A stretch of DNA of 64,000 nt from contig NZ_JAEPNI010000001.1 of NCBI RefSeq assembly GCF_017643475.1, positions 682,001 through 746,000 of the forward strand, given 5' to 3'. Of the stretch, positions 1 to 64,000 are shown piece by piece. The stretch is from Maricaulis sp. Its GTDB lineage: Bacteria > Pseudomonadota > Alphaproteobacteria > Caulobacterales > Maricaulaceae. The position numbers and the translations under genes were made by a program. Positions within the stretch are counted from its first letter, which is position 1. Every line of letters starts with the position of its first letter. Under the pieces are notes generated by a model, which was not told where the DNA came from, did not search any database, and was given only the letters and a program-made list of their open reading frames with translations.

Positions 1-395
1 CTGTAGGACTGGGGCCTCTGGCCGGTGTGATGGCGCTGGCGGTGCACACCACCGGTGTCCTGGCCAAGCTCTTCTCTGAAGCGGTGGAAGCGATCGATAA
101 CGGGCCTGTTGAAGGGATCCGGGCCACGGGCGCGCGGCCTCTGCACGAGGTGATCTGGGCGATCATTCCCCAGGTGGCACCCCTGTGGACGTCTTTTGGT
201 CTTTACCGTTTCGAGTCCAACGCCCGCTCGGCGACGGTTCTCGGTCTCATCGGTGCCGGTGGTATCGGCCAGATCCTGTTCGAGGCGGTGCGTGCCTTTG
301 ACTATCAGCGTACGGCAGCGATCGTCCTGGTCATTGTCATCGCCGTCAGCCTGATCGATGTCATGTCCCAGATGTTGCGCAAGCGCCTGGTCTGA
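1..395 (+). CDS. phnE: Phosphonate-type ABC transporter permease PhnE, C-terminal part (5' end outside window)
   Basis: The reading frame is open from base 3 with no stop, so the gene enters from the left edge; about 130 C-terminal residues are present. They show the EAA-type cytoplasmic loop of binding-protein-dependent permeases ([17 protein letters not shown] followed by IPQVAPLW) and two hydrophobic helices, the last near the C-terminus ([17 protein letters not shown]). A GTG or ATG near base 27-30 is internal, not the start. In PhnCDE importers this subunit forms the inner-membrane channel for phosphonate or phosphate-ester uptake. The gene ends just before a strong hairpin it shares with the convergent glycosyltransferase gene. 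The PhnE subfamily is my judgement from the loop sequence; substrate specificity is inferred from the family only. Confidence 0.85.
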
Positions 396-418
396 CCGGG
401 GCTCACAGCTAGACAAAA

Positions 419-445
419 AACAGGCCGGACATTGTCCGGCCTGTT
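419..445. terminator. Bidirectional rho-independent terminator between phnE and a glycosyltransferase gene
   Basis: A perfect 12-bp stem (aacaggccggac / gtccggcctgtt) with an ATT loop is followed by TTTT on the plus strand and preceded by AAAAAA, which gives a U-run on the minus transcript. It lies between two convergent stop codons and can serve both genes. Confidence 0.9.
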
Positions 446-469
446 TTCATTTGGACGTATTGATCGTGC

Positions 470-1627
470 CTAGCTATCGATCGACTTCTGGCCGCGCAGG
501 CGTTTCCAGAACCGCCGGCGTTCCGGCTTGGGATGCGGTTTCAGATTGTCCAGGAAGTCCAGTGCGCACTGGGTCCAGGAGTGTTTTTCCGCGTGCGCCC
601 GCGGCGCAGCGCGGTCGATTTCCAGACAGTCCATGCAGGCCTGCCGCAGGTCTTCATTGATGAAGCCGCCACCGGAGCCGGGGATGATGTCTTTGGGGCC
701 GTGAGCCGGGAAGGCCGCGACCGGGGTGCCACAGGCCATCGCTTCCAGATTCACCAGGCCGAAAGTGTCAGTCCAGCTCGGGAAGACAAAGACATCCGCA
801 TCGGCAAAGTGGCGGGCCAGCTCGTCACCGAATTTCGGGCCGGTGAAGACAGCGTCGGGATATTTCGCCTTCAGCTCTTCCATCTGGGGGCCGTCACCGA
901 CGATGACCTTGGTGCCCGGCAGGTCGGTTTCCAGGAAGGTCTCGATATTCTTCTCAACCGCAACCCGGCCGACATTGACCCAGACCGGGCGCTCGAGGCC
1001 GGCAAAGACATCCTCGCCATTCATCATGCGCTTGGCCGGGTTGAAGAGCTCGATGTCCACGCCCCGCGCCCACGGCGTCAGATTGTTGAAACCGCGCTTG
1101 GTCAGATCATCGCGCATGGACGGCGTCGTCACCATCATGCGGCCACCGGCATTGTGGAACCAGCGCATGAAGGCATAACCGGCAGACAGCGGGATGAAGC
1201 CGAAGCGCGCGTTCACATATTCGGGGAATTTGGTGTGATAGCTGGTGGTGAAGGGCAGTTTCCACTTCACGCAGATGCGGCGCGCCGCCAGGCCGAGTGG
1301 GCCCTCGGTCGCGATGTGGATGGCTTCCGGCTCGAACTCGGTGAAGCGGCGGGCGATGTCCTTGCGGGCGCCCATGGCCAGCTGGATCTCCGGATAAGTC
1401 GGCAGTGGCATGGTCTTGTAACCCAGCCCAGGATGGATCACCTCGACTTCGCGACCCATCTCGCGCAGCTCGGCGACGGTGCGGGAAAGGGTGCGAACCA
1501 CACCATTCATCTGCGGTTCCCAGGCATCGGTCACCAGCATGATACGCTGCGGGCGTTCATTGCTGTCTTCGGCGTCCGGGCCGTTGGTGGTGACGATATT
1601 ACTCGCGAGGTCAGCGGTTTTGCTCAT
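470..1627 (-). CDS. GT4-family glycosyltransferase (group 1, GT-B fold)
   Basis: A 385-aa cytoplasmic or membrane-peripheral glycosyltransferase. After a short disordered N-terminus it opens with RIMLVTDAWEPQMNGVVRT, the usual GT4 acceptor-side start with the NGVVRT turn. The nucleotide-sugar site carries the E-x7-E-like motif DTFGLVNLE (Asp287 and Glu295 by count), preceded by FPSWT and followed by AMACGTPVAAF. The length is typical of family members that glycosylate lipids (mannosyl- or glucuronosyl-transferases on diacylglycerol or polyprenyl carriers). I place the start at the ATG at 1627, with an AGAGGA ribosome site upstream, rather than the TTG one codon earlier. It is divergent from putA and shares a terminator with phnE. 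Donor and acceptor cannot be read from the sequence. Confidence 0.85.
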   Translation of the reverse strand: MSKTADLASNIVTTNGPDAEDSNERPQRIMLVTDAWEPQMNGVVRTLSRTVAELREMGREVEVIHPGLGYKTMPLPTYPEIQLAMGARKDIARRFTEFEPEAIHIATEGPLGLAARRICVKWKLPFTTSYHTKFPEYVNARFGFIPLSAGYAFMRWFHNAGGRMMVTTPSMRDDLTKRGFNNLTPWARGVDIELFNPAKRMMNGEDVFAGLERPVWVNVGRVAVEKNIETFLETDLPGTKVIVGDGPQMEELKAKYPDAVFTGPKFGDELARHFADADVFVFPSWTDTFGLVNLEAMACGTPVAAFPAHGPKDIIPGSGGGFINEDLRQACMDCLEIDRAAPRAHAEKHSWTQCALDFLDNLKPHPKPERRRFWKRLRGQKSIDS

Positions 1628-1799
1628 CAATTTCCTCTGCTTTTCAGCCGCCCGAGGCGGTGAAAATCCTTACTGTCTGCATGCGTCTTAGCGCATTCGT
1701 GCACAATCGCGAAGTGCAACAGCACACTGGGCTTGCGAAGCGGCGTTTGCGGGAGCAATGTCCGCTCCGAAATTTTGGATCCAATAGAAGGTTTGTGCC

Positions 1800-4700
1800 A
1801 TGAATGTTCAGGCCCGGAATTCCATTGAATGGGATGAAATTGACCATTTGAAGTTCGCCAATGAGAGCGAGCTGGTACAGAGCCTTGTCGAGCAGATCGG
1901 CTTTTCCGATCAGACGCGTGACAAGGTTCGTGATGATGCGATTGATCTGGTGAAGCGCGCCCGTGCGTCGACACGCACGCGTGGCCTGATGGAATCCTTC
2001 CTCCAGGAATTCGGCCTGTCCAACAAGGAAGGCCTGGCTCTGATGTGTCTGGCCGAGGCGCTGCTGCGCGTGCCCGATGGCGCGACGGCGGACAAGCTGA
2101 TTGCCGAGAAGATCTCGACAGGTGAGTGGGGTGAACATGCCGGCAAGTCGGAGAACTGGCTGGTCAATGCTTCCACGCTCGGCCTGATGCTGACCGGCAA
2201 GATTATCGATGTGGATCCTGAGGCACGTCAGAATCCGGGCGTTTATCTGAAAAAGCTGACGGCCCGCGCCGGTGAACCGGTCATCCGAGCGGCCACCATG
2301 CAGGCCATGCGAATCATGGGCGAGCAATTCGTGCTTGGGCGCACGATCTCTGCCGCGCTCAAGCGGGCGGGCAAACACAAGGAAATCGGTTCCTTTGACA
2401 TGCTGGGTGAGGGCGCGCGTACCGCCGCTGACGCCCAGCGATATCACCAGCGTTATCTTGATGCGATCGAGGTCGTCGGTGCCTCGCGTGGTGAAGGTCC
2501 AATCGAACAGGTGCACGGCGTATCCGTGAAACTCTCCGCGCTGAACGCCAGCTATCTCGCCATCAAGGAAGAGCGCGTCATGGACGAGCTTTACCCGATG
2601 GTGCTGGAACAGGCACGGGCAGCCAAGGCGCATGATATCGGCTTTTGCATTGATGCTGAGGAATCCGATCGCCTGGTCATTTCGCTGAAAATCCTGGATC
2701 GCCTCGCGCGGGACCCGTCCCTGCGCGGCTGGAATGGGCTAGGTCTGGCGGTGCAGGCCTATCAGAAACGTGCCGGTGCCGTGATTGATGGTCTGGTCGA
2801 ACTGGCGAAACAGAGCGGACGGCGTTTTCTCGTGCGCCTTGTGAAAGGCGCCTACTGGGATACCGAGATCAAGTTCGGCCACCAGATGGGCTGGCCGGAC
2901 TTCCCGGTCTGGACGACCAAGACGGCGACGGATCTGCACTATCTGGTCTGCGCCAAACGCATGCTGGCTGCGCCCAAGCAGATCTATTCCCAGTTCGCGA
3001 CACATAATGCGCACACGCTGGCCTCGGTCCGTGAGCTGGCCAGCCAGGCGGGTGTCGAGGCATATGAATTCCAACGCCTGCACGGCATGGGGGAACCGCT
3101 CTATGCGGCCTCGCACGAGGCGCACGGCGAACGCACGGTTCGGGTCTATGCGCCCGTGGGCAGTCACGAAGACCTGCTGCCCTATCTGGTGCGCCGCCTG
3201 CTGGAGAATGGTGCGAACACCTCTTTTGTCCATTCTTTCCTGGATGACGCGGTGCCGGTTGAGGACGTGGCCCGCGGCCCGTTCGACAAGGCCGCAGGTA
3301 TTGACCGTCATCCGCAGATTCCGCTGCCCGACGACCTTTATGGCGAGGAGCGCGCGAATTCGGTGGGCGTGGACATCAGCCAGCTGGCAGTCCAGCAGCG
3401 CCTGGCGAAGGCCATGACCGATCTTCAGGCCGAGCTGCCGATCAGCGCAGGTCCCATGATTGACGGTCGCATGCTTACCGGCGAGGTCGAGGCATTGATG
3501 AGCCCGGTCGATCGCAGCCAGCATGTTGGCAATGTGGTCCAGGCCAGCGAGGCGGATGTGGATGCGGCCTTCAAGTCCGCTGCCGCAGCCTACCCGTCCT
3601 GGAACGCGGCCGGCGGCGCCACGCGTGGTGCCATCCTGCGGGCCATGGGTGATGCCATGGAGAAGAATATGGACCGCCTGATTGCGCTGATGTCGCGCGA
3701 GGCGGGCAAGAATATCCCGGACGGGATCGCGGAAGTTCGCGAAGCCGTCGATTTCTGTCGTTTCTACGGCGCCCAGGCCGAACGCGAGTTCACCGGGGCA
3801 GAGCGTCTGCCCGGTCCGGCGGGCGAGACCAATCATCTCGGCCTGCAGGGGCGCGGTGTCTTTGTCTGTATCAGCCCTTGGAACTTCCCGCTGGCGATCT
3901 TTGCCGGCCAGGTCGCTGCGGCGCTGGCCGCGGGCAATACGGTGCTGGCAAAGCCGGCAGAGCAGACACCCGTCATCGCATGTGAAGCCGTGAAGCTGTT
4001 CCAGGAGGCTGGCCTGCCGGCCGAGGTACTGCAGCTGCTGCCGGGCACCGGCGAGACGGTGGGGGCTGCCTTGACGCGTGATGACCGCACGGCCGGTGTG
4101 GCGTTTACCGGATCCACGGAAGTCGCCCGGCTGATCAACCGTTCGCTGGCGGCGCGTGACACGGCCATTGCGCCGCTGATCGCGGAGACCGGCGGGCTCA
4201 ATGGCATGTTTGTCGATACGACCGCCCTGAAGGAACAGGTTGTCGATGACGCCGTCATGTCTGCTTTCGGTTCGGCCGGACAGCGCTGTTCGGCCCTGCG
4301 AATCATTTTCCTGCCCGAAGATACGGCGGATGATTTTGTGGAAGGCCTGTGCGGCGCCATGGATGAGCTGGGCTTGGGTAACCCGTCTGAAGTGATGACG
4401 GATGTCGGTCCGGTCATCGATGAGGAAGCCCTGGCGATTCTCGAATCACACATGGAGCGCATGACGCGTGAGGCCACGGTCATCAAACAGCTCGACACCG
4501 GTATGGCAGGAGAGCATGGCAGTTTCTTTGGTCCGGCCCTTGTGGAGCTGCCCTCGCTGGATCTTCTCGAGCGCGAGGTCTTTGGTCCGGTGCTGCATGT
4601 GTATCGTTACAAGCGCAAGGACCTCCCCGCGATTGCCGCGGCTCTTGCAGCCAAGGGTTATGGTCTGACGCTGGGCATTCACTCCCGTCTGGAGTCTTTC

Positions 4701-4922
4701 CACAGGCAAATTCAGTCGATCGTTCCGGCCGGCAATGTGTACGTGAATCGCAACATGATCGGCGCTGTTGTCGGCGTTCAGCCGTTCGGCGGAGAGGGCT
4801 TGTCTGGCACGGGTCCCAAGGCCGGAGGCCCGCATTATTTGCACCGTTTTGCGGGCGAGAAAACGGTCACGATCAACATCTCTGCGCAAGGCGGGGATCC
4901 GGAGCTTCTTAACCTTTCATGA
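1800..4922 (+). CDS. putA: Bifunctional proline dehydrogenase / delta-1-pyrroline-5-carboxylate dehydrogenase
   Basis: A 1040-aa PutA. The FAD-dependent proline dehydrogenase barrel covers roughly residues 180-490 (RLVKGAYWDTEIK motif and a C-terminal LVRRLLENGANTSFV block). The NAD-dependent aldehyde dehydrogenase covers about 560-1015, with catalytic Glu796 (AETGGLN) and catalytic Cys830 (SAGQRCSALR). Together they convert proline to glutamate with channelled P5C. The N-terminus lacks the ribbon-helix-helix DNA-binding domain of enteric PutA, so this is a short, purely enzymatic form that needs a separate regulator. No dedicated putA activator (PutR/Lrp) lies next to it. ATG 1800 follows a 172-bp AT-richer divergent promoter region shared with the glycosyltransferase gene. 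Confidence 0.97.
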   Translation: MNVQARNSIEWDEIDHLKFANESELVQSLVEQIGFSDQTRDKVRDDAIDLVKRARASTRTRGLMESFLQEFGLSNKEGLALMCLAEALLRVPDGATADKLIAEKISTGEWGEHAGKSENWLVNASTLGLMLTGKIIDVDPEARQNPGVYLKKLTARAGEPVIRAATMQAMRIMGEQFVLGRTISAALKRAGKHKEIGSFDMLGEGARTAADAQRYHQRYLDAIEVVGASRGEGPIEQVHGVSVKLSALNASYLAIKEERVMDELYPMVLEQARAAKAHDIGFCIDAEESDRLVISLKILDRLARDPSLRGWNGLGLAVQAYQKRAGAVIDGLVELAKQSGRRFLVRLVKGAYWDTEIKFGHQMGWPDFPVWTTKTATDLHYLVCAKRMLAAPKQIYSQFATHNAHTLASVRELASQAGVEAYEFQRLHGMGEPLYAASHEAHGERTVRVYAPVGSHEDLLPYLVRRLLENGANTSFVHSFLDDAVPVEDVARGPFDKAAGIDRHPQIPLPDDLYGEERANSVGVDISQLAVQQRLAKAMTDLQAELPISAGPMIDGRMLTGEVEALMSPVDRSQHVGNVVQASEADVDAAFKSAAAAYPSWNAAGGATRGAILRAMGDAMEKNMDRLIALMSREAGKNIPDGIAEVREAVDFCRFYGAQAEREFTGAERLPGPAGETNHLGLQGRGVFVCISPWNFPLAIFAGQVAAALAAGNTVLAKPAEQTPVIACEAVKLFQEAGLPAEVLQLLPGTGETVGAALTRDDRTAGVAFTGSTEVARLINRSLAARDTAIAPLIAETGGLNGMFVDTTALKEQVVDDAVMSAFGSAGQRCSALRIIFLPEDTADDFVEGLCGAMDELGLGNPSEVMTDVGPVIDEEALAILESHMERMTREATVIKQLDTGMAGEHGSFFGPALVELPSLDLLEREVFGPVLHVYRYKRKDLPAIAAALAAKGYGLTLGIHSRLESFHRQIQSIVPAGNVYVNRNMIGAVVGVQPFGGEGLSGTGPKAGGPHYLHRFAGEKTVTINISAQGGDPELLNLS

Positions 4923-5070
4923 GGCTCGGTTAACGCCGCTTAACCCTTGTCTCACAGGCCTGTCACGCCCCTTAACGCGGTGTGACACGGCCTGTCTGCG
5001 GTTAAGAACTTGTTTACCAAAAAATCAGCCCAAAGACTGTTCTGGCCGTTGACCGGCTTTTCGGGGTGAG

Positions 5071-5119
5071 CCACTATATGTTGGGTCAGCTGGACACAGC
5101 GGCACACTATACAGATTTT
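5071..5119 (+). promoter_or_regulatory. Pair of NrdR-box-like sites upstream of nrdA
   Basis: Box 1 at 5071-5086 (ccactatatgttgggt) matches the NrdR consensus ACACWATATWTTGTGT at about 13 of 16 positions. Box 2 at 5104-5119 (acactatacagatttt) matches at about 11. The start-to-start distance is 33 bp, close to the 31-32 bp usual for NrdR pairs, and both lie 86-134 bp before the chosen start. NrdR represses ribonucleotide reductase genes when dATP is high. The same arrangement precedes nrdB. A CtrA-like TTAA-N7-TTTA also occurs at 5002-5016, a weaker observation. Confidence 0.65.
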
Positions 5120-5204
5120 TCGACCTATTCGGGTTTGTACGCCGCGCAAGCATATTTTGCGCGAACAGGACATTTTTGACTCTGGGTTTGGGGAGCAAAA
5201 CCGC

Positions 5205-7100
5205 ATGACACCTCTGGATACAGCCACCACTCGTATTGTTGACGAAGATCAGCTTGAGCGTGCTTCGTCTCGTCGTGGCAAACCGAGGGCCAATGAGGCC
5301 TCCCACCTGCGTGTGGTCGAGGGCGTCAAGGTTGATCGTTCGCGTGACGCGCTGTTGACGGATTTCGGCAAGAAGACGCTGGAAGATCGTTACCTGCTGC
5401 CCGGCGAGTCCTACCAGGACATGTTTGCGCGTGTCGCCACGGCCTATGCCGATGACGCCGAGCATGCCCAGCGTCTTTATGACTATATTTCCAATCTCTG
5501 GTTCATGCCGGCCACGCCGGTCCTGTCCAATGGTGGCGCCGACCGTGGTCTGCCAATCTCCTGTTTCCTGAACTCTGTCGGTGACAGCCTGGACGATATT
5601 GTTGGCACCTGGACCGAGAATGTCTGGCTCGCGTCCAATGGCGGCGGAATCGGCACCTATTGGGGCGATGTTCGCTCCATCGGCGAGAAAATCGGTGATG
5701 TTGGCCAGACTTCCGGCATCATTCCCTTCATCCGCGTCATGGACAGCCTGACGCTGGCGATTTCCCAGGGCTCACTGCGCCGCGGTTCCGCTGCCGTTTA
5801 CCTGGACGTGCACCACCCGGAAATCGAGGAATTCCTGGAGATCCGCAAACCGTCCGGCGATTTCAACCGCAAGTCCCTGAACCTGCACCATGGTCTCAAC
5901 ATTTCCGACGCTTTCATGGAAGCTGTGCGTGATGATGGCGAGTTCGAACTGAAATCTCCGAAAACGGGTGATGTGGTCAAAACGATCAATGCCCGCAAGC
6001 TGTGGCAGAAGATCCTCGAGCTGCGCCTGCAGACCGGCGAGCCCTACATCATCTATTCCGACACGGTGAACAACGCGCTTCCGGCTCACCAGCGCAAGCT
6101 GGGCCTGAAAGTGCGTCAGTCCAACCTGTGCGCCGAAATCATGTTGCCGACCGGTTATGACCAGAATGGTGAAGAGCGCACGGCGGTTTGCTGCCTGTCG
6201 TCGCTCAACGCTGCCAAATATCTGGAGTGGAAGGACGACGAGACCTTCATCGAGGACATTTTCCGTTTCCTCGACAACGTCCTTGAAGACTTCATCCAGC
6301 GGGCACCGGAAGAAATGGACCGCGCGGTCTATTCCGCTATCCAGGAGCGTTCTGTCGGTCTCGGCCTGATGGGCATGCACACTTTCCTGCAGCAGATGAA
6401 TGCGCCGTTTGAAAGTGCCATGGCCAAGTCCTGGAACATGAAGCTGTTCAAGCATATCCGCCAGCAGGCTGATGCGGCTTCGGTCAAGCTGGCCGATGAG
6501 CGTGGTGCGTGCCCGGATGCGGCGGCAAGCGGTGTCAAGGCGCGTTTCTCCCACAAGCTGGCCATCGCGCCGACAGCGTCCATCTCCATCATCTGTGGCG
6601 GTGTCTCTGCCGGCATCGAGCCGATCCCGGCCAATGTTTACACACACAAGACCCTGTCCGGCTCCACCACGGTCAAGAACCCGCAGCTGGAAGCCGCGCT
6701 CGAGGCCAAGGGTCTCAATACGCCGGGTGTCTGGGCCACGATCCTGGAACATGAAGGGTCCGTACAGCACATCGAGGAGCTGGACGAGCACGAAAAGGCG
6801 CTGTTCCGGACCGCCTTTGAGATCGACCAGCGCTGGGTCATTGAACATGCTGCTGATCGCACGCCGTTTGTCTGCCAGTCCCAGTCGCTCAACATCTTCC
6901 TGCCGGGCGATATCGATAAATGGGACCTGCACATGCTGCACTGGTCGGCCTGGGAAAAGGGCATCAAGTCGCTTTATTACTGCCGCTCCAAGTCGGTCCA
7001 GCGTGCTGCCTATGCCGGTTCGGAAAGCAAGTCCGAAGCCGAGCAGTCCATGGCGGATGCCGCGCCGACCGATTACGAGGAGTGCCTCGCCTGTCAGTAA
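5205..7100 (+). CDS. nrdA: Ribonucleoside-diphosphate reductase alpha (large) subunit, ATP-cone-less type
   Basis: The catalytic subunit of class I ribonucleotide reductase, 631 aa. Visible active-site features are the redox Cys120 (PISCFLNS), the NLCAEI motif with Asn307, thiyl-radical Cys309 and Glu311, the Cys329-Cys330 region (AVCCLSS) containing the partner redox cysteine, and a C-terminal tail ending in CLACQ that supplies the electron-relay cysteines. The protein starts almost directly with the ten-stranded barrel domain (DALLTDFGKKTLEDRYLLPG). The N-terminal ATP-cone that gives dATP overall inhibition in enteric NrdA is missing. I chose ATG 5205 (GGGGAG ribosome site about 10 bases upstream) over a TTG at 5157. 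NrdR-like boxes lie upstream and a strong terminator follows. The partner nrdB is 2.6 kb downstream, not adjacent. Confidence 0.97.
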   Translation: MTPLDTATTRIVDEDQLERASSRRGKPRANEASHLRVVEGVKVDRSRDALLTDFGKKTLEDRYLLPGESYQDMFARVATAYADDAEHAQRLYDYISNLWFMPATPVLSNGGADRGLPISCFLNSVGDSLDDIVGTWTENVWLASNGGGIGTYWGDVRSIGEKIGDVGQTSGIIPFIRVMDSLTLAISQGSLRRGSAAVYLDVHHPEIEEFLEIRKPSGDFNRKSLNLHHGLNISDAFMEAVRDDGEFELKSPKTGDVVKTINARKLWQKILELRLQTGEPYIIYSDTVNNALPAHQRKLGLKVRQSNLCAEIMLPTGYDQNGEERTAVCCLSSLNAAKYLEWKDDETFIEDIFRFLDNVLEDFIQRAPEEMDRAVYSAIQERSVGLGLMGMHTFLQQMNAPFESAMAKSWNMKLFKHIRQQADAASVKLADERGACPDAAASGVKARFSHKLAIAPTASISIICGGVSAGIEPIPANVYTHKTLSGSTTVKNPQLEAALEAKGLNTPGVWATILEHEGSVQHIEELDEHEKALFRTAFEIDQRWVIEHAADRTPFVCQSQSLNIFLPGDIDKWDLHMLHWSAWEKGIKSLYYCRSKSVQRAAYAGSESKSEAEQSMADAAPTDYEECLACQ

Positions 7101-7130
7101 GCGCGATCAACTGAAATGACGCCAAGCAAG

Positions 7131-7163
7131 AAGCCCGGGTTGCGCAACCCGGGCTTTTTCTTT
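7131..7163 (+). terminator. Rho-independent terminator after nrdA
   Basis: A perfect 26-bp palindrome at 7131-7156 (aagcccgggttgc / gcaacccgggctt) runs into a T-rich tract (tttttctttttt). It is 30 bp after the nrdA stop. Confidence 0.92.
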
Positions 7164-7188
7164 TTTTCGACACCACCGGGAATGGATA

Positions 7189-7196
7189 TTAACCAT
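7189..7196 (+). promoter_or_regulatory. CtrA-like half site TTAACCAT
   Basis: The octamer TTAACCAT, the best-known CtrA half-site form in Caulobacterales, sits 72 bp before the outer-membrane protein start at 7268. No second half at N7 spacing is seen, so this is suggestive only. Confidence 0.3.
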
Positions 7197-7267
7197 TTCG
7201 CTTCTTGGGCGAATCCTGATGCAAATACATTCACGCTTTGCGAGAATTCGCTCAGGGAGAGAGTTTG

Positions 7268-8092
7268 ATGCGTATGGGAAGAAAGTCAGAACTGACTTTG
7301 GCGACGCTTATCGCGCTTTCCGGAGTGTCTTATGTATTGATGACACCCGGGCAGGCCGTTGAGTGGGCGAATCCTTCTGCCCTTATCCAGGCCAACCTGG
7401 CGGCAGAAGGTGAAATTCGGCCCTTATCCGCGTCGGCGGCGAATATTGCCCGCACAGCGCTCTCGCTGGATGCCGATATCGCTGGCCAGAATGCCTTTGC
7501 GGCGTCGACACTGCCTCATGCGACAACGATCGATCTGGGCCCTGCCGGTGAGCTGAGCGTGGCTGTGCTCGATGATGACACAGGCGATGTGGCCTTTGAC
7601 CTGCTCGCTATCACGGCGGATAACCGCTCTCCATTGGTCTTCGAGCCCGAGCGGGACGAGACAACGGTCGCGTTGGCCTATCAGCGCTCCTTTGATTCCT
7701 ACGGCGGTTCCGATGAGCTGGATGTCAGCATCATCCCGCGGGCCGGAGTCAGTCTGGGCAATGACGGCACGGCAGCCGGTGCAGGCGCTGAACTGCGTGT
7801 CGGCCAGCACCTGGGCAATTCGCTGCAGGGCGAACCGCGCTGGTACATGTTCGCAGGCGCTGATCGCCGGGCCCTGCTGTACAATCCGAGCGAGGGTGCC
7901 AATTTCGACAGTGCTATGGCTCTGACCCGCCGCGAGGTTATCGGCGATGCCCAGGCCGGAGTGGCGGTGCGGTTTGGCGATGCGGATCTTTCTGTTGCCT
8001 ATGTTCGCCGCGAATACCAGCATGTGGCCGGTGTCACTGCCTTCGAGGAATCCGAGGAATTTGGCGCGGTCACTCTGAACTGGCGCTGGTAG
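7268..8092 (+). CDS. Secreted outer-membrane beta-barrel protein, possibly LpxR-like
   Basis: A 274-aa protein with a hydrophobic N-terminal segment (TLATLIALSGVSYVLMTP) that can act as a signal sequence. Alternating amphipathic strands follow (VALAYQRSF, DVSIIPRAGVSL, WYMFAGADRRAL, AGVAVRFGDADLSVAYVRREY). It ends in an aromatic beta-strand (FGAVTLNWRW), the classic signal for the Bam outer-membrane assembly machine. The C-terminal half resembles alphaproteobacterial proteins annotated as lipid A-modifying LpxR family. I cannot identify the LpxR catalytic residues with confidence, so the enzymatic role is open. ATG 7268 has a good GGGAGAGAG ribosome site. It stands between nrdA and a broken amidohydrolase gene. 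Confidence 0.6.
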   Translation: MRMGRKSELTLATLIALSGVSYVLMTPGQAVEWANPSALIQANLAAEGEIRPLSASAANIARTALSLDADIAGQNAFAASTLPHATTIDLGPAGELSVAVLDDDTGDVAFDLLAITADNRSPLVFEPERDETTVALAYQRSFDSYGGSDELDVSIIPRAGVSLGNDGTAAGAGAELRVGQHLGNSLQGEPRWYMFAGADRRALLYNPSEGANFDSAMALTRREVIGDAQAGVAVRFGDADLSVAYVRREYQHVAGVTAFEESEEFGAVTLNWRW

Positions 8093-8151
8093 CGCTGTCG
8101 GTGACCTTGGGTCACTCTTGGTTTCAAGCAGGCAGCTCTGGGAGGAATGTC

Positions 8152-9594
8152 ATGAAACATTCGCTTCTGTCCTGTCTCGTCTTGGCTTTTTCGCAACCCG
8201 CTTTGGCGCAGTCGCAGGATGCTGATCCGGTAGTCTTATCGGGCGCCACAGTCATCAATGGTGATTACTGGATCGAGCGCGCCAGTATTGTGGTCCGGGA
8301 TAGTCGGATCCAATGCGTGGGCGAGCCCGAAGCGTGTGAATACCCGGAAGATGCGGACATTATCGACCTGGATGGGCGGTTCATCACGCCAGGCCTGGTG
8401 GACGCGCATGTGCATTTTGCCCAGACCGGGTGGCTGGACGGGCGCCCCGATGGCCTGCTGGCCCCCGACGTGTATCCGTATGCCGAAACAGTTGGCGAGT
8501 TGCGCCGGAATCCCGACCGCTGGCACGCGGCATACCTGTGCTCAGGGATCACCGCTGTCTATGATGTTGGTGGTCAGGCCTGGACCGTAACAGGCGAGCA
8601 TGCAACGGACACCGATCGCCCGGACCGTGCCCATGTCCGGGCAGCAGGTCCGCTGATCACGCATGCCAGTGCCCGCAACCGGTTCTTTCTGGGAGAGGGC
8701 GCGGCCGATCAGCCGTTATTCCTGCCGATGTAATGCATCGATGGTGTTCGCGAACAGGTGCGGTACCTGCAGCAGATTGGCGCAGAGGCGGTGAAGGTCT
8801 GGTATCTCGTGCCGCGCCCGGCGCAGCGCGAACGCCTGGATGCGCTGTTGATGGAAATTGGTGCTGCGGCGGACGAGGCGGGTCTGCCGATGATTGTCCA
8901 CGCGACCTCCTTGCGTGAAGCAAAGCTGGCCCTGCGTGCCGGGGCCCAGATGCTGGTTCATTCGGTTTCTGATCAGCCGGTCGATGAAGAATTCCTGGAG
9001 CTGTTGACCCGTAATGAAGCGGTCTACGTGCCAACCTTGCAGGCTGGGTCTAACTGGAGCCGAGCGCTTGCCAGTGTCACTTTCGCTGCTGCCGCACCTG
9101 TTGATGATCCCAATGGTTGTGTTGACGATGCGATCCGCACGCGCATCAATTCACCGGAAGAATTGCAAGCAAATCTCAACCCGGCGCTGACACTGGCCTG
9201 GGCCTATCGCAGCCTCGAGGCCAATGGTGCGGAAATCGCCCTCATGCAACGAAATCTCGTGGCGGTGTATGAAGCGGGCGGACGTATTGCCACCGCGACG
9301 GATGCCGGCAATCCGATGACGTTGCATGGTCCGTCGATCTATCGCGAGATGGAGATGATGCAGGCAGCCGGACTCAATCCGGAGGCAGTGATCGAGATGT
9401 CGACCCGCGGCGGGGCCATTGCCATGGGACGACAAGATGAATTCGGCCAGATCGAGGAAGGCATGGCCGCCGATTTGATCATCCTGTCGCAGGACCCGCG
9501 CGAGGATGTTCGCAATTTCCGCTCCCTGACCCATGTGATGCGGGCAGGTGTGCTGCGTGCACAGTCCGAACTACGTGTCACTGAGGTTGATTAG
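8152..9594 (+). pseudogene. Secreted amidohydrolase interrupted by one in-frame TAA
   Basis: A 480-codon frame encodes a metal-dependent amidohydrolase of the imidazolonepropionase/prolidase-like group. It has a signal peptide (cleavage near PALAQS), an N-terminal sandwich (TVINGDYWIERASIVV), the metal-binding HxH in VDAHVHF, later conserved blocks (MIVHATSLREA, MLVHSVSD, IATATDAGNP) and the C-terminal GQIEEGMAADLIILSQDP. The frame stops at TAA 8731-8733 and continues in the same frame for 287 codons, with family similarity on both sides. One base change (for example GAA to TAA) explains it. The start ATG 8152 has a GGAGG site. The downstream half has only GTG 8758 as a weak restart and no clear ribosome site. 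It is either a recent pseudogene or a base error in the sequence. Confidence 0.85.
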
Positions 9595-9639
9595 GCGCTG
9601 AATCCTGTGGAGCAGTCTGTGGAAAACCCTACCCTTTGC

Positions 9640-9686
9640 ACACTAGGGCTAGACGTAAACCCCGCGTTTACCACAATATATAGATA
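9640..9686 (+). promoter_or_regulatory. Pair of NrdR-box-like sites upstream of nrdB
   Basis: Box 1 at 9640-9655 (acactagggctagacg) and box 2 at 9671-9686 (ccacaatatatagata, about 11 of 16 consensus matches) are exactly 31 bp apart start to start, the canonical NrdR pairing distance of three helical turns. Box 1 is weak by itself. Box 2 overlaps a likely -10 region 42 bp before the nrdB ATG. Confidence 0.6.
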
Positions 9687-9727
9687 TTGAGCGGCTCAGC
9701 CGTTTTGATTCCGACCGAGGTGTTTCC

Positions 9728-10762
9728 ATGACCGCTGCTTCCGACCTGCCGGGCCTTTTGACGTCCAGCCATTCCTACAAGCCGTTCCGCTATCCGTGGG
9801 CGTATGATTTCTGGAAAAAGCAGCAACAGGTTCACTGGATGCCGGAAGAGGTTCCGCTCGGTGAGGACTGCAAGGACTGGGCAACCAAGCTCAATGACCA
9901 GGAACGCAATCTGCTGACGCAGATCTTCCGTTTCTTCACCCAGTCCGATGTCGAGGTGAACGACAACTATATGGAGCGCTACAGCCGCGTCTTCCGTCCG
10001 ACGGAAGTGAAGATGATGCTGTCCTCCTTCTCCAACATGGAGACGATCCACATCGCTGCCTATGCGCTGCTGCTCGAGACGATCGGCATGCCGGACAGCG
10101 AATTCTCCGCTTTCATGGAATACGAGGCCATGGCGGACAAACACAATTACATGCAGGAATTCGGTGTTGAGAGCGAAGCCGACATCCTGCGTACCGTGGC
10201 CATGTTCGGCGCCTTCACCGAAGGTCTGCAGCTGTTTGCTTCCTTCGCCATGCTGATGAATTTCCCGCGCCTCAACAAGATGAAGGGCATGGGCCAGATC
10301 GTCACCTGGTCGATCCGCGATGAGAGCCTGCACTGCGAGGGCATGATCAAGCTCTTCCACGCCTTTGCCGAAGAGACCGGCGCGCTGACGCAAGAGGTCA
10401 AGGACGACATTGTCGAGTGCTGCAAGACGGTTGTCCGCATGGAAGACAAGTTCATCGATCTCGCCTTCGAGATGGGTGATGTCGAGGGCATGACGCCGGA
10501 CGATATCAAGCAATACATCCGCTATATCGCCGACTGGCGCCTCGGCCAGCTCAAACTGCCGCCTATCTATGGCGTGAAGGAGCATCCGCTTCCGTGGCTT
10601 ACGGAGATCCTCAACGGTGTCGAGCATGCCAATTTCTTCGAAGCCCGCGCGACCGAATATTCAAAAGGCGCGACACAGGGTGACTGGCATGGTAATGACG
10701 GCGTCTGGTCCATGTTTGACCAAATGAAAACCAAGCAGAGCGAAGACGCTCTGGCCGACTGA
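9728..10762 (+). CDS. nrdB: Ribonucleoside-diphosphate reductase beta (small) subunit
   Basis: A 344-aa ferritin-like radical-generating subunit. The motif NMETIHIAAYALLLE gives the iron ligands Glu105 and His108 and the stable-radical Tyr112 in the canonical E-x2-H-x3-Y spacing of class Ia NrdB. Further acidic and His ligands are expected in YEAMADKHNYM and SIRDESLHCEGMIKLF. The first 60 residues lack an ATP-cone, so neither subunit of this enzyme carries that allosteric domain. ATG 9728 follows a CGAGGTG ribosome site. The gene stands alone, with NrdR-like boxes matching those of nrdA. Together the two subunits make dNDPs for DNA synthesis. Confidence 0.97.
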   Translation: MTAASDLPGLLTSSHSYKPFRYPWAYDFWKKQQQVHWMPEEVPLGEDCKDWATKLNDQERNLLTQIFRFFTQSDVEVNDNYMERYSRVFRPTEVKMMLSSFSNMETIHIAAYALLLETIGMPDSEFSAFMEYEAMADKHNYMQEFGVESEADILRTVAMFGAFTEGLQLFASFAMLMNFPRLNKMKGMGQIVTWSIRDESLHCEGMIKLFHAFAEETGALTQEVKDDIVECCKTVVRMEDKFIDLAFEMGDVEGMTPDDIKQYIRYIADWRLGQLKLPPIYGVKEHPLPWLTEILNGVEHANFFEARATEYSKGATQGDWHGNDGVWSMFDQMKTKQSEDALAD

Positions 10763-10843
10763 TCAACTCCGCTTCGGCGTCGAGTTGCGGGCGATCCAGC
10801 GATCTACTTTCGGGGAGGAAAGAAGCGAGCTGGGTCGCCCATT

Positions 10844-11047
10844 TTATTGCGTGGTATCCGCCGCGACATGGCAATTCACGGTCATGTTGCGCGCCCGCAA
10901 ATTCGCCCAGCGCTCAAACGAAATCAAAGACCCGGGTTCACAGGCTTCGCGGATCTGCTCGAAGTTCCTGGCATCCAGAAAATCCAGATAAATCGTACCG
11001 GCCCCGCCGATCGCGAGCAGTGCGCTGGTGATGGAAACGGAAAGCAT
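10844..11047 (-). CDS. Small hypothetical protein with one N-terminal hydrophobic segment
   Basis: A 67-aa frame beginning MLSVSITSALLAIGGAGTIY, i.e. a signal peptide or single transmembrane helix, followed by a soluble tail with two Cys residues (REACEPG and VNCHVA) that could pair in the periplasm. A GGGGGTG ribosome site lies 5 bp before ATG 11047; an earlier ATG at 11071 has no such site. It lies alone between nrdB and the ABC-like membrane gene. I do not recognise a family. It could be spurious, but the start signal and membrane-like leader support it. Confidence 0.45.
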   Translation of the reverse strand: MLSVSITSALLAIGGAGTIYLDFLDARNFEQIREACEPGSLISFERWANLRARNMTVNCHVAADTTQ

Positions 11048-11127
11048 GGTCACCCCCAAATTGGCTGACATCACCGTGCCGGGGGTAAGAACCGCGCGCT
11101 ATCGGGACCGTTTTCCGCGCCGTGTCC

Positions 11128-12024
11128 CTAGTCCGAGACCCGCTGGGTGATCTCCGATGTGCGGATACCTTGCTGGTAGGTGATCGGCAGGGCCACAACG
11201 CTCTGCACGAACTGGAAGAGATAGGTCATTAGTGCGAACACTGTCCCGATCGGCGCATCCAGGCGGGTGACCGCGTCATAAATACCAAACAGCATGGCGG
11301 CGATCAGGAAGAGATAGGTCAGGCCGAAATTGAGGCTTTCCAGATCGGACAGGCGCACCTGCCACATGGCCAGCCGCCGGAAGTGGCGGTTGCGGCTGGA
11401 CGCGCGCATGCGTTCGAACACCTCGATCTGGCGTTCATACTGGTTGTTGAGCGCCTTGTTGAGGGTGTGGATGCGCCTGCTGGCGATCCAGAAAACAAGA
11501 CCGGTCAGCACGGTCGCCACGGTGGCGACCACGAAGACGCGGAAATCCAGAAAGGCGATCATCACCAGCGAGCCGATCAGGGTGAAACCGGCGGTCAGGG
11601 ACAGCGGCAGGATCTGTTCGAAGAAATCGACGACTTCCTTGATCAGGTCCGCGCGCGCATTGACCTGGGTGATCGGTGAGCCCTTGGCCTGTTCCCGCGC
11701 AACCAGGTCAGAGCCGACCCTGGCGTAGATGCGGGTATAGACACGGGTGTCATACATGCGCCGGACAATGCCCACGATGATGAAGGTGAGTTCCAGCGCG
11801 GCCAGCCAGGCGAGGCCTGTCCAGTCCTGTTCCACCAGTCGGTTGATGGCGATGCCCAGCACGAGTGGTTCAGCGACCCCGAGCACATTCTCGACCGTCA
11901 ACAGCGCAAACGTGCCGGAAATCTGCGGCCAGAACCGCTTGAAAATCGAGCCGTGACTGACCGCTTCGGGGGGCGTGTCAGCCGGTGTTTCGGCCGCTAC
12001 TTCAGAAGGAGTTTCAGAGCTCAT
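11128..12024 (-). CDS. ABC-transporter six-transmembrane-domain protein without ATPase domain
   Basis: A 298-aa membrane protein. After a 25-residue Ala/Pro/Glu-rich N-terminus it has the helical pattern of an ABC exporter transmembrane domain (about six helices, with the long cytoplasmic connection RRMYDTRVYTRIYARVGSDLV and a coupling-helix-like segment ERMRASSRNRHFRRLAMWQ). It ends where a nucleotide-binding domain would normally begin, and no Walker A/B or ABC signature is present in it or next to it. Such 'ABC six-TM' proteins are annotated in alphaproteobacteria, but their function is not established. ATG 12024. It is tandem with the lysine-biosynthesis fusion gene, 88 bp away. Confidence 0.7.
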   Translation of the reverse strand: MSSETPSEVAAETPADTPPEAVSHGSIFKRFWPQISGTFALLTVENVLGVAEPLVLGIAINRLVEQDWTGLAWLAALELTFIIVGIVRRMYDTRVYTRIYARVGSDLVAREQAKGSPITQVNARADLIKEVVDFFEQILPLSLTAGFTLIGSLVMIAFLDFRVFVVATVATVLTGLVFWIASRRIHTLNKALNNQYERQIEVFERMRASSRNRHFRRLAMWQVRLSDLESLNFGLTYLFLIAAMLFGIYDAVTRLDAPIGTVFALMTYLFQFVQSVVALPITYQQGIRTSEITQRVSD

Positions 12025-12067
12025 GTCGCGCGGCTTACACCGCTCTGATAGGGCAGGCGAGGGGGAA

Positions 12068-12098
12068 ATCGGGGCGAACCATCCCGGTCCGCCCCGAT
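12068..12098 (-). terminator. Possible terminator hairpin after the lysC-lysA fusion gene
   Basis: A 9-bp perfect stem (atcggggcg / cgccccgat) with a 13-base loop lies 15 bp beyond the stop codon of the fusion gene. On the minus strand it is followed by TTTCCCCC, only a short T-run, so efficiency is uncertain. Confidence 0.45.
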
Positions 12099-12112
12099 AT
12101 CCGCTGTCTGGG

Positions 12113-14677
12113 CTAGATCACCACCTCACCGGCGGGTTCACGCATGTTGTAGCGCGAGGCCATGACGCGGCCATAGGCACCGCCATTGCCGATCAGGATG
12201 ACATCGCCCTCACGCGTTTCCGGCAGCAGGCGCTGGGCGCCCAGCCGGTCGGCGCTTTCGCAGATCGGCCCGACAATATCGGCGATCATGTCCGCATCCT
12301 CATCGAGGCGCGTGAGATTGACGATCTCGTGGCGGGCACCATAGAGCGCCGGGCGGATCAGCGAGTTCATGCCGGTATTGATGCCGACAAAACGCGCATC
12401 GGGCGTCTGTTTGACCTGGGTCACCCGGGCCAGCAACACACCGGCCTCGGCGCTGATATAACGACCCGGTTCCAGCCAGAATTCGTAGCCGGGGTAGGCT
12501 GTTTTCAGCTCGCCCAGCATGATGTCCAGCTGGTCTGTGTTGATGCGACGCGGGCCTGAGGCTTCGTCGACACCCAGTCCGCCACCCAGATCCAGCACTT
12601 TCACATCGGGCAGGTCCTGTGCCGTTTCGGTCAGGAAAATACCGACACGTCGCCAGTGTTCCGGATCGGAAATGCCCGAGCCGGAATGCACGTGCAGGCC
12701 GGTGATCTTCGCGCCTGCTGTCCTGGCCAGCTCGATGGCTTCCGGCAATTCGTCGCGGTGCAGGCCGAACTTGGCTTCCGGACCGGCGGTGCGGACGTGT
12801 TTGTGGTGGCCTTCCGGGCGCTGGGGATTGATGCGCAGGGTGATCCCGGCGCCCTTGAACAGTTCCGGCCAGTGCCGCAGCGGGTGCAAGCCGTCCAGGG
12901 TCAGGTGAATGCCCATCTCCAGCGCGACGGCATATTCCTCGCGCGGGGCGAAGTTGGGCGTGAAGAGGATGCGCTCCGGTGTCAGCGCGGGCGCCGCCGC
13001 GCGCGCCGCCTCGACCTCGTTGATGGAGACACACTCAATGCCCAGACCCGCTTCAACCGCAGTGCGGATGATGTCGGCATGGCCATTGGCCTTCATCGCG
13101 TAGAAGCCGCGATCGAGATTCTTCAATCCGGCAATCGCCTCGCAGCGCTCGCGAACCGTATCGCGGTCATAGACATAGACCGCATCATTCTCGGGGCAGG
13201 CCTCGAGCAGGGCATTGCGTTTATTGCGCCACCAGACGGCTGGCGCATCGGCTTTCGCAGCCTTGTCCGCGTCCAGCTCTGCCCAGCTGGGGCCGAAGGT
13301 CTCGTCAAGCGGCTTGGGCTGGATCAGCTGGTCGTGCAGCTTGCGGCACAGCGGCTTGCCCTGGTCGCCATCGACCACAACGGTGAAGTTGAGATCATTG
13401 GCGGCCTGGGAAATCAGGCGCACCGGATAATGTGCGAACGCCTCCATCGCCGGGGCCAGCTGGGCCAGCAGGGCGCGGACGCCGCGTCCAACCAGGCTGA
13501 CGGCGGCACAGTCTTCCAGCACCGAGACGCGGGCGATCTCGGCGAGGTCGGCCTCCAGCGCCGTCAGAACGGCTGGCGTCAGGGACGGGTCGTCATCCAG
13601 CGAGACGGTGACACTGGTTTCCGATGTCGAGACCAGGTCGATCGATACGCCATGCCGCGCAAAGGGCTCGAACGCCTTGGCCAGGAAGCCGGACGCCCGC
13701 CACATGCCGCTGGTATCCAGCGTGATCAGGCGAACGCCGTTCTTGACCGAAACGGCTTTCAGACGCGGCGCATCCTCCGACGGGGTGGCGCTGATCACCG
13801 TGCCCGGCATCTTGCGTTTGTGCGTGCAGCGGATCTCCATCTCGATACCGGCATTGCGGACCGGGGCGATGGCGCGCGGGTGCAGGACCGAAGCGCCCAT
13901 GGAGGCGATTTCCTGGGCCTCGTCATAACTCAGCGCCTTGATCTGGCGGGCGGAGCCCGTCAGCCGCGGATCCGCAGAGAAAAAGCCGGGCACGTCGGTC
14001 CAGATTTCCAGTCGTTCTGCCTGCAGCTTGGCGGCAAAATAGGCTGCAGACGTGTCGGAACCTCCACGGCCGAGCAGGGCGGTGTCGCCGTCCGCACGCC
14101 CCGCGATAAATCCCTGGGTCAGGACAACATCGCCATCGAAGCGTTTTTGGAGTTTTTTGTCCGGGTCGTGTTCACAATCCGCATTGACATAGCCTGCGAT
14201 CCCGCCAGCTGGCCGGGCAGTCAGCGCAGTCCGGGCGTCCAGCCATTCGCAATCGCGGCCGATCTGGTTGAGCCAGGCGGCGCCCAGCGTCGTCGCCATC
14301 AACTCACCTTGGCACAGGATGCGTGCATGCAGGCGCGGGCTGGCATCGCCTGTCAGCGCCAGGCCGGCGCTAAGCCGGTCCAGCTCGTCAAAATTGGTTG
14401 CCAGCAGCGCTTCGCCATTAAGATCCAGCTCGTCGGCCAGCTTGATATGCCGGGCCTTGATAAACGCCAACGCTTCACTGCCATCGCCGTCACGGGCGGT
14501 GCGGACCAGGTCTTCCAGCGCGTCGGACACACCGCGAATGGCGGAGTGTACTACAAGCACCCGTTTCTTCGCCTTGCGGAGTTTCTTGATCCGTTTGGAG
14601 ATGACCTGCCAGTCAGAGAGGGATTTGACGCTCGTTCCACCGAATTTGAGAACGATCCAGTTGCTTGAATTGGGCAT
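12113..14677 (-). CDS. Bifunctional aspartate kinase / diaminopimelate decarboxylase (LysC-LysA fusion)
   Basis: An 854-aa fusion of the first and last enzymes of lysine synthesis. Residues 1 to about 300 form the aspartokinase domain (VLKFGGTSVKS, then LGRGGSDTSA, a family hallmark). Residues about 310-450 are two ACT-like regulatory domains (SVKNGVRLITLD, CAAVSLVGRGVRA). Residues about 490-854 form the PLP-dependent fold-III decarboxylase, with PLP lysine Lys529 (FYAMKANGHADI), the substrate-loop HVHSGSGI and the LDLGGGLGVDE phosphate site. I start at ATG 14677 (AGGAG ribosome site) and not at the frame's first ATG, 30 codons earlier. Similar fusions are known in some Gammaproteobacteria such as Xanthomonas; joining committed and final steps suggests channelled or lysine-fed-back control. 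Confidence 0.95.
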   Translation of the reverse strand: MPNSSNWIVLKFGGTSVKSLSDWQVISKRIKKLRKAKKRVLVVHSAIRGVSDALEDLVRTARDGDGSEALAFIKARHIKLADELDLNGEALLATNFDELDRLSAGLALTGDASPRLHARILCQGELMATTLGAAWLNQIGRDCEWLDARTALTARPAGGIAGYVNADCEHDPDKKLQKRFDGDVVLTQGFIAGRADGDTALLGRGGSDTSAAYFAAKLQAERLEIWTDVPGFFSADPRLTGSARQIKALSYDEAQEIASMGASVLHPRAIAPVRNAGIEMEIRCTHKRKMPGTVISATPSEDAPRLKAVSVKNGVRLITLDTSGMWRASGFLAKAFEPFARHGVSIDLVSTSETSVTVSLDDDPSLTPAVLTALEADLAEIARVSVLEDCAAVSLVGRGVRALLAQLAPAMEAFAHYPVRLISQAANDLNFTVVVDGDQGKPLCRKLHDQLIQPKPLDETFGPSWAELDADKAAKADAPAVWWRNKRNALLEACPENDAVYVYDRDTVRERCEAIAGLKNLDRGFYAMKANGHADIIRTAVEAGLGIECVSINEVEAARAAAPALTPERILFTPNFAPREEYAVALEMGIHLTLDGLHPLRHWPELFKGAGITLRINPQRPEGHHKHVRTAGPEAKFGLHRDELPEAIELARTAGAKITGLHVHSGSGISDPEHWRRVGIFLTETAQDLPDVKVLDLGGGLGVDEASGPRRINTDQLDIMLGELKTAYPGYEFWLEPGRYISAEAGVLLARVTQVKQTPDARFVGINTGMNSLIRPALYGARHEIVNLTRLDEDADMIADIVGPICESADRLGAQRLLPETREGDVILIGNGGAYGRVMASRYNMREPAGEVVI

Positions 14678-14801
14678 GGTAATCTCCTTTCTCCCGCCAA
14701 AATCGGGCAGCGGCGTGGATACAGGCCGCAGGAGATCACGCCAACACACATTTGCGCATGGCGGCATGTATTTTCAGAGACGGCGCAATCAGAGTGCGCG
14801 A

Positions 14802-15608
14802 TCAGTCGAAAACGGGCTCTCTCTTTTCAAGATTGGCCATCACGGCCTCGACCTGGTGCGGCTGGCCGATAACGGCCTGTTGCTCGCGCGATTCCGCCAG
14901 CAGGATTTCGCCGGAAGACTGGTCATCCAGCCCGTTGATCAGACGTTTCGATCCGCGAATGGCGGAGGGGCTGCGCGCGGCGATCTGACGGGCGATTTCA
15001 AAGGCGCGTTCCAACGGATCCTCGGCGGTTTCGGTCACCAATCCAACGGTGCAGGCCCGGGCACCGTCGATGCGCTGGGCCGTATAGGTCAGCTGGCGTA
15101 GGATATCATCGCGCAACAACCGGCGGGCGAGCGCGAAACCGGACATGTCAGGCACCAAACCCCACTGGGTCTCGGCGATTGCGATCCTGGAATCTTCAGC
15201 GGCGATACGCATATCGGCGCCGAGCGCGACCTGGAGTCCGCCGCCAAGCGCACCGCCACGAATGGCAGCAATCACGGGCACCGGCAATTCATGCCACGCG
15301 TAAGCAGCGAATTGCGGTCGGTTGCATAGCCCGTGAGTCCGCTCTTCCAGGGACAGCGCCTTGTCCGGATCATCACCGGCCATCGCCGCAAAACTCATGA
15401 AGTCCAGCCCGGCGCAGAACATGCGTCCGCGACCGGAGAGTACGGCAACCCGGACGCTCTGCTGATCACCCAGCCACTCCGCAGCCTCGATCAGTGCGTC
15501 AAACATATCTCCGTCCAGCGCGTTGAGCTTGTCCTCGCGGATCATCTCGACATGGGCGATATGGTTTTCGATCGAGATCTCGACCCGATCCCTGAAAATC
15601 TGGCTCAT
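14802..15608 (-). CDS. Enoyl-CoA hydratase/isomerase family protein (crotonase)
   Basis: A 268-aa crotonase-fold enzyme. The N-terminal strand pair (VEISIENHIAHVEMI, KLNALDGDMFDAL), the first oxyanion-hole segment (GRGRMFCAGLDF), the second (IRGGALGGGLQVALGADMRIA) and the following ETQWGLVPDMSG are in family order. In classic hydratases the two catalytic Glu residues lie in the second segment and just after it. Here only some of these positions are acidic, so hydratase, isomerase or another acyl-CoA reaction is possible. The start is ATG 15608 with AGGAG 10 bp upstream; the longer frame to 15686 is not used. It lies upstream of the lysine fusion gene on the same strand and is divergent from amn. 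Confidence 0.88.
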   Translation of the reverse strand: MSQIFRDRVEISIENHIAHVEMIREDKLNALDGDMFDALIEAAEWLGDQQSVRVAVLSGRGRMFCAGLDFMSFAAMAGDDPDKALSLEERTHGLCNRPQFAAYAWHELPVPVIAAIRGGALGGGLQVALGADMRIAAEDSRIAIAETQWGLVPDMSGFALARRLLRDDILRQLTYTAQRIDGARACTVGLVTETAEDPLERAFEIARQIAARSPSAIRGSKRLINGLDDQSSGEILLAESREQQAVIGQPHQVEAVMANLEKREPVFD

Positions 15609-15721
15609 ACGTGTTGGCTCCTGTTTGCAGGCAGATTGATCGGGTTGTGGGGCGCTGCCAAGCCCACATGCTCGCATTTCACCCATTTACCGCCGCCGCG
15701 ATTTCGTGCATGAGGTGCGCG

Positions 15722-17185
15722 ATGACAGAGTTTAAAACTGCGACCACACCCCAGGACGCCGTAGATCAGCTCAATGCGCTCTATCAGGCGTCTGTCGACC
15801 GTCTTCGAACGGCACTGAAGATATTCCTGGACGGAGGAGCCCCGCCAAGCGCCGATGATCGCGCTGCCGGGGCTTTTGTTTATCCGGCCCTTCGCGTCAG
15901 CTATCTGCCGGACGGCCCGCCGCCTCCGGTTAGCCGCGCTTTTGGCAAGTTCACCGATCCGGGCGTTTACGAGAGCACAATCACCAATCCGGCGCTGTTC
16001 CGTGACTATCTGATCGAACAGCTCGAACTGCTCAATGATGGCTATGAAATCACCATCGAGGTCGGCCCGTCGACGACGGAGATCCCGTTCTCCTATGTCC
16101 TGGATGGTGCCGACGATCTGGACATGAATGCCGCCACCCCGGCCGACCTGGTGCGCCACTTCCCGTATGCGGACCTGTCCAAGATTGATGATGACCGACC
16201 CAATGGTCTCAAGCCCAGCGCACCGGGCGAGACGCGGCCGCTCAGCCTGTTCGACGCTCCGCGTGTCGATTATTCGCTGCAGCGTCTGCGTCACTATACC
16301 GGCACGCCGTACGAGGATGTTCAGCAATTCATCCTGTTTACGAACTACCATCGTTATGTTGATGCCTTCACCAGCTGGGCCATTCGCCAGCTGAAGGAAG
16401 ACAATCATTATGAGAGCTTCTCCGCCGCCGGCAATGTGACGGTGGATGCGGATACGCCCAACGCCCATGCGGTTGTGGAGGGGGCGCCCTGGCGGCGCTT
16501 CCAGATGCCGGCCTATCACCTGAAGGCACCGGGCGGACGGGGGATTACCCTGGTAAATATCGGCGTCGGTCCATCCAACGCCAAGAATATCACTGACCAC
16601 CTGGCAGTCCTGCGGCCGCAATGCTGGCTGATGATCGGTCACTGCGGTGGCCTGCGCCACTCCCAGCGCCTCGGCGATTATGTGCTGGCCCACGCTTATC
16701 TGCGTTATGATGCAGTGCTGGACGAGGATATCCCGGTCGAGGTGCCGATCCCGCCGATCGCGGAAATCCAGATCGCCCTGGAGAACGCTGTGGCCAGCGT
16801 CAGCGGAGACAGCAAGGAAGATCTCAAATCCCGCCTGCGCACGGGTACAGTGGCGACCTATGCCGACCGGAACTGGGAATTGCGATACGCCGCCCAGGCC
16901 CGTCGCATCAACCAGTCCCGAGCAATTGCCGTGGACATGGAAAGCGCGACCATCGCTGCCAATGGCCTGCGCATGCGTGTGCCCTATGGAACGTTGCTCT
17001 GTGTTTCCGACAAGCCGCTGCATGGCGAGCTGAAACTGCCGGGCGCTGCGAACCTGTTCTATCAGCGTTCGGTGAGTGAACACCTCGCCGCCGGGATCGA
17101 GACCATCGAAATCCTCAAACGTGATGATGCCTCGGCTCTGCATTCGCGCAAGCTGCGCAGTTTCGACGAACCGCCCTTCAGGTAA
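15722..17185 (+). CDS. amn: AMP nucleosidase
   Basis: A 487-aa protein with the two-part structure of bacterial AMP nucleosidase. The N-terminal regulatory domain is at roughly 1-190 (QLNALYQASVDRLRTALKIFL, PALRVSY). The C-terminal phosphorylase-like catalytic domain starts near residue 270, with VNIGVGPSNAKNITDHLAVLRP, MIGHCGGLR and the purine-site motif AVDMESATIAANG. It hydrolyses AMP to adenine and ribose 5-phosphate and so tunes the adenylate pool. ATG 15722 has a GAGGTGCG ribosome site. The next gene begins only 5 bp after its stop, so they are probably cotranscribed. Confidence 0.95.
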   Translation: MTEFKTATTPQDAVDQLNALYQASVDRLRTALKIFLDGGAPPSADDRAAGAFVYPALRVSYLPDGPPPPVSRAFGKFTDPGVYESTITNPALFRDYLIEQLELLNDGYEITIEVGPSTTEIPFSYVLDGADDLDMNAATPADLVRHFPYADLSKIDDDRPNGLKPSAPGETRPLSLFDAPRVDYSLQRLRHYTGTPYEDVQQFILFTNYHRYVDAFTSWAIRQLKEDNHYESFSAAGNVTVDADTPNAHAVVEGAPWRRFQMPAYHLKAPGGRGITLVNIGVGPSNAKNITDHLAVLRPQCWLMIGHCGGLRHSQRLGDYVLAHAYLRYDAVLDEDIPVEVPIPPIAEIQIALENAVASVSGDSKEDLKSRLRTGTVATYADRNWELRYAAQARRINQSRAIAVDMESATIAANGLRMRVPYGTLLCVSDKPLHGELKLPGAANLFYQRSVSEHLAAGIETIEILKRDDASALHSRKLRSFDEPPFR

Positions 17186-17190
17186 CTGTC

Positions 17191-17838
17191 ATGCGTGATC
17201 TCCTTCCGGTCTGGTTGCCGCGCGCCGCGATAGAGGCCTTGCTGATTGTGTTTGCGGTCGTGCTGGGTTTTCTCGTCAATGAGTGGCGGGCTGATCGCGC
17301 TGCGGAAACGCGGGCCAACCTGGCACTGACCCGCATCGTGGGCGAGATGCGCGACAATCTGGAAGCGCTGGAAACAGCGGCGGAGTATCACGCGCAGATC
17401 GTGGAAAATCTCACTGCGATCGAGGCTGAGGTCCAGTCCGGGGAATTGCCGTCCAGTGCCAACCTCTTCGAGACGGTGATGCCGGCCATGCCGATGGGCA
17501 TCAGCCCGCCCATCCTGTCCGATGTGGCCTGGGAGTACGCAGGCCAGACCGGGGCGCTCGATCAGCTGGATTTCGAGATCATGTCCGAAGTCGCCCGGCT
17601 ATATTCGGTTCAGGAATTGGGAACCGAGACGACCTGGAAAATGATCATCGATGCCTTTTTCTTCAACGAGGAAAGCTTCGAGATCCGCGAAATCTCGGCC
17701 AAGCTCTCCTTCATGCGTCTGTCCTTCACGGAGCTGGTGTCGCAGGAACGGTCGCTGATCTTCACCTATCGATCCGTCATTGCCCAGGTCGAGGCGCTCG
17801 TCGGGATCGAGCCAGCTGCAGAGGATGTTGGCGAGTAA
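17191..17838 (+). CDS. Hypothetical membrane-anchored protein
   Basis: A 215-aa protein with one N-terminal transmembrane helix (AAIEALLIVFAVVLGFLVNEW) followed by a mostly helical, charged domain that includes a likely coiled coil (residues 35-90) and helices to the end. Proteins with the pattern 'helix, VNEWR, charged helices' occur widely as uncharacterised proteins in Alphaproteobacteria. It starts 5 bp after amn and overlaps the possible upstream extension of the phosphatase gene, which suggests one transcript. No catalytic motif is seen. Confidence 0.75.
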   Translation: MRDLLPVWLPRAAIEALLIVFAVVLGFLVNEWRADRAAETRANLALTRIVGEMRDNLEALETAAEYHAQIVENLTAIEAEVQSGELPSSANLFETVMPAMPMGISPPILSDVAWEYAGQTGALDQLDFEIMSEVARLYSVQELGTETTWKMIIDAFFFNEESFEIREISAKLSFMRLSFTELVSQERSLIFTYRSVIAQVEALVGIEPAAEDVGE

Positions 17839-17887
17839 CGCGACGCTTTTTCTTGCTCCGGATCGCGCACTCGCGTACCTCCACATC

Positions 17888-18658
17888 ATGACTCGTGTAA
17901 AGCCGCTTGAAGGTGTCCATAACTTCCGTAGTTTCCATGGCTATGAGGGCCTTGAAGGTGCTCGCGTGCGTGACGGACTGTACCGGTCCGGGCATTTCTC
18001 GCGCTCCTCCGAGGCTGACCGGGACTTCTTCAAATCCCTGGGCATCGCCGTTGTTGCCGATCTGCGCCGCCCGCGTGAGCGCGCGCTGGAACCGTCCAAC
18101 TGGGACGCGGCGCTGGGACTGCGGGTGATTGATTCAGATCATGATGATCACGATGAACCGCCGCATCTTCAGTTCATGCGCAAGGGCGATCTCTCTGCCG
18201 AGGCGGTGAAGGGCTATATGATGTCCGCCTATCGTCGCATCCCGATGGAAGAGGGCAATCAGGTCGTGTTCCGCGAGGCGTTCAAGGCGCTTGCCTCGGG
18301 TGAGGCCGATAATGGTTTCCTGGTGCATTGCGCAGCGGGCAAGGACCGGACGGGCATTTTCTGTGCGCTTGTCCTGGGTGAGCTGGGCGTGGGTTATGAC
18401 GTCGTCCGGGACGATTATGAGCTGACCAATTCCGCTGTTGATTATGACAGCCTGGTGCCCAAGGTGCAGGCGCGCATGCAGGACATGCTGGGCAAACAGG
18501 TCGACGAAGCGTCGCTGCGCACTTTCCTGGGTGTTGATGGCGCCCTGCTGGACGAGGCCTTTGCCACGATCGGCGATGTGGACCGCTATCTGCGTGAGAC
18601 ACTGGAAATCAGCGATGACGAGCGCGATGCGCTGCGCGCGCGCTGGCTGGAGCGGTGA
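17888..18658 (+). CDS. Protein-tyrosine/serine phosphatase family enzyme
   Basis: A 256-aa phosphatase of the tyrosine-phosphatase-like LipA/Y-phosphatase-3 group. It starts with the family opening LEGVHNFRSFHGYEG and the R-x-G-x-L-Y-R-S-G-H motif (VRDGLYRSGHF). It has the Asp-containing VVADLRRPRER and the P-loop HCAAGKDRTG with nucleophile Cys148. Such enzymes act on phosphotyrosine, phosphoserine or phosphoinositide substrates in the cytoplasm. The start at ATG 17888 fits the family length but has no good ribosome site; ATG 17825, with GCAGAGG before it and overlapping the upstream gene, is an alternative. The stop overlaps the pabB region. Confidence 0.9.
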   Translation: MTRVKPLEGVHNFRSFHGYEGLEGARVRDGLYRSGHFSRSSEADRDFFKSLGIAVVADLRRPRERALEPSNWDAALGLRVIDSDHDDHDEPPHLQFMRKGDLSAEAVKGYMMSAYRRIPMEEGNQVVFREAFKALASGEADNGFLVHCAAGKDRTGIFCALVLGELGVGYDVVRDDYELTNSAVDYDSLVPKVQARMQDMLGKQVDEASLRTFLGVDGALLDEAFATIGDVDRYLRETLEISDDERDALRARWLER

Positions 18659-18666
18659 CGCTGTCC

Positions 18667-19953
18667 ATGTCGGAAACCGTATCGCCGCCGCTTGCCAGGG
18701 TACTGCCCTGGCGTGACCCGCTGGCGGCTTTTTCAGGCTTTGAAACTGAACGCCTGTCGCTTCTCTTGCATGACGGCCAGAGCGGACGGGCCCGGATCTT
18801 TGCACGTCCCGACGTGGTGGTAAGCGGAGAGACCGGTTCCGCATTCGCAAGCTTTGCCGAGCGATTTCGCCAGATGGACAAGGGATTGTGGGCGGGTCTG
18901 TTCGGTTATGATCTTGCGGGGGCTTTTGAGCGTTTGCCGCGGCTGGACCCGGCGTGGCCGGTTCTGGCCATGGCGCATTATCCAGTCTGGGCCGAGCTGG
19001 ACCGTGATGCAAGCGAGATCCGGGTGCATGGTGAGCCGGGCGAAGCGGTCGAAGCGTTCATCGAAACGCTCTGCCGATCCTATCGCGCCCTGCCCCTCCC
19101 GGGGGAAAAGGCCAGCTGGTCCGCAAACTGGGCACGGGATGTCTATCTGGATGCAGCGCGACGGGCCCGAGATTATGTGCACGCGGGTGACGTCTTCCAG
19201 GTGAACCTGTCCCAGCGTTTCACTTCAGAACTCGCCAGCGGCGATCATCCCTATGCGGTTTTCGAGCGCCTGTGCGCCGCCAGCCCGGCCCCGCACGCGG
19301 CCTATCTGCGCCTGTCGGATGACGAGGTCGTGCTGACCAACTCTCCCGAACGTTTCATCTCGGTGCGGGAAGGGCAGGTGGAGAGCCGTCCGATCAAGGG
19401 AACCCGGCCGCGCCTCGATGATCCGGAAGCTGACGCAAAGATGCACCGAGAACTCGCTGTGTCTCGCAAGGACCAGGCGGAAAATCTGATGATCGTGGAT
19501 CTGATGCGTAATGACCTGTCGCGTGTCTGTGAACCGGGATCGGTCGCAGTGCCGCGCCTGTGTGAGGTCGAGAGTTTTGCCAATGTGCACCATCTTGTGT
19601 CGGACGTTACCGGCCGGCTGCGCAGCGACTGTGACCTGGTGGATCTGATGCAGGCGAGTTTCCCGCCTGGATCCATCACCGGAGCGCCCAAGGTCCGCGC
19701 GATGGAAATCATCAGCGAGCTGGAAGGTGAGGCGCGCGGTCCCTATTGCGGTGCGCTGGGCTGGATGACACCGGATGGTGAAATGGATCTCAATGTGATG
19801 ATCCGCACGGCCTCCCTGCGACGGCAAGATGATCGTTGGAGCGCGGAGATCCGCTCTGGCGGTGGTGTCGTCGCTGACAGTGATCCGGACGCCGAGTATG
19901 AAGAGACGCTGGCCAAGGCCTCGGCCCTGAAGGCCGCGATGGGGGCGTCATGA
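18667..19953 (+). CDS. pabB: Aminodeoxychorismate synthase component I
   Basis: A 428-aa chorismate-binding enzyme of the PabB/TrpE superfamily. The C-terminal half contains the conserved block order DVFQVNLSQRF, SPERFISV, SRPIKGTRPR, KDQAENLMIVDLMRNDLSRVC, the PPGSITGAPKVRAMEII signature and IRSGGGVVADSDP. The PIKGTRPR motif has Lys, the PabB hallmark. With a glutamine amidotransferase (PabA/TrpG, not in this window) it makes 4-amino-4-deoxychorismate for folate. The start could also be GTG 18655, which overlaps the phosphatase stop; I take ATG 18667. Its stop overlaps the pabC start by ATGA, indicating translational coupling. Confidence 0.93.
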   Translation: MSETVSPPLARVLPWRDPLAAFSGFETERLSLLLHDGQSGRARIFARPDVVVSGETGSAFASFAERFRQMDKGLWAGLFGYDLAGAFERLPRLDPAWPVLAMAHYPVWAELDRDASEIRVHGEPGEAVEAFIETLCRSYRALPLPGEKASWSANWARDVYLDAARRARDYVHAGDVFQVNLSQRFTSELASGDHPYAVFERLCAASPAPHAAYLRLSDDEVVLTNSPERFISVREGQVESRPIKGTRPRLDDPEADAKMHRELAVSRKDQAENLMIVDLMRNDLSRVCEPGSVAVPRLCEVESFANVHHLVSDVTGRLRSDCDLVDLMQASFPPGSITGAPKVRAMEIISELEGEARGPYCGALGWMTPDGEMDLNVMIRTASLRRQDDRWSAEIRSGGGVVADSDPDAEYEETLAKASALKAAMGAS

Positions 19954-20780
19954 CAGTCTGGATAAACGGCGATTGGCGCGATGACGCCGCGGTTTCATAT
20001 CGTGATCGAGGCTTCACCCTGGGTGATGGCCTGTTCGAGACCATCGCGGTTGAACGGGGTGTGGCGCTGGGGTTGGAGCGACATATCGAACGCCTGCGCT
20101 CCAGCGCTGACGCGCTGGGCCTGGCCGATCCGCTCGCGGGGATCGATCTCGCGGGGTTGATCGGGCAAGGCGCACAGGCATCCGGCCTGGCCAGCGCAGT
20201 GGCGCGTTTCTCGGTTTCCGCCGGATTGTCCGCGCGAGGGCTGGAGCGCGCGGACCAGCCTGAGCTGACCCGGGTGCTGCAGTTTTCCGGGCGGCCCCAG
20301 TCAGCCAAAAGCATCAACCTCGCCCTTGCGGATATCAGGCGCTCGCCGACCTCGCCGTCAGCGCGTTTCAAGACATTGAGCTACGCCGACAACATCTTCG
20401 CTCGCCGCCAGGCCTGCGCTGCAGGTGCTGACATGGCGGTGTTGCTGGACGATGATGGCCGGGTCTCCGGTGGCGATTGTGCCAATCTCTACTGGGCCGT
20501 GGATGGGCAACTCCATACGCCGGCACTTGCCTGTGCGGTGCTGCCGGGAACGGTCCGCGCGTCTCTGCTTGCACAGCTGGATCTGAATGAAGTATCGGCG
20601 TCGCTGTCTGACCTGGCTTCAGCAGACTCGATTTTTGTCAGTAATGCGGTGATGGGCGTGGTTCCGGTATCCGGTCTCGACGGCAAAAAGCTCACTGTGG
20701 ATCACGCCCTGCTGGAGACGCTGCGCGAGGCCCTGGCTCAGGACCGCGATACTACGATCGAGCGGCGCGGGCGCAGGTAG
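19950..20780 (+). CDS. pabC: Aminodeoxychorismate lyase (aminotransferase class IV)
   Basis: A 276-aa fold-type-IV PLP enzyme. It has the N-terminal WINGDW and SYRDRGFTLGDGLFETI blocks, the PLP lysine Lys141 in RFKTLSYADNIFARR, and the phosphate-binding LPGTVRASLL and SNAVMGVVPV near the end. It releases pyruvate and 4-aminobenzoate from aminodeoxychorismate, the step after PabB, with which it is coupled (ATGA overlap). Branched-chain aminotransferases share the fold, but the pairing with pabB decides the call. Its last 43 bp overlap the 3' end of the convergent TadE-like gene. Confidence 0.9.
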   Translation: MTVWINGDWRDDAAVSYRDRGFTLGDGLFETIAVERGVALGLERHIERLRSSADALGLADPLAGIDLAGLIGQGAQASGLASAVARFSVSAGLSARGLERADQPELTRVLQFSGRPQSAKSINLALADIRRSPTSPSARFKTLSYADNIFARRQACAAGADMAVLLDDDGRVSGGDCANLYWAVDGQLHTPALACAVLPGTVRASLLAQLDLNEVSASLSDLASADSIFVSNAVMGVVPVSGLDGKKLTVDHALLETLREALAQDRDTTIERRGRR

Positions 20781-21277
20781 AAAATCTCGCTGATATCGAA
20801 ATGGCTCATGCCCAGTTGCGAAAACAGGGTGTGATAGCGGTATTCGACCTCGACCATGATGACCGAGCGATTGGTCTGCAAAACGCCGTTGGGCGTGCTC
20901 ACCGAACTGCCTTCGGCCAGGGGAGCCATGCCGGAGGCATCACTCCACTGGACCTCGACATCGCCATCGCCATCCATCAACAGCGAGCTGACGCGCAATT
21001 GCAGCGGGCCGGAATCAAAGGGCACGATGATGGCGTTTCCGGCATTGAGAATATCGACAATCTCGTCATCGGTGATCACGTCGTCCTGGGCGATGAGGTC
21101 GGCAATCGCGCTGGCCGTGCTGGTGATCTTGCGATCAATCGACAGGGCAAGCGAGACCTCGACCGAACCGAGATAGATGATCAGCATCAGCGGCGCGATA
21201 ATGGCAAACTCGACCGCAGAGATGCCACGTTCATCTCGCTGGAAGCGTTTGAGGAGGCTGGAAAGGTGATCAATCAT
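20738..21277 (-). CDS. TadE-like minor pilin of the Tad pilus
   Basis: A 179-aa pseudopilin. It has a short basic leader, then RDERGISAVEFAIIAPLMLIIYLGSVEVSLAL: Gly followed by a hydrophobic helix with Glu at +5, the site processed by the CpaA-type prepilin peptidase. The rest is periplasmic (VEVEYRYHTLF near the end). TadE/TadF-like proteins are needed for Flp pilus assembly. It is the last gene of a three-gene leftward set and overlaps the upstream TadE-like gene by 8 bp. Its 3' end overlaps pabC by 43 bp antisense. Confidence 0.85.
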   Translation of the reverse strand: MIDHLSSLLKRFQRDERGISAVEFAIIAPLMLIIYLGSVEVSLALSIDRKITSTASAIADLIAQDDVITDDEIVDILNAGNAIIVPFDSGPLQLRVSSLLMDGDGDVEVQWSDASGMAPLAEGSSVSTPNGVLQTNRSVIMVEVEYRYHTLFSQLGMSHFDISEIFYLRPRRSIVVSRS

Positions 21278-21815
21278 CGAACGGCTCGTTTCTGAAGACG
21301 GTCGCAGACGTGATCAGGCGCTGATTGTTTTCCATGTTGGACATGCCGATCCCGAAAGAGGGGGTCATCAGCGACCAGCGATAAAAGACACGCACCAGAA
21401 CAATGTCGCCGGCATCACCCGGGTCCCAGCCGAAGCCGGCGGAATCCAGCGAGCCGTCTTCCTGCACCGGGCTGGACTGATCGACATCACCGAAATCCTG
21501 AAAGACCTGCACGTCGATCGACAGGCGATCGCAATTGCCGATGACATCGATCCGCGCACAGATCTCGTCCAGGAAGGTTTCGCGTGTCGTGCCGCCGCTC
21601 TGGGCCTGGCCCGTGCGGATTTGGCGCGCGGTTTCCAGCACGGCGTTTTCCAGAACCGTGCCCGTGAAAAAGACCGCCGCGACTTCCAGCATGGCGAACA
21701 GCAGGAAGAAGAAAGGTGCCGCGATCAGCGCAAACTCGACAGCGGTGGCGCCGTCCTCATTGCGCAGGGCACGTCTCAGCCTTGCTTTCACGCTGTTGGA
21801 AACACGCTTGAACAT
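21270..21815 (-). CDS. TadE-like minor pilin of the Tad pilus (second copy)
   Basis: A 181-aa pseudopilin: basic leader (FKRVSNSVKARLRRALRNE), then DGATAVEFALIAAPFFFLLFAMLEVAAVFF, again Gly followed by a helix with Glu at +5. The periplasmic part has two Cys (DEICARIDVIGNC) that may pair, and the end (LVRVFYRWSLM) resembles TadE-type pilins. I use ATG 21815 with an upstream GGGA; the longer frame to 22001 only overlaps the preceding gene. It begins 5 bp after the stop of the upstream pilus gene. Confidence 0.87.
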   Translation of the reverse strand: MFKRVSNSVKARLRRALRNEDGATAVEFALIAAPFFFLLFAMLEVAAVFFTGTVLENAVLETARQIRTGQAQSGGTTRETFLDEICARIDVIGNCDRLSIDVQVFQDFGDVDQSSPVQEDGSLDSAGFGWDPGDAGDIVLVRVFYRWSLMTPSFGIGMSNMENNQRLITSATVFRNEPFDD

Positions 21816-21819
21816 GGGT

Positions 21820-22281
21820 CTAGTTCCCGGCGTCGTCTTCCCCGAGCGCGGCATTGGCCGTCGCCAGGCGATCCAGCTGCTGGTCTCCCAGCGCATCCGT
21901 GCGGGCCGTGTCATCACCCACACGCGGGATCTCGTCACAGACATCGCCACACGACAGGGTGAAGCGGTTCGGGCCGCGGAACATGGCGACCTGGTTGTCA
22001 TTATGATTGCTGACCACGATCTCGGACTCGTAGATCACCCGGCCGATACGATCGATGGCGATGACATTGGTCCGGCCCTGCAGGCGGCCGGTCAGGATCA
22101 GCGTGCGACCATCATGAACCAGCGCATCCGCGATGGAGGGATTGCCGACGACAACAGCGCTGGCCGTACCGGGCAGGCGAATGACTTCGGCATGCTCGGC
22201 GGCGAGGATCACTTCATCAGCCCAGCTTGCGCTGAGGCTTGTGCAGGCCAGAGTTAAGGCGATTGCGAACTGGCGGATCAT
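21820..22281 (-). CDS. Periplasmic pilus-assembly protein with a CpaC/secretin N-terminal-like domain
   Basis: A 153-aa exported protein: signal peptide (RQFAIALTLACTSLSASWA), then a single domain EVIRLPGTASAVVVGNPSIADALVHDGRTLILTGRLQGRTNVIAI. This is the same fold seen at the N-terminus of the secretin CpaC (compare VVHLPVDVADVLVTNPEVVDAV in the CpaC of this locus). A short Cys-containing tail follows (LSCGDVCDEI). It has no secretin domain, so it probably works beside the CpaC channel. ATG 22281 with GGAAG upstream. It is the first gene of the leftward pilus set, divergent from pilA. Confidence 0.8.
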   Translation of the reverse strand: MIRQFAIALTLACTSLSASWADEVILAAEHAEVIRLPGTASAVVVGNPSIADALVHDGRTLILTGRLQGRTNVIAIDRIGRVIYESEIVVSNHNDNQVAMFRGPNRFTLSCGDVCDEIPRVGDDTARTDALGDQQLDRLATANAALGEDDAGN

Positions 22282-22555
22282 GATCGGCTTCCAATCTCGT
22301 GGTGATCGAATGTTGGCAGCCAGTGTCCCTCGCGCGCGTAAATCTTTCATAAACAGGGCTGTTTCGTTTATTTACAGTCTTTAAAGAACTCATTTTGTGT
22401 TTGTTAACTATAAGCCACGTTGCTGCGTGTATAGATTTTGTTAAGTACGTGTTTTTACTAAATCGAAATTCTTCCCGTGTTTAGTTGGCATCGTTCAGGA
22501 GGGGTCGGGACGGATCGGCTCCTGATGGTGAGGTACCTTAACGGGAGTAATAAAA
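22282..22555. promoter_or_regulatory. AT-rich divergent promoter region between the minor-pilin set and pilA
   Basis: 274 bp, clearly more AT-rich than its surroundings. It contains several TTAA motifs, including TTAA at 22381 and 22441; the latter is followed after 7 bp by TTTT, a degenerate CtrA-like TTAA-N7-TTAA. pilA is CtrA-activated in Caulobacter, so control by CtrA is plausible but not shown. An ACGGGAGTAA ribosome site precedes pilA. Confidence 0.5.
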
Positions 22556-22714
22556 ATGAAATTCGTTTCTCGCTTTTTTAAAGATGAATCTGGTGCAACG
22601 GCCATCGAGTACGGCCTGATCGCAGCCCTGATTGCAGTCGTCATTATCGGCGCTGTAACCGCACTTGGCGCTGGCGTATCCGGCAACATGCAGACGGTTG
22701 CTGACGCGCTCTAA
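22556..22714 (+). CDS. pilA: Flp-type (type IVb) major pilin PilA
   Basis: A short 52-aa gene. The leader MKFVSRFFKDESG ends in Gly13, then ATAIEYGLIAALIAVVIIG begins the mature pilin with Glu at +5 and Tyr at +6, the exact Flp processing signature. The mature subunit would be 39 residues, mostly one hydrophobic helix. GGGAG lies 10 bp before the ATG, and a strong terminator follows 28 bp after the stop, so pilA can be expressed far above the downstream cpa genes. The position upstream of cpaA matches Caulobacter. Confidence 0.95.
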   Translation: MKFVSRFFKDESGATAIEYGLIAALIAVVIIGAVTALGAGVSGNMQTVADAL

Positions 22715-22742
22715 GTGAGACGCACTTAGCGAACTACGGAAT

Positions 22743-22774
22743 GAGCCGCCCAATCGGGCGGCTCTTTTCTTTTG
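22743..22774 (+). terminator. Rho-independent terminator after pilA
   Basis: A perfect 9-bp stem (gagccgccc / gggcggctc, loop aatc) followed by ttttcttttg. It separates the highly expressed pilin from the cpa operon and may let part of the transcription through. Confidence 0.9.
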
Positions 22775-22837
22775 TGCCAACGGAAGATTAAGCCTTGCCG
22801 TTGCACTCTCCCGGCAGACACGCCAGTCGGGGACAAA

Positions 22838-23335
22838 ATGATTATTCAGATTACTTCACTTGTATTTGCCGGTCTTTTGATCGCGGGCGCGCTCAGCGAT
22901 GCCTGGCGCTACAAGATCCCGAACTGGCTGAGCGGTGCCCTGCTGGTGCCGTTCATCATCGCTGTCATCCTCAATTTTCCCGGCTGGGGCGCGCTCGGTC
23001 TGCACCTGGCGACCGGAGTTGGGGCGCTGGTGCTGGGCATGCTGATTTTTGCGGCCGGCTGGTGGGGCGGCGGGGATGCCAAGATGTTCGCCGCTGCCGC
23101 CTTCATGTACGGCTGGCCGCTGGGCATGAGCTTCCTGTTCTACACGGCTCTGGCTGGTGGCGGACTGGTCCTGGTGCTGATCGCCTTGCGTCACACGCTT
23201 CCCGCGTTTCCGGCCCTGGCCAAACACACACCTGGAACAGCCCTGGTGCAGGGGGCTCCGGTGCCGTACGGGATTGCAATTGCGATCGCCGGCCTGTTGC
23301 TGATGCCGCAAACCGGTCTGCTTTCAACTTTTTGA
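22838..23335 (+). CDS. cpaA: Prepilin peptidase CpaA (TadV type)
   Basis: A 165-aa polytopic inner-membrane aspartyl protease. The two catalytic aspartates are visible: one in GALSDAWRYKIPN after helix 1, and one in the GGGDAKMF motif after helix 3 (the GxGD signature). About five hydrophobic helices, short compared with PilD because the N-methyltransferase part is absent, as usual for CpaA/TadV. It cleaves PilA and the TadE-like pilins. ATG 22838 has CGGGGACA upstream. A small hairpin (agcgcattcgcgct, near 23363) lies in the 115-bp gap before cpaB. Confidence 0.93.
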   Translation: MIIQITSLVFAGLLIAGALSDAWRYKIPNWLSGALLVPFIIAVILNFPGWGALGLHLATGVGALVLGMLIFAAGWWGGGDAKMFAAAAFMYGWPLGMSFLFYTALAGGGLVLVLIALRHTLPAFPALAKHTPGTALVQGAPVPYGIAIAIAGLLLMPQTGLLSTF

Positions 23336-23450
23336 CGAGTTATTCGAAAATCGCATTTTAGAGCGCATTCGCGCTTTAGTATTAACGTCACTTTGAGGAA
23401 TTCAGCGTCTCATCGCAATCGTATTCGTGCGTCGAGAGGTTTGGAGTTCC

Positions 23451-24278
23451 ATGAACGCGCTTCGTATTGGCATTCTGGCAGCAGCAGCCGTGGCAGCGAT
23501 TGCCGTGGCATTTTTCGTGCGTCAGGCAATGACCGTTGAAGAGCCGCAGCTTGCCCAGGTTGAGCAGCGACCGGCCACTCGTATCCTCGCCGCACGCCGG
23601 GATATCAATGTCGGTGAGCGCGTCAGCGCCAGCGACTTCTACTGGCAGTCCTGGCCCGAAGAGGCCGTCTCCGCCGGTTACATCGTCGAAAACAGCGGTC
23701 AGGATGCGTCCGAGTTTGCGGGTGCAGTGGTCCGCTCCGCCATTCGCCAGGGTGAGCCGGTCACCGGTCGTCGCCTGGTCCAGCAGGGCGATGCAGGCTT
23801 CATGTCTGCGGTCCTGTCTCCGGGCATGCGCGCTGTTGCTGTACCGACATCGGCCGAGACGGGCGCGGGCGGGTTCATCCTGCCCAATGACCGTGTCGAT
23901 GTGATTGTCTCCTTCCAGCAGGAAAACGAGGAAACCCGTCGCCGCGAATTCGTCGCCCAGACTGTTGTCGAGAATGCTCGCGTTCTGGCGATCGACCAGA
24001 CCTATGCAGATGAAGAGGGTGAGGGCACTGTGGTTGGTGAGACCGCGACGCTGGAGCTGACCTCAGCCCAGGCCCGCGCTGTTTCCCTGGCCGTGGCCCA
24101 GGGCGAGGTCACCCTGGTCCTGCGCGCGCTTGAAGACACGACCACCGGACCGTCGCTGGTTTCCGGTGGCGAGAATGTCGCCGCCTCGGTCGGCAATTCC
24201 GATGATGATGAAAGCCGCCGCGTCACCCTGATCCGTTACGGACGGGCACAGACGCTGGCCCTGGCAGGTGGCGAGTGA
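23451..24278 (+). CDS. cpaB: Flp pilus assembly protein CpaB (RcpC family)
   Basis: A 275-aa protein: one N-terminal membrane helix (LRIGILAAAAVAAIAVAFFV), then the SAF/BON-like domain typical of CpaB (ILAARRDINVGERVSASDFYWQSWP), followed by the RcpC region (MRAVAVPTSAETGAGGFILPNDRVDVIVS, and VTLVLRALED). It is periplasmic and works with the secretin CpaC. ATG 23451 with GGAG upstream. The stop overlaps the possible GTG start of cpaC. Confidence 0.93.
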   Translation: MNALRIGILAAAAVAAIAVAFFVRQAMTVEEPQLAQVEQRPATRILAARRDINVGERVSASDFYWQSWPEEAVSAGYIVENSGQDASEFAGAVVRSAIRQGEPVTGRRLVQQGDAGFMSAVLSPGMRAVAVPTSAETGAGGFILPNDRVDVIVSFQQENEETRRREFVAQTVVENARVLAIDQTYADEEGEGTVVGETATLELTSAQARAVSLAVAQGEVTLVLRALEDTTTGPSLVSGGENVAASVGNSDDDESRRVTLIRYGRAQTLALAGGE

Positions 24279-24289
24279 GGTTGCTGGTC

Positions 24290-25756
24290 ATGTTTCGCGC
24301 GTTAGTCCTCTCCCTGTTCGCGACTGCCCTGGTGGCTCCGGCCTGGGCCCAGCCCGCCGGTACCGAGCGTGGCAATACGATGCAGGTCTATATCCGCGAG
24401 CCGGGTGAAGGTCCGGTCTCGGAAGATCTCGATCTGCCGCTCAACAAGGCTGCCGTGGTTCATCTGCCGGTTGATGTCGCTGATGTCCTGGTCACCAATC
24501 CGGAAGTCGTTGATGCCGTCGTTCGTACGCCGCGCCGCGCCTATCTGATGGGCATGGGTATCGGCCAGACGAACGCATTCTTCTTTGATGCCAATGGCCA
24601 GCTGATCCTGGATCTGGACCTGCGCGTCGAGCGCGATCTCGCACCGCTGCAGGACTCCATGAACCGTTTCCTGCCGGACGCGCGTGTCCAGGTCGAGGCG
24701 ATGAATGACCACATTGTCCTGTCCGGCTCTGTACCCAACGCCATGGCCGCTGATACGGCGATGCAGATCGCCCAGCGCTGGGTCGAGGATCCGGAGCACA
24801 TTCTCTCCATGCTGGAGATCGAGGCGCGTGAACAGGTGATGCTGAAAGTCCGCATCGTCGAGATGGAACGTACCATCGTGCGCCAGCTGGGCATCAACCT
24901 GTCCGCCGGCGCGACCAGTGGCGAGTTCGATGTCCGTGTTGCGACTGATCACGAGTTTTCTCTCGCGGGCCGTTTCCTGCGGGGCGCCCAGACGGCATTT
25001 GACTGGGTCAATGGCGATCCCGGCAATGGTGTGAACAACGTCTCCGGCCTGTTGCAGGCGATGGAGCGTGTCGGACTGGTGCGTACCCTGGCCGAGCCGA
25101 ACCTGGTGGCGATCACCGGCGAGAGCGCGAACTTCCTGGCAGGTGGAGAATTCCCGGTGCCGGTCGGTCGTGACCGCGATGGCAATATCATCATCGAGTA
25201 CAAGTCCTTTGGTGTCGGCCTGGGCTTTACGCCGGTCGTCTTGTCGGAAGGCCGTATCTCCATGCGCATCTCCACCGAGGTGTCGGAGCTGACGACCCAG
25301 GGTGCACTGAGCTTCAATGAAGGTCAGGTCACTGACGACAACGGCGAAGTCGTTGGTGTTCTGGAAGGTCTGACCATTCCGGCGCTCAGCGTGAATCGGG
25401 CCGAGACGACGGTCGAGTTGCCTTCCGGTGGCAGCCTGGTCCTGGCCGGTCTGATCCAGGAAGAAACGCGTCAGAACCTGGACGGTGTTCCGGGTGTCCA
25501 GAACCTGCCGGTTCTGGGAGCGCTGTTCCGCTCGCGCGATTTCGAGAACGAAGAAACCGAACTGGTAGTCCTGGTCACGCCTTACCTGGTGGACCCGGCC
25601 AATCCGAACGATCTGCAAACCCCCGCGGATGGTTTCCAGACAGCATCAGAAGCCGAGACGCTGCTGTTTGGTCGCCTTAACCGCGCCTATTCGGTTCCGG
25701 GTTCCGACACGGGTGACCGTGGCTGGAGTGGCCCGATCGGGTTCCTGTTCGACTAG
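24290..25756 (+). CDS. cpaC: Flp pilus secretin CpaC (RcpA)
   Basis: A 488-aa outer-membrane secretin. Signal peptide FRALVLSLFATALVAPAWAQ, an N-terminal domain with VVHLPVDVADVLVTNPEVVDAV, a BON-type domain near residues 120-180 (VQVEAMNDHIVLSGSVPN), then the secretin pore from about 215 to 440 with RTLAEPNLVAITGESANFLAGGEFPVPV and VPGVQNLPVLGALFRS. It forms the channel for the pilus through the outer membrane. I take ATG 24290 (GTGAGG upstream); GTG 24275, overlapping the cpaB stop, is possible. Confidence 0.95.
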   Translation: MFRALVLSLFATALVAPAWAQPAGTERGNTMQVYIREPGEGPVSEDLDLPLNKAAVVHLPVDVADVLVTNPEVVDAVVRTPRRAYLMGMGIGQTNAFFFDANGQLILDLDLRVERDLAPLQDSMNRFLPDARVQVEAMNDHIVLSGSVPNAMAADTAMQIAQRWVEDPEHILSMLEIEAREQVMLKVRIVEMERTIVRQLGINLSAGATSGEFDVRVATDHEFSLAGRFLRGAQTAFDWVNGDPGNGVNNVSGLLQAMERVGLVRTLAEPNLVAITGESANFLAGGEFPVPVGRDRDGNIIIEYKSFGVGLGFTPVVLSEGRISMRISTEVSELTTQGALSFNEGQVTDDNGEVVGVLEGLTIPALSVNRAETTVELPSGGSLVLAGLIQEETRQNLDGVPGVQNLPVLGALFRSRDFENEETELVVLVTPYLVDPANPNDLQTPADGFQTASEAETLLFGRLNRAYSVPGSDTGDRGWSGPIGFLFD

Positions 25757-25767
25757 TGGAGTTGGTG

Positions 25768-26436
25768 ATGGTGTCGAAGAAGATGTTCAAAGCCTCGCTG
25801 ATGGCCCTCGTGATCAGCACCGGTCTTGCCGGCTGCGCCACGACCGCGACCGATCTGGACCTGCCGCAGGCAACTGCGCGTGCCGAGACCTATCGCAGTG
25901 AGTTTGTTGTTGATCCGCGGGACAACGGCCTGACCTGGGCGCAGCAGAGCCAGCTGGCGATGATCGCTGACGAATACAAGGCCCGTGGCCATGGTCCGCT
26001 GGTGATCAGCTATCCGCAGGGTGCCGCCAATGAGCAGGCCGCCATGCACGCCATCGCCGAGGCCCGCAACTACTTCTATGCGGCTGGCCTGGACTGGCGA
26101 CAGATCGAAGGTGGCGCCTATCTGGCAAACGGTGCCGGCAATGGCGCCCTGGTCTTTTCCTTTACGCGTTACGAGGCCGTCGCTCCGAATTGTGATGGCT
26201 GGAACAATCTCGCCATGGATCTGGACAACCGGCATTCGCGCCGGTTCGGCTGTTTCATGGCGGCAAACCTGGCGGCAACCATCGCGGATCCCCGCGACCT
26301 GGTGGCGCCACGCACCATGGATGCCCCAGATGGAGAGCGTCGCCAGACGGTTCTCGATCGCTATCGGGCAGGCCAGTCAACCGCAAGCGAACGCAGCGAC
26401 TATGAAAGTGGTGCTGTCTCGCAGGTCGGAAACTAA
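25768..26436 (+). CDS. cpaD: Pilus assembly lipoprotein CpaD
   Basis: A 222-aa protein with a lipoprotein signal peptide and lipobox (STGLAGC), so it is lipid-anchored, probably in the outer membrane. The rest shows the CpaD pattern: QSQLAMIADEYKARGHGPLVISYP, a helix, GCFMAANLAATIADPRDLVAPR and DRYRAGQ near the end. CpaD is thought to pilot or stabilise the CpaC secretin. ATG 25768, with GGAG 6 bp upstream, is preferred over the GTG that overlaps the cpaC stop. Confidence 0.93.
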   Translation: MVSKKMFKASLMALVISTGLAGCATTATDLDLPQATARAETYRSEFVVDPRDNGLTWAQQSQLAMIADEYKARGHGPLVISYPQGAANEQAAMHAIAEARNYFYAAGLDWRQIEGGAYLANGAGNGALVFSFTRYEAVAPNCDGWNNLAMDLDNRHSRRFGCFMAANLAATIADPRDLVAPRTMDAPDGERRQTVLDRYRAGQSTASERSDYESGAVSQVGN

Positions 26437-26456
26437 GGGGGCGAAAGGAGCGAGAT

Positions 26457-27971
26457 ATGGCTGACAATCGTGCCCTGAAAGACGAGTTTTACGAGGACGA
26501 TGATCCCTTCATGGATGCTGCAGACGTCGAGCGCATGATGCTTGGTGAGGCAGCGTTTGATGACTTGCCTCCGGAAGAGACCTCCGACACCGGTCATCGT
26601 TTCGGCGCCAGCGCTGTAGAGCTGGACGATGACCCCTTCATGGTTGATGAGGAGGCCGAGGCCTTCGAGACACCGCTCGAGGGCGAGGGCGACAATCCGC
26701 TGTTTGCAGAGCTCCAGAGCGAGCTGGAATCTGCGCCCATGGGCGAGTCCCTCTATGGTGAAATCGACAATGATGTACCGGATCAGCCGGTGCCGCGTAT
26801 CACCATCGGTGCGTTCTGCGAGCGTTCCGAGACAGGTGCCCTAGTGTCCGTGGCGTCCGAGGATCGCCGCCTGTCCAAGGCCCATGTCGACGTTCAGATG
26901 GGCGGCCTGCCGGCAGCGATCGAGCGTTATCATGACGAGACGACACCCAATCTTCTGATTATCGAGACCGGGATGCGCGGTCGTGGTTTGTTCGACCAGC
27001 TCGAAGAACTGGCCGGTGTCTGTGACCCGGACACCAAGGTGGTCATCGTCGGTGCGACCAATGACATCGTGCTCTACCGCGAGCTGATCAAGCGCGGCGT
27101 AAGCGAATATCTCGTGCCGCCGATGACGCCGCTGCACCTGATCCGCACGATCTCCGAGCTGTTCCTCGATCCGGACCAGCCCTTCGCGGGCAAGACCGTG
27201 GCCTTTATCGGTTCCAAGGGTGGTGTCGGCTCCTCGACCATTGCGCATAATTGTGCGTGGGCGTTGACCGAGAACCTGGCCCAGGACGCCGTGTTGATGG
27301 ACATGGATCTTTCCTGGGGTACTGCCGGTCTGGATTTCAACCAGGATCCGACCCAGACACTGGGCGATGCGCTCAGCGAGCCGGATCGTCTGGACGATGC
27401 CCTGCTGGATCGCCTCTTGGTGCGCTGCACCGACAGGCTCAGCCTGTTCTCGGCTCCGGCCACACTCGATCGCGACTGGGAGTTCGCGCCGCAGGATTAT
27501 GAAAACGTGCTGGAGAAAGTGCGTCGCCAGGCGCCGTTTGTAGCGCTCGACCTGCCGCATGTCTGGCTGCCCTGGGTCAAGCAGACGCTGCTGTCGTCCG
27601 ACGAGGTGGTGCTGACGGTAACGCCGGACCTGGCCTCCCTGCGCAATGCGAAAAACCTGTTCGACCTGGTGACCGGTGCGCGTCCCAATGACGAGCCGCC
27701 GAAGGTTGTCGTGAACATGGCTGGCATGGCCAAGCGTCCGGAAATCCCGCTCAAGGATTTTGCCGATGCGCTGGGGTCCCCGCCGGTTCTCGTCCTGCCG
27801 TTCGAACCACAGCTGTTTGGCAAGGCCGCAAATAACGGACAAATGATCCACGAGCTGGATCCCAAGTCCAAGGCTGCTGACGGTTTTGGGCATCTCGCCT
27901 CGCTGGTGACGGGGCGCACGCCGCCGCCACCGCGCAAGCGCTCTCTCTTTTCCAAGCTTTTCGGAGGCTAA
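26457..27971 (+). CDS. cpaE: CpaE, ParA/MinD-like ATPase for pilus localisation
   Basis: 504 aa. The first 110 residues are strongly acidic and disordered, with a duplicated DDDPFM motif (YEDDDPFMDAAD and ELDDDPFMVDEE). A receiver-like domain follows at about 115-230 (LLIIETGMRGRGLFDQLEELA). A MinD-type ATPase follows from about 245, with deviant Walker A GSKGGVGSSTIAHN (Lys254), an ALDLPHVW Walker B-like strand and the late VVNMAGMAKRPEI. The Walker A has S in place of the usual K/T position. CpaE in Caulobacter places the pilus machine at the cell pole. ATG 26457 has AAAGGAG upstream. Confidence 0.94.
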   Translation: MADNRALKDEFYEDDDPFMDAADVERMMLGEAAFDDLPPEETSDTGHRFGASAVELDDDPFMVDEEAEAFETPLEGEGDNPLFAELQSELESAPMGESLYGEIDNDVPDQPVPRITIGAFCERSETGALVSVASEDRRLSKAHVDVQMGGLPAAIERYHDETTPNLLIIETGMRGRGLFDQLEELAGVCDPDTKVVIVGATNDIVLYRELIKRGVSEYLVPPMTPLHLIRTISELFLDPDQPFAGKTVAFIGSKGGVGSSTIAHNCAWALTENLAQDAVLMDMDLSWGTAGLDFNQDPTQTLGDALSEPDRLDDALLDRLLVRCTDRLSLFSAPATLDRDWEFAPQDYENVLEKVRRQAPFVALDLPHVWLPWVKQTLLSSDEVVLTVTPDLASLRNAKNLFDLVTGARPNDEPPKVVVNMAGMAKRPEIPLKDFADALGSPPVLVLPFEPQLFGKAANNGQMIHELDPKSKAADGFGHLASLVTGRTPPPPRKRSLFSKLFGG

Positions 27972-27977
27972 CACGCA

Positions 27978-29453
27978 ATGTTCGGCAAACGTGCCGGAGG
28001 ACCTCCTGCCGCCCCAGCCCGCAAGGCACCGACCACCCAGGCCGCCGAGCCTGAAGCCCGCCCCCAGACGGAGGCGGGTCCTGGTCGTTCTGCGGAGAAG
28101 GTAGAGAAGAAGGCGGCTCCGAAACCGGCACCCAAGCCAAAGCGTGTTGCCAAGAAGCCGGCCGATAATGGCGGGCGCTCGGAAGAGTATTACGCCGTCA
28201 AGACGACGATCTTCAACGCGCTAATCGATACGATCGATCTGGGTCAGCTTGCCCGTCTCGACCAGGACACGGCGGCAGAAGAAATCCGCGACATTGTCAC
28301 CGAGATCATCTCGATCAAGAACGTCGCCATGTCGATCGCCGAGCAGGAACAACTGCTCCAGGACATCTGTAACGACGTTCTCGGCTATGGCCCGCTCGAG
28401 CCGCTGCTGGCTCGCGATGATATCGCCGACATCATGGTCAATGGTGCTGACAGCGTTTTCATCGAGGTCAACGGCAAGGTCGAGAAGACCAACATCCGTT
28501 TCCGCGACAACGGCCAGCTGATGAATATCTGTCAGCGGATCGTGAGCCAGGTCGGCCGCCGGGTCGATGAGAGCTCGCCGATCTGTGACGCCCGTCTTGC
28601 AGACGGTTCGCGTGTCAACGTGATCGCCCCGCCGCTGGCGCTGGATGGTCCCACGCTGACCATTCGTAAGTTTAAAAAAGACAAGCTGACCATGAGCAAT
28701 CTGGTCGACTTCAACTCCATCACGCCCGACGGCGCAAAAGTGCTGGGCGTGATCGGCGCCAGCCGCTGTAACGTGCTGATCTCCGGCGGTACCGGTTCGG
28801 GCAAGACGACGCTGCTGAACTGCATGACCGGCTATATCGAGGAGGATGAGCGCGTCATCACCTGTGAGGACGCCGCGGAACTCCAGCTGCAACAGCCACA
28901 CGTGGTCCGTCTCGAGACCCGCCCGCCAAACCTTGAGGGCACAGGCATGGTCACCATGCGTGACCTGGTCAAGAACTGCCTGCGTATGCGTCCGGAACGG
29001 ATCATCGTGGGTGAGGTGCGTGGCCCGGAGGCGTTCGACCTCCTGCAGGCCATGAACACGGGTCACGACGGATCAATGGGTACGCTGCACGCCAACTCCC
29101 CGCGCGAAGCTCTCAGCCGTATTGAATCCATGATCACGATGGGCGGTTACAATCTGCCGGCCAAGACCATCCGCGAGATGATCGTCGGCTCGATCGACGT
29201 CATTATCCAGGCTGCCCGCCTTCGCGATGGTTCACGCAAGATCACCCATGTCACGGAAGTGGTTGGTCTGGAAGGCGATGTCATCATCACCCAAGACCTC
29301 TTTGTCTACGAGATGAAGGGCGAGGATGGCGATGGAAAGATCCTCGGCCAGCACCAGTCGACGGGTATTGCCCGTCCGAAATTCTGGGATCGTGCACGCT
29401 ATTTCGGTCTGGAGCGCGAGCTCGCCCAGGCCCTCGATGCATCGGAGGCGTAA
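27978..29453 (+). CDS. cpaF: Tad pilus secretion ATPase CpaF (TadA)
   Basis: A 491-aa type II/IV secretion ATPase. Residues 1-70 are a Pro/Ala/Lys-rich tail. The N-terminal domain follows ([31 protein letters not shown]), then Walker [13 protein letters not shown] with Lys276, Asp box [10 protein letters not shown], Walker B and His box ([34 protein letters not shown]). It powers pilin extrusion and, in some relatives, retraction. A GGAGG site lies 10 bp before ATG 27978. Confidence 0.96.
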
Positions 29454-29456
29454 GGC

Positions 29457-30452
29457 ATGAACGGCGACATCCTCTTCATTCTCGCCGCTGCGGCCGCCTT
29501 TGTGGCGGTTGGCGGTGTCGGCTGGGTCGCCGTCGGAGCCATGGGCGATGCCCAGAGCAAGCAGCGCGTGACCCGCGCGGTCGGCGGTGCCTCGGCTGCA
29601 CGTAGCAAACGCGGAAGCGGCCCGCAGGACCAGGCGGCACAGCGCCGCAAGCAGATCTCTGACTCGCTCAAGGATATCGAGCAGAAACAGAAGGATCAGC
29701 GCGCCAAGAGTATCTCGCTGAAATCACGTATTCAGCAAGCCGGGATGGAATTTTCGCCGACCGCCTTCTGGATCGGATCGCTTGTTTCGGCACTGGTCGT
29801 GGCAGCCATTGCCTTTTTCACCGGCCAGAGCCTGCTGGTTGTCGGCGGCGCGACGATTGTGGGCGGTCTTGGCTTGCCGCGCTGGTGGCTGGGTTTCCTG
29901 CGTGGCAGCCGTCAGAAGAAATTTACCCAGGAGTTTGCCAACTCTCTCGATGTCATCGTGCGGGGTGTGAAATCCGGCCTTCCACTCAATGAATGTCTCA
30001 AGATTATCGCCGCGGAATCCCCGGACCCGGTCGGTTCCGAGTTCAAAGAACTTTGTGATGGCATCGCCATGGGCGTTTCGCTGGAGGAGAATCTCAACCG
30101 CATGTGTGACCGCATGCCCCTGGCTGAGCTCAACTTCTTCCGTACCGTCCTGATCATCCAGCAAAAGACCGGTGGTAACCTCGCCGAGACGCTGGGCAAT
30201 CTCTCCGTCGTGCTGCGTTCACGCAAGCTGATGCGCGAGAAGATCAGTGCGCTGTCGTCCGAGGCCAAATCCTCTGCCGCCATCATCGGTTCCCTGCCGC
30301 CCGGCGTTCTGGGCATCGTCTATGCGACCACCCCGTCCTACATGAATCTCATGTTCGTTGACCCCACCGGACAGCTGATGTTGCTGGGCGGGGCGACCTG
30401 GATGTTCATGGGCATCATGGTGATGCGCGGCATGATCAACTTCAAGATCTAG
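29457..30452 (+). CDS. tadB: Tad pilus inner-membrane platform protein TadB (CpaG)
   Basis: A 331-aa integral membrane protein with a T2SS F-type domain. It has an N-terminal helix (FILAAAAAFVAVGGVGWV), a basic linker, a pair of helices near 100-145, the cytoplasmic F domain with FANSLDVIVRGVKSGLPLNECLKIIAAE and QQKTGGNLAETLGNLSVVLR, and two C-terminal helices. It starts 3 bp after the cpaF stop. Confidence 0.93.
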   Translation: MNGDILFILAAAAAFVAVGGVGWVAVGAMGDAQSKQRVTRAVGGASAARSKRGSGPQDQAAQRRKQISDSLKDIEQKQKDQRAKSISLKSRIQQAGMEFSPTAFWIGSLVSALVVAAIAFFTGQSLLVVGGATIVGGLGLPRWWLGFLRGSRQKKFTQEFANSLDVIVRGVKSGLPLNECLKIIAAESPDPVGSEFKELCDGIAMGVSLEENLNRMCDRMPLAELNFFRTVLIIQQKTGGNLAETLGNLSVVLRSRKLMREKISALSSEAKSSAAIIGSLPPGVLGIVYATTPSYMNLMFVDPTGQLMLLGGATWMFMGIMVMRGMINFKI

Positions 30453-30459
30453 GTGGGAC

Positions 30460-31461
30460 ATGTTCGGTATCGGCTTCGTAGAAATCCGGGATTTTCTCAC
30501 TGATCCGCAGATGCTGCTGACGGTGGTCTCCGGCCTGCTCGTTTTTGCCACCATTGTCACCCTGACTTCGCCCATGTTCAGCGGCGACAAGCTCGACAAG
30601 CGTATCAAGGGTGTGCAGCACCGTCGTGAGGAGCTGCGCCGCAAGAACCGTGAACAGCTTGAGGCCGATGCGCGGGCGAAACACGAAAGTCGCTCTATCC
30701 GGGGCGAGGAGGCCAAGGGCCTCATGCGCAAGGTCGTGGATTCGCTCAACCTGCAAAAGGCCTTCGAGGATCCCGAGCTGCAGGCCAAGCTGGCGCAGGC
30801 CGGCCTGCGCGGAAATCGCCCGACGGTGACCTTCTACTTCTTCCGCCTGACCGCGCCTTTCGTGATGCTGGGCGGAGCGCTCTTCTATCTGTTCATGGTC
30901 AATGATTTCGGCCTGCCGACCATCACGCGATACTGTTTCGCCCTGGGTATCGGTATGCTGGGCTATTATGCGCCGAACCTTTATCTCTCCAACCTGGCTG
31001 CCAAGCGCCAGCAGTCAGTCATGGGCGCATTCCCGGATGCCCTGGACCTCCTGTTGATCTGTGTGGAATCGGGAATGTCAGTTGAAGCGGCTTTCCACAA
31101 GGTCTCTACGGAGATCGGTGCCCAGTCCGTTGAACTGGCTGAAGAGTTGTCCCTGACCACGGCGGAGCTCGCTTATTTGCAGGATCGCCGGATCGCCTAT
31201 GAGAACCTGGCCAAACGCACCAATCACCCGGGGGTAAAAGCGGTCTGCACCTCGCTGATCCAGGCGGAGCGATATGGTACCCCGCTGGGACAGGCCCTGC
31301 GGGTCATGGCCAAGGAAAACCGGGACATGCGTCTGGCCGCCGCCGAAAAAAAGGCGGCCTCGCTGCCGGCCAAGCTGACAGTTCCAATGATCGTGTTTTT
31401 CCTGCCCGTACTGTTCGTGGTTATTCTCGGACCGGCCATCATCCGCTTCAATAGTCTGTGA
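30460..31461 (+). CDS. tadC: Tad pilus inner-membrane platform protein TadC (CpaH)
   Basis: A 333-aa paralogue of TadB with the same F-domain plan: helix near 20-40, charged linker RRKNREQLEADARAKHESRS, helices near 125-180, cytoplasmic domain FPDALDLLLICVESGMSVEAAFHKVS and CTSLIQAERYGTPLGQALRVMAKE, C-terminal helix ending in VVILGPAII. Translation is likely coupled to tadB (7-bp gap). Confidence 0.93.
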   Translation: MFGIGFVEIRDFLTDPQMLLTVVSGLLVFATIVTLTSPMFSGDKLDKRIKGVQHRREELRRKNREQLEADARAKHESRSIRGEEAKGLMRKVVDSLNLQKAFEDPELQAKLAQAGLRGNRPTVTFYFFRLTAPFVMLGGALFYLFMVNDFGLPTITRYCFALGIGMLGYYAPNLYLSNLAAKRQQSVMGAFPDALDLLLICVESGMSVEAAFHKVSTEIGAQSVELAEELSLTTAELAYLQDRRIAYENLAKRTNHPGVKAVCTSLIQAERYGTPLGQALRVMAKENRDMRLAAAEKKAASLPAKLTVPMIVFFLPVLFVVILGPAIIRFNSL

Positions 31462-31499
31462 CGAAATTGATTTGGCGCGGTAATTGAATAGTCTGCGTC

Positions 31500-32009
31500 A
31501 TGTTACAGAAGTGGACACCGCCCATGTTTTCGGGCCGCAATTCAGCGGAAAAGCGTCGTGAAGCGATTGAGGCGGCCGATCTGGCCGTCGCTGAAGCGAT
31601 GACCGCTATCAATAACGAAGACGTCGAAGCGGCTCGCAAGGCGCTGTCCGAAGCGCCCAAGACCCATTTTGCCGATGTTGGCTGGAAGGTTGGCCTGGCG
31701 GGAGCGATGGTTGATTTGATGGCTGGTCGCATGCGCAGTTCTGTGAACAAGTTCGTCGCCGTGTGCAGCCGTCTGGATGACACGTCCCTGTCCAAGGACG
31801 ACAAGAATTATCTTCGTCTGTATGCGCTCTATCGCACCAGCGAGGCCAGCAAGGACCGCAAGGCGCCGCCGGCCCTGCGTGAACTGGTCGAGGATTTCCG
31901 TTTCGACCACACCCTGGTCGACCCGGTCCTGCGCAAGGACTTCCCGTTGAAAAAAGTCGACCCGGAAGCCGAGGTCGCAGCCCCGCCTCCACCACCTCCT
32001 GCGGTTTGA
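31500..32009 (+). CDS. TPR-like protein at the end of the Tad locus
   Basis: A 169-aa mostly helical, charged protein (AEKRREAIEAADLAVAEAMTAINNEDVEAARKAL, then ALYRTSEASKDRKAPPALRELVEDF) ending in a Pro-rich tail (EVAAPPPPPPAV). The helix pattern resembles TPR-type repeats found in TadD proteins, but only about one and a half repeats are visible. ATG 31500 and ATG 31524 are both possible; neither has a strong ribosome site. It lies 38 bp after tadC in the same direction, which suggests but does not prove a pilus role. Confidence 0.6.
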   Translation: MLQKWTPPMFSGRNSAEKRREAIEAADLAVAEAMTAINNEDVEAARKALSEAPKTHFADVGWKVGLAGAMVDLMAGRMRSSVNKFVAVCSRLDDTSLSKDDKNYLRLYALYRTSEASKDRKAPPALRELVEDFRFDHTLVDPVLRKDFPLKKVDPEAEVAAPPPPPPAV

Positions 32010-32017
32010 GATTGTCT

Positions 32018-32186
32018 GATCTCACGCCAACTCGCTGCGCTCGCGGCTCCGATGGGGCGGGCTGACCGCCTGGCGCGCGGTCGCGCTTGCGAAGTGGTTT
32101 TCGATCTCACGGCAGTTCGCTTTGCTCACGCCTCCGATGGGGCGGGCTGACCGCCCGGCGCGCAGTCGCGCTTGCGACGCCTTTGG
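32018..32186. repeat. Tandem duplication of an 85-bp unit
   Basis: Copy 1 begins at 32018 and copy 2 at 32103, both with gatctcacg. Both share the core ctccgatggggcgggctgac (32047 and 32132) and then cgcgcttgcga. The copies differ at scattered positions and diverge at their 3' ends. Fully non-coding. Confidence 0.75.
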
Positions 32187-32190
32187 CGTC

Positions 32191-32262
32191 GGAGGTTGGT
32201 GTTTTCCTCCCCCTCCAGGGGGAGGTCCCGCGAAGCGGGAGAGGGGGAACACCAAAACCTCC
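32191..32262. repeat. 72-bp cruciform-forming REP-like element
   Basis: Outer arms ggaggttggtgtt and aacaccaaaacctcc are near-complementary. They enclose two perfect hairpins, cctccccc-tcca-gggggagg (32206-32225) and tcccgc-gaa-gcggga (32226-32240). This three-armed layout resembles intergenic repetitive palindromes. Confidence 0.65.
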
Positions 32263-32494
32263 ACGCGCCAGGACGCTGGAGTGAGAGGCATGCGGAAGGC
32301 CGGCGAAACCGGATGTATATTCAAAAGCAGGGGTTAGGGACCTCCCGCACACGGGTCTGCTGTCTGTCATGCCCTTGTGACCCCGAAGGGTCGACAGACG
32401 CGTCCCGCACATCCACGCCCGAAAAGACTGAGCTCTCGCCTCCCACGACATGGATCACGGGTGATTATGGGGGAGGATCGAGCTGTGTGGATAT

Positions 32495-32636
32495 CTTCCC
32501 CGCTCGCGGGGAAGTGGGCTCGCCGTAGCCAACGGCGAAGGCGGGGTGGAAGGGGCGCGAACGCTAGTGAGAACAACTCCTTCGCGCTACGCCCCCTCCG
32601 TCCCTTCGGGACACCTCCCCGGGGGGAGGATAACTC
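32495..32636. repeat. Cluster of short perfect palindromes next to the MFS gene
   Basis: Hairpins cttccccgc-tc-gcggggaag (32495-32514), gtccc-ttc-gggac and cctcccc-ggggagg-like sequence follow one another and run up to the stop of the MFS gene. The last may act as its terminator. Confidence 0.55.
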
Positions 32637-34143
32637 AAACCGTCTGTTTCTTTCCCGGCACGGCAAGCAGCGCCAGTGCAGCAATGGTCCACGATCCCGC
32701 CGCGATGAAGAAGGTCAGTATTGCCTGGCCACCCAGGAAACCGGTCAGGATGGGCCCCATGACGCCGGCGACGACCATTTGGGGCAGGACGATGAAGAAA
32801 TTGAAGATGCCCATATAGATACCCATCTTCCTGGCCGGCAGGGCGTCGGAGAGGATGGCGTAGGGCATGGTCAGGATGGAGCCCCAGGCCATGCCGATGC
32901 CGATCATCGGGATCAGTAGCATGTTCGGGTCCGAGATGAAGTAGAGCGAGGCATAGGACAGGGCGCCGGCACACAGGCTGAAACCGTGAGCGAAACGGCG
33001 ATTGATGCGCGCCGAGATCAGCACCAGGGCGATCGCCCAGACAGCGGATACACCATTATAGGTGCTGAACAGCGTACCGACCCAGTTGGCGCCCTGGTTA
33101 TAGGCTTCCGAGGTCGGGTCCGAGCTTCCGTAATGATGCGCGGCAATGGCGGGCGTCGTGTAGACCCACATGATGAACAGCGCGAACCAGGAGAAGAACT
33201 GGACGACTGCCAGGCGCTGCATGACCTTCGGCATGGAGACCAGGTCGGTCATGATGTGACTGACGAGATTGTTCGTCTGCTGGCGCATTTTGAACAGGGC
33301 GTGGGTCAGGAAGGCGAGGCCGATACCGCCCGCTGTCACTGTCAGCACATATAGTTCAGGCGCCATCTCGAAGCGATAAATGGCAAAACTGCCCAGCGCG
33401 AAAACCATCAACAGGCTGACGGCATTGGCGATGAAATAGCTGGCGGATTTCTCCTGCGGCTCGGAAGAATTGCTCCGGCCGGCATCCTTGCTTTCTTCCT
33501 TGTCGAAGCTGGCGAGTTGTTCCGGTGAATATTCGCGTGTGGACAGGATCGTCCATCCCACCGCGATGAACATGGCGATGCCGCCGATATAGAAGGAGTA
33601 TTTGACCGAGTCCGGGATGACGCCTTCCGGGGCGGTTGTGGCGACGCCAAACCACTCCGTCAGAATGCCCGGCATGGCCGAGGCGAGGGCGGCACCAGCA
33701 CCGATCAGGATGGTCTGCATGGCAAATCCCTGGGTGCGCTGGCGCGAGGGCAGCATGTCCCCGACAAAGGCGCGGAAGGGTTCCATGGACACATTGATCG
33801 AGGCGTCGAGCACCCACAACATCACCACGCCGGCCCACAGATAGGGCGAGTGCGGCATGATGAAGAGGGAGAGTGTGGACAGCACGGCACCGGCCAGGAA
33901 ATAGGGGCGACGGCGGCCCAGCGGGCCCCAGGTGCGGTCGGAGAAATAGCCGATCAGCGGCTGTACCAAGAGGCCCGTTACCGGTCCGGCGAGCCAGTAG
34001 ATCGCCAGGTTGGACACATCCGCGCCCAGGGTCTGGAAGATCCGGCTGATATTGGCGCCCTGCAGGGCAAAAGCCATCTGGATCCCGAAGAAGCCAAACG
34101 ACATGTTGAAAATCTGCCAGAAACCCAGCCGAGGCTTTAACAT
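32635..34143 (-). CDS. MFS sugar transporter (maltose/oligosaccharide, SLC45/GPH-like)
   Basis: A 502-aa, twelve-helix major facilitator. Motifs typical of this sugar group are visible: GANISRIFQTLGADVSNLA in helix 1, GPVTGLLVQPLIGYFSDRTWGPLGRRRPYF (the loop 2-3 motif) and NVSMEPFRAFVGDMLP. A long central loop is charged (REYSPEQLASFDKEES). The group includes the maltose permease MalY of Caulobacter-type loci. It would import maltodextrin fragments from the periplasm. GGGGAGAG lies before ATG 34143. It is divergent from the lacI-type gene, with TGCAA-rich sites between. Confidence 0.88.
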   Translation of the reverse strand: MLKPRLGFWQIFNMSFGFFGIQMAFALQGANISRIFQTLGADVSNLAIYWLAGPVTGLLVQPLIGYFSDRTWGPLGRRRPYFLAGAVLSTLSLFIMPHSPYLWAGVVMLWVLDASINVSMEPFRAFVGDMLPSRQRTQGFAMQTILIGAGAALASAMPGILTEWFGVATTAPEGVIPDSVKYSFYIGGIAMFIAVGWTILSTREYSPEQLASFDKEESKDAGRSNSSEPQEKSASYFIANAVSLLMVFALGSFAIYRFEMAPELYVLTVTAGGIGLAFLTHALFKMRQQTNNLVSHIMTDLVSMPKVMQRLAVVQFFSWFALFIMWVYTTPAIAAHHYGSSDPTSEAYNQGANWVGTLFSTYNGVSAVWAIALVLISARINRRFAHGFSLCAGALSYASLYFISDPNMLLIPMIGIGMAWGSILTMPYAILSDALPARKMGIYMGIFNFFIVLPQMVVAGVMGPILTGFLGGQAILTFFIAAGSWTIAALALLAVPGKKQTV

Positions 34144-34165
34144 GCCTCTCTCCCCGTTTTCATAA

Positions 34166-34185
34166 TTTTGCGAATATTGCGATAT
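34166..34185. promoter_or_regulatory. Degenerate LacI-type operator near the MFS start
   Basis: TTTTGCGAATATTGCGATAT contains two TTGCG half-sites 9 bp apart, similar in form to the TGCAA sites nearby. It lies 23 bp before the MFS ATG. Weak on its own. Confidence 0.3.
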
Positions 34186-34303
34186 CGGGTTGAGCTTGTC
34201 GAGTAGAAAGGTGGGCGGCTCAATAGCCTATGTTTGGCAACCTTGAGCGCTCTATCAGCGTCCTGTGTCGGCGGGTTTGCGTTCTCTCGTGGTGGTCGAA
34301 GTA

Positions 34304-34317
34304 TGCAAAAAATTGCA
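34304..34317. promoter_or_regulatory. LacI-type operator candidate TGCAA-AAAA-TTGCA
   Basis: A perfect inverted repeat of TGCAA with a 4-bp A spacer, midway between the divergent MFS and lacI genes. It closely matches the palindrome upstream of the alpha-glucosidase at 37160. Further TGCAA half-sites lie at 34391 and 34400, near the regulator's start, which suggests autoregulation. Confidence 0.6.
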
Positions 34318-34429
34318 AGATCGGTGAAATTGGTGTTCTCTCGGAGAAAGTGAGCGGTGGAGCTTGCAATTCCGTTTTCGCCGTTTACCACTGCAAATGC
34401 TGCAAAAAAGACAAGAGGGCTATGAAATC

Positions 34430-35443
34430 GTGACGAAAAAGACCACTCGTCTGGAAGATCTCGCCAAGCGGGCCGGTGTCTCTGTGTCCACCGCGTCACG
34501 GGCATTGAATGACAGCCCCTCCGTCAATATGCGCACCAAGCAGGCGATCTGGAAGCTGGCGCGGGAGCTGGACTACCCCTTCCGTCGTCACATGCCCGCG
34601 GGCCCCATCGGGGCCAAGGCAACAATCTCGATCGTGGTGCCCAAGCCGCAGGACCGCGATACCCGCCTGTCCGATCCGTTTTTCTTCGAACTGCTGGCCG
34701 GTGTTGGTGATGCCGCGCGTGAGCGCGATTGCGACATCCATATCTCGCATGTCACACCGGGCAGTTATGATGACCTGGTAATGTCGATGACGACACACCG
34801 CGCCGATGGTGTGATCTTTGTCGGGCAGAGCACGCTGCACAACGCCTTCAACCGGCTTGCCGAGACCGAGGGGCGTTTCGTGGTCTGGGGCGCCGAGCTT
34901 CCCGAGCAGCGCTATTGCTGTGTCGGTTCGGACAATTTCGCCGGTGGTCGCCGGGCTGCGGCGCACCTGGCGCGACTGGGGCGCAAGCGTATCGCCTTTC
35001 TGGGGCAGTCCGAGGCGCCGGAAGTCATGCAGCGTTTCCGCGGTTATCGCGATGCGCTGGATGCGGCGGGGCTTGATGTGAGTGACGAGCTGGTCATCCC
35101 GTCCCATTTCGACGTGGAGTCGGCGGAGGCCTCGATCGAGGCTGTGGTCAAGAATGGTGTCGAGATCGACGGTATAGTCGCGGCCAGTGACGTGATTGCC
35201 TTTGGTGCCATTCGCGGTCTGCAGCTGGCCGGTCTGACCGTGCCGAAGGATGTCTCTGTTGTCGGTTACGACAACATCTCCTTTGCGCGCTATTCCAATC
35301 CCGCGCTGACCACGATTGACCAGGACATGACCGCGGCGGGTCGATTGATCCTGTCCAAACTGCTCGACTTCCGTGGGCCACAGGCGCGTCGTTCCGAGCG
35401 CCTGTCGACCGACCTTATTGTGCGCGCCAGCTGTGGCGCCTAG
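34430..35443 (+). CDS. LacI-family transcriptional regulator of the alpha-glucan locus
   Basis: A 337-aa repressor: N-terminal helix-turn-helix with hinge (TRLEDLAKRAGVSVSTASRALNDSPSVNMRT), then a periplasmic-binding-protein-like sensor domain (SIVVPKPQDRDTR, FVGQSTLHNAFNRLAE, SDNFAGGRRAAAHLARLGRKRIAFLG, DVSVVGYDNISFARYSNPALTTIDQD). The start is taken as GTG 34430 with AGAGGG upstream; ATG 34397 would add 11 residues. The ligand is probably a maltodextrin-type sugar, judged from the neighbours. Its stop TAG overlaps the TAG of the convergent alpha-glucosidase gene in the tetranucleotide CTAG. Confidence 0.93.
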   Translation: MTKKTTRLEDLAKRAGVSVSTASRALNDSPSVNMRTKQAIWKLARELDYPFRRHMPAGPIGAKATISIVVPKPQDRDTRLSDPFFFELLAGVGDAARERDCDIHISHVTPGSYDDLVMSMTTHRADGVIFVGQSTLHNAFNRLAETEGRFVVWGAELPEQRYCCVGSDNFAGGRRAAAHLARLGRKRIAFLGQSEAPEVMQRFRGYRDALDAAGLDVSDELVIPSHFDVESAEASIEAVVKNGVEIDGIVAASDVIAFGAIRGLQLAGLTVPKDVSVVGYDNISFARYSNPALTTIDQDMTAAGRLILSKLLDFRGPQARRSERLSTDLIVRASCGA

Positions 35444-37065
35444 GTGCGCGCCGCAATCAGGCCTGCATAGCCGGCGAGACTATCGCCATCGCTGTCGTGA
35501 TTGACGCTCTCGATCACCGTCCATCCGGCCGGCAACTGCCAGTCAATCTTTTGTGCGCTCAGATTGAAGGCGCAGAGCAGGGCGTCATTGCCCGAGCCAC
35601 GCTGAAAGATTGCCAGCTTGTCCGGTGTGTCTCCGAAAAAGCGCATGGAGCCTTCGCGCAGGGTGCGGTTTTCGCGGCGCAGGGCCAGAATGCGTCTTGC
35701 AATGGTGAGCGTTGAATTCTCGTCTGCAGCCTGCAGGTCGACGGCAAGCTCGGCGTGGCGTGGATCCACCGGCAGCCAGGGTTCGGCTGATGAAAAGCCG
35801 GCGTTTTCAGCGTCGTGCTGCCAGGGCATGGGGGTGCGGGCGCCATCGCGACCGAGGGTCTCCGGCCAGTTGGTGATGGCTTCGGGGTCCTGCAGTCTCT
35901 CAAATGGCACATGCGCCTGGGGCAGGCCCAGCTCCTCGCCCTGATAGATGAAGATGTTCCCGCGCAGGCTGTTCAGCAGCAGGAAGGACATGCGGGCGAA
36001 TGCGGCCTGGTTCTCCTCGCTCGCCCATCGCGAAATCGCACGCGGTGCGTCGTGATTGGAGAAAGTCCAGCTCGGCCAGCCGGTCTCGTCATTTTCCGGC
36101 CAAAGCTCGGTAGCTTCCCGGATCAGGTCCGCATTAAGCGCGTTGGCGTAGAGATAGAGGAAGCCGTAGGCACTGTGCAGCCGGCCCGGCGGGGCGGTGT
36201 AGAGCTTCATCTCTTCCTGTCCGCGCTCGCCGCCGACTTCTGCAACGAGGAAGCGCCCGGAATATGTGTCAGCCTGGGCGCGCAGTTCTTCCAGGAAATC
36301 AATGATGGCCGGGTGGGACTGGTTATAGAAATGGTGCTGGAAGTCGAAGGGGCGGGTCTTCTTCGTGCTGGCATCCCGGACCGGCGGATTATCGCGCATG
36401 TTCAGGTCGTGCATCATGAAGTTCACGGCATCCAGGCGAATGCCGTCTACACCGCGATCCAGCCAGAATTTCTGCGTGGCCAGGATGGCGTCCTGGACGG
36501 CTGGATTGTGCACGTTGAGATCGGGCTGCTGTGGCAGGAAGTTGTGCAGATAATACTGTCCGCGCCGAGCATCCCAGGTCCAGGCCGGACCACCAAAAAC
36601 GGATTGCCAGTTTGTCGGCGGGGAGCCGTCCGGGTTGGCGTCAGCCCAGACAAACCAGTCGGCCTTGTCATTGTCCCGGCTGGTGCGGCTTTCGCGGAAC
36701 CAGTCGTGCTGGTCCGAGGCATGTGAATAGACCTGGTCGATAATGACTTTCAGGCCGAGCTCATGTGCACGCGCCAGCAGGGCGTCGAAGTCTTCGAGAG
36801 TGCCAAAAATCGGATCTACGTCACAGAAGTCGGCCACGTCATAACCGAAATCGGCCATCGGGGATTTGTAGAAGGGGGAGATCCAGACGGCATCCACGCC
36901 CAGCTCGGCAATATGCTCGAGGTGTTGGGTGATGCCGGGCAGGTCGCCGATTCCATCGCCGTTCGAGTCGGCATAGCTGCGGGGATATATCTGGTAGATC
37001 GTCGCGCCTTTCCACCATTCCGCCTGCGGTGACGGTTCGGCGGATGATCTGACAAGCATCTCCAT
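35440..37065 (-). CDS. GH13 alpha-glucosidase, cytoplasmic type (copy 1)
   Basis: A 541-aa GH13 (subfamily 23-like) enzyme without a signal peptide. Opening WWKGATIYQIYPRSYADSNGDGIGDLPG is typical. Catalytic residues by count: nucleophile Asp212 (GIRLDAVNF), acid/base Glu276 (VAEVGGE), transition-state Asp339 (FSNHDAPR). A C-terminal beta domain follows (ALLCAFNLSAQ). It would split maltose and short maltodextrins to glucose. The start is ATG 37065 with AAGGGGAAC upstream; the frame extends to 37185, but that region holds the operator. It shares about 541 vs 531 aa length and full motif order with the second GH13 at 44940. Confidence 0.93.
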   Translation of the reverse strand: MEMLVRSSAEPSPQAEWWKGATIYQIYPRSYADSNGDGIGDLPGITQHLEHIAELGVDAVWISPFYKSPMADFGYDVADFCDVDPIFGTLEDFDALLARAHELGLKVIIDQVYSHASDQHDWFRESRTSRDNDKADWFVWADANPDGSPPTNWQSVFGGPAWTWDARRGQYYLHNFLPQQPDLNVHNPAVQDAILATQKFWLDRGVDGIRLDAVNFMMHDLNMRDNPPVRDASTKKTRPFDFQHHFYNQSHPAIIDFLEELRAQADTYSGRFLVAEVGGERGQEEMKLYTAPPGRLHSAYGFLYLYANALNADLIREATELWPENDETGWPSWTFSNHDAPRAISRWASEENQAAFARMSFLLLNSLRGNIFIYQGEELGLPQAHVPFERLQDPEAITNWPETLGRDGARTPMPWQHDAENAGFSSAEPWLPVDPRHAELAVDLQAADENSTLTIARRILALRRENRTLREGSMRFFGDTPDKLAIFQRGSGNDALLCAFNLSAQKIDWQLPAGWTVIESVNHDSDGDSLAGYAGLIAART

Positions 37066-37159
37066 CGTGGTGTTCCCCTTTGTCCTTCTTAACGCCCTAG
37101 TTTCGTTGGGCGAATTCGCAGTTGTGTGAGATGCAAGCGCAAGTCTTGCTTTCACAAAG

Positions 37160-37185
37160 TCTGCAAAAATTGCAGAAAATTGCAA
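37160..37185. promoter_or_regulatory. Strong LacI-type operator upstream of the GH13 alpha-glucosidase gene
   Basis: TCTGCAA-AAA-TTGCAGA (37160-37176) is a perfect 7-bp inverted repeat. It overlaps a second copy, TTGCAGAAAATTGCAA (37170-37185). It lies about 95 bp before the alpha-glucosidase ATG and 196 bp before the TonB-receptor ATG on the other side, so it can control both. Confidence 0.7.
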
Positions 37186-37321
37186 AACATGTCAACGCCC
37201 AAGAATTCGCGATATGCTATATATAATTGAGATAGATCGGATGTAACAATTTCGCTACAGTTTATTTATCTCCGAAAATTTCATCCACTTGATGCTTGCC
37301 GAGAGGTGCGATTTTCATTAA

Positions 37322-37329
37322 TTTGCAAA
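37322..37329. promoter_or_regulatory. TTTGCAAA palindrome before the TonB receptor
   Basis: An 8-bp palindrome matching the core of the local operators, 52 bp before the TonB-receptor ATG. It is a short site, counted as support for the regulon rather than proof. Confidence 0.35.
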
Positions 37330-37380
37330 CTGGCTACCCAGTCACGTGTGGAAAAGTGACGGGTGTGAGGGAGGAAATTT

Positions 37381-40182
37381 ATGCGCAAGATCACGAAATC
37401 TCGCCGCGGTATGCTTATGGCGACGGCGGCATCTTCAGTCGCCCTGGGGCTGAGCCCTGCGAGTGCAGCGATTGCCCAGGACGAGGAAGCTGGCCCAACT
37501 GAGGTCATTACCGTCACCGGTATCCGCGCCGCCATAGAGAGCTCGATCGAGGCGAAGCGCGAGTCAACTTCAATCGTCGAGGCAATCTCGGCAGAGGACA
37601 TCGGCAAGCTGCCGGACGTTTCCATCGCGGAATCGCTGGCGCGTCTGCCGGGTCTTGCCGCGCAACGTGTTCGCGGTCGCGCTCAGGTGGTTTCCGTGCG
37701 CGGTCTCGGTCCGGACTTCACGACTGCACTTCTGAACGGGCGTGAACAGGTCACCGCTGGCGATAACCGCGGCGTCGAGTTTGATCAGTATCCGTCCGAG
37801 CTGATCAACCAGGCGCTCGTCTACAAGACACCGGACGCCCAGCTGGTCTCGCAAGGTCTGGCCGGTACGGTCGATCTTCGCACCATCCGCCCGCTCGAGT
37901 TTGGCAACCGCTCGGTCAGCCTGAGCGCAAGCTATGAGATGAACATGAATGATCAGCTCAATGCTGATTATGACGATACGGGTTACCGTCTGACGGGTAC
38001 CTATGTGAACCAGTTCGCTGATGACACGGTCGGCCTGGTTTTCTCCATTGCTCACCAGAATACACCGACGCAGGGTGAGAAATACGAAATCTGTAACTTC
38101 CAGGACCTGAGCGGAAACAATGGTCCGGAATGTTTCAAGATGTTCTCCGAATCCCGCGATCTTGACCGTACAGCGATGCTGGGCACGCTGGAATTCGAGC
38201 CGAATGACACGTTCAATGCGTCTGTTGACGTGATGTACACCGAGTTTACCGATGGCGGTGTCCGTCGCGGTATCGAACTGGCAACCGGCAACTGGCTGGG
38301 TGGCAGTAATTCCGGTATCTCCCATCAGACCATTGAGGCCTCAAATGGCCTGGTAACAGCCGGCACGTTCTCTAACGTCTTTGGTGTCGTTCGCAACGAC
38401 GTGCAGGAGCGAGACGCCGAGCTGTTCTCGCTCGGTTTCAACGCTCAGTGGCGCCCATTCGACAACTGGGAGTTTGAAGCTGATGTCAGCCACTCCCGTG
38501 TCGAGCGTACGGCACTCGATTTCGAAAGCTATATGGGTTTCGCAGAAGGCGGTTGGCCGAATTACCCATCGGCCATCGATGATGTGAACTACAACTTCAA
38601 CGGCAATCGTTATCGCTTCAATTCTTCGGTTGGTGCCGGGTATGCCGACCCGTCCTTGATGGTGCTGACCGACCCGGGCGGCTGGGGCCAGGACGGCTTT
38701 AACAAGACGCTCAACACCGATGACGAGCTGAACGCTCTGCGCCTCAGCGCGACGCGTGAGTTCGCACAGGGCTTCTTCACGTCAATCGAAGGCGGCCTGT
38801 ATATGACGTCGCGTGAAAAAGAGCGCGAAACGATCGAGAACTTTGTCGACCTTGCCAGCGGAAATGGCGCTGAGGCTATTCCGAGCCAGTACCTGATGGC
38901 ACCGACCAGCCTGAGCTGGGTGTCCAACATCGAGGTGCCTGCCTACGATCCGACAGCCCTGTTGAGTGACGGCATCTACACGCTGCGTCCGCTGAACCCG
39001 GCCTTTATTGTCGGCAAGCAGTGGCGCGTCGAAGAAGACGTGATGGTTGCGTACGGGCAGGCCAATTTCGAATCTCAGCTCGGCGACGTTCCCTACTTTG
39101 GTAACGTTGGTGTCCAGGTGGTCCAAACCGACCAGAGCTCTTCGGGCCCGGCCTCTTACTTTGACCCGAATCTGAACACGAGCATCGTGCTGGATACGCC
39201 CGTTTCGGCAGGTGATGACTATACCGAGGTGCTTCCTAGCTTGAACGTCAGTTTCGAGTTGAACGAAGACACATATCTCCGCTTGGGTGCGGCACGGACG
39301 CTGGCCCGGGCACGTATGGATGATATGCGCGCCTCTGTTTCCGTGAACGCACCGGACGCTACGGTTTGTAGCGTCGATCCGGTATCTGGAACGTTTACTT
39401 ATACGCCGCCGTCGGACTCGACGCGGTCCTGTCTCAGCGGAAGCTCGGGCAATCCGTTCCTGCGTCCGTACATCGCTGACAGCTTCGATATTTCGCTCGA
39501 GCGTTACTTCGGGGATGGTGCAGGATACTGGTCCATTGCGGCATTCCACAAGGAAATCGACAGCTGGGTCTTCGGCTCGGTTCCGTTCACGGTTGATGCT
39601 TCGACTGCTGTCGATGACATCTTCGGTGCTGGTACGGCTGCGGCCAACCCGGGCGTCGGCGATGCGCGTTTCTCTGCGGCCGAGAACGTCAATGGGGGTT
39701 GGCTCCGCGGTATGGAATTCTCGCTCAGCCTGCCGGCTGAAGTCTTCCTGCCGGAAATGTTCGAAGGCCTCGGAATGTTCGCGACCTACTCGATCACGGA
39801 CAGCGAGATCCAGCCTCCGACGGCGAACAGCCCGATCACCATTCCGGGCCTGTCGGAAACTCTCGGCAACATCACGGTCTACTATGAGCGTGAGGGCTGG
39901 GAGTTCCGCGTTTCCAATCGCTGGCGTTCCGATTTCCTGGCCGAGCTGCCGGACTTCACCGGTCAGCCGGACTTCCGCTCCGCTCTGGAAGAGTCGGTTG
40001 TGGATGCCCAGATCGGTTACGAGTTTGCCGAAGGTCCGCTGGATGGCCTGACCGTACAGCTGCAGGCGAACAACGTCTTTGACGAACGTTTCGGTACGTT
40101 CGTGAACGGTGATGAGCGTCAGGTCCGTAACTGGGAAGAGTATGGTGCGACCTACACTTTCCGCCTGAGCTGGCGTCGTTAA
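37381..40182 (+). CDS. TonB-dependent outer-membrane receptor for alpha-glucans (MalA-like)
   Basis: A 933-aa receptor. It has a signal peptide (about 33 residues, cleavage near AAIAQ), an N-terminal plug from about residue 40 with EVITVTGIRAAIESSIEAKRESTSIVEAIS, then IGKLPDVSIAESLARLPG and VSVRGLGPDFTTALLNGR, followed by a 22-strand-type barrel and a C-terminal aromatic strand (TYTFRLSWRR). The IGKLPD and VRGLGPDF signatures mark the sugar-transporting TBDR class of Caulobacter and Xanthomonas. Placement between glucosidases and the repressor makes maltodextrin the likely substrate. GGGAGG lies before ATG 37381. A terminator follows. Confidence 0.93.
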   Translation: MRKITKSRRGMLMATAASSVALGLSPASAAIAQDEEAGPTEVITVTGIRAAIESSIEAKRESTSIVEAISAEDIGKLPDVSIAESLARLPGLAAQRVRGRAQVVSVRGLGPDFTTALLNGREQVTAGDNRGVEFDQYPSELINQALVYKTPDAQLVSQGLAGTVDLRTIRPLEFGNRSVSLSASYEMNMNDQLNADYDDTGYRLTGTYVNQFADDTVGLVFSIAHQNTPTQGEKYEICNFQDLSGNNGPECFKMFSESRDLDRTAMLGTLEFEPNDTFNASVDVMYTEFTDGGVRRGIELATGNWLGGSNSGISHQTIEASNGLVTAGTFSNVFGVVRNDVQERDAELFSLGFNAQWRPFDNWEFEADVSHSRVERTALDFESYMGFAEGGWPNYPSAIDDVNYNFNGNRYRFNSSVGAGYADPSLMVLTDPGGWGQDGFNKTLNTDDELNALRLSATREFAQGFFTSIEGGLYMTSREKERETIENFVDLASGNGAEAIPSQYLMAPTSLSWVSNIEVPAYDPTALLSDGIYTLRPLNPAFIVGKQWRVEEDVMVAYGQANFESQLGDVPYFGNVGVQVVQTDQSSSGPASYFDPNLNTSIVLDTPVSAGDDYTEVLPSLNVSFELNEDTYLRLGAARTLARARMDDMRASVSVNAPDATVCSVDPVSGTFTYTPPSDSTRSCLSGSSGNPFLRPYIADSFDISLERYFGDGAGYWSIAAFHKEIDSWVFGSVPFTVDASTAVDDIFGAGTAAANPGVGDARFSAAENVNGGWLRGMEFSLSLPAEVFLPEMFEGLGMFATYSITDSEIQPPTANSPITIPGLSETLGNITVYYEREGWEFRVSNRWRSDFLAELPDFTGQPDFRSALEESVVDAQIGYEFAEGPLDGLTVQLQANNVFDERFGTFVNGDERQVRNWEEYGATYTFRLSWRR

Positions 40183-40205
40183 GTCTCTCGTGAGTGACTA
40201 GACTG

Positions 40206-40241
40206 AGCCCCCGCCGGCCTGTTCGGCGGGGGCTTTTTTTA
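40206..40241 (+). terminator. Rho-independent terminator after the TonB receptor
   Basis: A stem of 11 bp (agcccccgccg / cggcgggggct, loop gcctgtt) followed by six or more T. It starts 24 bp after the stop codon. Confidence 0.92.
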
Positions 40242-40313
40242 TGGGCGTCGCAGCGGCTTGATCCCCGGGCCGGACGCGTGAAAAACTCTGAACCGGGATT
40301 TGAGGGGCCGCGC

Positions 40314-41822
40314 ATGGAAAACTCACGGATCAAGCGTCTTCTGGTGGTCGGCGGCGGTACGGCTGGCTGGATGGCCGCTGCTGCACTGTCCAAATTCCTG
40401 GGCGAGGGGCTGGAGATCTCGCTCGTCGAGTCTGATCAAATCGGCATAGTCGGTGTGGGCGAGGCAACGATCCCCCAGATCAAGCATCTCAACCGGGCGC
40501 TGGAACTGGACGAGCGGAAATTCGTGGCCCGGACCCAGGGTTCGTTCAAGCTGGGCATCGAGTTCCAGAACTGGCGCCAGAAAGGCCACGCCTATCTGCA
40601 TAATTTTGGTTCCATCGGGCTGAATGTGAACTCCACGCATTTCCACCATTATTGGCTGCGCAGTCGTGCAGAGGGCAATGAGCTGGACCTGTGGGACTAC
40701 TGCGTGAACACCGAGGCCGCCCGCCAGGGGCGGTTTGCGCCATTGGAAAAGCTGGGCTCGTCGCCGCTCAACGGAATCGCCTACGCCTATCACTTTGACG
40801 CGGCGCTCTATGGCCAGTTCCTGCGCAACTATGCCGAACAGCGTGGCGTGACGCGGATCGAGGGCCGGATTGTTGATGTTCACCAGGACAGCGAGAGCGG
40901 TGAGGTGCGCAGTGTCGAGCTTGAGAGTGGGCAGAAAGTTGAGGCGGATTTCTTCATTGATTGCTCCGGCTTTCGTGGCCTGTTGATCGAAGGCGCCCTG
41001 GAAACCGGATATGAGGACTGGACGCACTGGCTGAAATGCGACCGCGCGTTTGCCGTGCCGAGTGAGAATGCTGGGCCGATCCGCCCCTATACCCAGTCGA
41101 TCGCCCATGATGCTGGCTGGCAGTGGCGCATTCCCCTGCAGCATCGCACCGGCAATGGTCATGTCTTTTCCAGCGCCTATACCGACGAGGATGCGGCTCG
41201 CGAGACCCTGCTGGCCAATCTGGAAGGCGAGCCCCTGTCTGATCCGCGACTGATCCGTTTCACAACAGGTCGCCGGAAGAAGTTGTGGAATCGCAATGTC
41301 GTCGCGCTGGGCCTGGCAAGCGGCTTCCTGGAGCCGCTGGAATCCACCTCCATCCATCTTATCCAGTCCGGGATCAGTCGCCTGGTTCCGCTCTTCCCGG
41401 CCGGCGCGGGAGGTGAGGCGCTGGCGGATGAGTATAATCGCCAGATGGGGCTGGAATACGAGAAGATCCGTGACTTCATCATCCTGCACTATCACCTCAA
41501 CGAGCGCACGGATTCACCCTTCTGGATCGATTGCCGTGAAATGGACGTGCCGGACACGCTGGTGCGCAAAATGGCGCTCTTCCGCGAGAGCGGACGGCTC
41601 TATCACGAGCAGGAAGACCTATTCACGGATTCAAGCTGGCTCCAGGTCATGCTGGGCCAGGGTATCACGCCGCAAGCCTATCACCCGGTGGCAGACGACA
41701 TGTCTTCTGAGCGGCTCGAGGGGTTCCTGGGGGATATACGGCGGATCGTCACGTCTGCGGCCGGGCAGTTGCCGTCGCATGAGGACTTTGTTCGCTCAAA
41801 CTGTCCTGCGCCTGCAGGCTAG
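40314..41822 (+). CDS. Flavin-dependent tryptophan-halogenase-like protein (copy 1)
   Basis: A 502-aa FAD-binding protein. The N-terminal GGGTAGWMAAAALS dinucleotide motif is followed by GVGEATIP. Conserved Lys79 (TQGSFKLGIEF) sits at the same number as the catalytic lysine of PrnA. Other halogenase hallmarks are the WxWxIP motif (WQWRIP, 269-274) and EPLESTSIHLIQ, which carries the conserved Glu-Ser pair. The WxWxIP motif blocks monooxygenase activity in true halogenases, so the family signature is complete. Free FADH2 and halide would be needed; no flavin reductase is nearby. ATG 40314, with GAGGGG upstream. Its stop overlaps that of copy 2 in CTAG. Confidence 0.9.
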   Translation: MENSRIKRLLVVGGGTAGWMAAAALSKFLGEGLEISLVESDQIGIVGVGEATIPQIKHLNRALELDERKFVARTQGSFKLGIEFQNWRQKGHAYLHNFGSIGLNVNSTHFHHYWLRSRAEGNELDLWDYCVNTEAARQGRFAPLEKLGSSPLNGIAYAYHFDAALYGQFLRNYAEQRGVTRIEGRIVDVHQDSESGEVRSVELESGQKVEADFFIDCSGFRGLLIEGALETGYEDWTHWLKCDRAFAVPSENAGPIRPYTQSIAHDAGWQWRIPLQHRTGNGHVFSSAYTDEDAARETLLANLEGEPLSDPRLIRFTTGRRKKLWNRNVVALGLASGFLEPLESTSIHLIQSGISRLVPLFPAGAGGEALADEYNRQMGLEYEKIRDFIILHYHLNERTDSPFWIDCREMDVPDTLVRKMALFRESGRLYHEQEDLFTDSSWLQVMLGQGITPQAYHPVADDMSSERLEGFLGDIRRIVTSAAGQLPSHEDFVRSNCPAPAG

Positions 41823-43339
41823 GTGCTGGCCAGCAGGTCGTGGGCCTTGCAGTGCCGGTCTACGAATTCCTGGTGCGACAGCATTGCGCCGGACGCTTCG
41901 TCGATGGCGCGCTTGATGCCAGACAAATAGCGCGGGCCGTCGACGCCGCGGATATCGACCAGGCTGTCATATCGATCCGGTGTCGGGCCCTGTCCCAGGA
42001 AAACAGCCAGCCAGCTGGGGTTGGTGAAGAGCTCGATCTGGCGCGCAACCAGGCGACCATTGCGCTGGAATTGCTCGATCTTGTACGCCAGCGTGTCGGG
42101 GATCTGCATCTCCCGGCAATAGCGCCACAATTCCCCGTCCTGCCGGTCGTTCAGGCAATAGTGCAGGATCAGGAAATCCCGGATGCTTTCATATTCCTCG
42201 ATGGTCAGCCGGTTGTATTCCTCGGCGGAAAGCGGGCTCCCATCGCGGCCCGGGAACAGCGCCAGGAAGCGCATGATGCCAATCTGGATGAGATGCAGCG
42301 AGGTGGATTCCAGTGGTTCCATAAAGCCGGCAGACAGGCCGATCGCCACGCAGTTCTTGTTCCAGAATTTCTTCCGACGTCCGGTGGTGAAGCGCAGCAT
42401 GCGCGGATCCGCAAGCGCCTTGCCGTCCAGGTTGTTCATCAGCGTGTCCGTCGCCGCCTGGTCATCAACAAACTGGCTGCAATGCACATAGCCATTGCCG
42501 GTGCGGTGCTGCAGGGGAATGCGCCATTGCCAGCCGGCTTCGCGCGCGGTCGAGCGGGTGTAGGGGGTGAAGCCTTCGGGGCCGCTGCGTTCGCAGGGCA
42601 CGGCGACGGCCCGGTCGCAGGGCAGCCAGTGTGTCCAGTCCTCATATCCGGTTTCCAGAGCGCCTTCGATCAGCAGGCCGCGGAAGCCGGTGCAATCGAC
42701 AAAAAAATCGCCATCAATGACCTGGCCATCTGCCAGGGTGATGGACTCGATAAAGCCGCCCTCATTGCGCAAGCTGACATTGGTGACGCTGCCTTCGATA
42801 CGCTTGACGCCCTTGCTTTCGGACAGGCGCCGCAGAAAGTGCGCATAGAGCCCGGCGTCAAAATGATAGGCATAGTCAAAGGTCGACTGGATCTGGCGCG
42901 GATTGTTCGAGGGCTGGGCAAACCGGCCCTGTTTCGCCATGCCCCAGCACATGGAATATTCCTGCAATTCCTCCGCCTTGCCCTCGGCAAACGCCTTGAA
43001 CCAGTACTGGTAGAGCGGCAGCGTGTCGAAGTCGGCGCCGAAATGTCCGAACGGGTGGAAGTAGCTGTGTTGTTCCTTCCGCCAGTCGACAAACTCGATG
43101 CCCAGTTTGAACGAGCCCTGGGTCTCGCGCACAAAGGTTGCCTCGTCGATGCCCAGTGAGGCATTGAAGCGCTTGATGTGCGGGATGGTCGCCTCGCCGA
43201 CACCCACGGTGGGGATGTCCTCGGACTCCACCAGCACGATCTCGCAGCCACCGCGCGTGGCATTCGATAGTGCGGCAGCGGCCATCCATCCGGCAGAGCC
43301 GCCGCCGACAATGACGATCTTGCGCAAGGCCTCAGACAT
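41819..43339 (-). CDS. Flavin-dependent tryptophan-halogenase-like protein (copy 2)
   Basis: A 506-aa paralogue of copy 1, in the opposite orientation and sharing the same blocks: GGGSAGWMAAAALS, GVGEATIPHIKRFN, Lys78 in TQGSFKLGIEF, WQWRIPLQHRTGNGY and EPLESTSLHLIQ. The two differ in the middle (HSYFHPFGHFGADFDTLPL here, HAYLHNFGSIGLNVNSTHF there), the region that lines the substrate pocket in characterised halogenases, so they may use different substrates. ATG 43339 overlaps the stop of the upstream MFS gene by 8 bp, so the two are translationally coupled. A GTG five codons earlier is possible. Confidence 0.9.
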   Translation of the reverse strand: MSEALRKIVIVGGGSAGWMAAAALSNATRGGCEIVLVESEDIPTVGVGEATIPHIKRFNASLGIDEATFVRETQGSFKLGIEFVDWRKEQHSYFHPFGHFGADFDTLPLYQYWFKAFAEGKAEELQEYSMCWGMAKQGRFAQPSNNPRQIQSTFDYAYHFDAGLYAHFLRRLSESKGVKRIEGSVTNVSLRNEGGFIESITLADGQVIDGDFFVDCTGFRGLLIEGALETGYEDWTHWLPCDRAVAVPCERSGPEGFTPYTRSTAREAGWQWRIPLQHRTGNGYVHCSQFVDDQAATDTLMNNLDGKALADPRMLRFTTGRRKKFWNKNCVAIGLSAGFMEPLESTSLHLIQIGIMRFLALFPGRDGSPLSAEEYNRLTIEEYESIRDFLILHYCLNDRQDGELWRYCREMQIPDTLAYKIEQFQRNGRLVARQIELFTNPSWLAVFLGQGPTPDRYDSLVDIRGVDGPRYLSGIKRAIDEASGAMLSHQEFVDRHCKAHDLLAST

Positions 43340-44774
43340 TTTCGCCCTTTTCACTCTTCGGGAGGGGTTTCACACGAAGCCAGAGAAGCGCGGACAGGGC
43401 AAGGGATGCCGCCGCGATGGCGAAGAGCAGGGCTTTGTCCTCGACCCGCTGCAGCAGCAGGCCGATGCTCATCGAGACCAGTAGCTGGGGCAGGACGACG
43501 GACAGGTTGAAAATGCCCATGAACAGCCCCATCCGCGTGGCATTGATGCGCTGGGACATGATGGCAAAGGGCAGGGAGACGATTGCGGCCCAGCCGACGC
43601 CGAGAATGGCCATGATCAAGTAGAGCGCGAGCGGTGAGGTCCCGGCAAAATAGGCGATCCCATATCCCATCGACATGACTGCCAGGCAGGCGGCCTGCAG
43701 GCGCACGCGCGGCATCTTCCTCGCTAGCGGGTTCAGCACGAAGGCCGGAAGGGCGGCTGCGACCCCGTTGAGGATCAGGAATGAGAAATTGGTGATGCTG
43801 CCCCAGCTCGCGCTGCCCGCATCGGGCATGACGTGTTCCAGATACGGGTAATAGAAGACGAACATGGTCTGTACGCCAACCCAGGAGAAGGAGTGGGCGG
43901 CCATGATCTTCTGGAATTCGGTGAGGTCGTTCTTACCGGCCCCGGCGCTCGGCTTTTTCAGGAACAGCACCCAGATCATCAAAATGGCAGTGGCCGCTGC
44001 GCAGGCCCATTCGATGACATGGCCGGAGCGTTCGATGGAAAAGGCGCGTTCAACGAGCGCGTAGAGGTCGTAGGCGAAAATGCCCCACAGCGGCAGCGTG
44101 CCGATGGCGATCAAGCGGAGATCGAAACCGCCTTTCTGCTCGTTTTCCTCTTCGCTTCCCAGTTCGCGCGGTTCTTCCATCAGCATGGCTGGGATAAGGG
44201 TGAAGAGCAGGACGAGTCCGGCGCCGGTATAGATCAGGGTTTCATTGCCCAGGGTCGCGCCTATGGCATAGGCCAGCATGCCGAACGTGCCCGACACCGT
44301 CTGCATCCAGGTATAGCCGCGCGTCCGCAGCTCGCCTTCCGGGGTGAGGTCGGAAATCACCGCACGGGTCGGGTTGAAGCTGACATTGATCGACAGATCC
44401 ATGACCAGGGCAACCGCCAGGGCCACGCCGACGATCTCGGTCAGGCCGAGCGCGCTGGAGATCAGGCCGATATTGGGCAGGGCAATCAGGGCGAGGGCTG
44501 TCATCACCCCGCCGATGAGAATAAACGGGCGGCGTCTGCCGCCCCAGAACCAGACCTTGTCGGAAATCATGCCGATAATCGGCTGGCCGAGAATGCCGGC
44601 AATCGGGCCGGCGGCCCAGACAAGTCCGATTTCCTCGAGGTTGAGGTCGTATTTGGAGCGGAGAATGGCGCTCAGGGCCGCGATCTGGATCGACAGGGCA
44701 AACCCCATCGCCGTCGCAGGCAATGTCATCAGCGCAAAAAAGGGCTTCGACAGCCGTTTCTGCATCTCGAGCAT
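43332..44774 (-). CDS. MFS sugar transporter, second copy
   Basis: A 480-aa, twelve-helix transporter of the same group as the one at 32635. It has the loop 2-3 motif GPIAGILGQPIIGMISDKVWFWGGRRRPF and SINVSFNPTRAVISDLTPEGELRTRG. The central loop is charged (EEPRELGSEEENEQKGG). Sequence differs enough from the first copy for different oligosaccharide preference. GGGAGGGGAG lies before ATG 44774. It is the first gene of a two-gene leftward unit with the halogenase copy 2. Confidence 0.88.
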   Translation of the reverse strand: MLEMQKRLSKPFFALMTLPATAMGFALSIQIAALSAILRSKYDLNLEEIGLVWAAGPIAGILGQPIIGMISDKVWFWGGRRRPFILIGGVMTALALIALPNIGLISSALGLTEIVGVALAVALVMDLSINVSFNPTRAVISDLTPEGELRTRGYTWMQTVSGTFGMLAYAIGATLGNETLIYTGAGLVLLFTLIPAMLMEEPRELGSEEENEQKGGFDLRLIAIGTLPLWGIFAYDLYALVERAFSIERSGHVIEWACAAATAILMIWVLFLKKPSAGAGKNDLTEFQKIMAAHSFSWVGVQTMFVFYYPYLEHVMPDAGSASWGSITNFSFLILNGVAAALPAFVLNPLARKMPRVRLQAACLAVMSMGYGIAYFAGTSPLALYLIMAILGVGWAAIVSLPFAIMSQRINATRMGLFMGIFNLSVVLPQLLVSMSIGLLLQRVEDKALLFAIAAASLALSALLWLRVKPLPKSEKGENV

Positions 44775-44813
44775 GGTGGTTCTCCCCTCCCGGCGTGTCT
44801 TTTGACACATTTA

Positions 44814-44835
44814 TGCAAAAACAATGGCAGAATGA
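44814..44835. promoter_or_regulatory. TGCAA-type operator candidate between MFS copy 2 and GH13 copy 2
   Basis: ATGCAAAAACAATGGCAG at 44813-44830 keeps the TGCAAAAA core but has an imperfect right arm; TTGC follows at 44836. It sits in the 165-bp divergent region and could serve both units. Confidence 0.4.
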
Positions 44836-44939
44836 TTGCTGCGCGTCACGGGTTTTCACTGTATTGTTTGCTAAATTCGACAGAGTCCGTTTTGGAAGAT
44901 TCCGCAAAATGGACTGCGGTTGTGGTGAAGGAGAGGGCC

Positions 44940-46535
44940 ATGTCCGAGCAGGATTGGTGGCGGGGTGCCGTCATTTACCAGATCTATCCGCGGTCCTATC
45001 TGGATACGACGGGCAATGGTGTGGGTGATCTGAAGGGTATTCACGACAAGCTCGAATACATCGCGGATCTTGGGGTGGACGGGATCTGGATTTCACCCTT
45101 CTTCACCTCGCCGATGGCGGATTTCGGGTATGACGTGTCCGACTATCGCGATGTCGATCCTCTTTTCGGATCGCTCGCGGATTTTGATGCGATCATCGAG
45201 AAGGCGCATCGTCTGGGCGTCAAGGTCCTGATCGACCAGATATATTCGCATACCTCCGACCAGCATGCCTGGTTTGGGGAAAGCCGCCGCGATGGAGGGA
45301 GTGACAAGGCGGACTGGTATGTCTGGGCCGATGCCCGGCCGGACGGCTCTCCGCCCAATAACTGGCAGAGTTTCTTCTTTGGTCCGGCCTGGACCTGGGA
45401 TGCGCGTCGCGGCCAGTACTACATGCACAACTTCCTGCCCCAGCAGCCGGACCTGAATCTGTGGAATCCCGAGGTGCGCGCCGAGATCTGTGACACGCTG
45501 CGCTTCTGGCTGGATCGCGGTGTTGATGGTGTGCGTCTGGATGCGATTTCGCATTGCCTGCACGATCCGCAGATGCGCGATAATCCGGCGCGGGAAAATC
45601 CCGATGCCAAAAAGCCCGGCGACATGCAGAGCATGGTGCACACGGTCGGCCTGCCCGATACGGCAGAGTTCATGCGCGAGTTGCGCGCCGTGCTGGACGA
45701 ATATCCGGGACGGTTTGCGGTGGGGGAGATCGGGGGCGAGGATCCGCTGGCCCAGGCCGTGACCTATGCTGACCCCGAGCGTTCCCTGCAGACGGCCTAT
45801 AATTTCTCCTTCCTGTTCAAGGGGCCGCTGACGCCGGCGCTGATCCGCGAGGCGATCGAGGATCAGCTGGTACGGCATCCAAGCGGTTGGCCGACCCAGG
45901 TGTTCTCCAATCATGACGCCGTGCGGGCGCCGACACGCTGGGGCGGGGCGGATGCGTCGCCGGCCTATGCGCAAATGCTCAATGCGCTGCTGCTCAGTCT
46001 TTATGGCTCGGTCTGTCTTTATCAGGGCGAGGAGCTGGGTTTGTGCCAGGCGGATGTGCCCTATGAGCGCCTGGTCGATCCCGAGGCGATCAAGAACTGG
46101 CCGCACACGCTGGGCCGTGATGGTGCGCGCACGCCCATGCCGTGGACGCGTGAGGCGCCCTGGGCTGGCTTCGCCGGGCTAGAGCCCTGGCTGCCGGTGG
46201 ATGCGCGTCATGTCGACCTGTCTGTCGAGGCCCAGGCGGGTATTGACGGCTCGACGCTGGAAGTCACCCGGGCGCTGCTGAAGAACCGAAAGGCGTCCGC
46301 CGCATTGCAAACCGGTGAAATCCGCTTTGTTGATGCCGGTGAAAATGTGCTGTGTTTCGAGCGCGTGTCCGGTGATGAGCGCGTGATGTGTGTGTTCAAT
46401 TTCGGCGACGCGGAGAGCGAAATTGAACTGCCGGGACGCTGGTGCGGAATGAGCGATATTACTCTTCCCGCGGTTTGCGATGGGAGCCGGTTGCGATTGC
46501 GGGGGCACGGCTTCTGGCTGGGTCTCCCGGCCTGA
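44940..46535 (+). CDS. GH13 alpha-glucosidase, cytoplasmic type (copy 2)
   Basis: A 531-aa GH13 enzyme without signal peptide. DWWRGAVIYQIYPRSYLDTTGNGVGDLKG opens it. Catalytic residues by count: nucleophile Asp201 (GVRLDAISH), acid/base Glu263 (VGEIGGE), Asp326 (FSNHDAVR). The C-terminal domain ends LRLRGHGFWLGLPA. AAGGAG lies 9 bp before ATG 44940; the frame's long upstream extension is not coding. A paralogue of the enzyme at 35440. Keeping two such enzymes suggests differing chain-length or linkage preference. Confidence 0.93.
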   Translation: MSEQDWWRGAVIYQIYPRSYLDTTGNGVGDLKGIHDKLEYIADLGVDGIWISPFFTSPMADFGYDVSDYRDVDPLFGSLADFDAIIEKAHRLGVKVLIDQIYSHTSDQHAWFGESRRDGGSDKADWYVWADARPDGSPPNNWQSFFFGPAWTWDARRGQYYMHNFLPQQPDLNLWNPEVRAEICDTLRFWLDRGVDGVRLDAISHCLHDPQMRDNPARENPDAKKPGDMQSMVHTVGLPDTAEFMRELRAVLDEYPGRFAVGEIGGEDPLAQAVTYADPERSLQTAYNFSFLFKGPLTPALIREAIEDQLVRHPSGWPTQVFSNHDAVRAPTRWGGADASPAYAQMLNALLLSLYGSVCLYQGEELGLCQADVPYERLVDPEAIKNWPHTLGRDGARTPMPWTREAPWAGFAGLEPWLPVDARHVDLSVEAQAGIDGSTLEVTRALLKNRKASAALQTGEIRFVDAGENVLCFERVSGDERVMCVFNFGDAESEIELPGRWCGMSDITLPAVCDGSRLRLRGHGFWLGLPA

Positions 46536-46566
46536 GGTCGGAAGATTTCATTTGCCGCTTCCCGGC

Positions 46567-46596
46567 TTGCGAGGCATGATTGCAAAAACTCGCAAA
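46567..46596. promoter_or_regulatory. TTGCAA-rich operator candidate before the pullulanase-like gene
   Basis: TTGCGAG (46567-46573) and CTCGCAA (46589-46595) are a perfect inverted pair that encloses TTGCAAAAA. It lies in the 77-bp gap after GH13 copy 2, so the next gene may have its own regulated promoter. Confidence 0.45.
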
Positions 46597-46612
46597 GTAA
46601 AGGGAGATGTTT

Positions 46613-49027
46613 ATGCGCGCAGCCCTGTTCGGATCGACAGCATTTCTTGCACTCACATTGGCTTCTTGCTCGCAAGAACCGGTGAGTCAGACTGTCGAGC
46701 CTGTGTCGCAAAATACCGAAAACGGAGTCGCGGAAACTGTCGCGCCTGACCCGGCACGCATGCGGGCCGAGATCAATTCCGATGGCTCCATCCGGGTCAT
46801 GTTCCGGGGTGATGCCGCCCGCTCGACAGATCCGGCCGATTACCGGTTAAGCGATGGCGAGGGCAATGTCTTGCCGATTTCAACCGTGCTCCCCACGGAC
46901 GCGTCCGGCGCCCTGATCTTCTCCAGTGAAGCGCTGGGCCCGGCGCGGGTCTATTTCGTCGAACAGCTGGAGATGGGGCTTCGCGCCCGGGCGCGTTTTG
47001 ATGGCTGGTTCCGCACGCTCTATTCCGACAAGCCGCTGGGCGCGAATATCGCTGCCGACGGTTCGGCCACCGACTTCCGCATTTTTGCGCCGCGCGCGGA
47101 CCGGATCCGGATCTATCTCTACGAAGGTCCGGAAGATGGGCCGGAGCAGGCCACCGAGGCCGTCTGGATGCAGCGCGACGCGAACGGCGTCTTCGAGGCA
47201 CAGTTCGAGGGTGATCTGCACGGTGTCTACTATGACTTCACGGTGCATGGGCCGAACGATCCGGGCAACCAGTTCTACGGGACCGAGCCGGTGCACATTT
47301 CAGACCCTTATGCCCGGGTGAATGTCGACGGGTTCGGCAAGAGCCGTGTGTGGCGCGCCACCATCCCGGCGACGCCGCTGGTCAATGGCCGTCCGCCCAT
47401 GCAGGACGTGGTCTCCTATGAGGTGCACGTGCAGGATTTCACCGATCTCCTACCGGTGGCCGACGAGCTGGGCAGTTCCATCCCGGCCTTTGCCACCCCG
47501 GGCCTGACCAATTCGCGTGGAGAGCCGATCGGCTTTGATCACCTGGTCAATCTGGGCATCAACACGGTGCACCTGCTGCCGGTGCAGGAATTCATCCACT
47601 ACCCGACCGAGGAGTGGGCGGCGGGGCATGGCGATGTGCCGATCCTGCAGGAGCTGGGCATTGCGCACGAGGATTATCAGTGGGGCTATCGTACCACGCA
47701 TGCCTTTGCCATCGAGAGCCGTTATCGCCAGACGGAAACGGACTGGGGCGCCCAGCGTGACCAGTTCCGCGATCTGGTCCAGGCCTTCCACGACCGTGGC
47801 ATCGCCGTGATCATCGATATCGTGCCCAACCATACCGGCGAGAGCATGGAGGATCGCGACACACCGCTGAACTTCTCGGGTCTCGACCGGTTCTACTATT
47901 ACCGGCTGAACGAGGATGGCGTGCATATCGGCACGTTCGGCAACGAGGTGAAGACCGAGGACCGCCCGATGGTCCAGCGCTGGCTGATCGACCAGTGCCG
48001 CCAGCTGATCGAGGAGTTCGGCATTGACGGTTTCCGCATCGACCTCGCGGGCCAGATCGACGAGCAGACGCTTTACGCCCTGCGCCGCGAGCTCGGTGAG
48101 GATGTCATCATCTATGGCGAGCCGTGGATTGATGTGAACGACCCCTGGATCCGCGAAATGCCGGACTGGGACTGGTACAAGGAAGATGCGCCGATCACCT
48201 TCTTCCAGGACAATGCGCGTGACGCCTTTGTTGGTTCGCCCTTCGTGCTGGAGAATCCGGCGACCGATCTGGGTTGGTCAGGCGGCAATGCAGAGCTGCG
48301 CGAACGCGTCATGACCGCGATCGCCAATTCCTTTGACGACGAGCCGGTCTCGCCCAATCAGGGCCTCAACTACATGGACATCCATGACAACTGGACGCTG
48401 GCGGACCGGTTTGCGCTCAGTGACTGGGATGGTCGCAATGGCGTGAACGAGCCGCACTACCGCATCGCGGCAGGCCTGCTGTTTACCTCGCTCGGTCCGG
48501 TGGTCATCCATGGCGGATCCGAATTCATGCGCTCCAAGGGTATCGCCCCCCTGCACGAACAGCATGTCGAGACGGATTATCGCAACATCCATCTGAAGGG
48601 ACGCGAGGACACGTTCAATGTCCGCACACCCAACCAGTTTGTCTGGGAGAATATCGGCGCGACTGCCGATGAGGCGCCAGCGGATTACGCCGGCATGCTG
48701 GACTGGTGGCGCGGTCTGATCCATTTCCGCCTCTCTGACGAGGGCGAGGTCTTCCGGATCGCAGAGCACCGTGATGGCCACGTTCGCTGGTTCACGCCGG
48801 ATGACGGTCACCTGCTCGCCTATACGATGGGCGACAGTGTGCTGGTGGCCGCCAATGTCGGAGCGAGCGACGCGCAAATCCCTGTTGAATTGCCGGAGGG
48901 AAACTGGGTCCGCATCGCCGATGGTGAGGTGATTGACCAGGAAAATGGTGTTGGCGGGGCGCTGTCCGGTGGCCGTGAGGCGGTTGCAGCGCCGGCAGGC
49001 ACCTTGCAGATCTGGGTGCGGCGCTAG
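46613..49027 (+). CDS. Lipoprotein alpha-amylase/pullulanase-like GH13 enzyme
   Basis: An 804-aa surface or periplasmic enzyme. The lipobox LTLASC gives a lipid-modified Cys. Residues about 55-145 form a PUD/CBM-like beta domain, about 150-235 the CBM48 (TDFRIFAPRADRIRIYLY), and about 265-700 the GH13 barrel. YEVHVQDFTD is typical of the pullulanase group. Catalytic residues by count: Asp477 (GFRIDLAG), Glu503 (YGEPW), Asp592 (DIHDNW). It would cut alpha-1,6 or alpha-1,4 bonds of branched glucans outside the cytoplasm. ATG 46613 is preferred to 46607 because AAAGGGA is correctly spaced from it. Confidence 0.92.
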   Translation: MRAALFGSTAFLALTLASCSQEPVSQTVEPVSQNTENGVAETVAPDPARMRAEINSDGSIRVMFRGDAARSTDPADYRLSDGEGNVLPISTVLPTDASGALIFSSEALGPARVYFVEQLEMGLRARARFDGWFRTLYSDKPLGANIAADGSATDFRIFAPRADRIRIYLYEGPEDGPEQATEAVWMQRDANGVFEAQFEGDLHGVYYDFTVHGPNDPGNQFYGTEPVHISDPYARVNVDGFGKSRVWRATIPATPLVNGRPPMQDVVSYEVHVQDFTDLLPVADELGSSIPAFATPGLTNSRGEPIGFDHLVNLGINTVHLLPVQEFIHYPTEEWAAGHGDVPILQELGIAHEDYQWGYRTTHAFAIESRYRQTETDWGAQRDQFRDLVQAFHDRGIAVIIDIVPNHTGESMEDRDTPLNFSGLDRFYYYRLNEDGVHIGTFGNEVKTEDRPMVQRWLIDQCRQLIEEFGIDGFRIDLAGQIDEQTLYALRRELGEDVIIYGEPWIDVNDPWIREMPDWDWYKEDAPITFFQDNARDAFVGSPFVLENPATDLGWSGGNAELRERVMTAIANSFDDEPVSPNQGLNYMDIHDNWTLADRFALSDWDGRNGVNEPHYRIAAGLLFTSLGPVVIHGGSEFMRSKGIAPLHEQHVETDYRNIHLKGREDTFNVRTPNQFVWENIGATADEAPADYAGMLDWWRGLIHFRLSDEGEVFRIAEHRDGHVRWFTPDDGHLLAYTMGDSVLVAANVGASDAQIPVELPEGNWVRIADGEVIDQENGVGGALSGGREAVAAPAGTLQIWVRR

Positions 49028-49055
49028 CGGGCGCTATTGTGTATGGGGAGGAGTT

Positions 49056-50003
49056 TCACCCCTCCTCGCCGAGCAGGAAGATCAGAACTTCGTCAATCCG
49101 CGCCTGCCAGGCGGCCTCATTATGGTCGGCTCCCGGATAGACGCGTGAGACAAACTGCTCGTTCTCGACAAAGCCGTGTACCTGCATCACGGGATCGATT
49201 GCCTCCTGGTAGGGCGCATACAGCGCATCCAGATTGATGCTGCCGTGATCCATCCAGATGCGATGGCGAGAGGGATCAAACGGTGCCTGCCGGATGAAGG
49301 TTCGCCAGTACGGAATTAGCATGTCCTGCCAGCGTGCCGCCTCGTCCCCGACCAGCGTCCCGGAGACGCGGATTGGCCAATGCGTAGACAGCGCGGCAAC
49401 CTGGCCGAAATCATCCGGGTGGCGGCTGAGCGTGTAGAGCGAGATCAGCCCGCCCATGCTTGATCCCATCAGGCTGGTCGAGGTCGCATCGGGGCGGGTG
49501 CGAAAGGTTGCGTCGATATACGGCTTGAGTTCGAGGACGATGAAGTCGGTATAGGCGTCGGCGAGCGGGGTCGCATCGGTGGTCTCGAAAACGAGCGCGC
49601 GTTCCGGAGCAGGAAGAGCCTCGACGATGGACTGCGGGGCATAGTCCCAGCGACGCTGGGGCGAGTTCCAGATGCCGACCACGATTGCTGGTTCGATCCG
49701 GCCTTCACCGATCAGCCTGTCCATCGCCGCATCCACTTCCCAGGCATCTCCGGCATAACTGAAACCGGGCTCGAACAGGTTCTGGCCGTCCTGGGCATAG
49801 ATCACCGGGTAGTGCCGGTCACTCTCAGCATATCCCGGCGGCAGATAAATGGAGAGGTTCCGGTCGAGCACATGTTTGGCCGGGAAGTTCTCCACGCTGA
49901 TGATATGGCTCGGCGACACGGGGGCAGGATCTGATGTGCTGCTTTGCGATGGTGAGCAGGCGGCCAGCGTGCCCGCAGCGAGGAACGCGGTCGTTCGGCG
50001 CAT
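49056..50003 (-). CDS. Secreted lipoprotein esterase (alpha/beta hydrolase, esterase D-like)
   Basis: A 315-aa lipoprotein (lipobox LAAC near residue 15). It has an esterase core: LDRNLSIYLPPGYAESDRHYPVIYAQDGQNLF, the nucleophile elbow GSSMGGLISLY and a C-terminal GADHNEAAWQ that offers the catalytic His. Related putative esterases act on carbohydrate esters, feruloyl esters or trehalose/enterobactin-like esters. Its start lies 2 bp after the stop of the GH97 gene, so it is in that operon and probably acts on decorated glucans. Confidence 0.85.
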   Translation of the reverse strand: MRRTTAFLAAGTLAACSPSQSSTSDPAPVSPSHIISVENFPAKHVLDRNLSIYLPPGYAESDRHYPVIYAQDGQNLFEPGFSYAGDAWEVDAAMDRLIGEGRIEPAIVVGIWNSPQRRWDYAPQSIVEALPAPERALVFETTDATPLADAYTDFIVLELKPYIDATFRTRPDATSTSLMGSSMGGLISLYTLSRHPDDFGQVAALSTHWPIRVSGTLVGDEAARWQDMLIPYWRTFIRQAPFDPSRHRIWMDHGSINLDALYAPYQEAIDPVMQVHGFVENEQFVSRVYPGADHNEAAWQARIDEVLIFLLGEEG

Positions 50004-50005
50004 GA

Positions 50006-52057
50006 TCAGTTCTCCGCCACGAAGCGGATGGCTGCTCCTCCGCCCGGGACCAGGGTGAACTCGATCTCGTCGGTCGAGGTGACCTGCATCTCCCGGATCA
50101 TCATGGCATAGGGGTTGTGTTCCCAGTGTGCGTCGGGGTGATCGAGGTAGAGCTGCGCGGTATAGGTGCGTCCGTCTTCCAGGAAGTCCAGGCCAAGCCC
50201 GACATGGCGTGCCGCGCCGCCATTTGCTGCGCCGACATACCAGTCCGCGCCGCCCCGTTCCTGGCGCGCAAAGACGATATGCTGGCCCGGTTCTCCTTCC
50301 AGCGCGATGGAGGTTTCCCAGTCCGTCGGCACATCGCGGATGAACTGGAAAGCGTCCGGGCGGGCCAGGTAGTTATCCGGCAGGTCCGCCGCCATCTGGA
50401 TGGGGCTGTAGATGGTGACATAGTGCGCCAATTGCTGGGCGAGCGTGGTCTGCACCCGGCTTGGTGCATCTTCACCGCGCGGCATCAGATCAAAGATACC
50501 GGGCGTGAAATCCATCGGGCCCGACAGCAGCCGGGTGAATGCGAGAGTGGGGACATGTTCCGGCGGGTTCGGCGGAACACCCCAGGCGTTGTATTCCTGG
50601 CCGCGCGCGCCCTCGCGCGAAATCCAGTTCGGATAGGTGCGGCGAATGCCGGTGTCCTTGACCGGTTCGTGTGCATTGATCGAGATCCGGTGTTCAGCGG
50701 CGGCCTGGAGCACCCGCAGATGGTGGTTCACCGCATATTGCCCGTAATGCCATTCATAGCGCGGTGTGCCGTCTGCTTCATAGCGCACCAGGTCGCCGGC
50801 ATCAGCGACGTAACCTGTTTTGACCTGTGAGATGCCAAGGCGTTCATAGAGGGCAAAGCCGGCCTCCATCTGGTTCTCGTAATTGGTCAGATCGCCGGAG
50901 GTCTCGTGGTGACCAACCAGACGGACGCCGCGCTCGCGCGCATAGGCAGACAGGGCTTCGATATCAAAATCCGGATAGGCCTCGGTAAAGGAAAAGGTCT
51001 CCTGGCGATTGAACCAGTCGCCATCCCAGCCGAGGTTCCAGCCTTCCACCAGGATGCCGTCAAAGCCGTTTTCGGCGGCAAACTCGATCATCTCGCGCGT
51101 GTTTTCATTGGTCGCGCCGTGGTTCGGGCCAGAGCCCCAGGTCTGCGTATTGATATGCATGCCCCACCAGATGCCGACATATTTTCCCGGCTCCACCCAG
51201 CTGACATCGCCAAGCACATTGGGTTCGTTCAGATTGAGGATGATGTCGGAGTTGATCAGTCCCACGGCCGCATCAGCGATCTGGATGGTGCGCCAGGGAG
51301 TCGTGAAATTCGCGTCGGCGTGAACGGCGATGCCATCGGGTCCCGGGGCCAGCTTGACGTCCAGAATGCCGCCGCGCTGCTGGTCCAGATAGAATCCGGA
51401 ATAATCGTGCAGGGCCGCTTCATGAATGGCGACCCACGGGCCGTCATCCGGCAGGCGGGCTGTAAAGGGTGAATGGGCGCGATCCACCTCGCTCAGGGAT
51501 GTTTCCTCGTAGATGTATTCATACCGGTTCCAGCCCGCAGCCGGCACCCACCAGGCGGTGGATTGCTCGGGTAGATTGAAACGGGTCATCTCGTCGATGA
51601 TCGCATGCGGAGCGTCGCCCATCACCTCATATCGAAAGCCGACGCCGCTATCGAAGACGCGGATACGCAGATCGAAGCCGCGCTCCGGATTGCCGGCGTA
51701 GCGGAAACTGGCAACGAGCTCGTTGTGGTGGTCGCGGACCAGGCGCCGCTCGCCCCAGGGCTGTTCCCAGGTATCGTCATGGCTGCCGGTTTGTGTGCCG
51801 GTCAGGGCGAGACCGGTTTCAAGCGGGGCGCCTTCAGCAAATCGAAAGCCGAGCCGGGAGGCGCGCACAACCGTCTCATTGTCCAGGGCCACGGCATATC
51901 GCGGTGCGCCCTGTTCGCTCCAGACCGTGAAGGCGATGCGGCCATCGGGAGAGGTGATGCGGGCAGGCGCGTCCTGTGCGTGGGCATTTGACGTGGTCCC
52001 CACCGCGGCCGCAAGCAGCATGAAGGCGATCGACAGGATTAGCGGGCGGCGTGGCAT
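50006..52057 (-). CDS. GH97 alpha-glucosidase/glucoamylase (SusB-like)
   Basis: A 683-aa exported enzyme: signal peptide (LILSIAFMLLAAAVGTTSNAHAQ), N-terminal beta-sandwich (ITSPDGRIAFTVWSEQGAPRYAV) to about residue 270, then the catalytic barrel with GKYVGIWWGMHINTQTW, GFDGILVEGWNLGWDGDW, SINAHEPVKDTG and REGARGQEYNAW. The HEP and EGARGQE motifs carry the metal-site and catalytic Glu residues known from SusB, which points to an inverting alpha-glucosidase. A C-terminal beta domain follows. ATG 52057 has GAGGTAAG upstream. It releases glucose in the periplasm and is in an operon with the esterase. Confidence 0.93.
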   Translation of the reverse strand: MPRRPLILSIAFMLLAAAVGTTSNAHAQDAPARITSPDGRIAFTVWSEQGAPRYAVALDNETVVRASRLGFRFAEGAPLETGLALTGTQTGSHDDTWEQPWGERRLVRDHHNELVASFRYAGNPERGFDLRIRVFDSGVGFRYEVMGDAPHAIIDEMTRFNLPEQSTAWWVPAAGWNRYEYIYEETSLSEVDRAHSPFTARLPDDGPWVAIHEAALHDYSGFYLDQQRGGILDVKLAPGPDGIAVHADANFTTPWRTIQIADAAVGLINSDIILNLNEPNVLGDVSWVEPGKYVGIWWGMHINTQTWGSGPNHGATNENTREMIEFAAENGFDGILVEGWNLGWDGDWFNRQETFSFTEAYPDFDIEALSAYARERGVRLVGHHETSGDLTNYENQMEAGFALYERLGISQVKTGYVADAGDLVRYEADGTPRYEWHYGQYAVNHHLRVLQAAAEHRISINAHEPVKDTGIRRTYPNWISREGARGQEYNAWGVPPNPPEHVPTLAFTRLLSGPMDFTPGIFDLMPRGEDAPSRVQTTLAQQLAHYVTIYSPIQMAADLPDNYLARPDAFQFIRDVPTDWETSIALEGEPGQHIVFARQERGGADWYVGAANGGAARHVGLGLDFLEDGRTYTAQLYLDHPDAHWEHNPYAMMIREMQVTSTDEIEFTLVPGGGAAIRFVAEN

Positions 52058-52071
52058 GTTGTGCTTACCTC

Positions 52072-52091
52072 TGTGCAAAAACATGCAAACA
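52072..52091. promoter_or_regulatory. TGCAA-type operator candidate before the GH97 gene
   Basis: TGTGCAAAAACATGCAAACA holds two TGCAA units 10 bp apart with an A-rich spacer, 15-34 bp upstream of the GH97 start. A further ATGCAAAC lies at 52127-52134. It marks the right border of the putative regulon. Confidence 0.45.
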
Positions 52092-52266
52092 AAAACGCAC
52101 ATTTGATACTGTAGCAAGGGATATTAATGCAAACAGCTCTGATAAACGAACGGGTCAGCTGATCTTAGCCGGTCCGTTATGGCTGGTTTAGCCTTGCGGC
52201 TATTCGAATCTCCGAACGAGATTTTCCGCGCCGCCCCGGTGCTTGGTTTCGCGCAAGGTGAGGCCG

Positions 52267-53280
52267 CTAGCCACCGGTCCGGGCCATGGAGCGGCTTACC
52301 GCCGGTCCGGCATTCACATCAAAGTCGTGACGCTCCGGTTTGTCCTGCATTGCCGCATCCAGCTGCGCGTTCAGCGCCGCAGCGCCGCCATTGCGTAACG
52401 CCGCCCTAAGATCAACGGAGTTTTCCTTGCCCAGACACATGAACAGCGTACCCGTACACGTCACCCGGACCCGGTTGCAGCTGGCGCAGAAATTATGACT
52501 GAGCGGGGAAATGAAGCCGAGGCGCCCACCGGTTTCAGCGACCTTTACATAGCGCGAGGGACCACCCGTATTGAGCGGGATGTCCTGCAGGCTGAATTGC
52601 TCTTCCAACCGGCTTCGGACGATGGCGAGGGAGAGGAACTGGTCGGACCTGCGAGTCTCGATCTCGCCGACTGGCATGACCTCGATCAGGCTCATATCCA
52701 TCTTGCGCCCGTGCGCCCAGCTCATGAGATCGGCGATCTGGTGCTCATTCTCTCCCTTCAGGGCGACAGCATTGATCTTGACGTGCAGACCGGCCTTACG
52801 GGCCGCATCAATTCCACGCAACACGTCCGCGAGCCGGCCATTGCGTGTCAGCCGGCGGAACATCACCTCATCCAGCGTGTCCAGCGAAACATTGATGCGT
52901 TTTACGCCAGCGGCGGCGAGCTGGTCGGCATATCGTTCCAGCAGGGTGCCATTGGTGGTCAGCGCGATTTCGCTAAGGGCTGATTTGCCCAGCCGCTGGC
53001 CGAGTGCCTCGATCAGGGTGATGACATCGCGTCGCACCAGCGGTTCGCCACCGGTAATGCGGATCTTGCTGACGCCGCGGGCGATGAAACTGTCACAGAT
53101 CGCCGCCAGCTCCTCATAGCTGAGCAGATCCTTCTTGGGCAAAAACTCCGGTTGCTCATCCATGCAGTAATGGCAACGCAGGTCGCAGCGATCCGTGACC
53201 GACAGGCGCAGATAGGTGATCTGGCGCCCGAAGGCGTCGATCAGGGGCGACCGGGTCAGGGATTTCGACTGGGTATCCAC
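52267..53280 (-). CDS. moaA: GTP 3',8-cyclase MoaA (molybdenum cofactor synthesis)
   Basis: A 337-aa radical SAM enzyme. The SAM cluster cysteines are Cys32, Cys36 and Cys39 (TDRCDLRCHYC). The ITGGEPLVRRD motif follows. The C-terminal cluster cysteines are in HNFCASCNRVRVTCTG. The protein ends in RTGG, the double Gly needed for MoaA activity. The start is GTG 53280 with AGGA 7 bp upstream; no ATG lies closer. No other moa/moe genes are nearby in the window. Confidence 0.96.
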   Translation of the reverse strand: MDTQSKSLTRSPLIDAFGRQITYLRLSVTDRCDLRCHYCMDEQPEFLPKKDLLSYEELAAICDSFIARGVSKIRITGGEPLVRRDVITLIEALGQRLGKSALSEIALTTNGTLLERYADQLAAAGVKRINVSLDTLDEVMFRRLTRNGRLADVLRGIDAARKAGLHVKINAVALKGENEHQIADLMSWAHGRKMDMSLIEVMPVGEIETRRSDQFLSLAIVRSRLEEQFSLQDIPLNTGGPSRYVKVAETGGRLGFISPLSHNFCASCNRVRVTCTGTLFMCLGKENSVDLRAALRNGGAAALNAQLDAAMQDKPERHDFDVNAGPAVSRSMARTGG

Positions 53281-53449
53281 GCTTGGTCCTGCTTTGGCAT
53301 CTGTTTCGTATTTAGGTCAGCTTTACGGCAAATGCGAATATGCAGCGCCGTTGATCAGCCAGACGTGAAGACCCGTGTGGTGCAAGCAATCGCGCCTTGT
53401 TGTCGCAGCGGGCTGGTCAAGGCGTTTTCTGTGCGGCAACAAGGAGCTG

Positions 53450-54199
53450 ATGCCCTTGCTTCTCGCGGTTTTCTTTCTGGCGACAGCCACGCTTTACGCC
53501 TCGGTCGGATTTGGTGGTGGCTCGACTTACACCGCGATCCTGGCAGCCACGGGCGTCGATTATGCCCTGATCCCGATCATTTCGCTGATTTGCAATATCG
53601 CCGTCGTCGCCGGCAGCTGCTGGCGTTATGGGCGAGCCGGCCTGCTTTCGGTGCAGCGGCTGGCCCCCGCGCTTGCGGTCTCGATACCGCTGGCCTGGCT
53701 GGGTGGACGTATGCAGCTGTCCGAAGATGCTTTCCTCTACTTGTTGTCGGGAGCGCTCGTATTGTCCGCCCTAGTATTGCTCGTTCGACCACCAAGGCTT
53801 GCGGGTGTCTCGAGCACGGGCGCTGCGGGCTGGGCGCTGTATCTGGCCGGCGGCGCTACCGGGCTTCTGGCCGGGCTGGTCGGAATAGGTGGCGGGATAT
53901 TCCTGGCACCATTGCTCTACATGATGCGCTGGGGCGAGGAAAAGCAGATCGCGGCCGCATCCAGCCTGTTCATCCTGCTCAACTCGCTGGCCGGACTGGC
54001 GGGGCAGTTCAGCAAACCGGGAATTGCGATGCAGCCGGTGGTCGACCATCTCGTCTGGCTCGTCCCGTCCGTGGTCCTGGGCGGCTGGATCGGCAATCAC
54101 TTGGGTATCCACATCCTGCCGGCCAATCGGGTGAGACAGGCCACCGGCCTTCTGATTCTGGTGGTCGCGGTTCGTCTGCTGTTTCGTGCCGCCGGGTAG
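53450..54199 (+). CDS. TauE/SafE-family membrane transporter (anion/sulfite export type)
   Basis: A 249-aa polytopic protein with about eight helices in two repeats. Each repeat starts with the family's Gly-rich helix (ASVGFGGGSTYTAIL and LAGLVGIGGGIFLAPLLYM). The GIGGG motif and ending LLILVVAVRLLF are characteristic. Family members export sulfite, sulfoacetate or other small organic anions; the substrate here is unknown. ATG 53450 has AAGGAG only 4 bp upstream. A longer frame in another phase (53152-54204) is a shadow. Confidence 0.85.
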   Translation: MPLLLAVFFLATATLYASVGFGGGSTYTAILAATGVDYALIPIISLICNIAVVAGSCWRYGRAGLLSVQRLAPALAVSIPLAWLGGRMQLSEDAFLYLLSGALVLSALVLLVRPPRLAGVSSTGAAGWALYLAGGATGLLAGLVGIGGGIFLAPLLYMMRWGEEKQIAAASSLFILLNSLAGLAGQFSKPGIAMQPVVDHLVWLVPSVVLGGWIGNHLGIHILPANRVRQATGLLILVVAVRLLFRAAG

Positions 54200-54302
54200 A
54201 GTAGCGACCCATCGCTGACCGGCGCGTCAGCGCCCGCCTCGCCATTCTTTGACCACAGTCCGGCGCAAGATCGCACGCGGCGTGTATTGCGAGGGACGGT
54301 TC

Positions 54303-55157
54303 ATGCGTGAGTGGGTGCAGCGGCCCGCCCTGTTGGGGGCGGCGTTCTGGTTTGCCGGTTTCGTTGGTGGTTGCAGTCAGGACCAGCCAACCGTCATGTC
54401 TGACATGATCACGGTGCCGCGTGCCGCCTATGACGGGCTTATCACAGCCGAGCGGGTCGATTTCATTGCACTGGACCTCCAGACCGGCCGCAAACTGGTT
54501 CTGGAAGGGTCGCGTATCTATGAACGCCATGCACCCTGGTCGACCTTCAAAATTCCCAACACATTGATCGGCCTGGAGACGGCTGAATGCCTCGATCCGG
54601 AACAGGTGCTGGTCTGGGATGCGGAGCGCTGGCCAGCTGCCGATTTCTGGCCAACGGCGTGGCACGGCGAACATGACCTGGAATCAGCCTTTCGCAATTC
54701 GGTCGTCTGGTATTACCGGCAGCTCGCGCAGTGTGTGGGTGGCGGCCGTTATCAGTCCGTCCTGGCAGACTGGAATTACGGCAATGCCCAGTTGAATGCG
54801 GGTGATGATGCATTCTGGCTTGGCGGCGGATTACAGATCTCGCCCTGGGAGCAGGTGCGCTTTCTGCAGGATTTGCATACCGGCATGATCGAGGTAGCCG
54901 ATTCAGCTCTGCAGCGTCTCGCTACGATCAGCCTGGATGAGGCGTTTGCAACGTCCGGCCTGCGCGGCAAGACAGGGGCCGGCTCCACGCAGGATGGCGC
55001 CTGGGAGGGCTGGTATGTCGGCTATGTTGATGCAGGCGAGGGGGCGGGTGTGGTTTTCGCCCTCTATGCGAGTTCGGACGACTACGCCGACATCCGCGAT
55101 TTCCGACGGGCCTTTGCCGTGGAGTTGTTGACGGATGCCGGCTATCTGCCGAACTAG
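54303..55157 (+). CDS. Class D (OXA-like) beta-lactamase lipoprotein
   Basis: A 284-aa protein with a lipobox (FVGGC). All class D motifs are present: nucleophile Ser80 with Lys83 in STFK, Ser133 in SVV, Tyr159 in YGN, and Lys223 in KTG. A Trp-rich region follows (GWYVGYVDAG). The STFK and YGN motifs are as in OXA enzymes, and the lysine of STFK is the one normally carbamylated. The family also includes penicillin-sensor domains (BlaR/MecR C-termini), but this is free-standing. GAGGGA lies before ATG 54303. Its stop overlaps the convergent regulator's stop by CTAG. Confidence 0.9.
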   Translation: MREWVQRPALLGAAFWFAGFVGGCSQDQPTVMSDMITVPRAAYDGLITAERVDFIALDLQTGRKLVLEGSRIYERHAPWSTFKIPNTLIGLETAECLDPEQVLVWDAERWPAADFWPTAWHGEHDLESAFRNSVVWYYRQLAQCVGGGRYQSVLADWNYGNAQLNAGDDAFWLGGGLQISPWEQVRFLQDLHTGMIEVADSALQRLATISLDEAFATSGLRGKTGAGSTQDGAWEGWYVGYVDAGEGAGVVFALYASSDDYADIRDFRRAFAVELLTDAGYLPN

Positions 55158-55972
55158 GCAGCCACTGTTGGCTGCGCCCGTGACTCGTTAGCTGCGGGTG
55201 AAAACCCCACCATGAACTCGGTCAATGCCGGGCGGTATTTACGACCGATCCGAACCTTCGATCCATTGTTGAGCTCCACCGCATAAACACCGTGCTTGTC
55301 GCTGAGCGTCTTCACGAGGGCACGTGTATTGATGATGCCGGAGCGGTGAATTCGCAGGAAGGCCGATGGATCGAGCGTCTCCTCAAGTTCACGCATGGAA
55401 ATGCGGTGCAGCAACTGGCGATGCTGAAGATGGAAGTACACATAGCCCCGTGCCGCTTCGATCCAGATGATCTCGGATTGCGGTACCCGGATGATCTCGT
55501 TGCGCTGCTTGATCCAGAAATCCTTGAAGTTTGGTGAGGTCGCGCCGGGTGTACGAGATTGCCGGAGCGCTTCAATCGTCTCTGTCATAACTTCAATTCG
55601 AGCGGCCGCTTCGCGTTCGCGAAGTTGCGTGTCCAATCGTCGAACTGTTTCTTCCAATCGCACTGGATTAACCGGCCGCAGGATAAAATCGGAAGCGCCC
55701 ATATCAAACGCAGGTGCTGCCATCTCAGGAAGATTGCTGCACAAAACGACCAACGGGTACATGCCGACTTCGTTCAATTCGCGCGTGATGCGTTCAAACT
55801 CGAAACCATCGGCGTCCAGGAAAAGGACATCCGGGTTTAATTCCTTGCAGGCTGTTACTAAGGCCCGACCTGAGCGATAACATTCGACAGATCGAACCCG
55901 CGGGAAACCGATCAGCGCATCACGCAGGTGTTCGGCCTGAGAGATGCTCGATTCGTAAGCGACCATTCGCAT
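55154..55972 (-). CDS. LytTR-type response regulator with an atypical receiver domain
   Basis: A 272-aa regulator. Residues 1-120 resemble a CheY receiver with a possible phospho-acceptor Asp53 (LFLDADG). The usual acidic pair in strand 1 is reduced to one Glu7 (VAYES), and the conserved lysine of strand 5 is Arg (FILRPVNP). A coiled linker follows (ERE...MTETIEAL). The LytTR DNA-binding domain covers about 150-255 (FWIKQRNEIIRVPQSEIIWIEA, YVYFHL, FLRIHRSGIIN, RIGRKYRPALTEF). ATG 55972 has GAGGA upstream. No histidine kinase gene is adjacent. It is divergent from the orphan TonB receptor at 56548, a possible target. Confidence 0.88.
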   Translation of the reverse strand: MRMVAYESSISQAEHLRDALIGFPRVRSVECYRSGRALVTACKELNPDVLFLDADGFEFERITRELNEVGMYPLVVLCSNLPEMAAPAFDMGASDFILRPVNPVRLEETVRRLDTQLREREAAARIEVMTETIEALRQSRTPGATSPNFKDFWIKQRNEIIRVPQSEIIWIEAARGYVYFHLQHRQLLHRISMRELEETLDPSAFLRIHRSGIINTRALVKTLSDKHGVYAVELNNGSKVRIGRKYRPALTEFMVGFSPAANESRAQPTVAA

Positions 55973-56547
55973 TTTTTAGTCCTCAACAATGGTGGCGCCA
56001 ATTTCCTGGCGCCCTGCCTTTCGACATCCATTCCGAGAGATCCCCACCCTACAGAACTTGGGTCAACTCGCCCTCCGGAACGCTCCATCGACACAGAAAA
56101 CTCACAGCCGTTGGTCGATCCTCCCAAGCATTGAGGGCACGAAAATGGTCGCTCGTTCAGGCTGGGGTTGTCAACGGCAGATCGCCTGACGCTGTCGCGA
56201 TATTCATGAAATATTGTTCAGCAAAGGGACCGGAAAAGCCGCAAGTCCTGTCGTTCGGGGGGCGGGGTCAGCCGTTCGACGATGCCCTGATTCTTTTGTT
56301 ACAATTTAAGGCCGCTTTATGCTTGCCGCCCTGGATTTGGCGCGCGTCATTATCTGTTCGTGATTGCAAACCCGGCTTGTGACGCAAGCCCGAGGTTCGT
56401 CACATTACGGTTTCGTTGTGCTCGATCCATGCGGCCTTGTCCCCTTTGCGCGGGGGCGGATCGTATCGGTACAAGCGGGTCGACCACCTCTGTCGTGATC
56501 AATCTAAGCCCTTTCAGTAAGGGCAGGACTGCTACCGAGGGGTACTT
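55973..56547. other. 575-bp intergenic region upstream of the orphan TonB receptor
   Basis: No gene supported by a start signal is seen here. Near its right end a 6-bp hairpin (gccctt-tcagt-aagggc, 56508-56524) lies just before the GAGGGG ribosome site, which could affect translation. The length suggests a long leader or several regulatory sites, but I cannot define them. Confidence 0.5.
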
Positions 56548-59500
56548 ATGCAATTCAAAGATAAAAACGGTATGCTGGCGTCGACCATGCTGGCTGGCCT
56601 TTCAGCGCTGAGCCTGGGCGTCGCTCCGGCATATGCGCAAGATGTTGAGCAAATCGATCCAGACGCTCAGCAAGGGGAAACTGCGCCGCAGGACCGTATT
56701 ACGGTAACCGGTTCACGTATCCGTCGCGATGCATTCTCGTCCGCGCAGCCGCTTCAGGTTGTTGATGCTGAAAGCGCTGTTCAGCTGGGTGCTGTCGACG
56801 CTGCTGCCATCATCGCTCAGTCAACTACGTTGAGTGGCGAGCAGATTGGTGCCGCCATTAACACTGCTTCCGGTCAGTCGAATGCCACCGAAATTCCGCC
56901 GGATGGTGGTGTCGGTTCCCAGAACGTTGGTTTGCGTGGCCTCGATGCCGAGCGTACTCTTGTTCTGATGAATGGTCGTCGTCTCGCGCCTGCAGGTGTA
57001 GGGGGGGCTCCGACGCGCCCTGACCTGGGTTTGATCCCGTCGTCCCTCATCGATCGTGTTGAGATTCTGACCGGTGGTGCGTCGTCGATTTATGGTGCGG
57101 ATGCTGTTGCTGGTGTCGTAAACATCATTACGAAGACCGAAACGGAAGGAATGGAAATCGACTTCTTCCGTTCATTCCCGGAAGTCGGCGGTGGTGTTGA
57201 ATCTCGCGCCTCCTTCGTCATCGGACAATCCTCGGACAACGGTTACATCAACTTCGCGGCGGAGTACTTCCAGCGCACCGCGACCCGCTTTACCGATATG
57301 CCGGGCCCTCATTGTGATGTCGATATTCGTGACATCTTTGTCGATGGCGAGTTTAACAATCGCCAGACTCTCTGCGTGAGTTTCTTCCCGGACAATGCGT
57401 ATTCGACTTCCAACAATGGCGAGCTGTGGTTCTATCAGCCTGGTCAGACGGGAACGTTTACGGATCTGAACGGAGCCACTGTCTCCATCGATGATTGGGT
57501 ATTCCGCACCGATGGTATCTGGGCCGGGGACCAGGTTGGAGCCGTCTTTGACCGTTTCCTCTGGGCTGTTGATTCAGCGCCTGGTTACAATGCGCCGCAG
57601 CAATTCGGTGAATTCAACGACAATGACGAACGTCTCAATGCTGACTTCCGCCAGGCTGTCCAAACCTTCTCCTTCGTCACGACAGGTGAGATGGACCTGG
57701 ACATCACGGATAGCTTTGCTCCGACCTTCTTCTTTGAACAGTTCTACTCAAATCGTCAGACGCGTTCCCGCGCTATGGGCGAGCAGGCTCTGCCGGAACT
57801 GCCAGGCTTCATTCCGGAGCTGAACGCGGCCGGAGATGACTGGGTTCGTGATGGAAACGGTGATGTTGTTCTCGTCGACAACCCGCTGAACCCGTTCCCT
57901 GAGGACGGTGAAGGTATCTTCATCATGGATGAAGACTTCACTCAGATTCGTGAAGCTGAAGTTGAACAGATCCGCTTCGTCGGCGGTTTCCGCGGCGATA
58001 TCGGCCAGCTCTTCGGCATTGGTTCGAACTGGGAATATGAAGCTTTTGGTTCCTATGATCGTTCTTTGGGCTATCAGGCTCAGGAAGTTCTGTTCTCGCC
58101 GAATATCGTTCTGGGTTCCCAGTACGTCTTTCTTGATAATGACGGCACGCTGTCTTGTGGTATCCCGCAGGGCTTGCCGGGTGGTTTCTCCAATCAGGGT
58201 TCCCCGACTGTTAACTTCAACATGTGGCCGGACAGCACAGTCGACCGCTGTCAGCCGATTGACTGGTTCGCGCCGAGCGTTCTTGAAAACGGTGCCTTCG
58301 CAACTGACTCCGAGCGCGATTTTGTCACCGCCCTGCGGACAAACCGCACGACGGTTGAGCAGGTTATCTTTGGTGGCTTCGTCTCCGGCGATCTCTGGGA
58401 GATGCCGGGTGGTGTTGTCGGTTCCGCCTTCGGTATGGAATACCGCATCGATAAGATCGACAGCTCCAATGATGTGACGGTTACCCGCGGTCTGCAGGCG
58501 ACTGAGACACTTCAGTCCGAAGCAAACGCGGCGGGCGAGACCTGGCAGCGTGACATTTTCGGCGAGATCAGCCTGCCGCTGATTTCCAATGTTCCGTTCA
58601 TTCAGGATCTGAGCGTGGATCTGTCGGCCCGTCATACCGAAGAGAAGAACTTCGGTGGTGAAACCACGTACGGTGTTCGGTCTTTCTGGCAGGTCAATGA
58701 CTGGCTTGCGTTGCGCGGTTCCTACAACACGGCCTTCCGTGCTCCGAACCTGCGCGAACAGTTCCTGGCCGATAATGCCTCCGGCACGACGGCCTCTGGT
58801 GGCGACCCGTGTCGGGTTCCGGCTTTGGCTCGTGTAGACACCAATAATGATGGCGTCTTCGAATACGATGCGACCCAGGACACGCGTTCTGCCAACCTGT
58901 TGGCACAGTGTGTGGCTTCCGGTGCCGACCCGACCGCTCTGGCCCTGGCGAGCACGAGCTCGGTCTCCGTGCCGGTTCTCACCTCGGGTAATGTCGAACT
59001 GATGCCGGAGACGGCCGAAACGGTCACCGCCGGTTTTGTTATCCAGCCGGACACCGACTGGAACCCCGCGTTTGACTTCCTGTTCGACGACTTCTCCGCG
59101 TCTGTCACCTACTGGGGTGTTCAGATTGAGGACACAGTCGAAGAACTCTCCGCCGGTTCTGTGATTGGCGGATGTTTCAACGGTCAGACCCCGACGCTGT
59201 CCAGCGCCCTGTGTGAGCGCATCGAGCGACTGAACACGGGTAACCCGGCTCTGAACGGCCTTGCGTCTGTCACCATTGACTTTGTCAACCGCGGCATCAT
59301 CGAGACTGATGGCCTGGACGTGAACTTGCGCTTTGGTCGCGAGTTCAATGTGATGGACCGTGATTTCTACGTGTCACTCACATCCAACAACTCCTATGTC
59401 TTCTCCTACAAGGAGCAGGCGCAGGCTGGAGATCCGTTTGATCAGGATGTTGGCGAGGACTTCCGTCCGCGCTGGACGTCTGACCACAACTTCACGGTCA

Positions 59501-59883
59501 TGCAAGGTGATTGGTCCTGGAACTGGCAGATGCGCTACACCTCTGGTGTCGGAACGCGTGATCGCCAAGACCAGTTCTTCCCGGATGGCTTTGTCGGTGG
59601 TTCTGTATGGTGTGAGTGGTCGAACCCGAATGACCGCTCGAATCCGGTCAACAACTGTACGGTTTCGGTCCTCGAGGGCATCGACAATTACTGGCAGCAC
59701 AACACGTCTCTCACCTTCGAGCGCGAAACGTGGCGTATGACGGTCGGCGTTGCCAACGTCTTCAACGAGCTGGTCCGCATCGACAGCAGCTCCGGCATTC
59801 GTAACCGTAATGGCTACGTTGTCGGTGGCCGCTATGACACTGGTGGTCGTCGCGCGTTCGTAAGCTTGAACAAGCGCTTCTAA
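56548..59883 (+). CDS. TonB-dependent receptor (large, RagA/oar-like or sugar-class), orphan
   Basis: A 1111-aa receptor: signal peptide (LAGLSALSLGVAPAYAQ), an N-terminal segment RITVTGSRIRRDAFSSAQPLQVVDAES, the plug with GLRGLDAERTLVLMNGRRLAP, IDRVEILTGGASSIYGADAVAGVVNIITK, and a long barrel with many aromatic strands. It ends in a strand with a basic-aromatic close (RRAFVSLNKRF). The GSRIRR and SSIYGADAVAGVVNI motifs mark the broad CirA/OMP group common in Caulobacterales. Its neighbours (LytTR regulator, Lrp) do not define a substrate. GAGGGGTAC lies before ATG 56548. Confidence 0.92.
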   Translation: MQFKDKNGMLASTMLAGLSALSLGVAPAYAQDVEQIDPDAQQGETAPQDRITVTGSRIRRDAFSSAQPLQVVDAESAVQLGAVDAAAIIAQSTTLSGEQIGAAINTASGQSNATEIPPDGGVGSQNVGLRGLDAERTLVLMNGRRLAPAGVGGAPTRPDLGLIPSSLIDRVEILTGGASSIYGADAVAGVVNIITKTETEGMEIDFFRSFPEVGGGVESRASFVIGQSSDNGYINFAAEYFQRTATRFTDMPGPHCDVDIRDIFVDGEFNNRQTLCVSFFPDNAYSTSNNGELWFYQPGQTGTFTDLNGATVSIDDWVFRTDGIWAGDQVGAVFDRFLWAVDSAPGYNAPQQFGEFNDNDERLNADFRQAVQTFSFVTTGEMDLDITDSFAPTFFFEQFYSNRQTRSRAMGEQALPELPGFIPELNAAGDDWVRDGNGDVVLVDNPLNPFPEDGEGIFIMDEDFTQIREAEVEQIRFVGGFRGDIGQLFGIGSNWEYEAFGSYDRSLGYQAQEVLFSPNIVLGSQYVFLDNDGTLSCGIPQGLPGGFSNQGSPTVNFNMWPDSTVDRCQPIDWFAPSVLENGAFATDSERDFVTALRTNRTTVEQVIFGGFVSGDLWEMPGGVVGSAFGMEYRIDKIDSSNDVTVTRGLQATETLQSEANAAGETWQRDIFGEISLPLISNVPFIQDLSVDLSARHTEEKNFGGETTYGVRSFWQVNDWLALRGSYNTAFRAPNLREQFLADNASGTTASGGDPCRVPALARVDTNNDGVFEYDATQDTRSANLLAQCVASGADPTALALASTSSVSVPVLTSGNVELMPETAETVTAGFVIQPDTDWNPAFDFLFDDFSASVTYWGVQIEDTVEELSAGSVIGGCFNGQTPTLSSALCERIERLNTGNPALNGLASVTIDFVNRGIIETDGLDVNLRFGREFNVMDRDFYVSLTSNNSYVFSYKEQAQAGDPFDQDVGEDFRPRWTSDHNFTVMQGDWSWNWQMRYTSGVGTRDRQDQFFPDGFVGGSVWCEWSNPNDRSNPVNNCTVSVLEGIDNYWQHNTSLTFERETWRMTVGVANVFNELVRIDSSSGIRNRNGYVVGGRYDTGGRRAFVSLNKRF

Positions 59884-59890
59884 GAACCAG

Positions 59891-59927
59891 CACCCCGGGC
59901 GGATTTGCCCTCTGCCCGGGGTGTTGT
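59891..59927 (+). terminator. Terminator-like hairpin after the orphan TonB receptor
   Basis: A perfect 10-bp stem (caccccgggc / gcccggggtg) with a 13-base loop starts 7 bp after the stop codon, followed by only a short ttgtt, so efficiency may be moderate. Confidence 0.65.
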
Positions 59928-59967
59928 TCGAGCTTGGTATTTCACGACCTTACCCCGCTTGAAGCGA

Positions 59968-59994
59968 GAACCTCGCCAGTTGCTGGCGGGGTTC
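59968..59994 (-). terminator. Hairpin at the 3' end of the Lrp-family gene
   Basis: gaacctcgccag-ttg-ctggcggggttc forms a 12-bp stem with one G-T pair, 3 bp beyond the stop codon of the regulator at 59998. No long T-run follows on the minus strand. Confidence 0.5.
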
Positions 59995-59997
59995 TTG

Positions 59998-60480
59998 TCA
60001 TTTGACCGGGAGTTCTGTGGTGTTCTTGATCGCCTCCATGGCGAAACTGGCGCTGACATCTGACAAGGGGGCGATGGTGATCAGGCGTTTGTAGACCTCG
60101 TCATAATCCTTCACATCCGGCACCACGATCTTGAGCAGATAGTCGATATCCCCGCCCATGCGGTAGAATTCGACGACCTCCGGCATGCGCGAGACCCCGT
60201 CCGCGAAACGGCGTAGCCATTCGCCGTCGTGATTGCTGGTCCGTACCGAAATGAAGAGCGTCGCATTCAGGCCCAGAAGGTCGGGATCAAGCAGGGCGAC
60301 ACGTTTGCGGATATAGCCGGCATCGGTCAGCCGCTTGATGCGGCGGGTCGTCGGCGTGGCGCTCAGGCCAATCGTATCAGCGATTTCCTGCACGGTACGG
60401 TCAGAATCGGTTTGCAATAACTCAAGAATGGATCGGTCGTGGTGATCGAGTGACATATTTTCGGCCATGATAGTGTTCAT
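59998..60480 (-). CDS. Lrp/AsnC-family transcriptional regulator
   Basis: A 160-aa (or shorter) regulator: winged helix (LDHHDRSILELLQTDSDRTVQEIADTIGLSATPTTRRIKRLTDAGYI), then the RAM ligand-binding domain (LLGLNATLFISVRTSNHDGEWLRRFAD, MPEVVEFYRMGGDIDYLLKIVVPD, and SASFAMEAIKNTTELPV). Members bind amino acids. Starts at 60480, 60468 and 60456 are possible; the last (SLDHHDRS) fits the usual family N-terminus, but none has a good ribosome site. It is divergent from the class V aminotransferase, with an inverted repeat between, so it probably controls that gene and itself. Confidence 0.92.
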   Translation of the reverse strand: MNTIMAENMSLDHHDRSILELLQTDSDRTVQEIADTIGLSATPTTRRIKRLTDAGYIRKRVALLDPDLLGLNATLFISVRTSNHDGEWLRRFADGVSRMPEVVEFYRMGGDIDYLLKIVVPDVKDYDEVYKRLITIAPLSDVSASFAMEAIKNTTELPVK

Positions 60481-60517
60481 CGCTATTTTAGGCGTGTTGT
60501 CTGGCTGAAGATAGCGA
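60480..60517. promoter_or_regulatory. Inverted repeat between Lrp-family and aminotransferase genes
   Basis: TCGCTAT (60480-60486) and ATAGCGA (60511-60517) form a 7-bp inverted repeat, 31 bp between starts (three helical turns), suited to two Lrp-type dimers. A second motif, AGCGAAAAACGCT (60513-60525), overlaps the right arm. Confidence 0.5.
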
Positions 60518-60573
60518 AAAACGCTCCCTGATTGGCGCTAGATTATTTCCCGGGCAGCTACTCGGGCAAAATC

Positions 60574-62166
60574 ATGGACGGTCAGATCTCGGAAATCGCT
60601 GGATGGGCTTCGGTCCGTTCTGGTCTGGTGGGCGTGACCGCCACGCTGCGCACGCCCTATGGCGAGCGTCCTCTAATTTATGCTGATTTCACCGCTTCGG
60701 GCCGTGCCTTGCGCCAGGTCGAGGACGCAGTCGCGGATCTGCACACGCTCTACGCCAACCCGCACACCGAGGACAGCGAGACCGGTCGCGCCTCGGGTGC
60801 CTGGCTGCGCGAGGCAGAAGCTGTGATCCGGCGCTGTATAAATGCAGACGAGGGTGATGCGCTGATCACCTGCGCTTCAGGCGCAACCGGTGCCATCCAC
60901 AAACTGCAGGAAATCCTGGGCATCACCTTGCCGCCGGCCAGTGCCGACCGACTGGCGAGCCTCGAGGTTAAGGATCGCCCGGTCGTTTTCATCGGTCCTT
61001 ATGAACACCATTCCAACGAGTTGAGCTGGCGTGAAAGCCTGGCGGAGGTCGTGACGGTGCCGCTCAATGAATGCGGCGATGTCGATTTGATGGCGTTGGA
61101 AGAAGCGCTGCATGATCCGGCCTATGAGGGGCGCTTGAAAATTGGCGCCTTCTCGGCAGCCTCCAATGTGACCGGGCTCAAGACCGATCTGGTCAATCTT
61201 GCGCAGCTCCTGCACGAACATGATGCCATTTTGTGTGTCGATGCCGCAGCAAGCGCGCCCTATGCGCGAATCGACATGCATCCGGCCGAGCATCAGAACG
61301 CACAGGTCGACGCAGTGTATTTCTCGCCGCACAAATTCCTAGGCGGGCCCGGGGCATGCGGCGTGCTGGCCTTCAGCAAATCCCTTTATCGCAAAGACCT
61401 TCCTCCCACCCAGAGCGCAGGCGGCACGGTGCGTTATGTCTGGAAGGATGGACATGACTTTATCGAGGATGTGGAAGCGCGTGAGCGCGCTGGGACGCCG
61501 GGCGTGCCCCAGGTTGTACGCGCTGCGCTGGCGATGCAGATCCAGGCCGAGATCGGTTTTGAGTTGATCGAAGATCGGGAGCAGGCTGCCCTGATGAGGG
61601 CCTTTGAAGTCTGGAGGGACAATCCCGGTATCGAGATCCTGGGGCCGGAATGTCCGACGCGTCGGCTGGGCATCGTCTCCTTCAATATCCGTGACCGGAA
61701 GGGCGAGCTGGTTCATCCGCGCCTGGTTACGGTTCTGCTCAATGATCTGTTCGGAATCCAGTCACGAGCAGGGTGTTCCTGCGCTGGGCCCTATGGACAT
61801 GACCTGCTGGGCATTAGCGACGAGGATACGCAACGGATCCGTGCCAAGGTGCTGGACGGTGAAGCCGGCGCTCGTCCGGGCTGGTGCCGGGTCAGCCTGC
61901 ATTGGGCCATGAGCGAGGAGGAGATTGGCTATCTCATCGAGGCAATTGGTTTCCTGGGTCAGCATGGCTGGAAATTTGTCGAGCAGTACCGCTTCGACCC
62001 GGCCAGCGGGCAGTGGGAGCACAAGACCTGTCGGGCCGCTCGCACGCCGGTTTTTCCGAGCTCGATTCTGACATCGACCCCGCGCGAGATGACGCGGTCG
62101 CGGTCGCGGCCGGTGCGGGAGCTGATGCGAGAGGCCCTGTCTGTCGCCAACAGCGCTGTGCTTTAG
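60574..62166 (+). CDS. Aminotransferase class V / cysteine-desulfurase-like PLP enzyme
   Basis: A 530-aa fold-I PLP protein, longer than the usual 400-aa desulfurases. It has YADFTASGRALRQVEDAV (the class V start), ASGATGAIHKL for cofactor phosphate binding, EHHSNELSW, CVDAAASAPYARID, and PLP lysine in FSPHKFLGGPGACGVL. Later, QSRAGCSCAGPYGHDLL has two cysteines at the loop where SufS/CsdA carry the persulfide Cys, but the sequence context differs, so desulfurase activity is uncertain. The C-terminus is unusually basic (RSRSRPVRELMREAL). ATG 60574 has a weak site; the TTG at 60532 is the alternative. Divergent Lrp-family control is likely. Confidence 0.85.
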   Translation: MDGQISEIAGWASVRSGLVGVTATLRTPYGERPLIYADFTASGRALRQVEDAVADLHTLYANPHTEDSETGRASGAWLREAEAVIRRCINADEGDALITCASGATGAIHKLQEILGITLPPASADRLASLEVKDRPVVFIGPYEHHSNELSWRESLAEVVTVPLNECGDVDLMALEEALHDPAYEGRLKIGAFSAASNVTGLKTDLVNLAQLLHEHDAILCVDAAASAPYARIDMHPAEHQNAQVDAVYFSPHKFLGGPGACGVLAFSKSLYRKDLPPTQSAGGTVRYVWKDGHDFIEDVEARERAGTPGVPQVVRAALAMQIQAEIGFELIEDREQAALMRAFEVWRDNPGIEILGPECPTRRLGIVSFNIRDRKGELVHPRLVTVLLNDLFGIQSRAGCSCAGPYGHDLLGISDEDTQRIRAKVLDGEAGARPGWCRVSLHWAMSEEEIGYLIEAIGFLGQHGWKFVEQYRFDPASGQWEHKTCRAARTPVFPSSILTSTPREMTRSRSRPVRELMREALSVANSAVL

Positions 62167-62341
62167 CCCGGCATCCGGTGCGCAGAGTTTTCCGTCGATT
62201 GTCCAAGCCTGTCCATATCGCGTTCAGCTAGCTGGACGGTCCCTGAATGACGGGCTCAGCATACGCTCATCGAGCCTTCCGTATTTCTGTACATGCCTTC
62301 GATGCATCGGGCGTCAGGCACACCAGTTACGGAGTAAGTTC

Positions 62342-62854
62342 ATGAATATGCGTTTTGTCCTCGCCAGTGCCCTCGCTGCAGTCTCTGTTTTCGGCGCGGC
62401 CGATGCAGCCGAGGCCCAGTCCCGCAACCGGGTCACGGTCCAGCAGGACGGCTATCAAAACGAGATCGCTGGTCGCCAGGGTGGTTATGGCCAACGCATG
62501 GTGATCCGCCAGCGCGGTGGCCGCCAGCACGTCACCATCATCCAGGACGGCGCGCGCAATGGCACGACGGTGGGACAGAGTGGCTATTACAATCAGTCGC
62601 ATGTCGACCAGTATGGCCGGGACAATGATACCGTCATCGGACAGGATGGTGTCGACAATTACAGCTACAGCCGCCAGACCGGTCGCCGCAATATCGTCGG
62701 TGTGTCCCAGATGGGTCGCAACAACACTGCCGTGACGGACCAGTTCGGCAACAACAACGGTGCCGGCATCATCCAGGTCGGCGATGGCCACAACGCCACT
62801 ATTCGTCAGTCCGGCAATGGCAATGTAACGCTGGTTATCCAGGGTGATCACTAG
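62342..62854 (+). CDS. Curlin-repeat secreted amyloid-like protein (CsgA/CsgB type)
   Basis: A 170-aa secreted protein: signal peptide (MRFVLASALAAVSVFGAADAAEA), then about eleven imperfect repeats of 10-13 residues with a Q-x-G-x2-N pattern (QQDGYQN, IIQDGARN, VGQSGYYN, DQYGRDN, IGQDGVDN, RQTGRRN, SQMGRNN, TDQFGNNN, IQVGDGHN, RQSGNGN). This is the curlin pattern, whose repeats stack as a beta-helix in amyloid fibres. Start at ATG 62342 with GGAG upstream (or 62348). No csgD, E, F, G or second curlin gene is present within 1 kb on either side, so secretion must depend on genes elsewhere. Confidence 0.88.
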   Translation: MNMRFVLASALAAVSVFGAADAAEAQSRNRVTVQQDGYQNEIAGRQGGYGQRMVIRQRGGRQHVTIIQDGARNGTTVGQSGYYNQSHVDQYGRDNDTVIGQDGVDNYSYSRQTGRRNIVGVSQMGRNNTAVTDQFGNNNGAGIIQVGDGHNATIRQSGNGNVTLVIQGDH

Positions 62855-62947
62855 GCCCGGTTCGCAGTCAGGCCGATGCCATGGCGTCGGCCTCCGCGAT
62901 CAACACATCATGAGTCGGTGTTCGTACACCGGCTTTTGGTTGCCTGC

Positions 62948-63526
62948 TCAGCGGCGGTATTTCAAAAGACCCGCATCCCGGAGATGGTCGTCGATCATCT
63001 CGCGCTGGTCCACGCTGAGTGGTGTCAGGCGAGGATAGACCGGCTGGGCCCGGTCATTGCTCCAGGCCTGGTCCCAGTGATCCGTGCCAGCGATAAAGGC
63101 GCGCAGCATGGCCTCGCCGCCGGTCTCGAATGCCCCGATCAGACAGGTGTCGACATAGGATTGCGGAACGGGATGATCAGCATCGGCGGTTTCGTGTTCC
63201 GTGTTAACGACGATCCAGAACTTGCCAGCGGGCAGGTCAGCCGCGTCCAGGCTTGAGCGCTCGACCGGCGTCCACACATATCCGCGCTCGCGATGACGCA
63301 TGTCCGGATTGATCTCCACAGGTACCAGCACTGCGTCCAGCGTCGAGGTCACATCCTCAACCAGCCCCAGATAGGTCGCGGCCTCGTCCCGGTAACGCAC
63401 CGACCAGGCCCGCCGCCAGCCCGGAAGTGCAACCTTCAGTGCGGGTCCGGTCATGTCGGAGTAGGTCTCGCGGCTATGCCGGCTGAGAATACTGCCATAG
63501 CCAATCATGTAGTCCCTGGCGGTCAT
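62948..63526 (-). CDS. Gamma-glutamylcyclotransferase-like protein
   Basis: A 192-aa cytoplasmic protein that opens with YMIGYGSIL, the GGCT-fold 'YGS' substrate-loop motif. It continues with the pattern VALPGWRRAWSVRYRDEAATYLGLVED and AVLVPVEINPDMRHRERGYVW, where a Glu (in VPVEI or RERGY) would be the general base. Family members make 5-oxoproline from gamma-glutamyl amines. GGAG lies 7 bp before ATG 63526. Confidence 0.75.
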   Translation of the reverse strand: MTARDYMIGYGSILSRHSRETYSDMTGPALKVALPGWRRAWSVRYRDEAATYLGLVEDVTSTLDAVLVPVEINPDMRHRERGYVWTPVERSSLDAADLPAGKFWIVVNTEHETADADHPVPQSYVDTCLIGAFETGGEAMLRAFIAGTDHWDQAWSNDRAQPVYPRLTPLSVDQREMIDDHLRDAGLLKYRR

Positions 63527-63543
63527 ACAGGCTCCAAACGCAA

Positions 63544-63569
63544 CGGGGCGCGGATTGCTCCGCGCCCCG
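63544..63569 (-). terminator. Hairpin downstream of the flotillin-family gene
   Basis: cggggcgcgga-ttgc-tccgcgccccg is a perfect 11-bp stem, 27 bp beyond the stop at 63596, followed on the minus strand by a weak gttgcgttt. Probably a terminator between flotillin and the next gene. Confidence 0.6.
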
Positions 63570-63595
63570 AGAGTGGGTTGTCAGGCTGGTGAAGT

Positions 63596-64000
63596 CTAGC
63601 CTTCCGCGTCGGTGACCTCGGCGACTTCGCCATTGACCGCACCGTTCAGCGCGTTCTCCAGCGAGGCCGGGTCGCCGGCCTTCAGGCCGATCTCCGACAG
63701 CATGGCGTCCAGCAGCGGGGCCTGGGCGCGATAGCGCAGGGCCGAGCTGACGACCTGGTCGGCCAGGCCACCTTCGCCACCAGCAGCACCATTGACCGGG
63801 CCGCCATTGGCGCCACCGCCCAGACCATCGACGTGCAGGATCTTGATGCCATCGATATTCTCGATCGGCTTCACGCTCTGGGCGATGATCTCCGGCAGGC
63901 TTTCCATCAGCTGCAGCTTGACCTGCATGGCGATTTGCTCCGGCGACAGGATGTTGGCCGCTTCATTGACCGCGCGCTTACCTTCAGCTTCGACCGCATA
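63596..64000 (-). CDS. Flotillin-family (SPFH/band-7) protein, C-terminal part (5' end outside window)
   Basis: The frame is open to the right edge: YAVEAEGKRAVNEAANILSPEQIA continues into MQVKLQLMESLPEIIAQSVKPIENIDGIKILHVDGLGGG. The pattern LQLMESLPEIIxxSVKPIENIDGIKI is the conserved flotillin C-terminal block. A Gly-rich, low-complexity tail follows (GGGANGGPVNGAAGGEGG). The family forms membrane scaffolds in bacterial lipid domains. Only about 135 C-terminal residues are visible. Confidence 0.88.
   Translation of the reverse strand, partial: YAVEAEGKRAVNEAANILSPEQIAMQVKLQLMESLPEIIAQSVKPIENIDGIKILHVDGLGGGANGGPVNGAAGGEGGLADQVVSSALRYRAQAPLLDAMLSEIGLKAGDPASLENALNGAVNGEVAEVTDAEG

Follow-up and report, generated by a model that had tools for sequence, protein, structure and literature searches.

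Two flavin-dependent halogenase homologues in a maltodextrin-type TonB receptor locus of Maricaulis sp.: gene context and possible substrates

Why would two halogenase genes be kept among the genes of a maltodextrin-type uptake locus, and what could the enzymes halogenate? The question was raised by a stretch of 64,000 nucleotides from Maricaulis sp. (contig NZ_JAEPNI010000001.1, positions 682,001 to 746,000), here called the window.

The halogenase pair and its locus

HalA and HalB were both intact and arranged tail-to-tail with a 4-nt overlap of their stops, exactly at the coordinates given by the first-pass annotation (Table 1). Full-length matches to PF04820 (Trp_halogenase) were obtained with 670 bits for HalA and 645 bits for HalB, the cut-off being 21, and the full halogenase signatures claimed earlier were present in both, namely GGGxAGW, GVGEATIP, SFKLGI, WQWRIP and EPLESTS. 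Each protein carried the GxGxxG FAD motif, the catalytic Lys (Lys79 in HalA and Lys78 in HalB, within SFKLGI), the catalytic Glu (Glu343 and Glu344) and WxWxIP, by which a flavin-dependent halogenase is recognised. PrnA K79 and E346 served as the reference positions for the catalytic Lys and Glu, E346D being named in the title of PDB entry 2jkc. The two residues were invariant across 26 and across 30 aligned halogenases, with degenerate paralogues left out. HalA and HalB are real flavin-dependent halogenase homologues, and complete active sites are predicted for them.

The FAD motif began at residue 12-13 of both proteins, so there was no room for a signal peptide. The AlphaFold model of HalA had a pLDDT of 91.7; this model, the Foldseek search and the relative bit-score comparison took 40305 as the start, which lies three residues upstream of the ATG. 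HalA and HalB shared 53.2% identity (266/500) and fell into separate parts of the halogenase tree, so the earlier suggestion of a pair with two substrates is possible.

Table 1. Features of the locus, with positions in the window
Feature	Position	Strand	Model match or remark
MFS transporter	32635..34143	-	PF07690
LacI-type site	34303..34318		1 mismatch; MFS/LacI intergenic region
LacI-family regulator	34364..35443	+	PF00356, PF13377
GH13, alpha-glucosidase/amylase family	35440..37185	-	PF00128
LacI-type site	37170..37185		1 mismatch; GH13/TBDT divergent region, 5' end of GH13 ORF
Further LacI-type sites	37180 and 37313		GH13/TBDT divergent region
TonB-dependent receptor (TBDT), putative maltodextrin receptor	37381..40182	+	TIGR01782 (TonB-Xanth-Caul), 550 bits, cut-off 310
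Terminator-like stem-loop with T-run	40205..40235	+	between TBDT and HalA
HalA, flavin-dependent halogenase homologue, 502 aa	40314..41822	+	PF04820; ATG 40314; directly 3' of TBDT
HalB, second halogenase homologue, 506 aa	41819..43339	-	PF04820; ATG 43339
MFS sugar transporter	43332..44810	-	PF07690
LacI-type site, weak	44892..44907		3 mismatches, chance-level at such a number; between MFS-HalB and GH13
GH13	44940..46535	+	PF00128
LacI-type site	46580..46595		1 mismatch; upstream of pullulanase-like gene
GH13 with CBM48, pullulanase/isoamylase-like	46607..49027	+	PF00128, PF02922
Esterase	49056		Pfam
GH97	50006..52117	-	PF10566, PF14508, PF14509

By Pfam and TIGR matches the locus held the genes of a CUT locus, that is a TBDT, glycoside hydrolases, an inner-membrane transporter and a LacI-type regulator; GH13 and TonB genes do flank the pair, as had been proposed, and the coupling of one halogenase to an MFS gene was borne out by the 8-nt overlap of that gene with the start of HalB. 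The same MFS gene matched TIGR01301 (sucrose/proton symporter) with 82 bits, far under the cut-off of 511. The start of the GH13 gene at 44940 was read from the sequence, while the ORF list gave 43833, and the PF00128 match began at residue 383 of that long ORF. A stem-loop with T-run was found in 46 of 63 co-oriented TBDT-halogenase gaps, compared with 0.75 in mononucleotide shuffles. It was rejected as a halogenase-specific feature, being present after 31/46 halogenase-free TBDTs too, and it is a feature of receptor genes.

The LacI-type sites noticed in the first pass stood in part. A shared putative operator was found by consensus match, with no excess over the whole window (TTGCAA-N4-TTGCAA with up to 3 mismatches, 20 matches and 21 expected; TTGC-N8-GCAA, 2 matches and 1.6 expected); all 7 matches to TTGCAA-N4-TTGCAA with at most 2 mismatches lay within 34.3-52.1 kb, inside the locus. 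Among 12 relatives, 10 carried this site at the TBDT/GH13 promoter and 6 had one immediately upstream of HalB, from which it seems that the halogenases form part of the sugar regulon, with which they are probably co-regulated.

The TBDT-HalA-HalB layout was shared by at least 12 other genomes from the same family, in 7 genera when that of the window is counted, so it is not due to chance. The first pass had named the absence of the pair from related glucan loci as what would speak against its reading; for the most part the opposite was found, a halogenase standing beside the TBDT in 21 of 23 orthologous receptor loci (20/22 without the window); G052, whose HalA is interrupted by a stop, is counted among the 21. 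Of the other two, one ends with its contig at this point, and the complete alpha-glucan locus of genome G049 had no halogenase, which means that the halogenase is not essential. A class-wide search with the TBDT of the window gave 3 of 240 genomes, its own included, which was too sparse to use.

Association of halogenases with receptors

The first-pass statement that such halogenases lie beside TonB receptors was confirmed on a wider scale. In 21 genomes, 20 chosen by hand from 59 listed plus the genome of the window, 63 of 65 main-type halogenases (>500 bits) had a TIGR01782 TBDT no more than 8 kb away, in both alpha- and beta-glucan loci; this count disregarded PF04820 matches scoring below 300 bits, which were degenerate paralogues and fragments (also in the genome of the window), and TIGR01782 matches from that genome that fell short of the cut-off. 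Among the more divergent halogenases (350-500 bits), 4/12 were near a TIGR01782 receptor, some adjoined other TBDTs, and galactoside loci were also among their locations.

The second sample, the 80 named loci, was the best 80 of 583 confirmed and so leans towards HalA-like enzymes. A TBDT was present in 78 of them, among these 7 whose receptors are Oar-like and differ in architecture, whereas 48 had a match to a model of GH13, of pullulanase-type GH13 or of GH97. The family models were derived from loci of the family itself; of the nine loci lacking a TBDT-model match, seven were checked by Pfam, all except L131 and L133 (a 4.7 kb stretch). With these counts, with enzymes of the same kind in beta-glucan type loci and with more divergent ones in galactoside loci, the special alpha-glucan link, or a compound accompanying glucan, that had been proposed for the pair was not sustained. 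The constant partner of the halogenase is the receptor, not alpha-glucan. In 59 of 75 pairs of a TBDT and its nearest halogenase no more than 2.5 kb apart, the TBDT was upstream on the same strand, and halogenases beside receptors were found in Alpha-, Beta- and Gammaproteobacteria.

GH13 and GH97 were absent from 40 regions around halogenase-free receptors. Receptor regions of this kind held genes such as phytase, GDPD and a Chondroitinase B family lyase, as identified on one representative per gene cluster. Cupin_8 was observed in 10/80 named loci and DUF6445, which looks like a 2OG-Fe(II) dioxygenase, in 8/80, both with 0/40 in the halogenase-free receptor regions; since the SapC and Cupin_8 models came from halogenase regions, valid tests of them are limited to the 80 named loci plus the 40 unlinked regions. 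A degenerate halogenase paralogue was also present in the family.

Possible substrates of HalA and HalB

The reading that we prefer, at a probability of roughly 0.35, is that HalA and HalB, as BrvH/Xcc4156-type enzymes, belong to a LacI-controlled maltodextrin regulon and halogenate a polypeptide in the cytoplasm, the likeliest being the receptor precursor. The pair would serve the TonB receptor of this regulon. The position of the FAD motif suggests the cytoplasm as the site of action, where a general reductase might supply FADH2 and an aromatic residue of a polypeptide might receive bromine or chlorine, the simplest candidate being the receptor before its export. Different target sites may be used by HalA, whose gene follows that of the receptor, and by HalB, with its own operator or in the MFS operon; the modification could adjust how the receptor binds sugar, how its plug moves, or how phage or bacteriocin recognise it. 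In favour of this reading stand the invariant catalytic Lys and Glu, the fold similarity to Xcc4156 with its open site, the TBDT association in loci for different sugars and with two receptor architectures, the TBDT mostly preceding the halogenase on the same strand, the LacI-type site of HalB in half of the relatives, and the presence of Cupin_8 and DUF6445 in such loci but not in the halogenase-free receptor regions. The broader proposal, of an undescribed post-translational modification system in which enzymes dedicated to the receptor covalently alter many sugar receptors of proteobacteria (TIGR01782 and Oar-like TBDTs) ahead of export, is doubtful; the enzyme set would comprise halogenases of the BrvH/Xcc4156 type, joined in some loci by Cupin_8 and DUF6445 oxygenases, and the inactive paralogue might be a partner in it.

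Several results speak against receptor modification. The lack of a halogenase in G049, the interrupted HalA of G052 and the mere 4/12 of divergent halogenases near a TIGR01782 receptor are among them. In the 21 genomes, 48 of 78 TIGR01782 receptors had no halogenase within 3 kb, and 65 of the 80 named loci had none of Cupin_8, SapC and DUF6445. When 100 halogenase-linked and 46 unlinked TBDTs were aligned, no aromatic position was common to the linked receptors of all sugar classes: W305 was found in 68% of linked and 9% of unlinked receptors and W435 in 61% and 2%, but both residues were characteristic of the alpha-glucan group, and one or both were absent from the remaining halogenase-linked receptors. 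The Trp content of the receptors (13.3 per 1000 when linked, 8.8 when unlinked) was discarded as a signature, since it was confounded by ligand class. A shared ligand, instead of the receptor as substrate, may lie behind the adjacency.

The first alternative, which we consider unlikely though worth weighing, is that a small aromatic compound able to diffuse, of the indole, tryptamine or phenol type, is halogenated as a sugar-triggered signal or weapon, the adjacency being co-regulation only. The LacI-type regulon sites are in line with this, and BrvH and the Xanthomonas enzymes act in vitro on free indole and its derivatives (PMC5945002 and PMC7336383, in the parts available), but BrvH turns indole over slowly and its authors doubt that indole is the native substrate (PMC5945002, same part). 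Moreover, no biosynthetic-type family was among the Pfam matches of the scanned neighbouring ORFs, one signal would poorly explain receptor adjacency over several sugars and many bacteria, and several products would be needed for four-gene cassettes.

It is improbable that the scaffold was adapted to another flavin reaction (hydroxylation or oxidation, for example) whose substrate is an imported sugar or some component of the cell envelope. The association with glycan loci, the content of the halogenase-free receptor regions and the degenerate paralogue, by which the family appears able to leave halogenation, would fit, but WxWxIP, Lys/Glu and the other halogenase motifs were retained in HalA and HalB, and maltodextrins lack an aromatic ring. 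Hypohalous acid is formed by flavin-dependent halogenases, which would favour a redox role in which FADH2 and oxygen are consumed or HOBr is produced with no specific substrate; we regard this as very improbable, for it leaves the sugar-locus link, the paralogue sets and the orthology by position unexplained. Passive neighbours held by linkage and unrelated to sugar use, a view that G049 and G052 would suit, are close to refuted already by the retention beside receptors in three proteobacterial classes and by HalB's own LacI-type sites.

A halogenase next to a TonB receptor for sugar, together with sugar-regulator sites, indicates where to look, namely in the receptor and in the peptides and metabolites of cells on maltodextrin with bromide. 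If receptors are halogenated, this would be a new layer of nutrient-uptake control.

Relation to characterised halogenases and CUT loci

The Xanthomonas CUT loci and the Caulobacter mal locus (Blanvillain 2007, PMC1790865) contain a TBDT, alpha-glucosidases, a sugar transporter and a maltose repressor, as the locus of the window does, but, unlike here, no halogenase is named for them in the available part of that paper. The word halogenase does not occur in the available parts of the papers on the Xanthomonas maltose/starch locus (PMC1790865, PMC10714752), which goes against receptor modification, nor does TonB in that of the Xcc4156 paper (PMC7336383), and no open-licence PMC paper among the matches listed linked BrvH/Xcc4156-type halogenases with TonB sugar loci.

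The closest relatives of HalA and HalB were Xcc4156, PDB 9luq and BrvH, not PrnA or RebH, a grouping found by sequence for both proteins and by fold for HalA only. HalA scored 472-579 bits with these three, compared with about 308 for PrnA and about 270 for RebH. The free-tryptophan halogenases PrnA, RebH and Thal had the same fold as HalA (TM about 0.9) with 31-34% identity. According to the available part of PMC7336383, the region of RebH binding the backbone of free Trp has no counterpart in Xcc4156, whose site is open; peptides are proposed to be accepted, and free Trp is not taken (PMC7336383, PMC5945002, as available). Xcc4156 (PDB 6y1w) and 9luq, from Pseudoalteromonas sp. L11, had about 51% and 50% whole-chain identity to HalA and a TM of 0.94-0.96 to its model (Foldseek TM 0.96 for 6y1w), and both were within the 70-leaf group containing HalA (support 0.966). 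BrvH of Brevundimonas (PDB 6frl) was placed outside this group, unlike those two, with 45% identity and a TM of 0.93 to HalA; in the available part of PMC5945002 a second halogenase gene adjoins it, like the pair of HalA and HalB.

Halogenase pair and its conservation

Two flavin-dependent halogenase homologues, HalA and HalB, were confirmed by sequence at exactly the positions assigned in the first-pass annotation, and both possessed complete active-site motifs, namely the FAD motif, GVGEATIP, WQWRIP and EPLESTS. The catalytic Lys was residue 79 in HalA and 78 in HalB. The two proteins shared 53.2% identity, their genes overlapped by 4 nt at the stop codons, and both N termini were too short before the FAD motif for a signal peptide. 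The gene order was MFS, LacI regulator, GH13, TIGR01782 TonB receptor, HalA, HalB, second MFS (its end overlapping HalB by 8 nt), GH13, GH13/CBM48, esterase and GH97, and the neighbourhood, as read from its sequence, is a maltodextrin-type locus.

Coordinates of halogenases and associated genes (L numbers, gene regions examined)
Feature	Region	Position	Strand	Description
HalA	window	40314-41822	+	502 aa; full-length PF04820 match, 670 bits
HalB	window	41819-43339	-	506 aa; full-length PF04820 match, 645 bits
Degenerate paralogue	L014 (own genome)	9271-10713		four-gene halogenase cassette beside receptor, GH3/GH9 locus
Degenerate paralogue	L013 (own genome)	9152-10387		four-gene halogenase cassette beside receptor, GH3/GH9 locus
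DUF6445	L100	12594-13268		invariant residues, predicted fold
DUF6445	L118	4831-5520		invariant residues, predicted fold
DUF6445	L177	6387-7157		invariant residues, predicted fold

The convergent HalA/HalB pair was found in 12 or more of the 58 other family genomes compared (G001, G004, G015, G022, G026, G037, G038, G043, G052, G055, G056 and G058), representing seven genera when the window's own was counted, and in five further regions (L222, L223, L224, L227 and L228). GH13 was present in 12/12 regions with the pair, often with LacI, MFS or GH97; in L021 and L022 one halogenase was missed by ORF picking but is seen in the comparison of the 58 genomes. Related glucan loci mostly did not lack such genes, whose absence would have counted against the first-pass reading: an orthologous receptor (E up to 1e-180) was identified in 23 of 137 family genomes, own genome included, and a halogenase adjoined it in 21 of these 23 loci. 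In one of the 23 (G310) the contig stopped just past the receptor, and in G049 (L220) no halogenase was detected over 19.9 kb, though receptor, GH13, LacI and MFS were all present. The halogenase gene is thus usual but not indispensable at these loci. G049 carries halogenases elsewhere in its genome, and its alpha-glucan receptor locus makes it a natural comparison strain. In G052 (L202), one of the 21, a TAA breaks the HalA frame, with receptor and GH13 model matches still strong.

Receptor as the constant partner

A special tie to alpha-glucan, as the first-pass annotation had suggested, was not supported. The own genome contained 11 PF04820 genes (12 matches, two being parts of one gene) and four TIGR01782 receptors over cut-off, three of which adjoined halogenases; the two other receptor-halogenase loci carried GH3 and GH9 genes. 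Across 21 genomes (20 hand-chosen plus own; PF04820 rows under 300 bits left out), 63/65 halogenases above 500 bits had a TIGR01782 receptor no more than 8 kb away, as did 4/12 of those at 350-500 bits, and 30/78 receptors had a halogenase within 3 kb.

The named loci, the best 80 of 583 confirmed, included Alpha-, Beta- and Gammaproteobacteria, e.g. Maricaulis, Rugamonas and Colwellia. A TIGR01782-type receptor was present in 71 of these 80, and seven of the other nine carried a receptor which we take to be Oar-like, with OMP_b-brl_4 and TonB_dep_Rec in 7/7 and CarboxypepD_reg in 6/7; in L096 the Oar-like receptor lay 3.3 kb upstream. The hydrolases varied: a GH13 model match occurred in 43/80, GH13, pullulanase-type or GH97 in 48/80, and GH3 without these in 10/80; 22/80 had no match to any of the five hydrolase models. 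The receptor was upstream on the same strand in 59/75 receptor/nearest-halogenase pairs no more than 2.5 kb apart. In the galactoside (GH36) loci L178 and L179 the halogenases that followed receptors were more divergent (390-415 bits). The 40 regions around 48 receptors without a halogenase nearby (unlinked) gave 0 matches to GH13, GH97, Cupin_8, SapC and DUF6445 models, with three to LacI and two to GH3; gene clusters there, judged from a single tested member of each, included Phytase, GDPD and a lyase of the Chondroitinase B family. Since linked loci span several hydrolases, the receptor recurs and unlinked regions are without GH13, the halogenase goes with a group of sugar receptors rather than with alpha-glucan itself.

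The degenerate paralogues, each the second gene of its own cassette, formed a clade of 11 (support 0.90), and the L014 copy had Ser at both catalytic Lys and Glu positions; the paralogue looks like a conserved pseudoenzyme. In L015:7677-13349 (own genome), a distant halogenase (434 bits) and a non-TIGR01782 TonB-dependent receptor flanked a protein of 260 aa that matched nothing in Pfam or NCBIfam; nearby genes looked, by eye, like ones for nucleoside use. In a GH3 locus seen in L180 and, by clustering, in L175, the halogenases that follow receptors were accompanied by SapC and Cupin_8 genes; SapC occurred in galactoside locus L178 too. We know of no role for SapC at such loci.

Predicted regulation

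LacI-type sites were searched as TTGCAA-N4-TTGCAA with up to 3 mismatches, giving 20 in the window against 21 expected, no excess; the seven with at most 2 mismatches were all within the locus. Twelve relatives contained 31 sites with at most 2 mismatches, where 5.8 were expected from five mononucleotide shuffles of each. The GH13/receptor divergent promoter carried a site in 10/12 (exceptions L023 and L024), and a site lay within ~100 nt upstream of HalB in 6/12 (L017, L018, L022, L024, L025 and L027). These predicted operators are the best evidence, and suggest that the halogenase is part of the sugar regulon. The window's HalB gene comes after the MFS gene, upstream of which the site is weak (3 mismatches). 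HalA sits behind a terminator-like hairpin after the receptor, so less of it than of the receptor is probably produced; such a hairpin also followed 31/46 unlinked receptor genes.

Candidate substrate and known enzymes

In the favoured model the substrate would be a polypeptide, the receptor precursor. Excerpts of two papers describe Xcc4156 and BrvH as having an open active site that might accept peptides, and as accepting indole derivatives with no halogenation of free tryptophan (PMC7336383, PMC5945002). A polypeptide would fit such an open site and the adjoining receptor. Among the best 80 of 583 loci, Cupin_8 was present in 10/80, DUF6445 in 8/80, and any of these or SapC in 15/80. DUF6445 (PF20043) kept an HxD...H...RxT set invariant in six sequences, and its model (pLDDT 90.8) matched the 2OG-Fe(II) dioxygenases HygX, SnoN and EctD (best E 4e-6, TM ~0.5), so in these loci it looks like such a dioxygenase. 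Two further oxidative enzyme families beside the halogenases give modest support to a polypeptide substrate. No aromatic signature common to halogenase-linked receptors was found in the aligned receptors, which counts against this model. A small diffusible aromatic would be a rather unlikely substrate. Modification of the receptor precursor, given the polypeptide fit, the co-occurring oxygenases and the lack of a shared aromatic signature, is put at about one in three.

Among the matches listed in open-licence PMC, none was found that describes the receptor rule or the regulon link. Excerpts of Blanvillain 2007 (PMC1790865) and of an X. citri starch paper (PMC10714752), which deal with maltose or starch loci, name no halogenase.

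The catalytic Lys and Glu were invariant in 26 halogenases (family genomes and window) and in 30 (named loci and window), degenerate paralogues being left out of both alignments. In a FastTree phylogeny of 228 sequences, the family's HalA genes formed one clade (20 leaves, support 0.98) and HalB genes stood apart, without support for a node uniting all 26 (0.08; a 16-leaf subset reached 0.88); the node joining both groups was weak (0.51). The HalA query began three residues upstream of the ATG, at 40305, as did the first row of the 30-sequence alignment and the structure model. Among solved enzymes HalA was nearest by sequence to 9luq (579 bits), Xcc4156 (6y1w, 577) and BrvH (6frl, 472); its AlphaFold model (pLDDT 91.7) fitted 6y1w (TM 0.96, 51% identity). 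HalB ranked Xcc4156 (489), BrvH (476) and 9luq (472) highest. HalA and HalB are assigned by sequence to the BrvH/Xcc4156 type, and HalA scored lower against PrnA (~308 bits) and RebH (~270) than against 9luq, Xcc4156 and BrvH.
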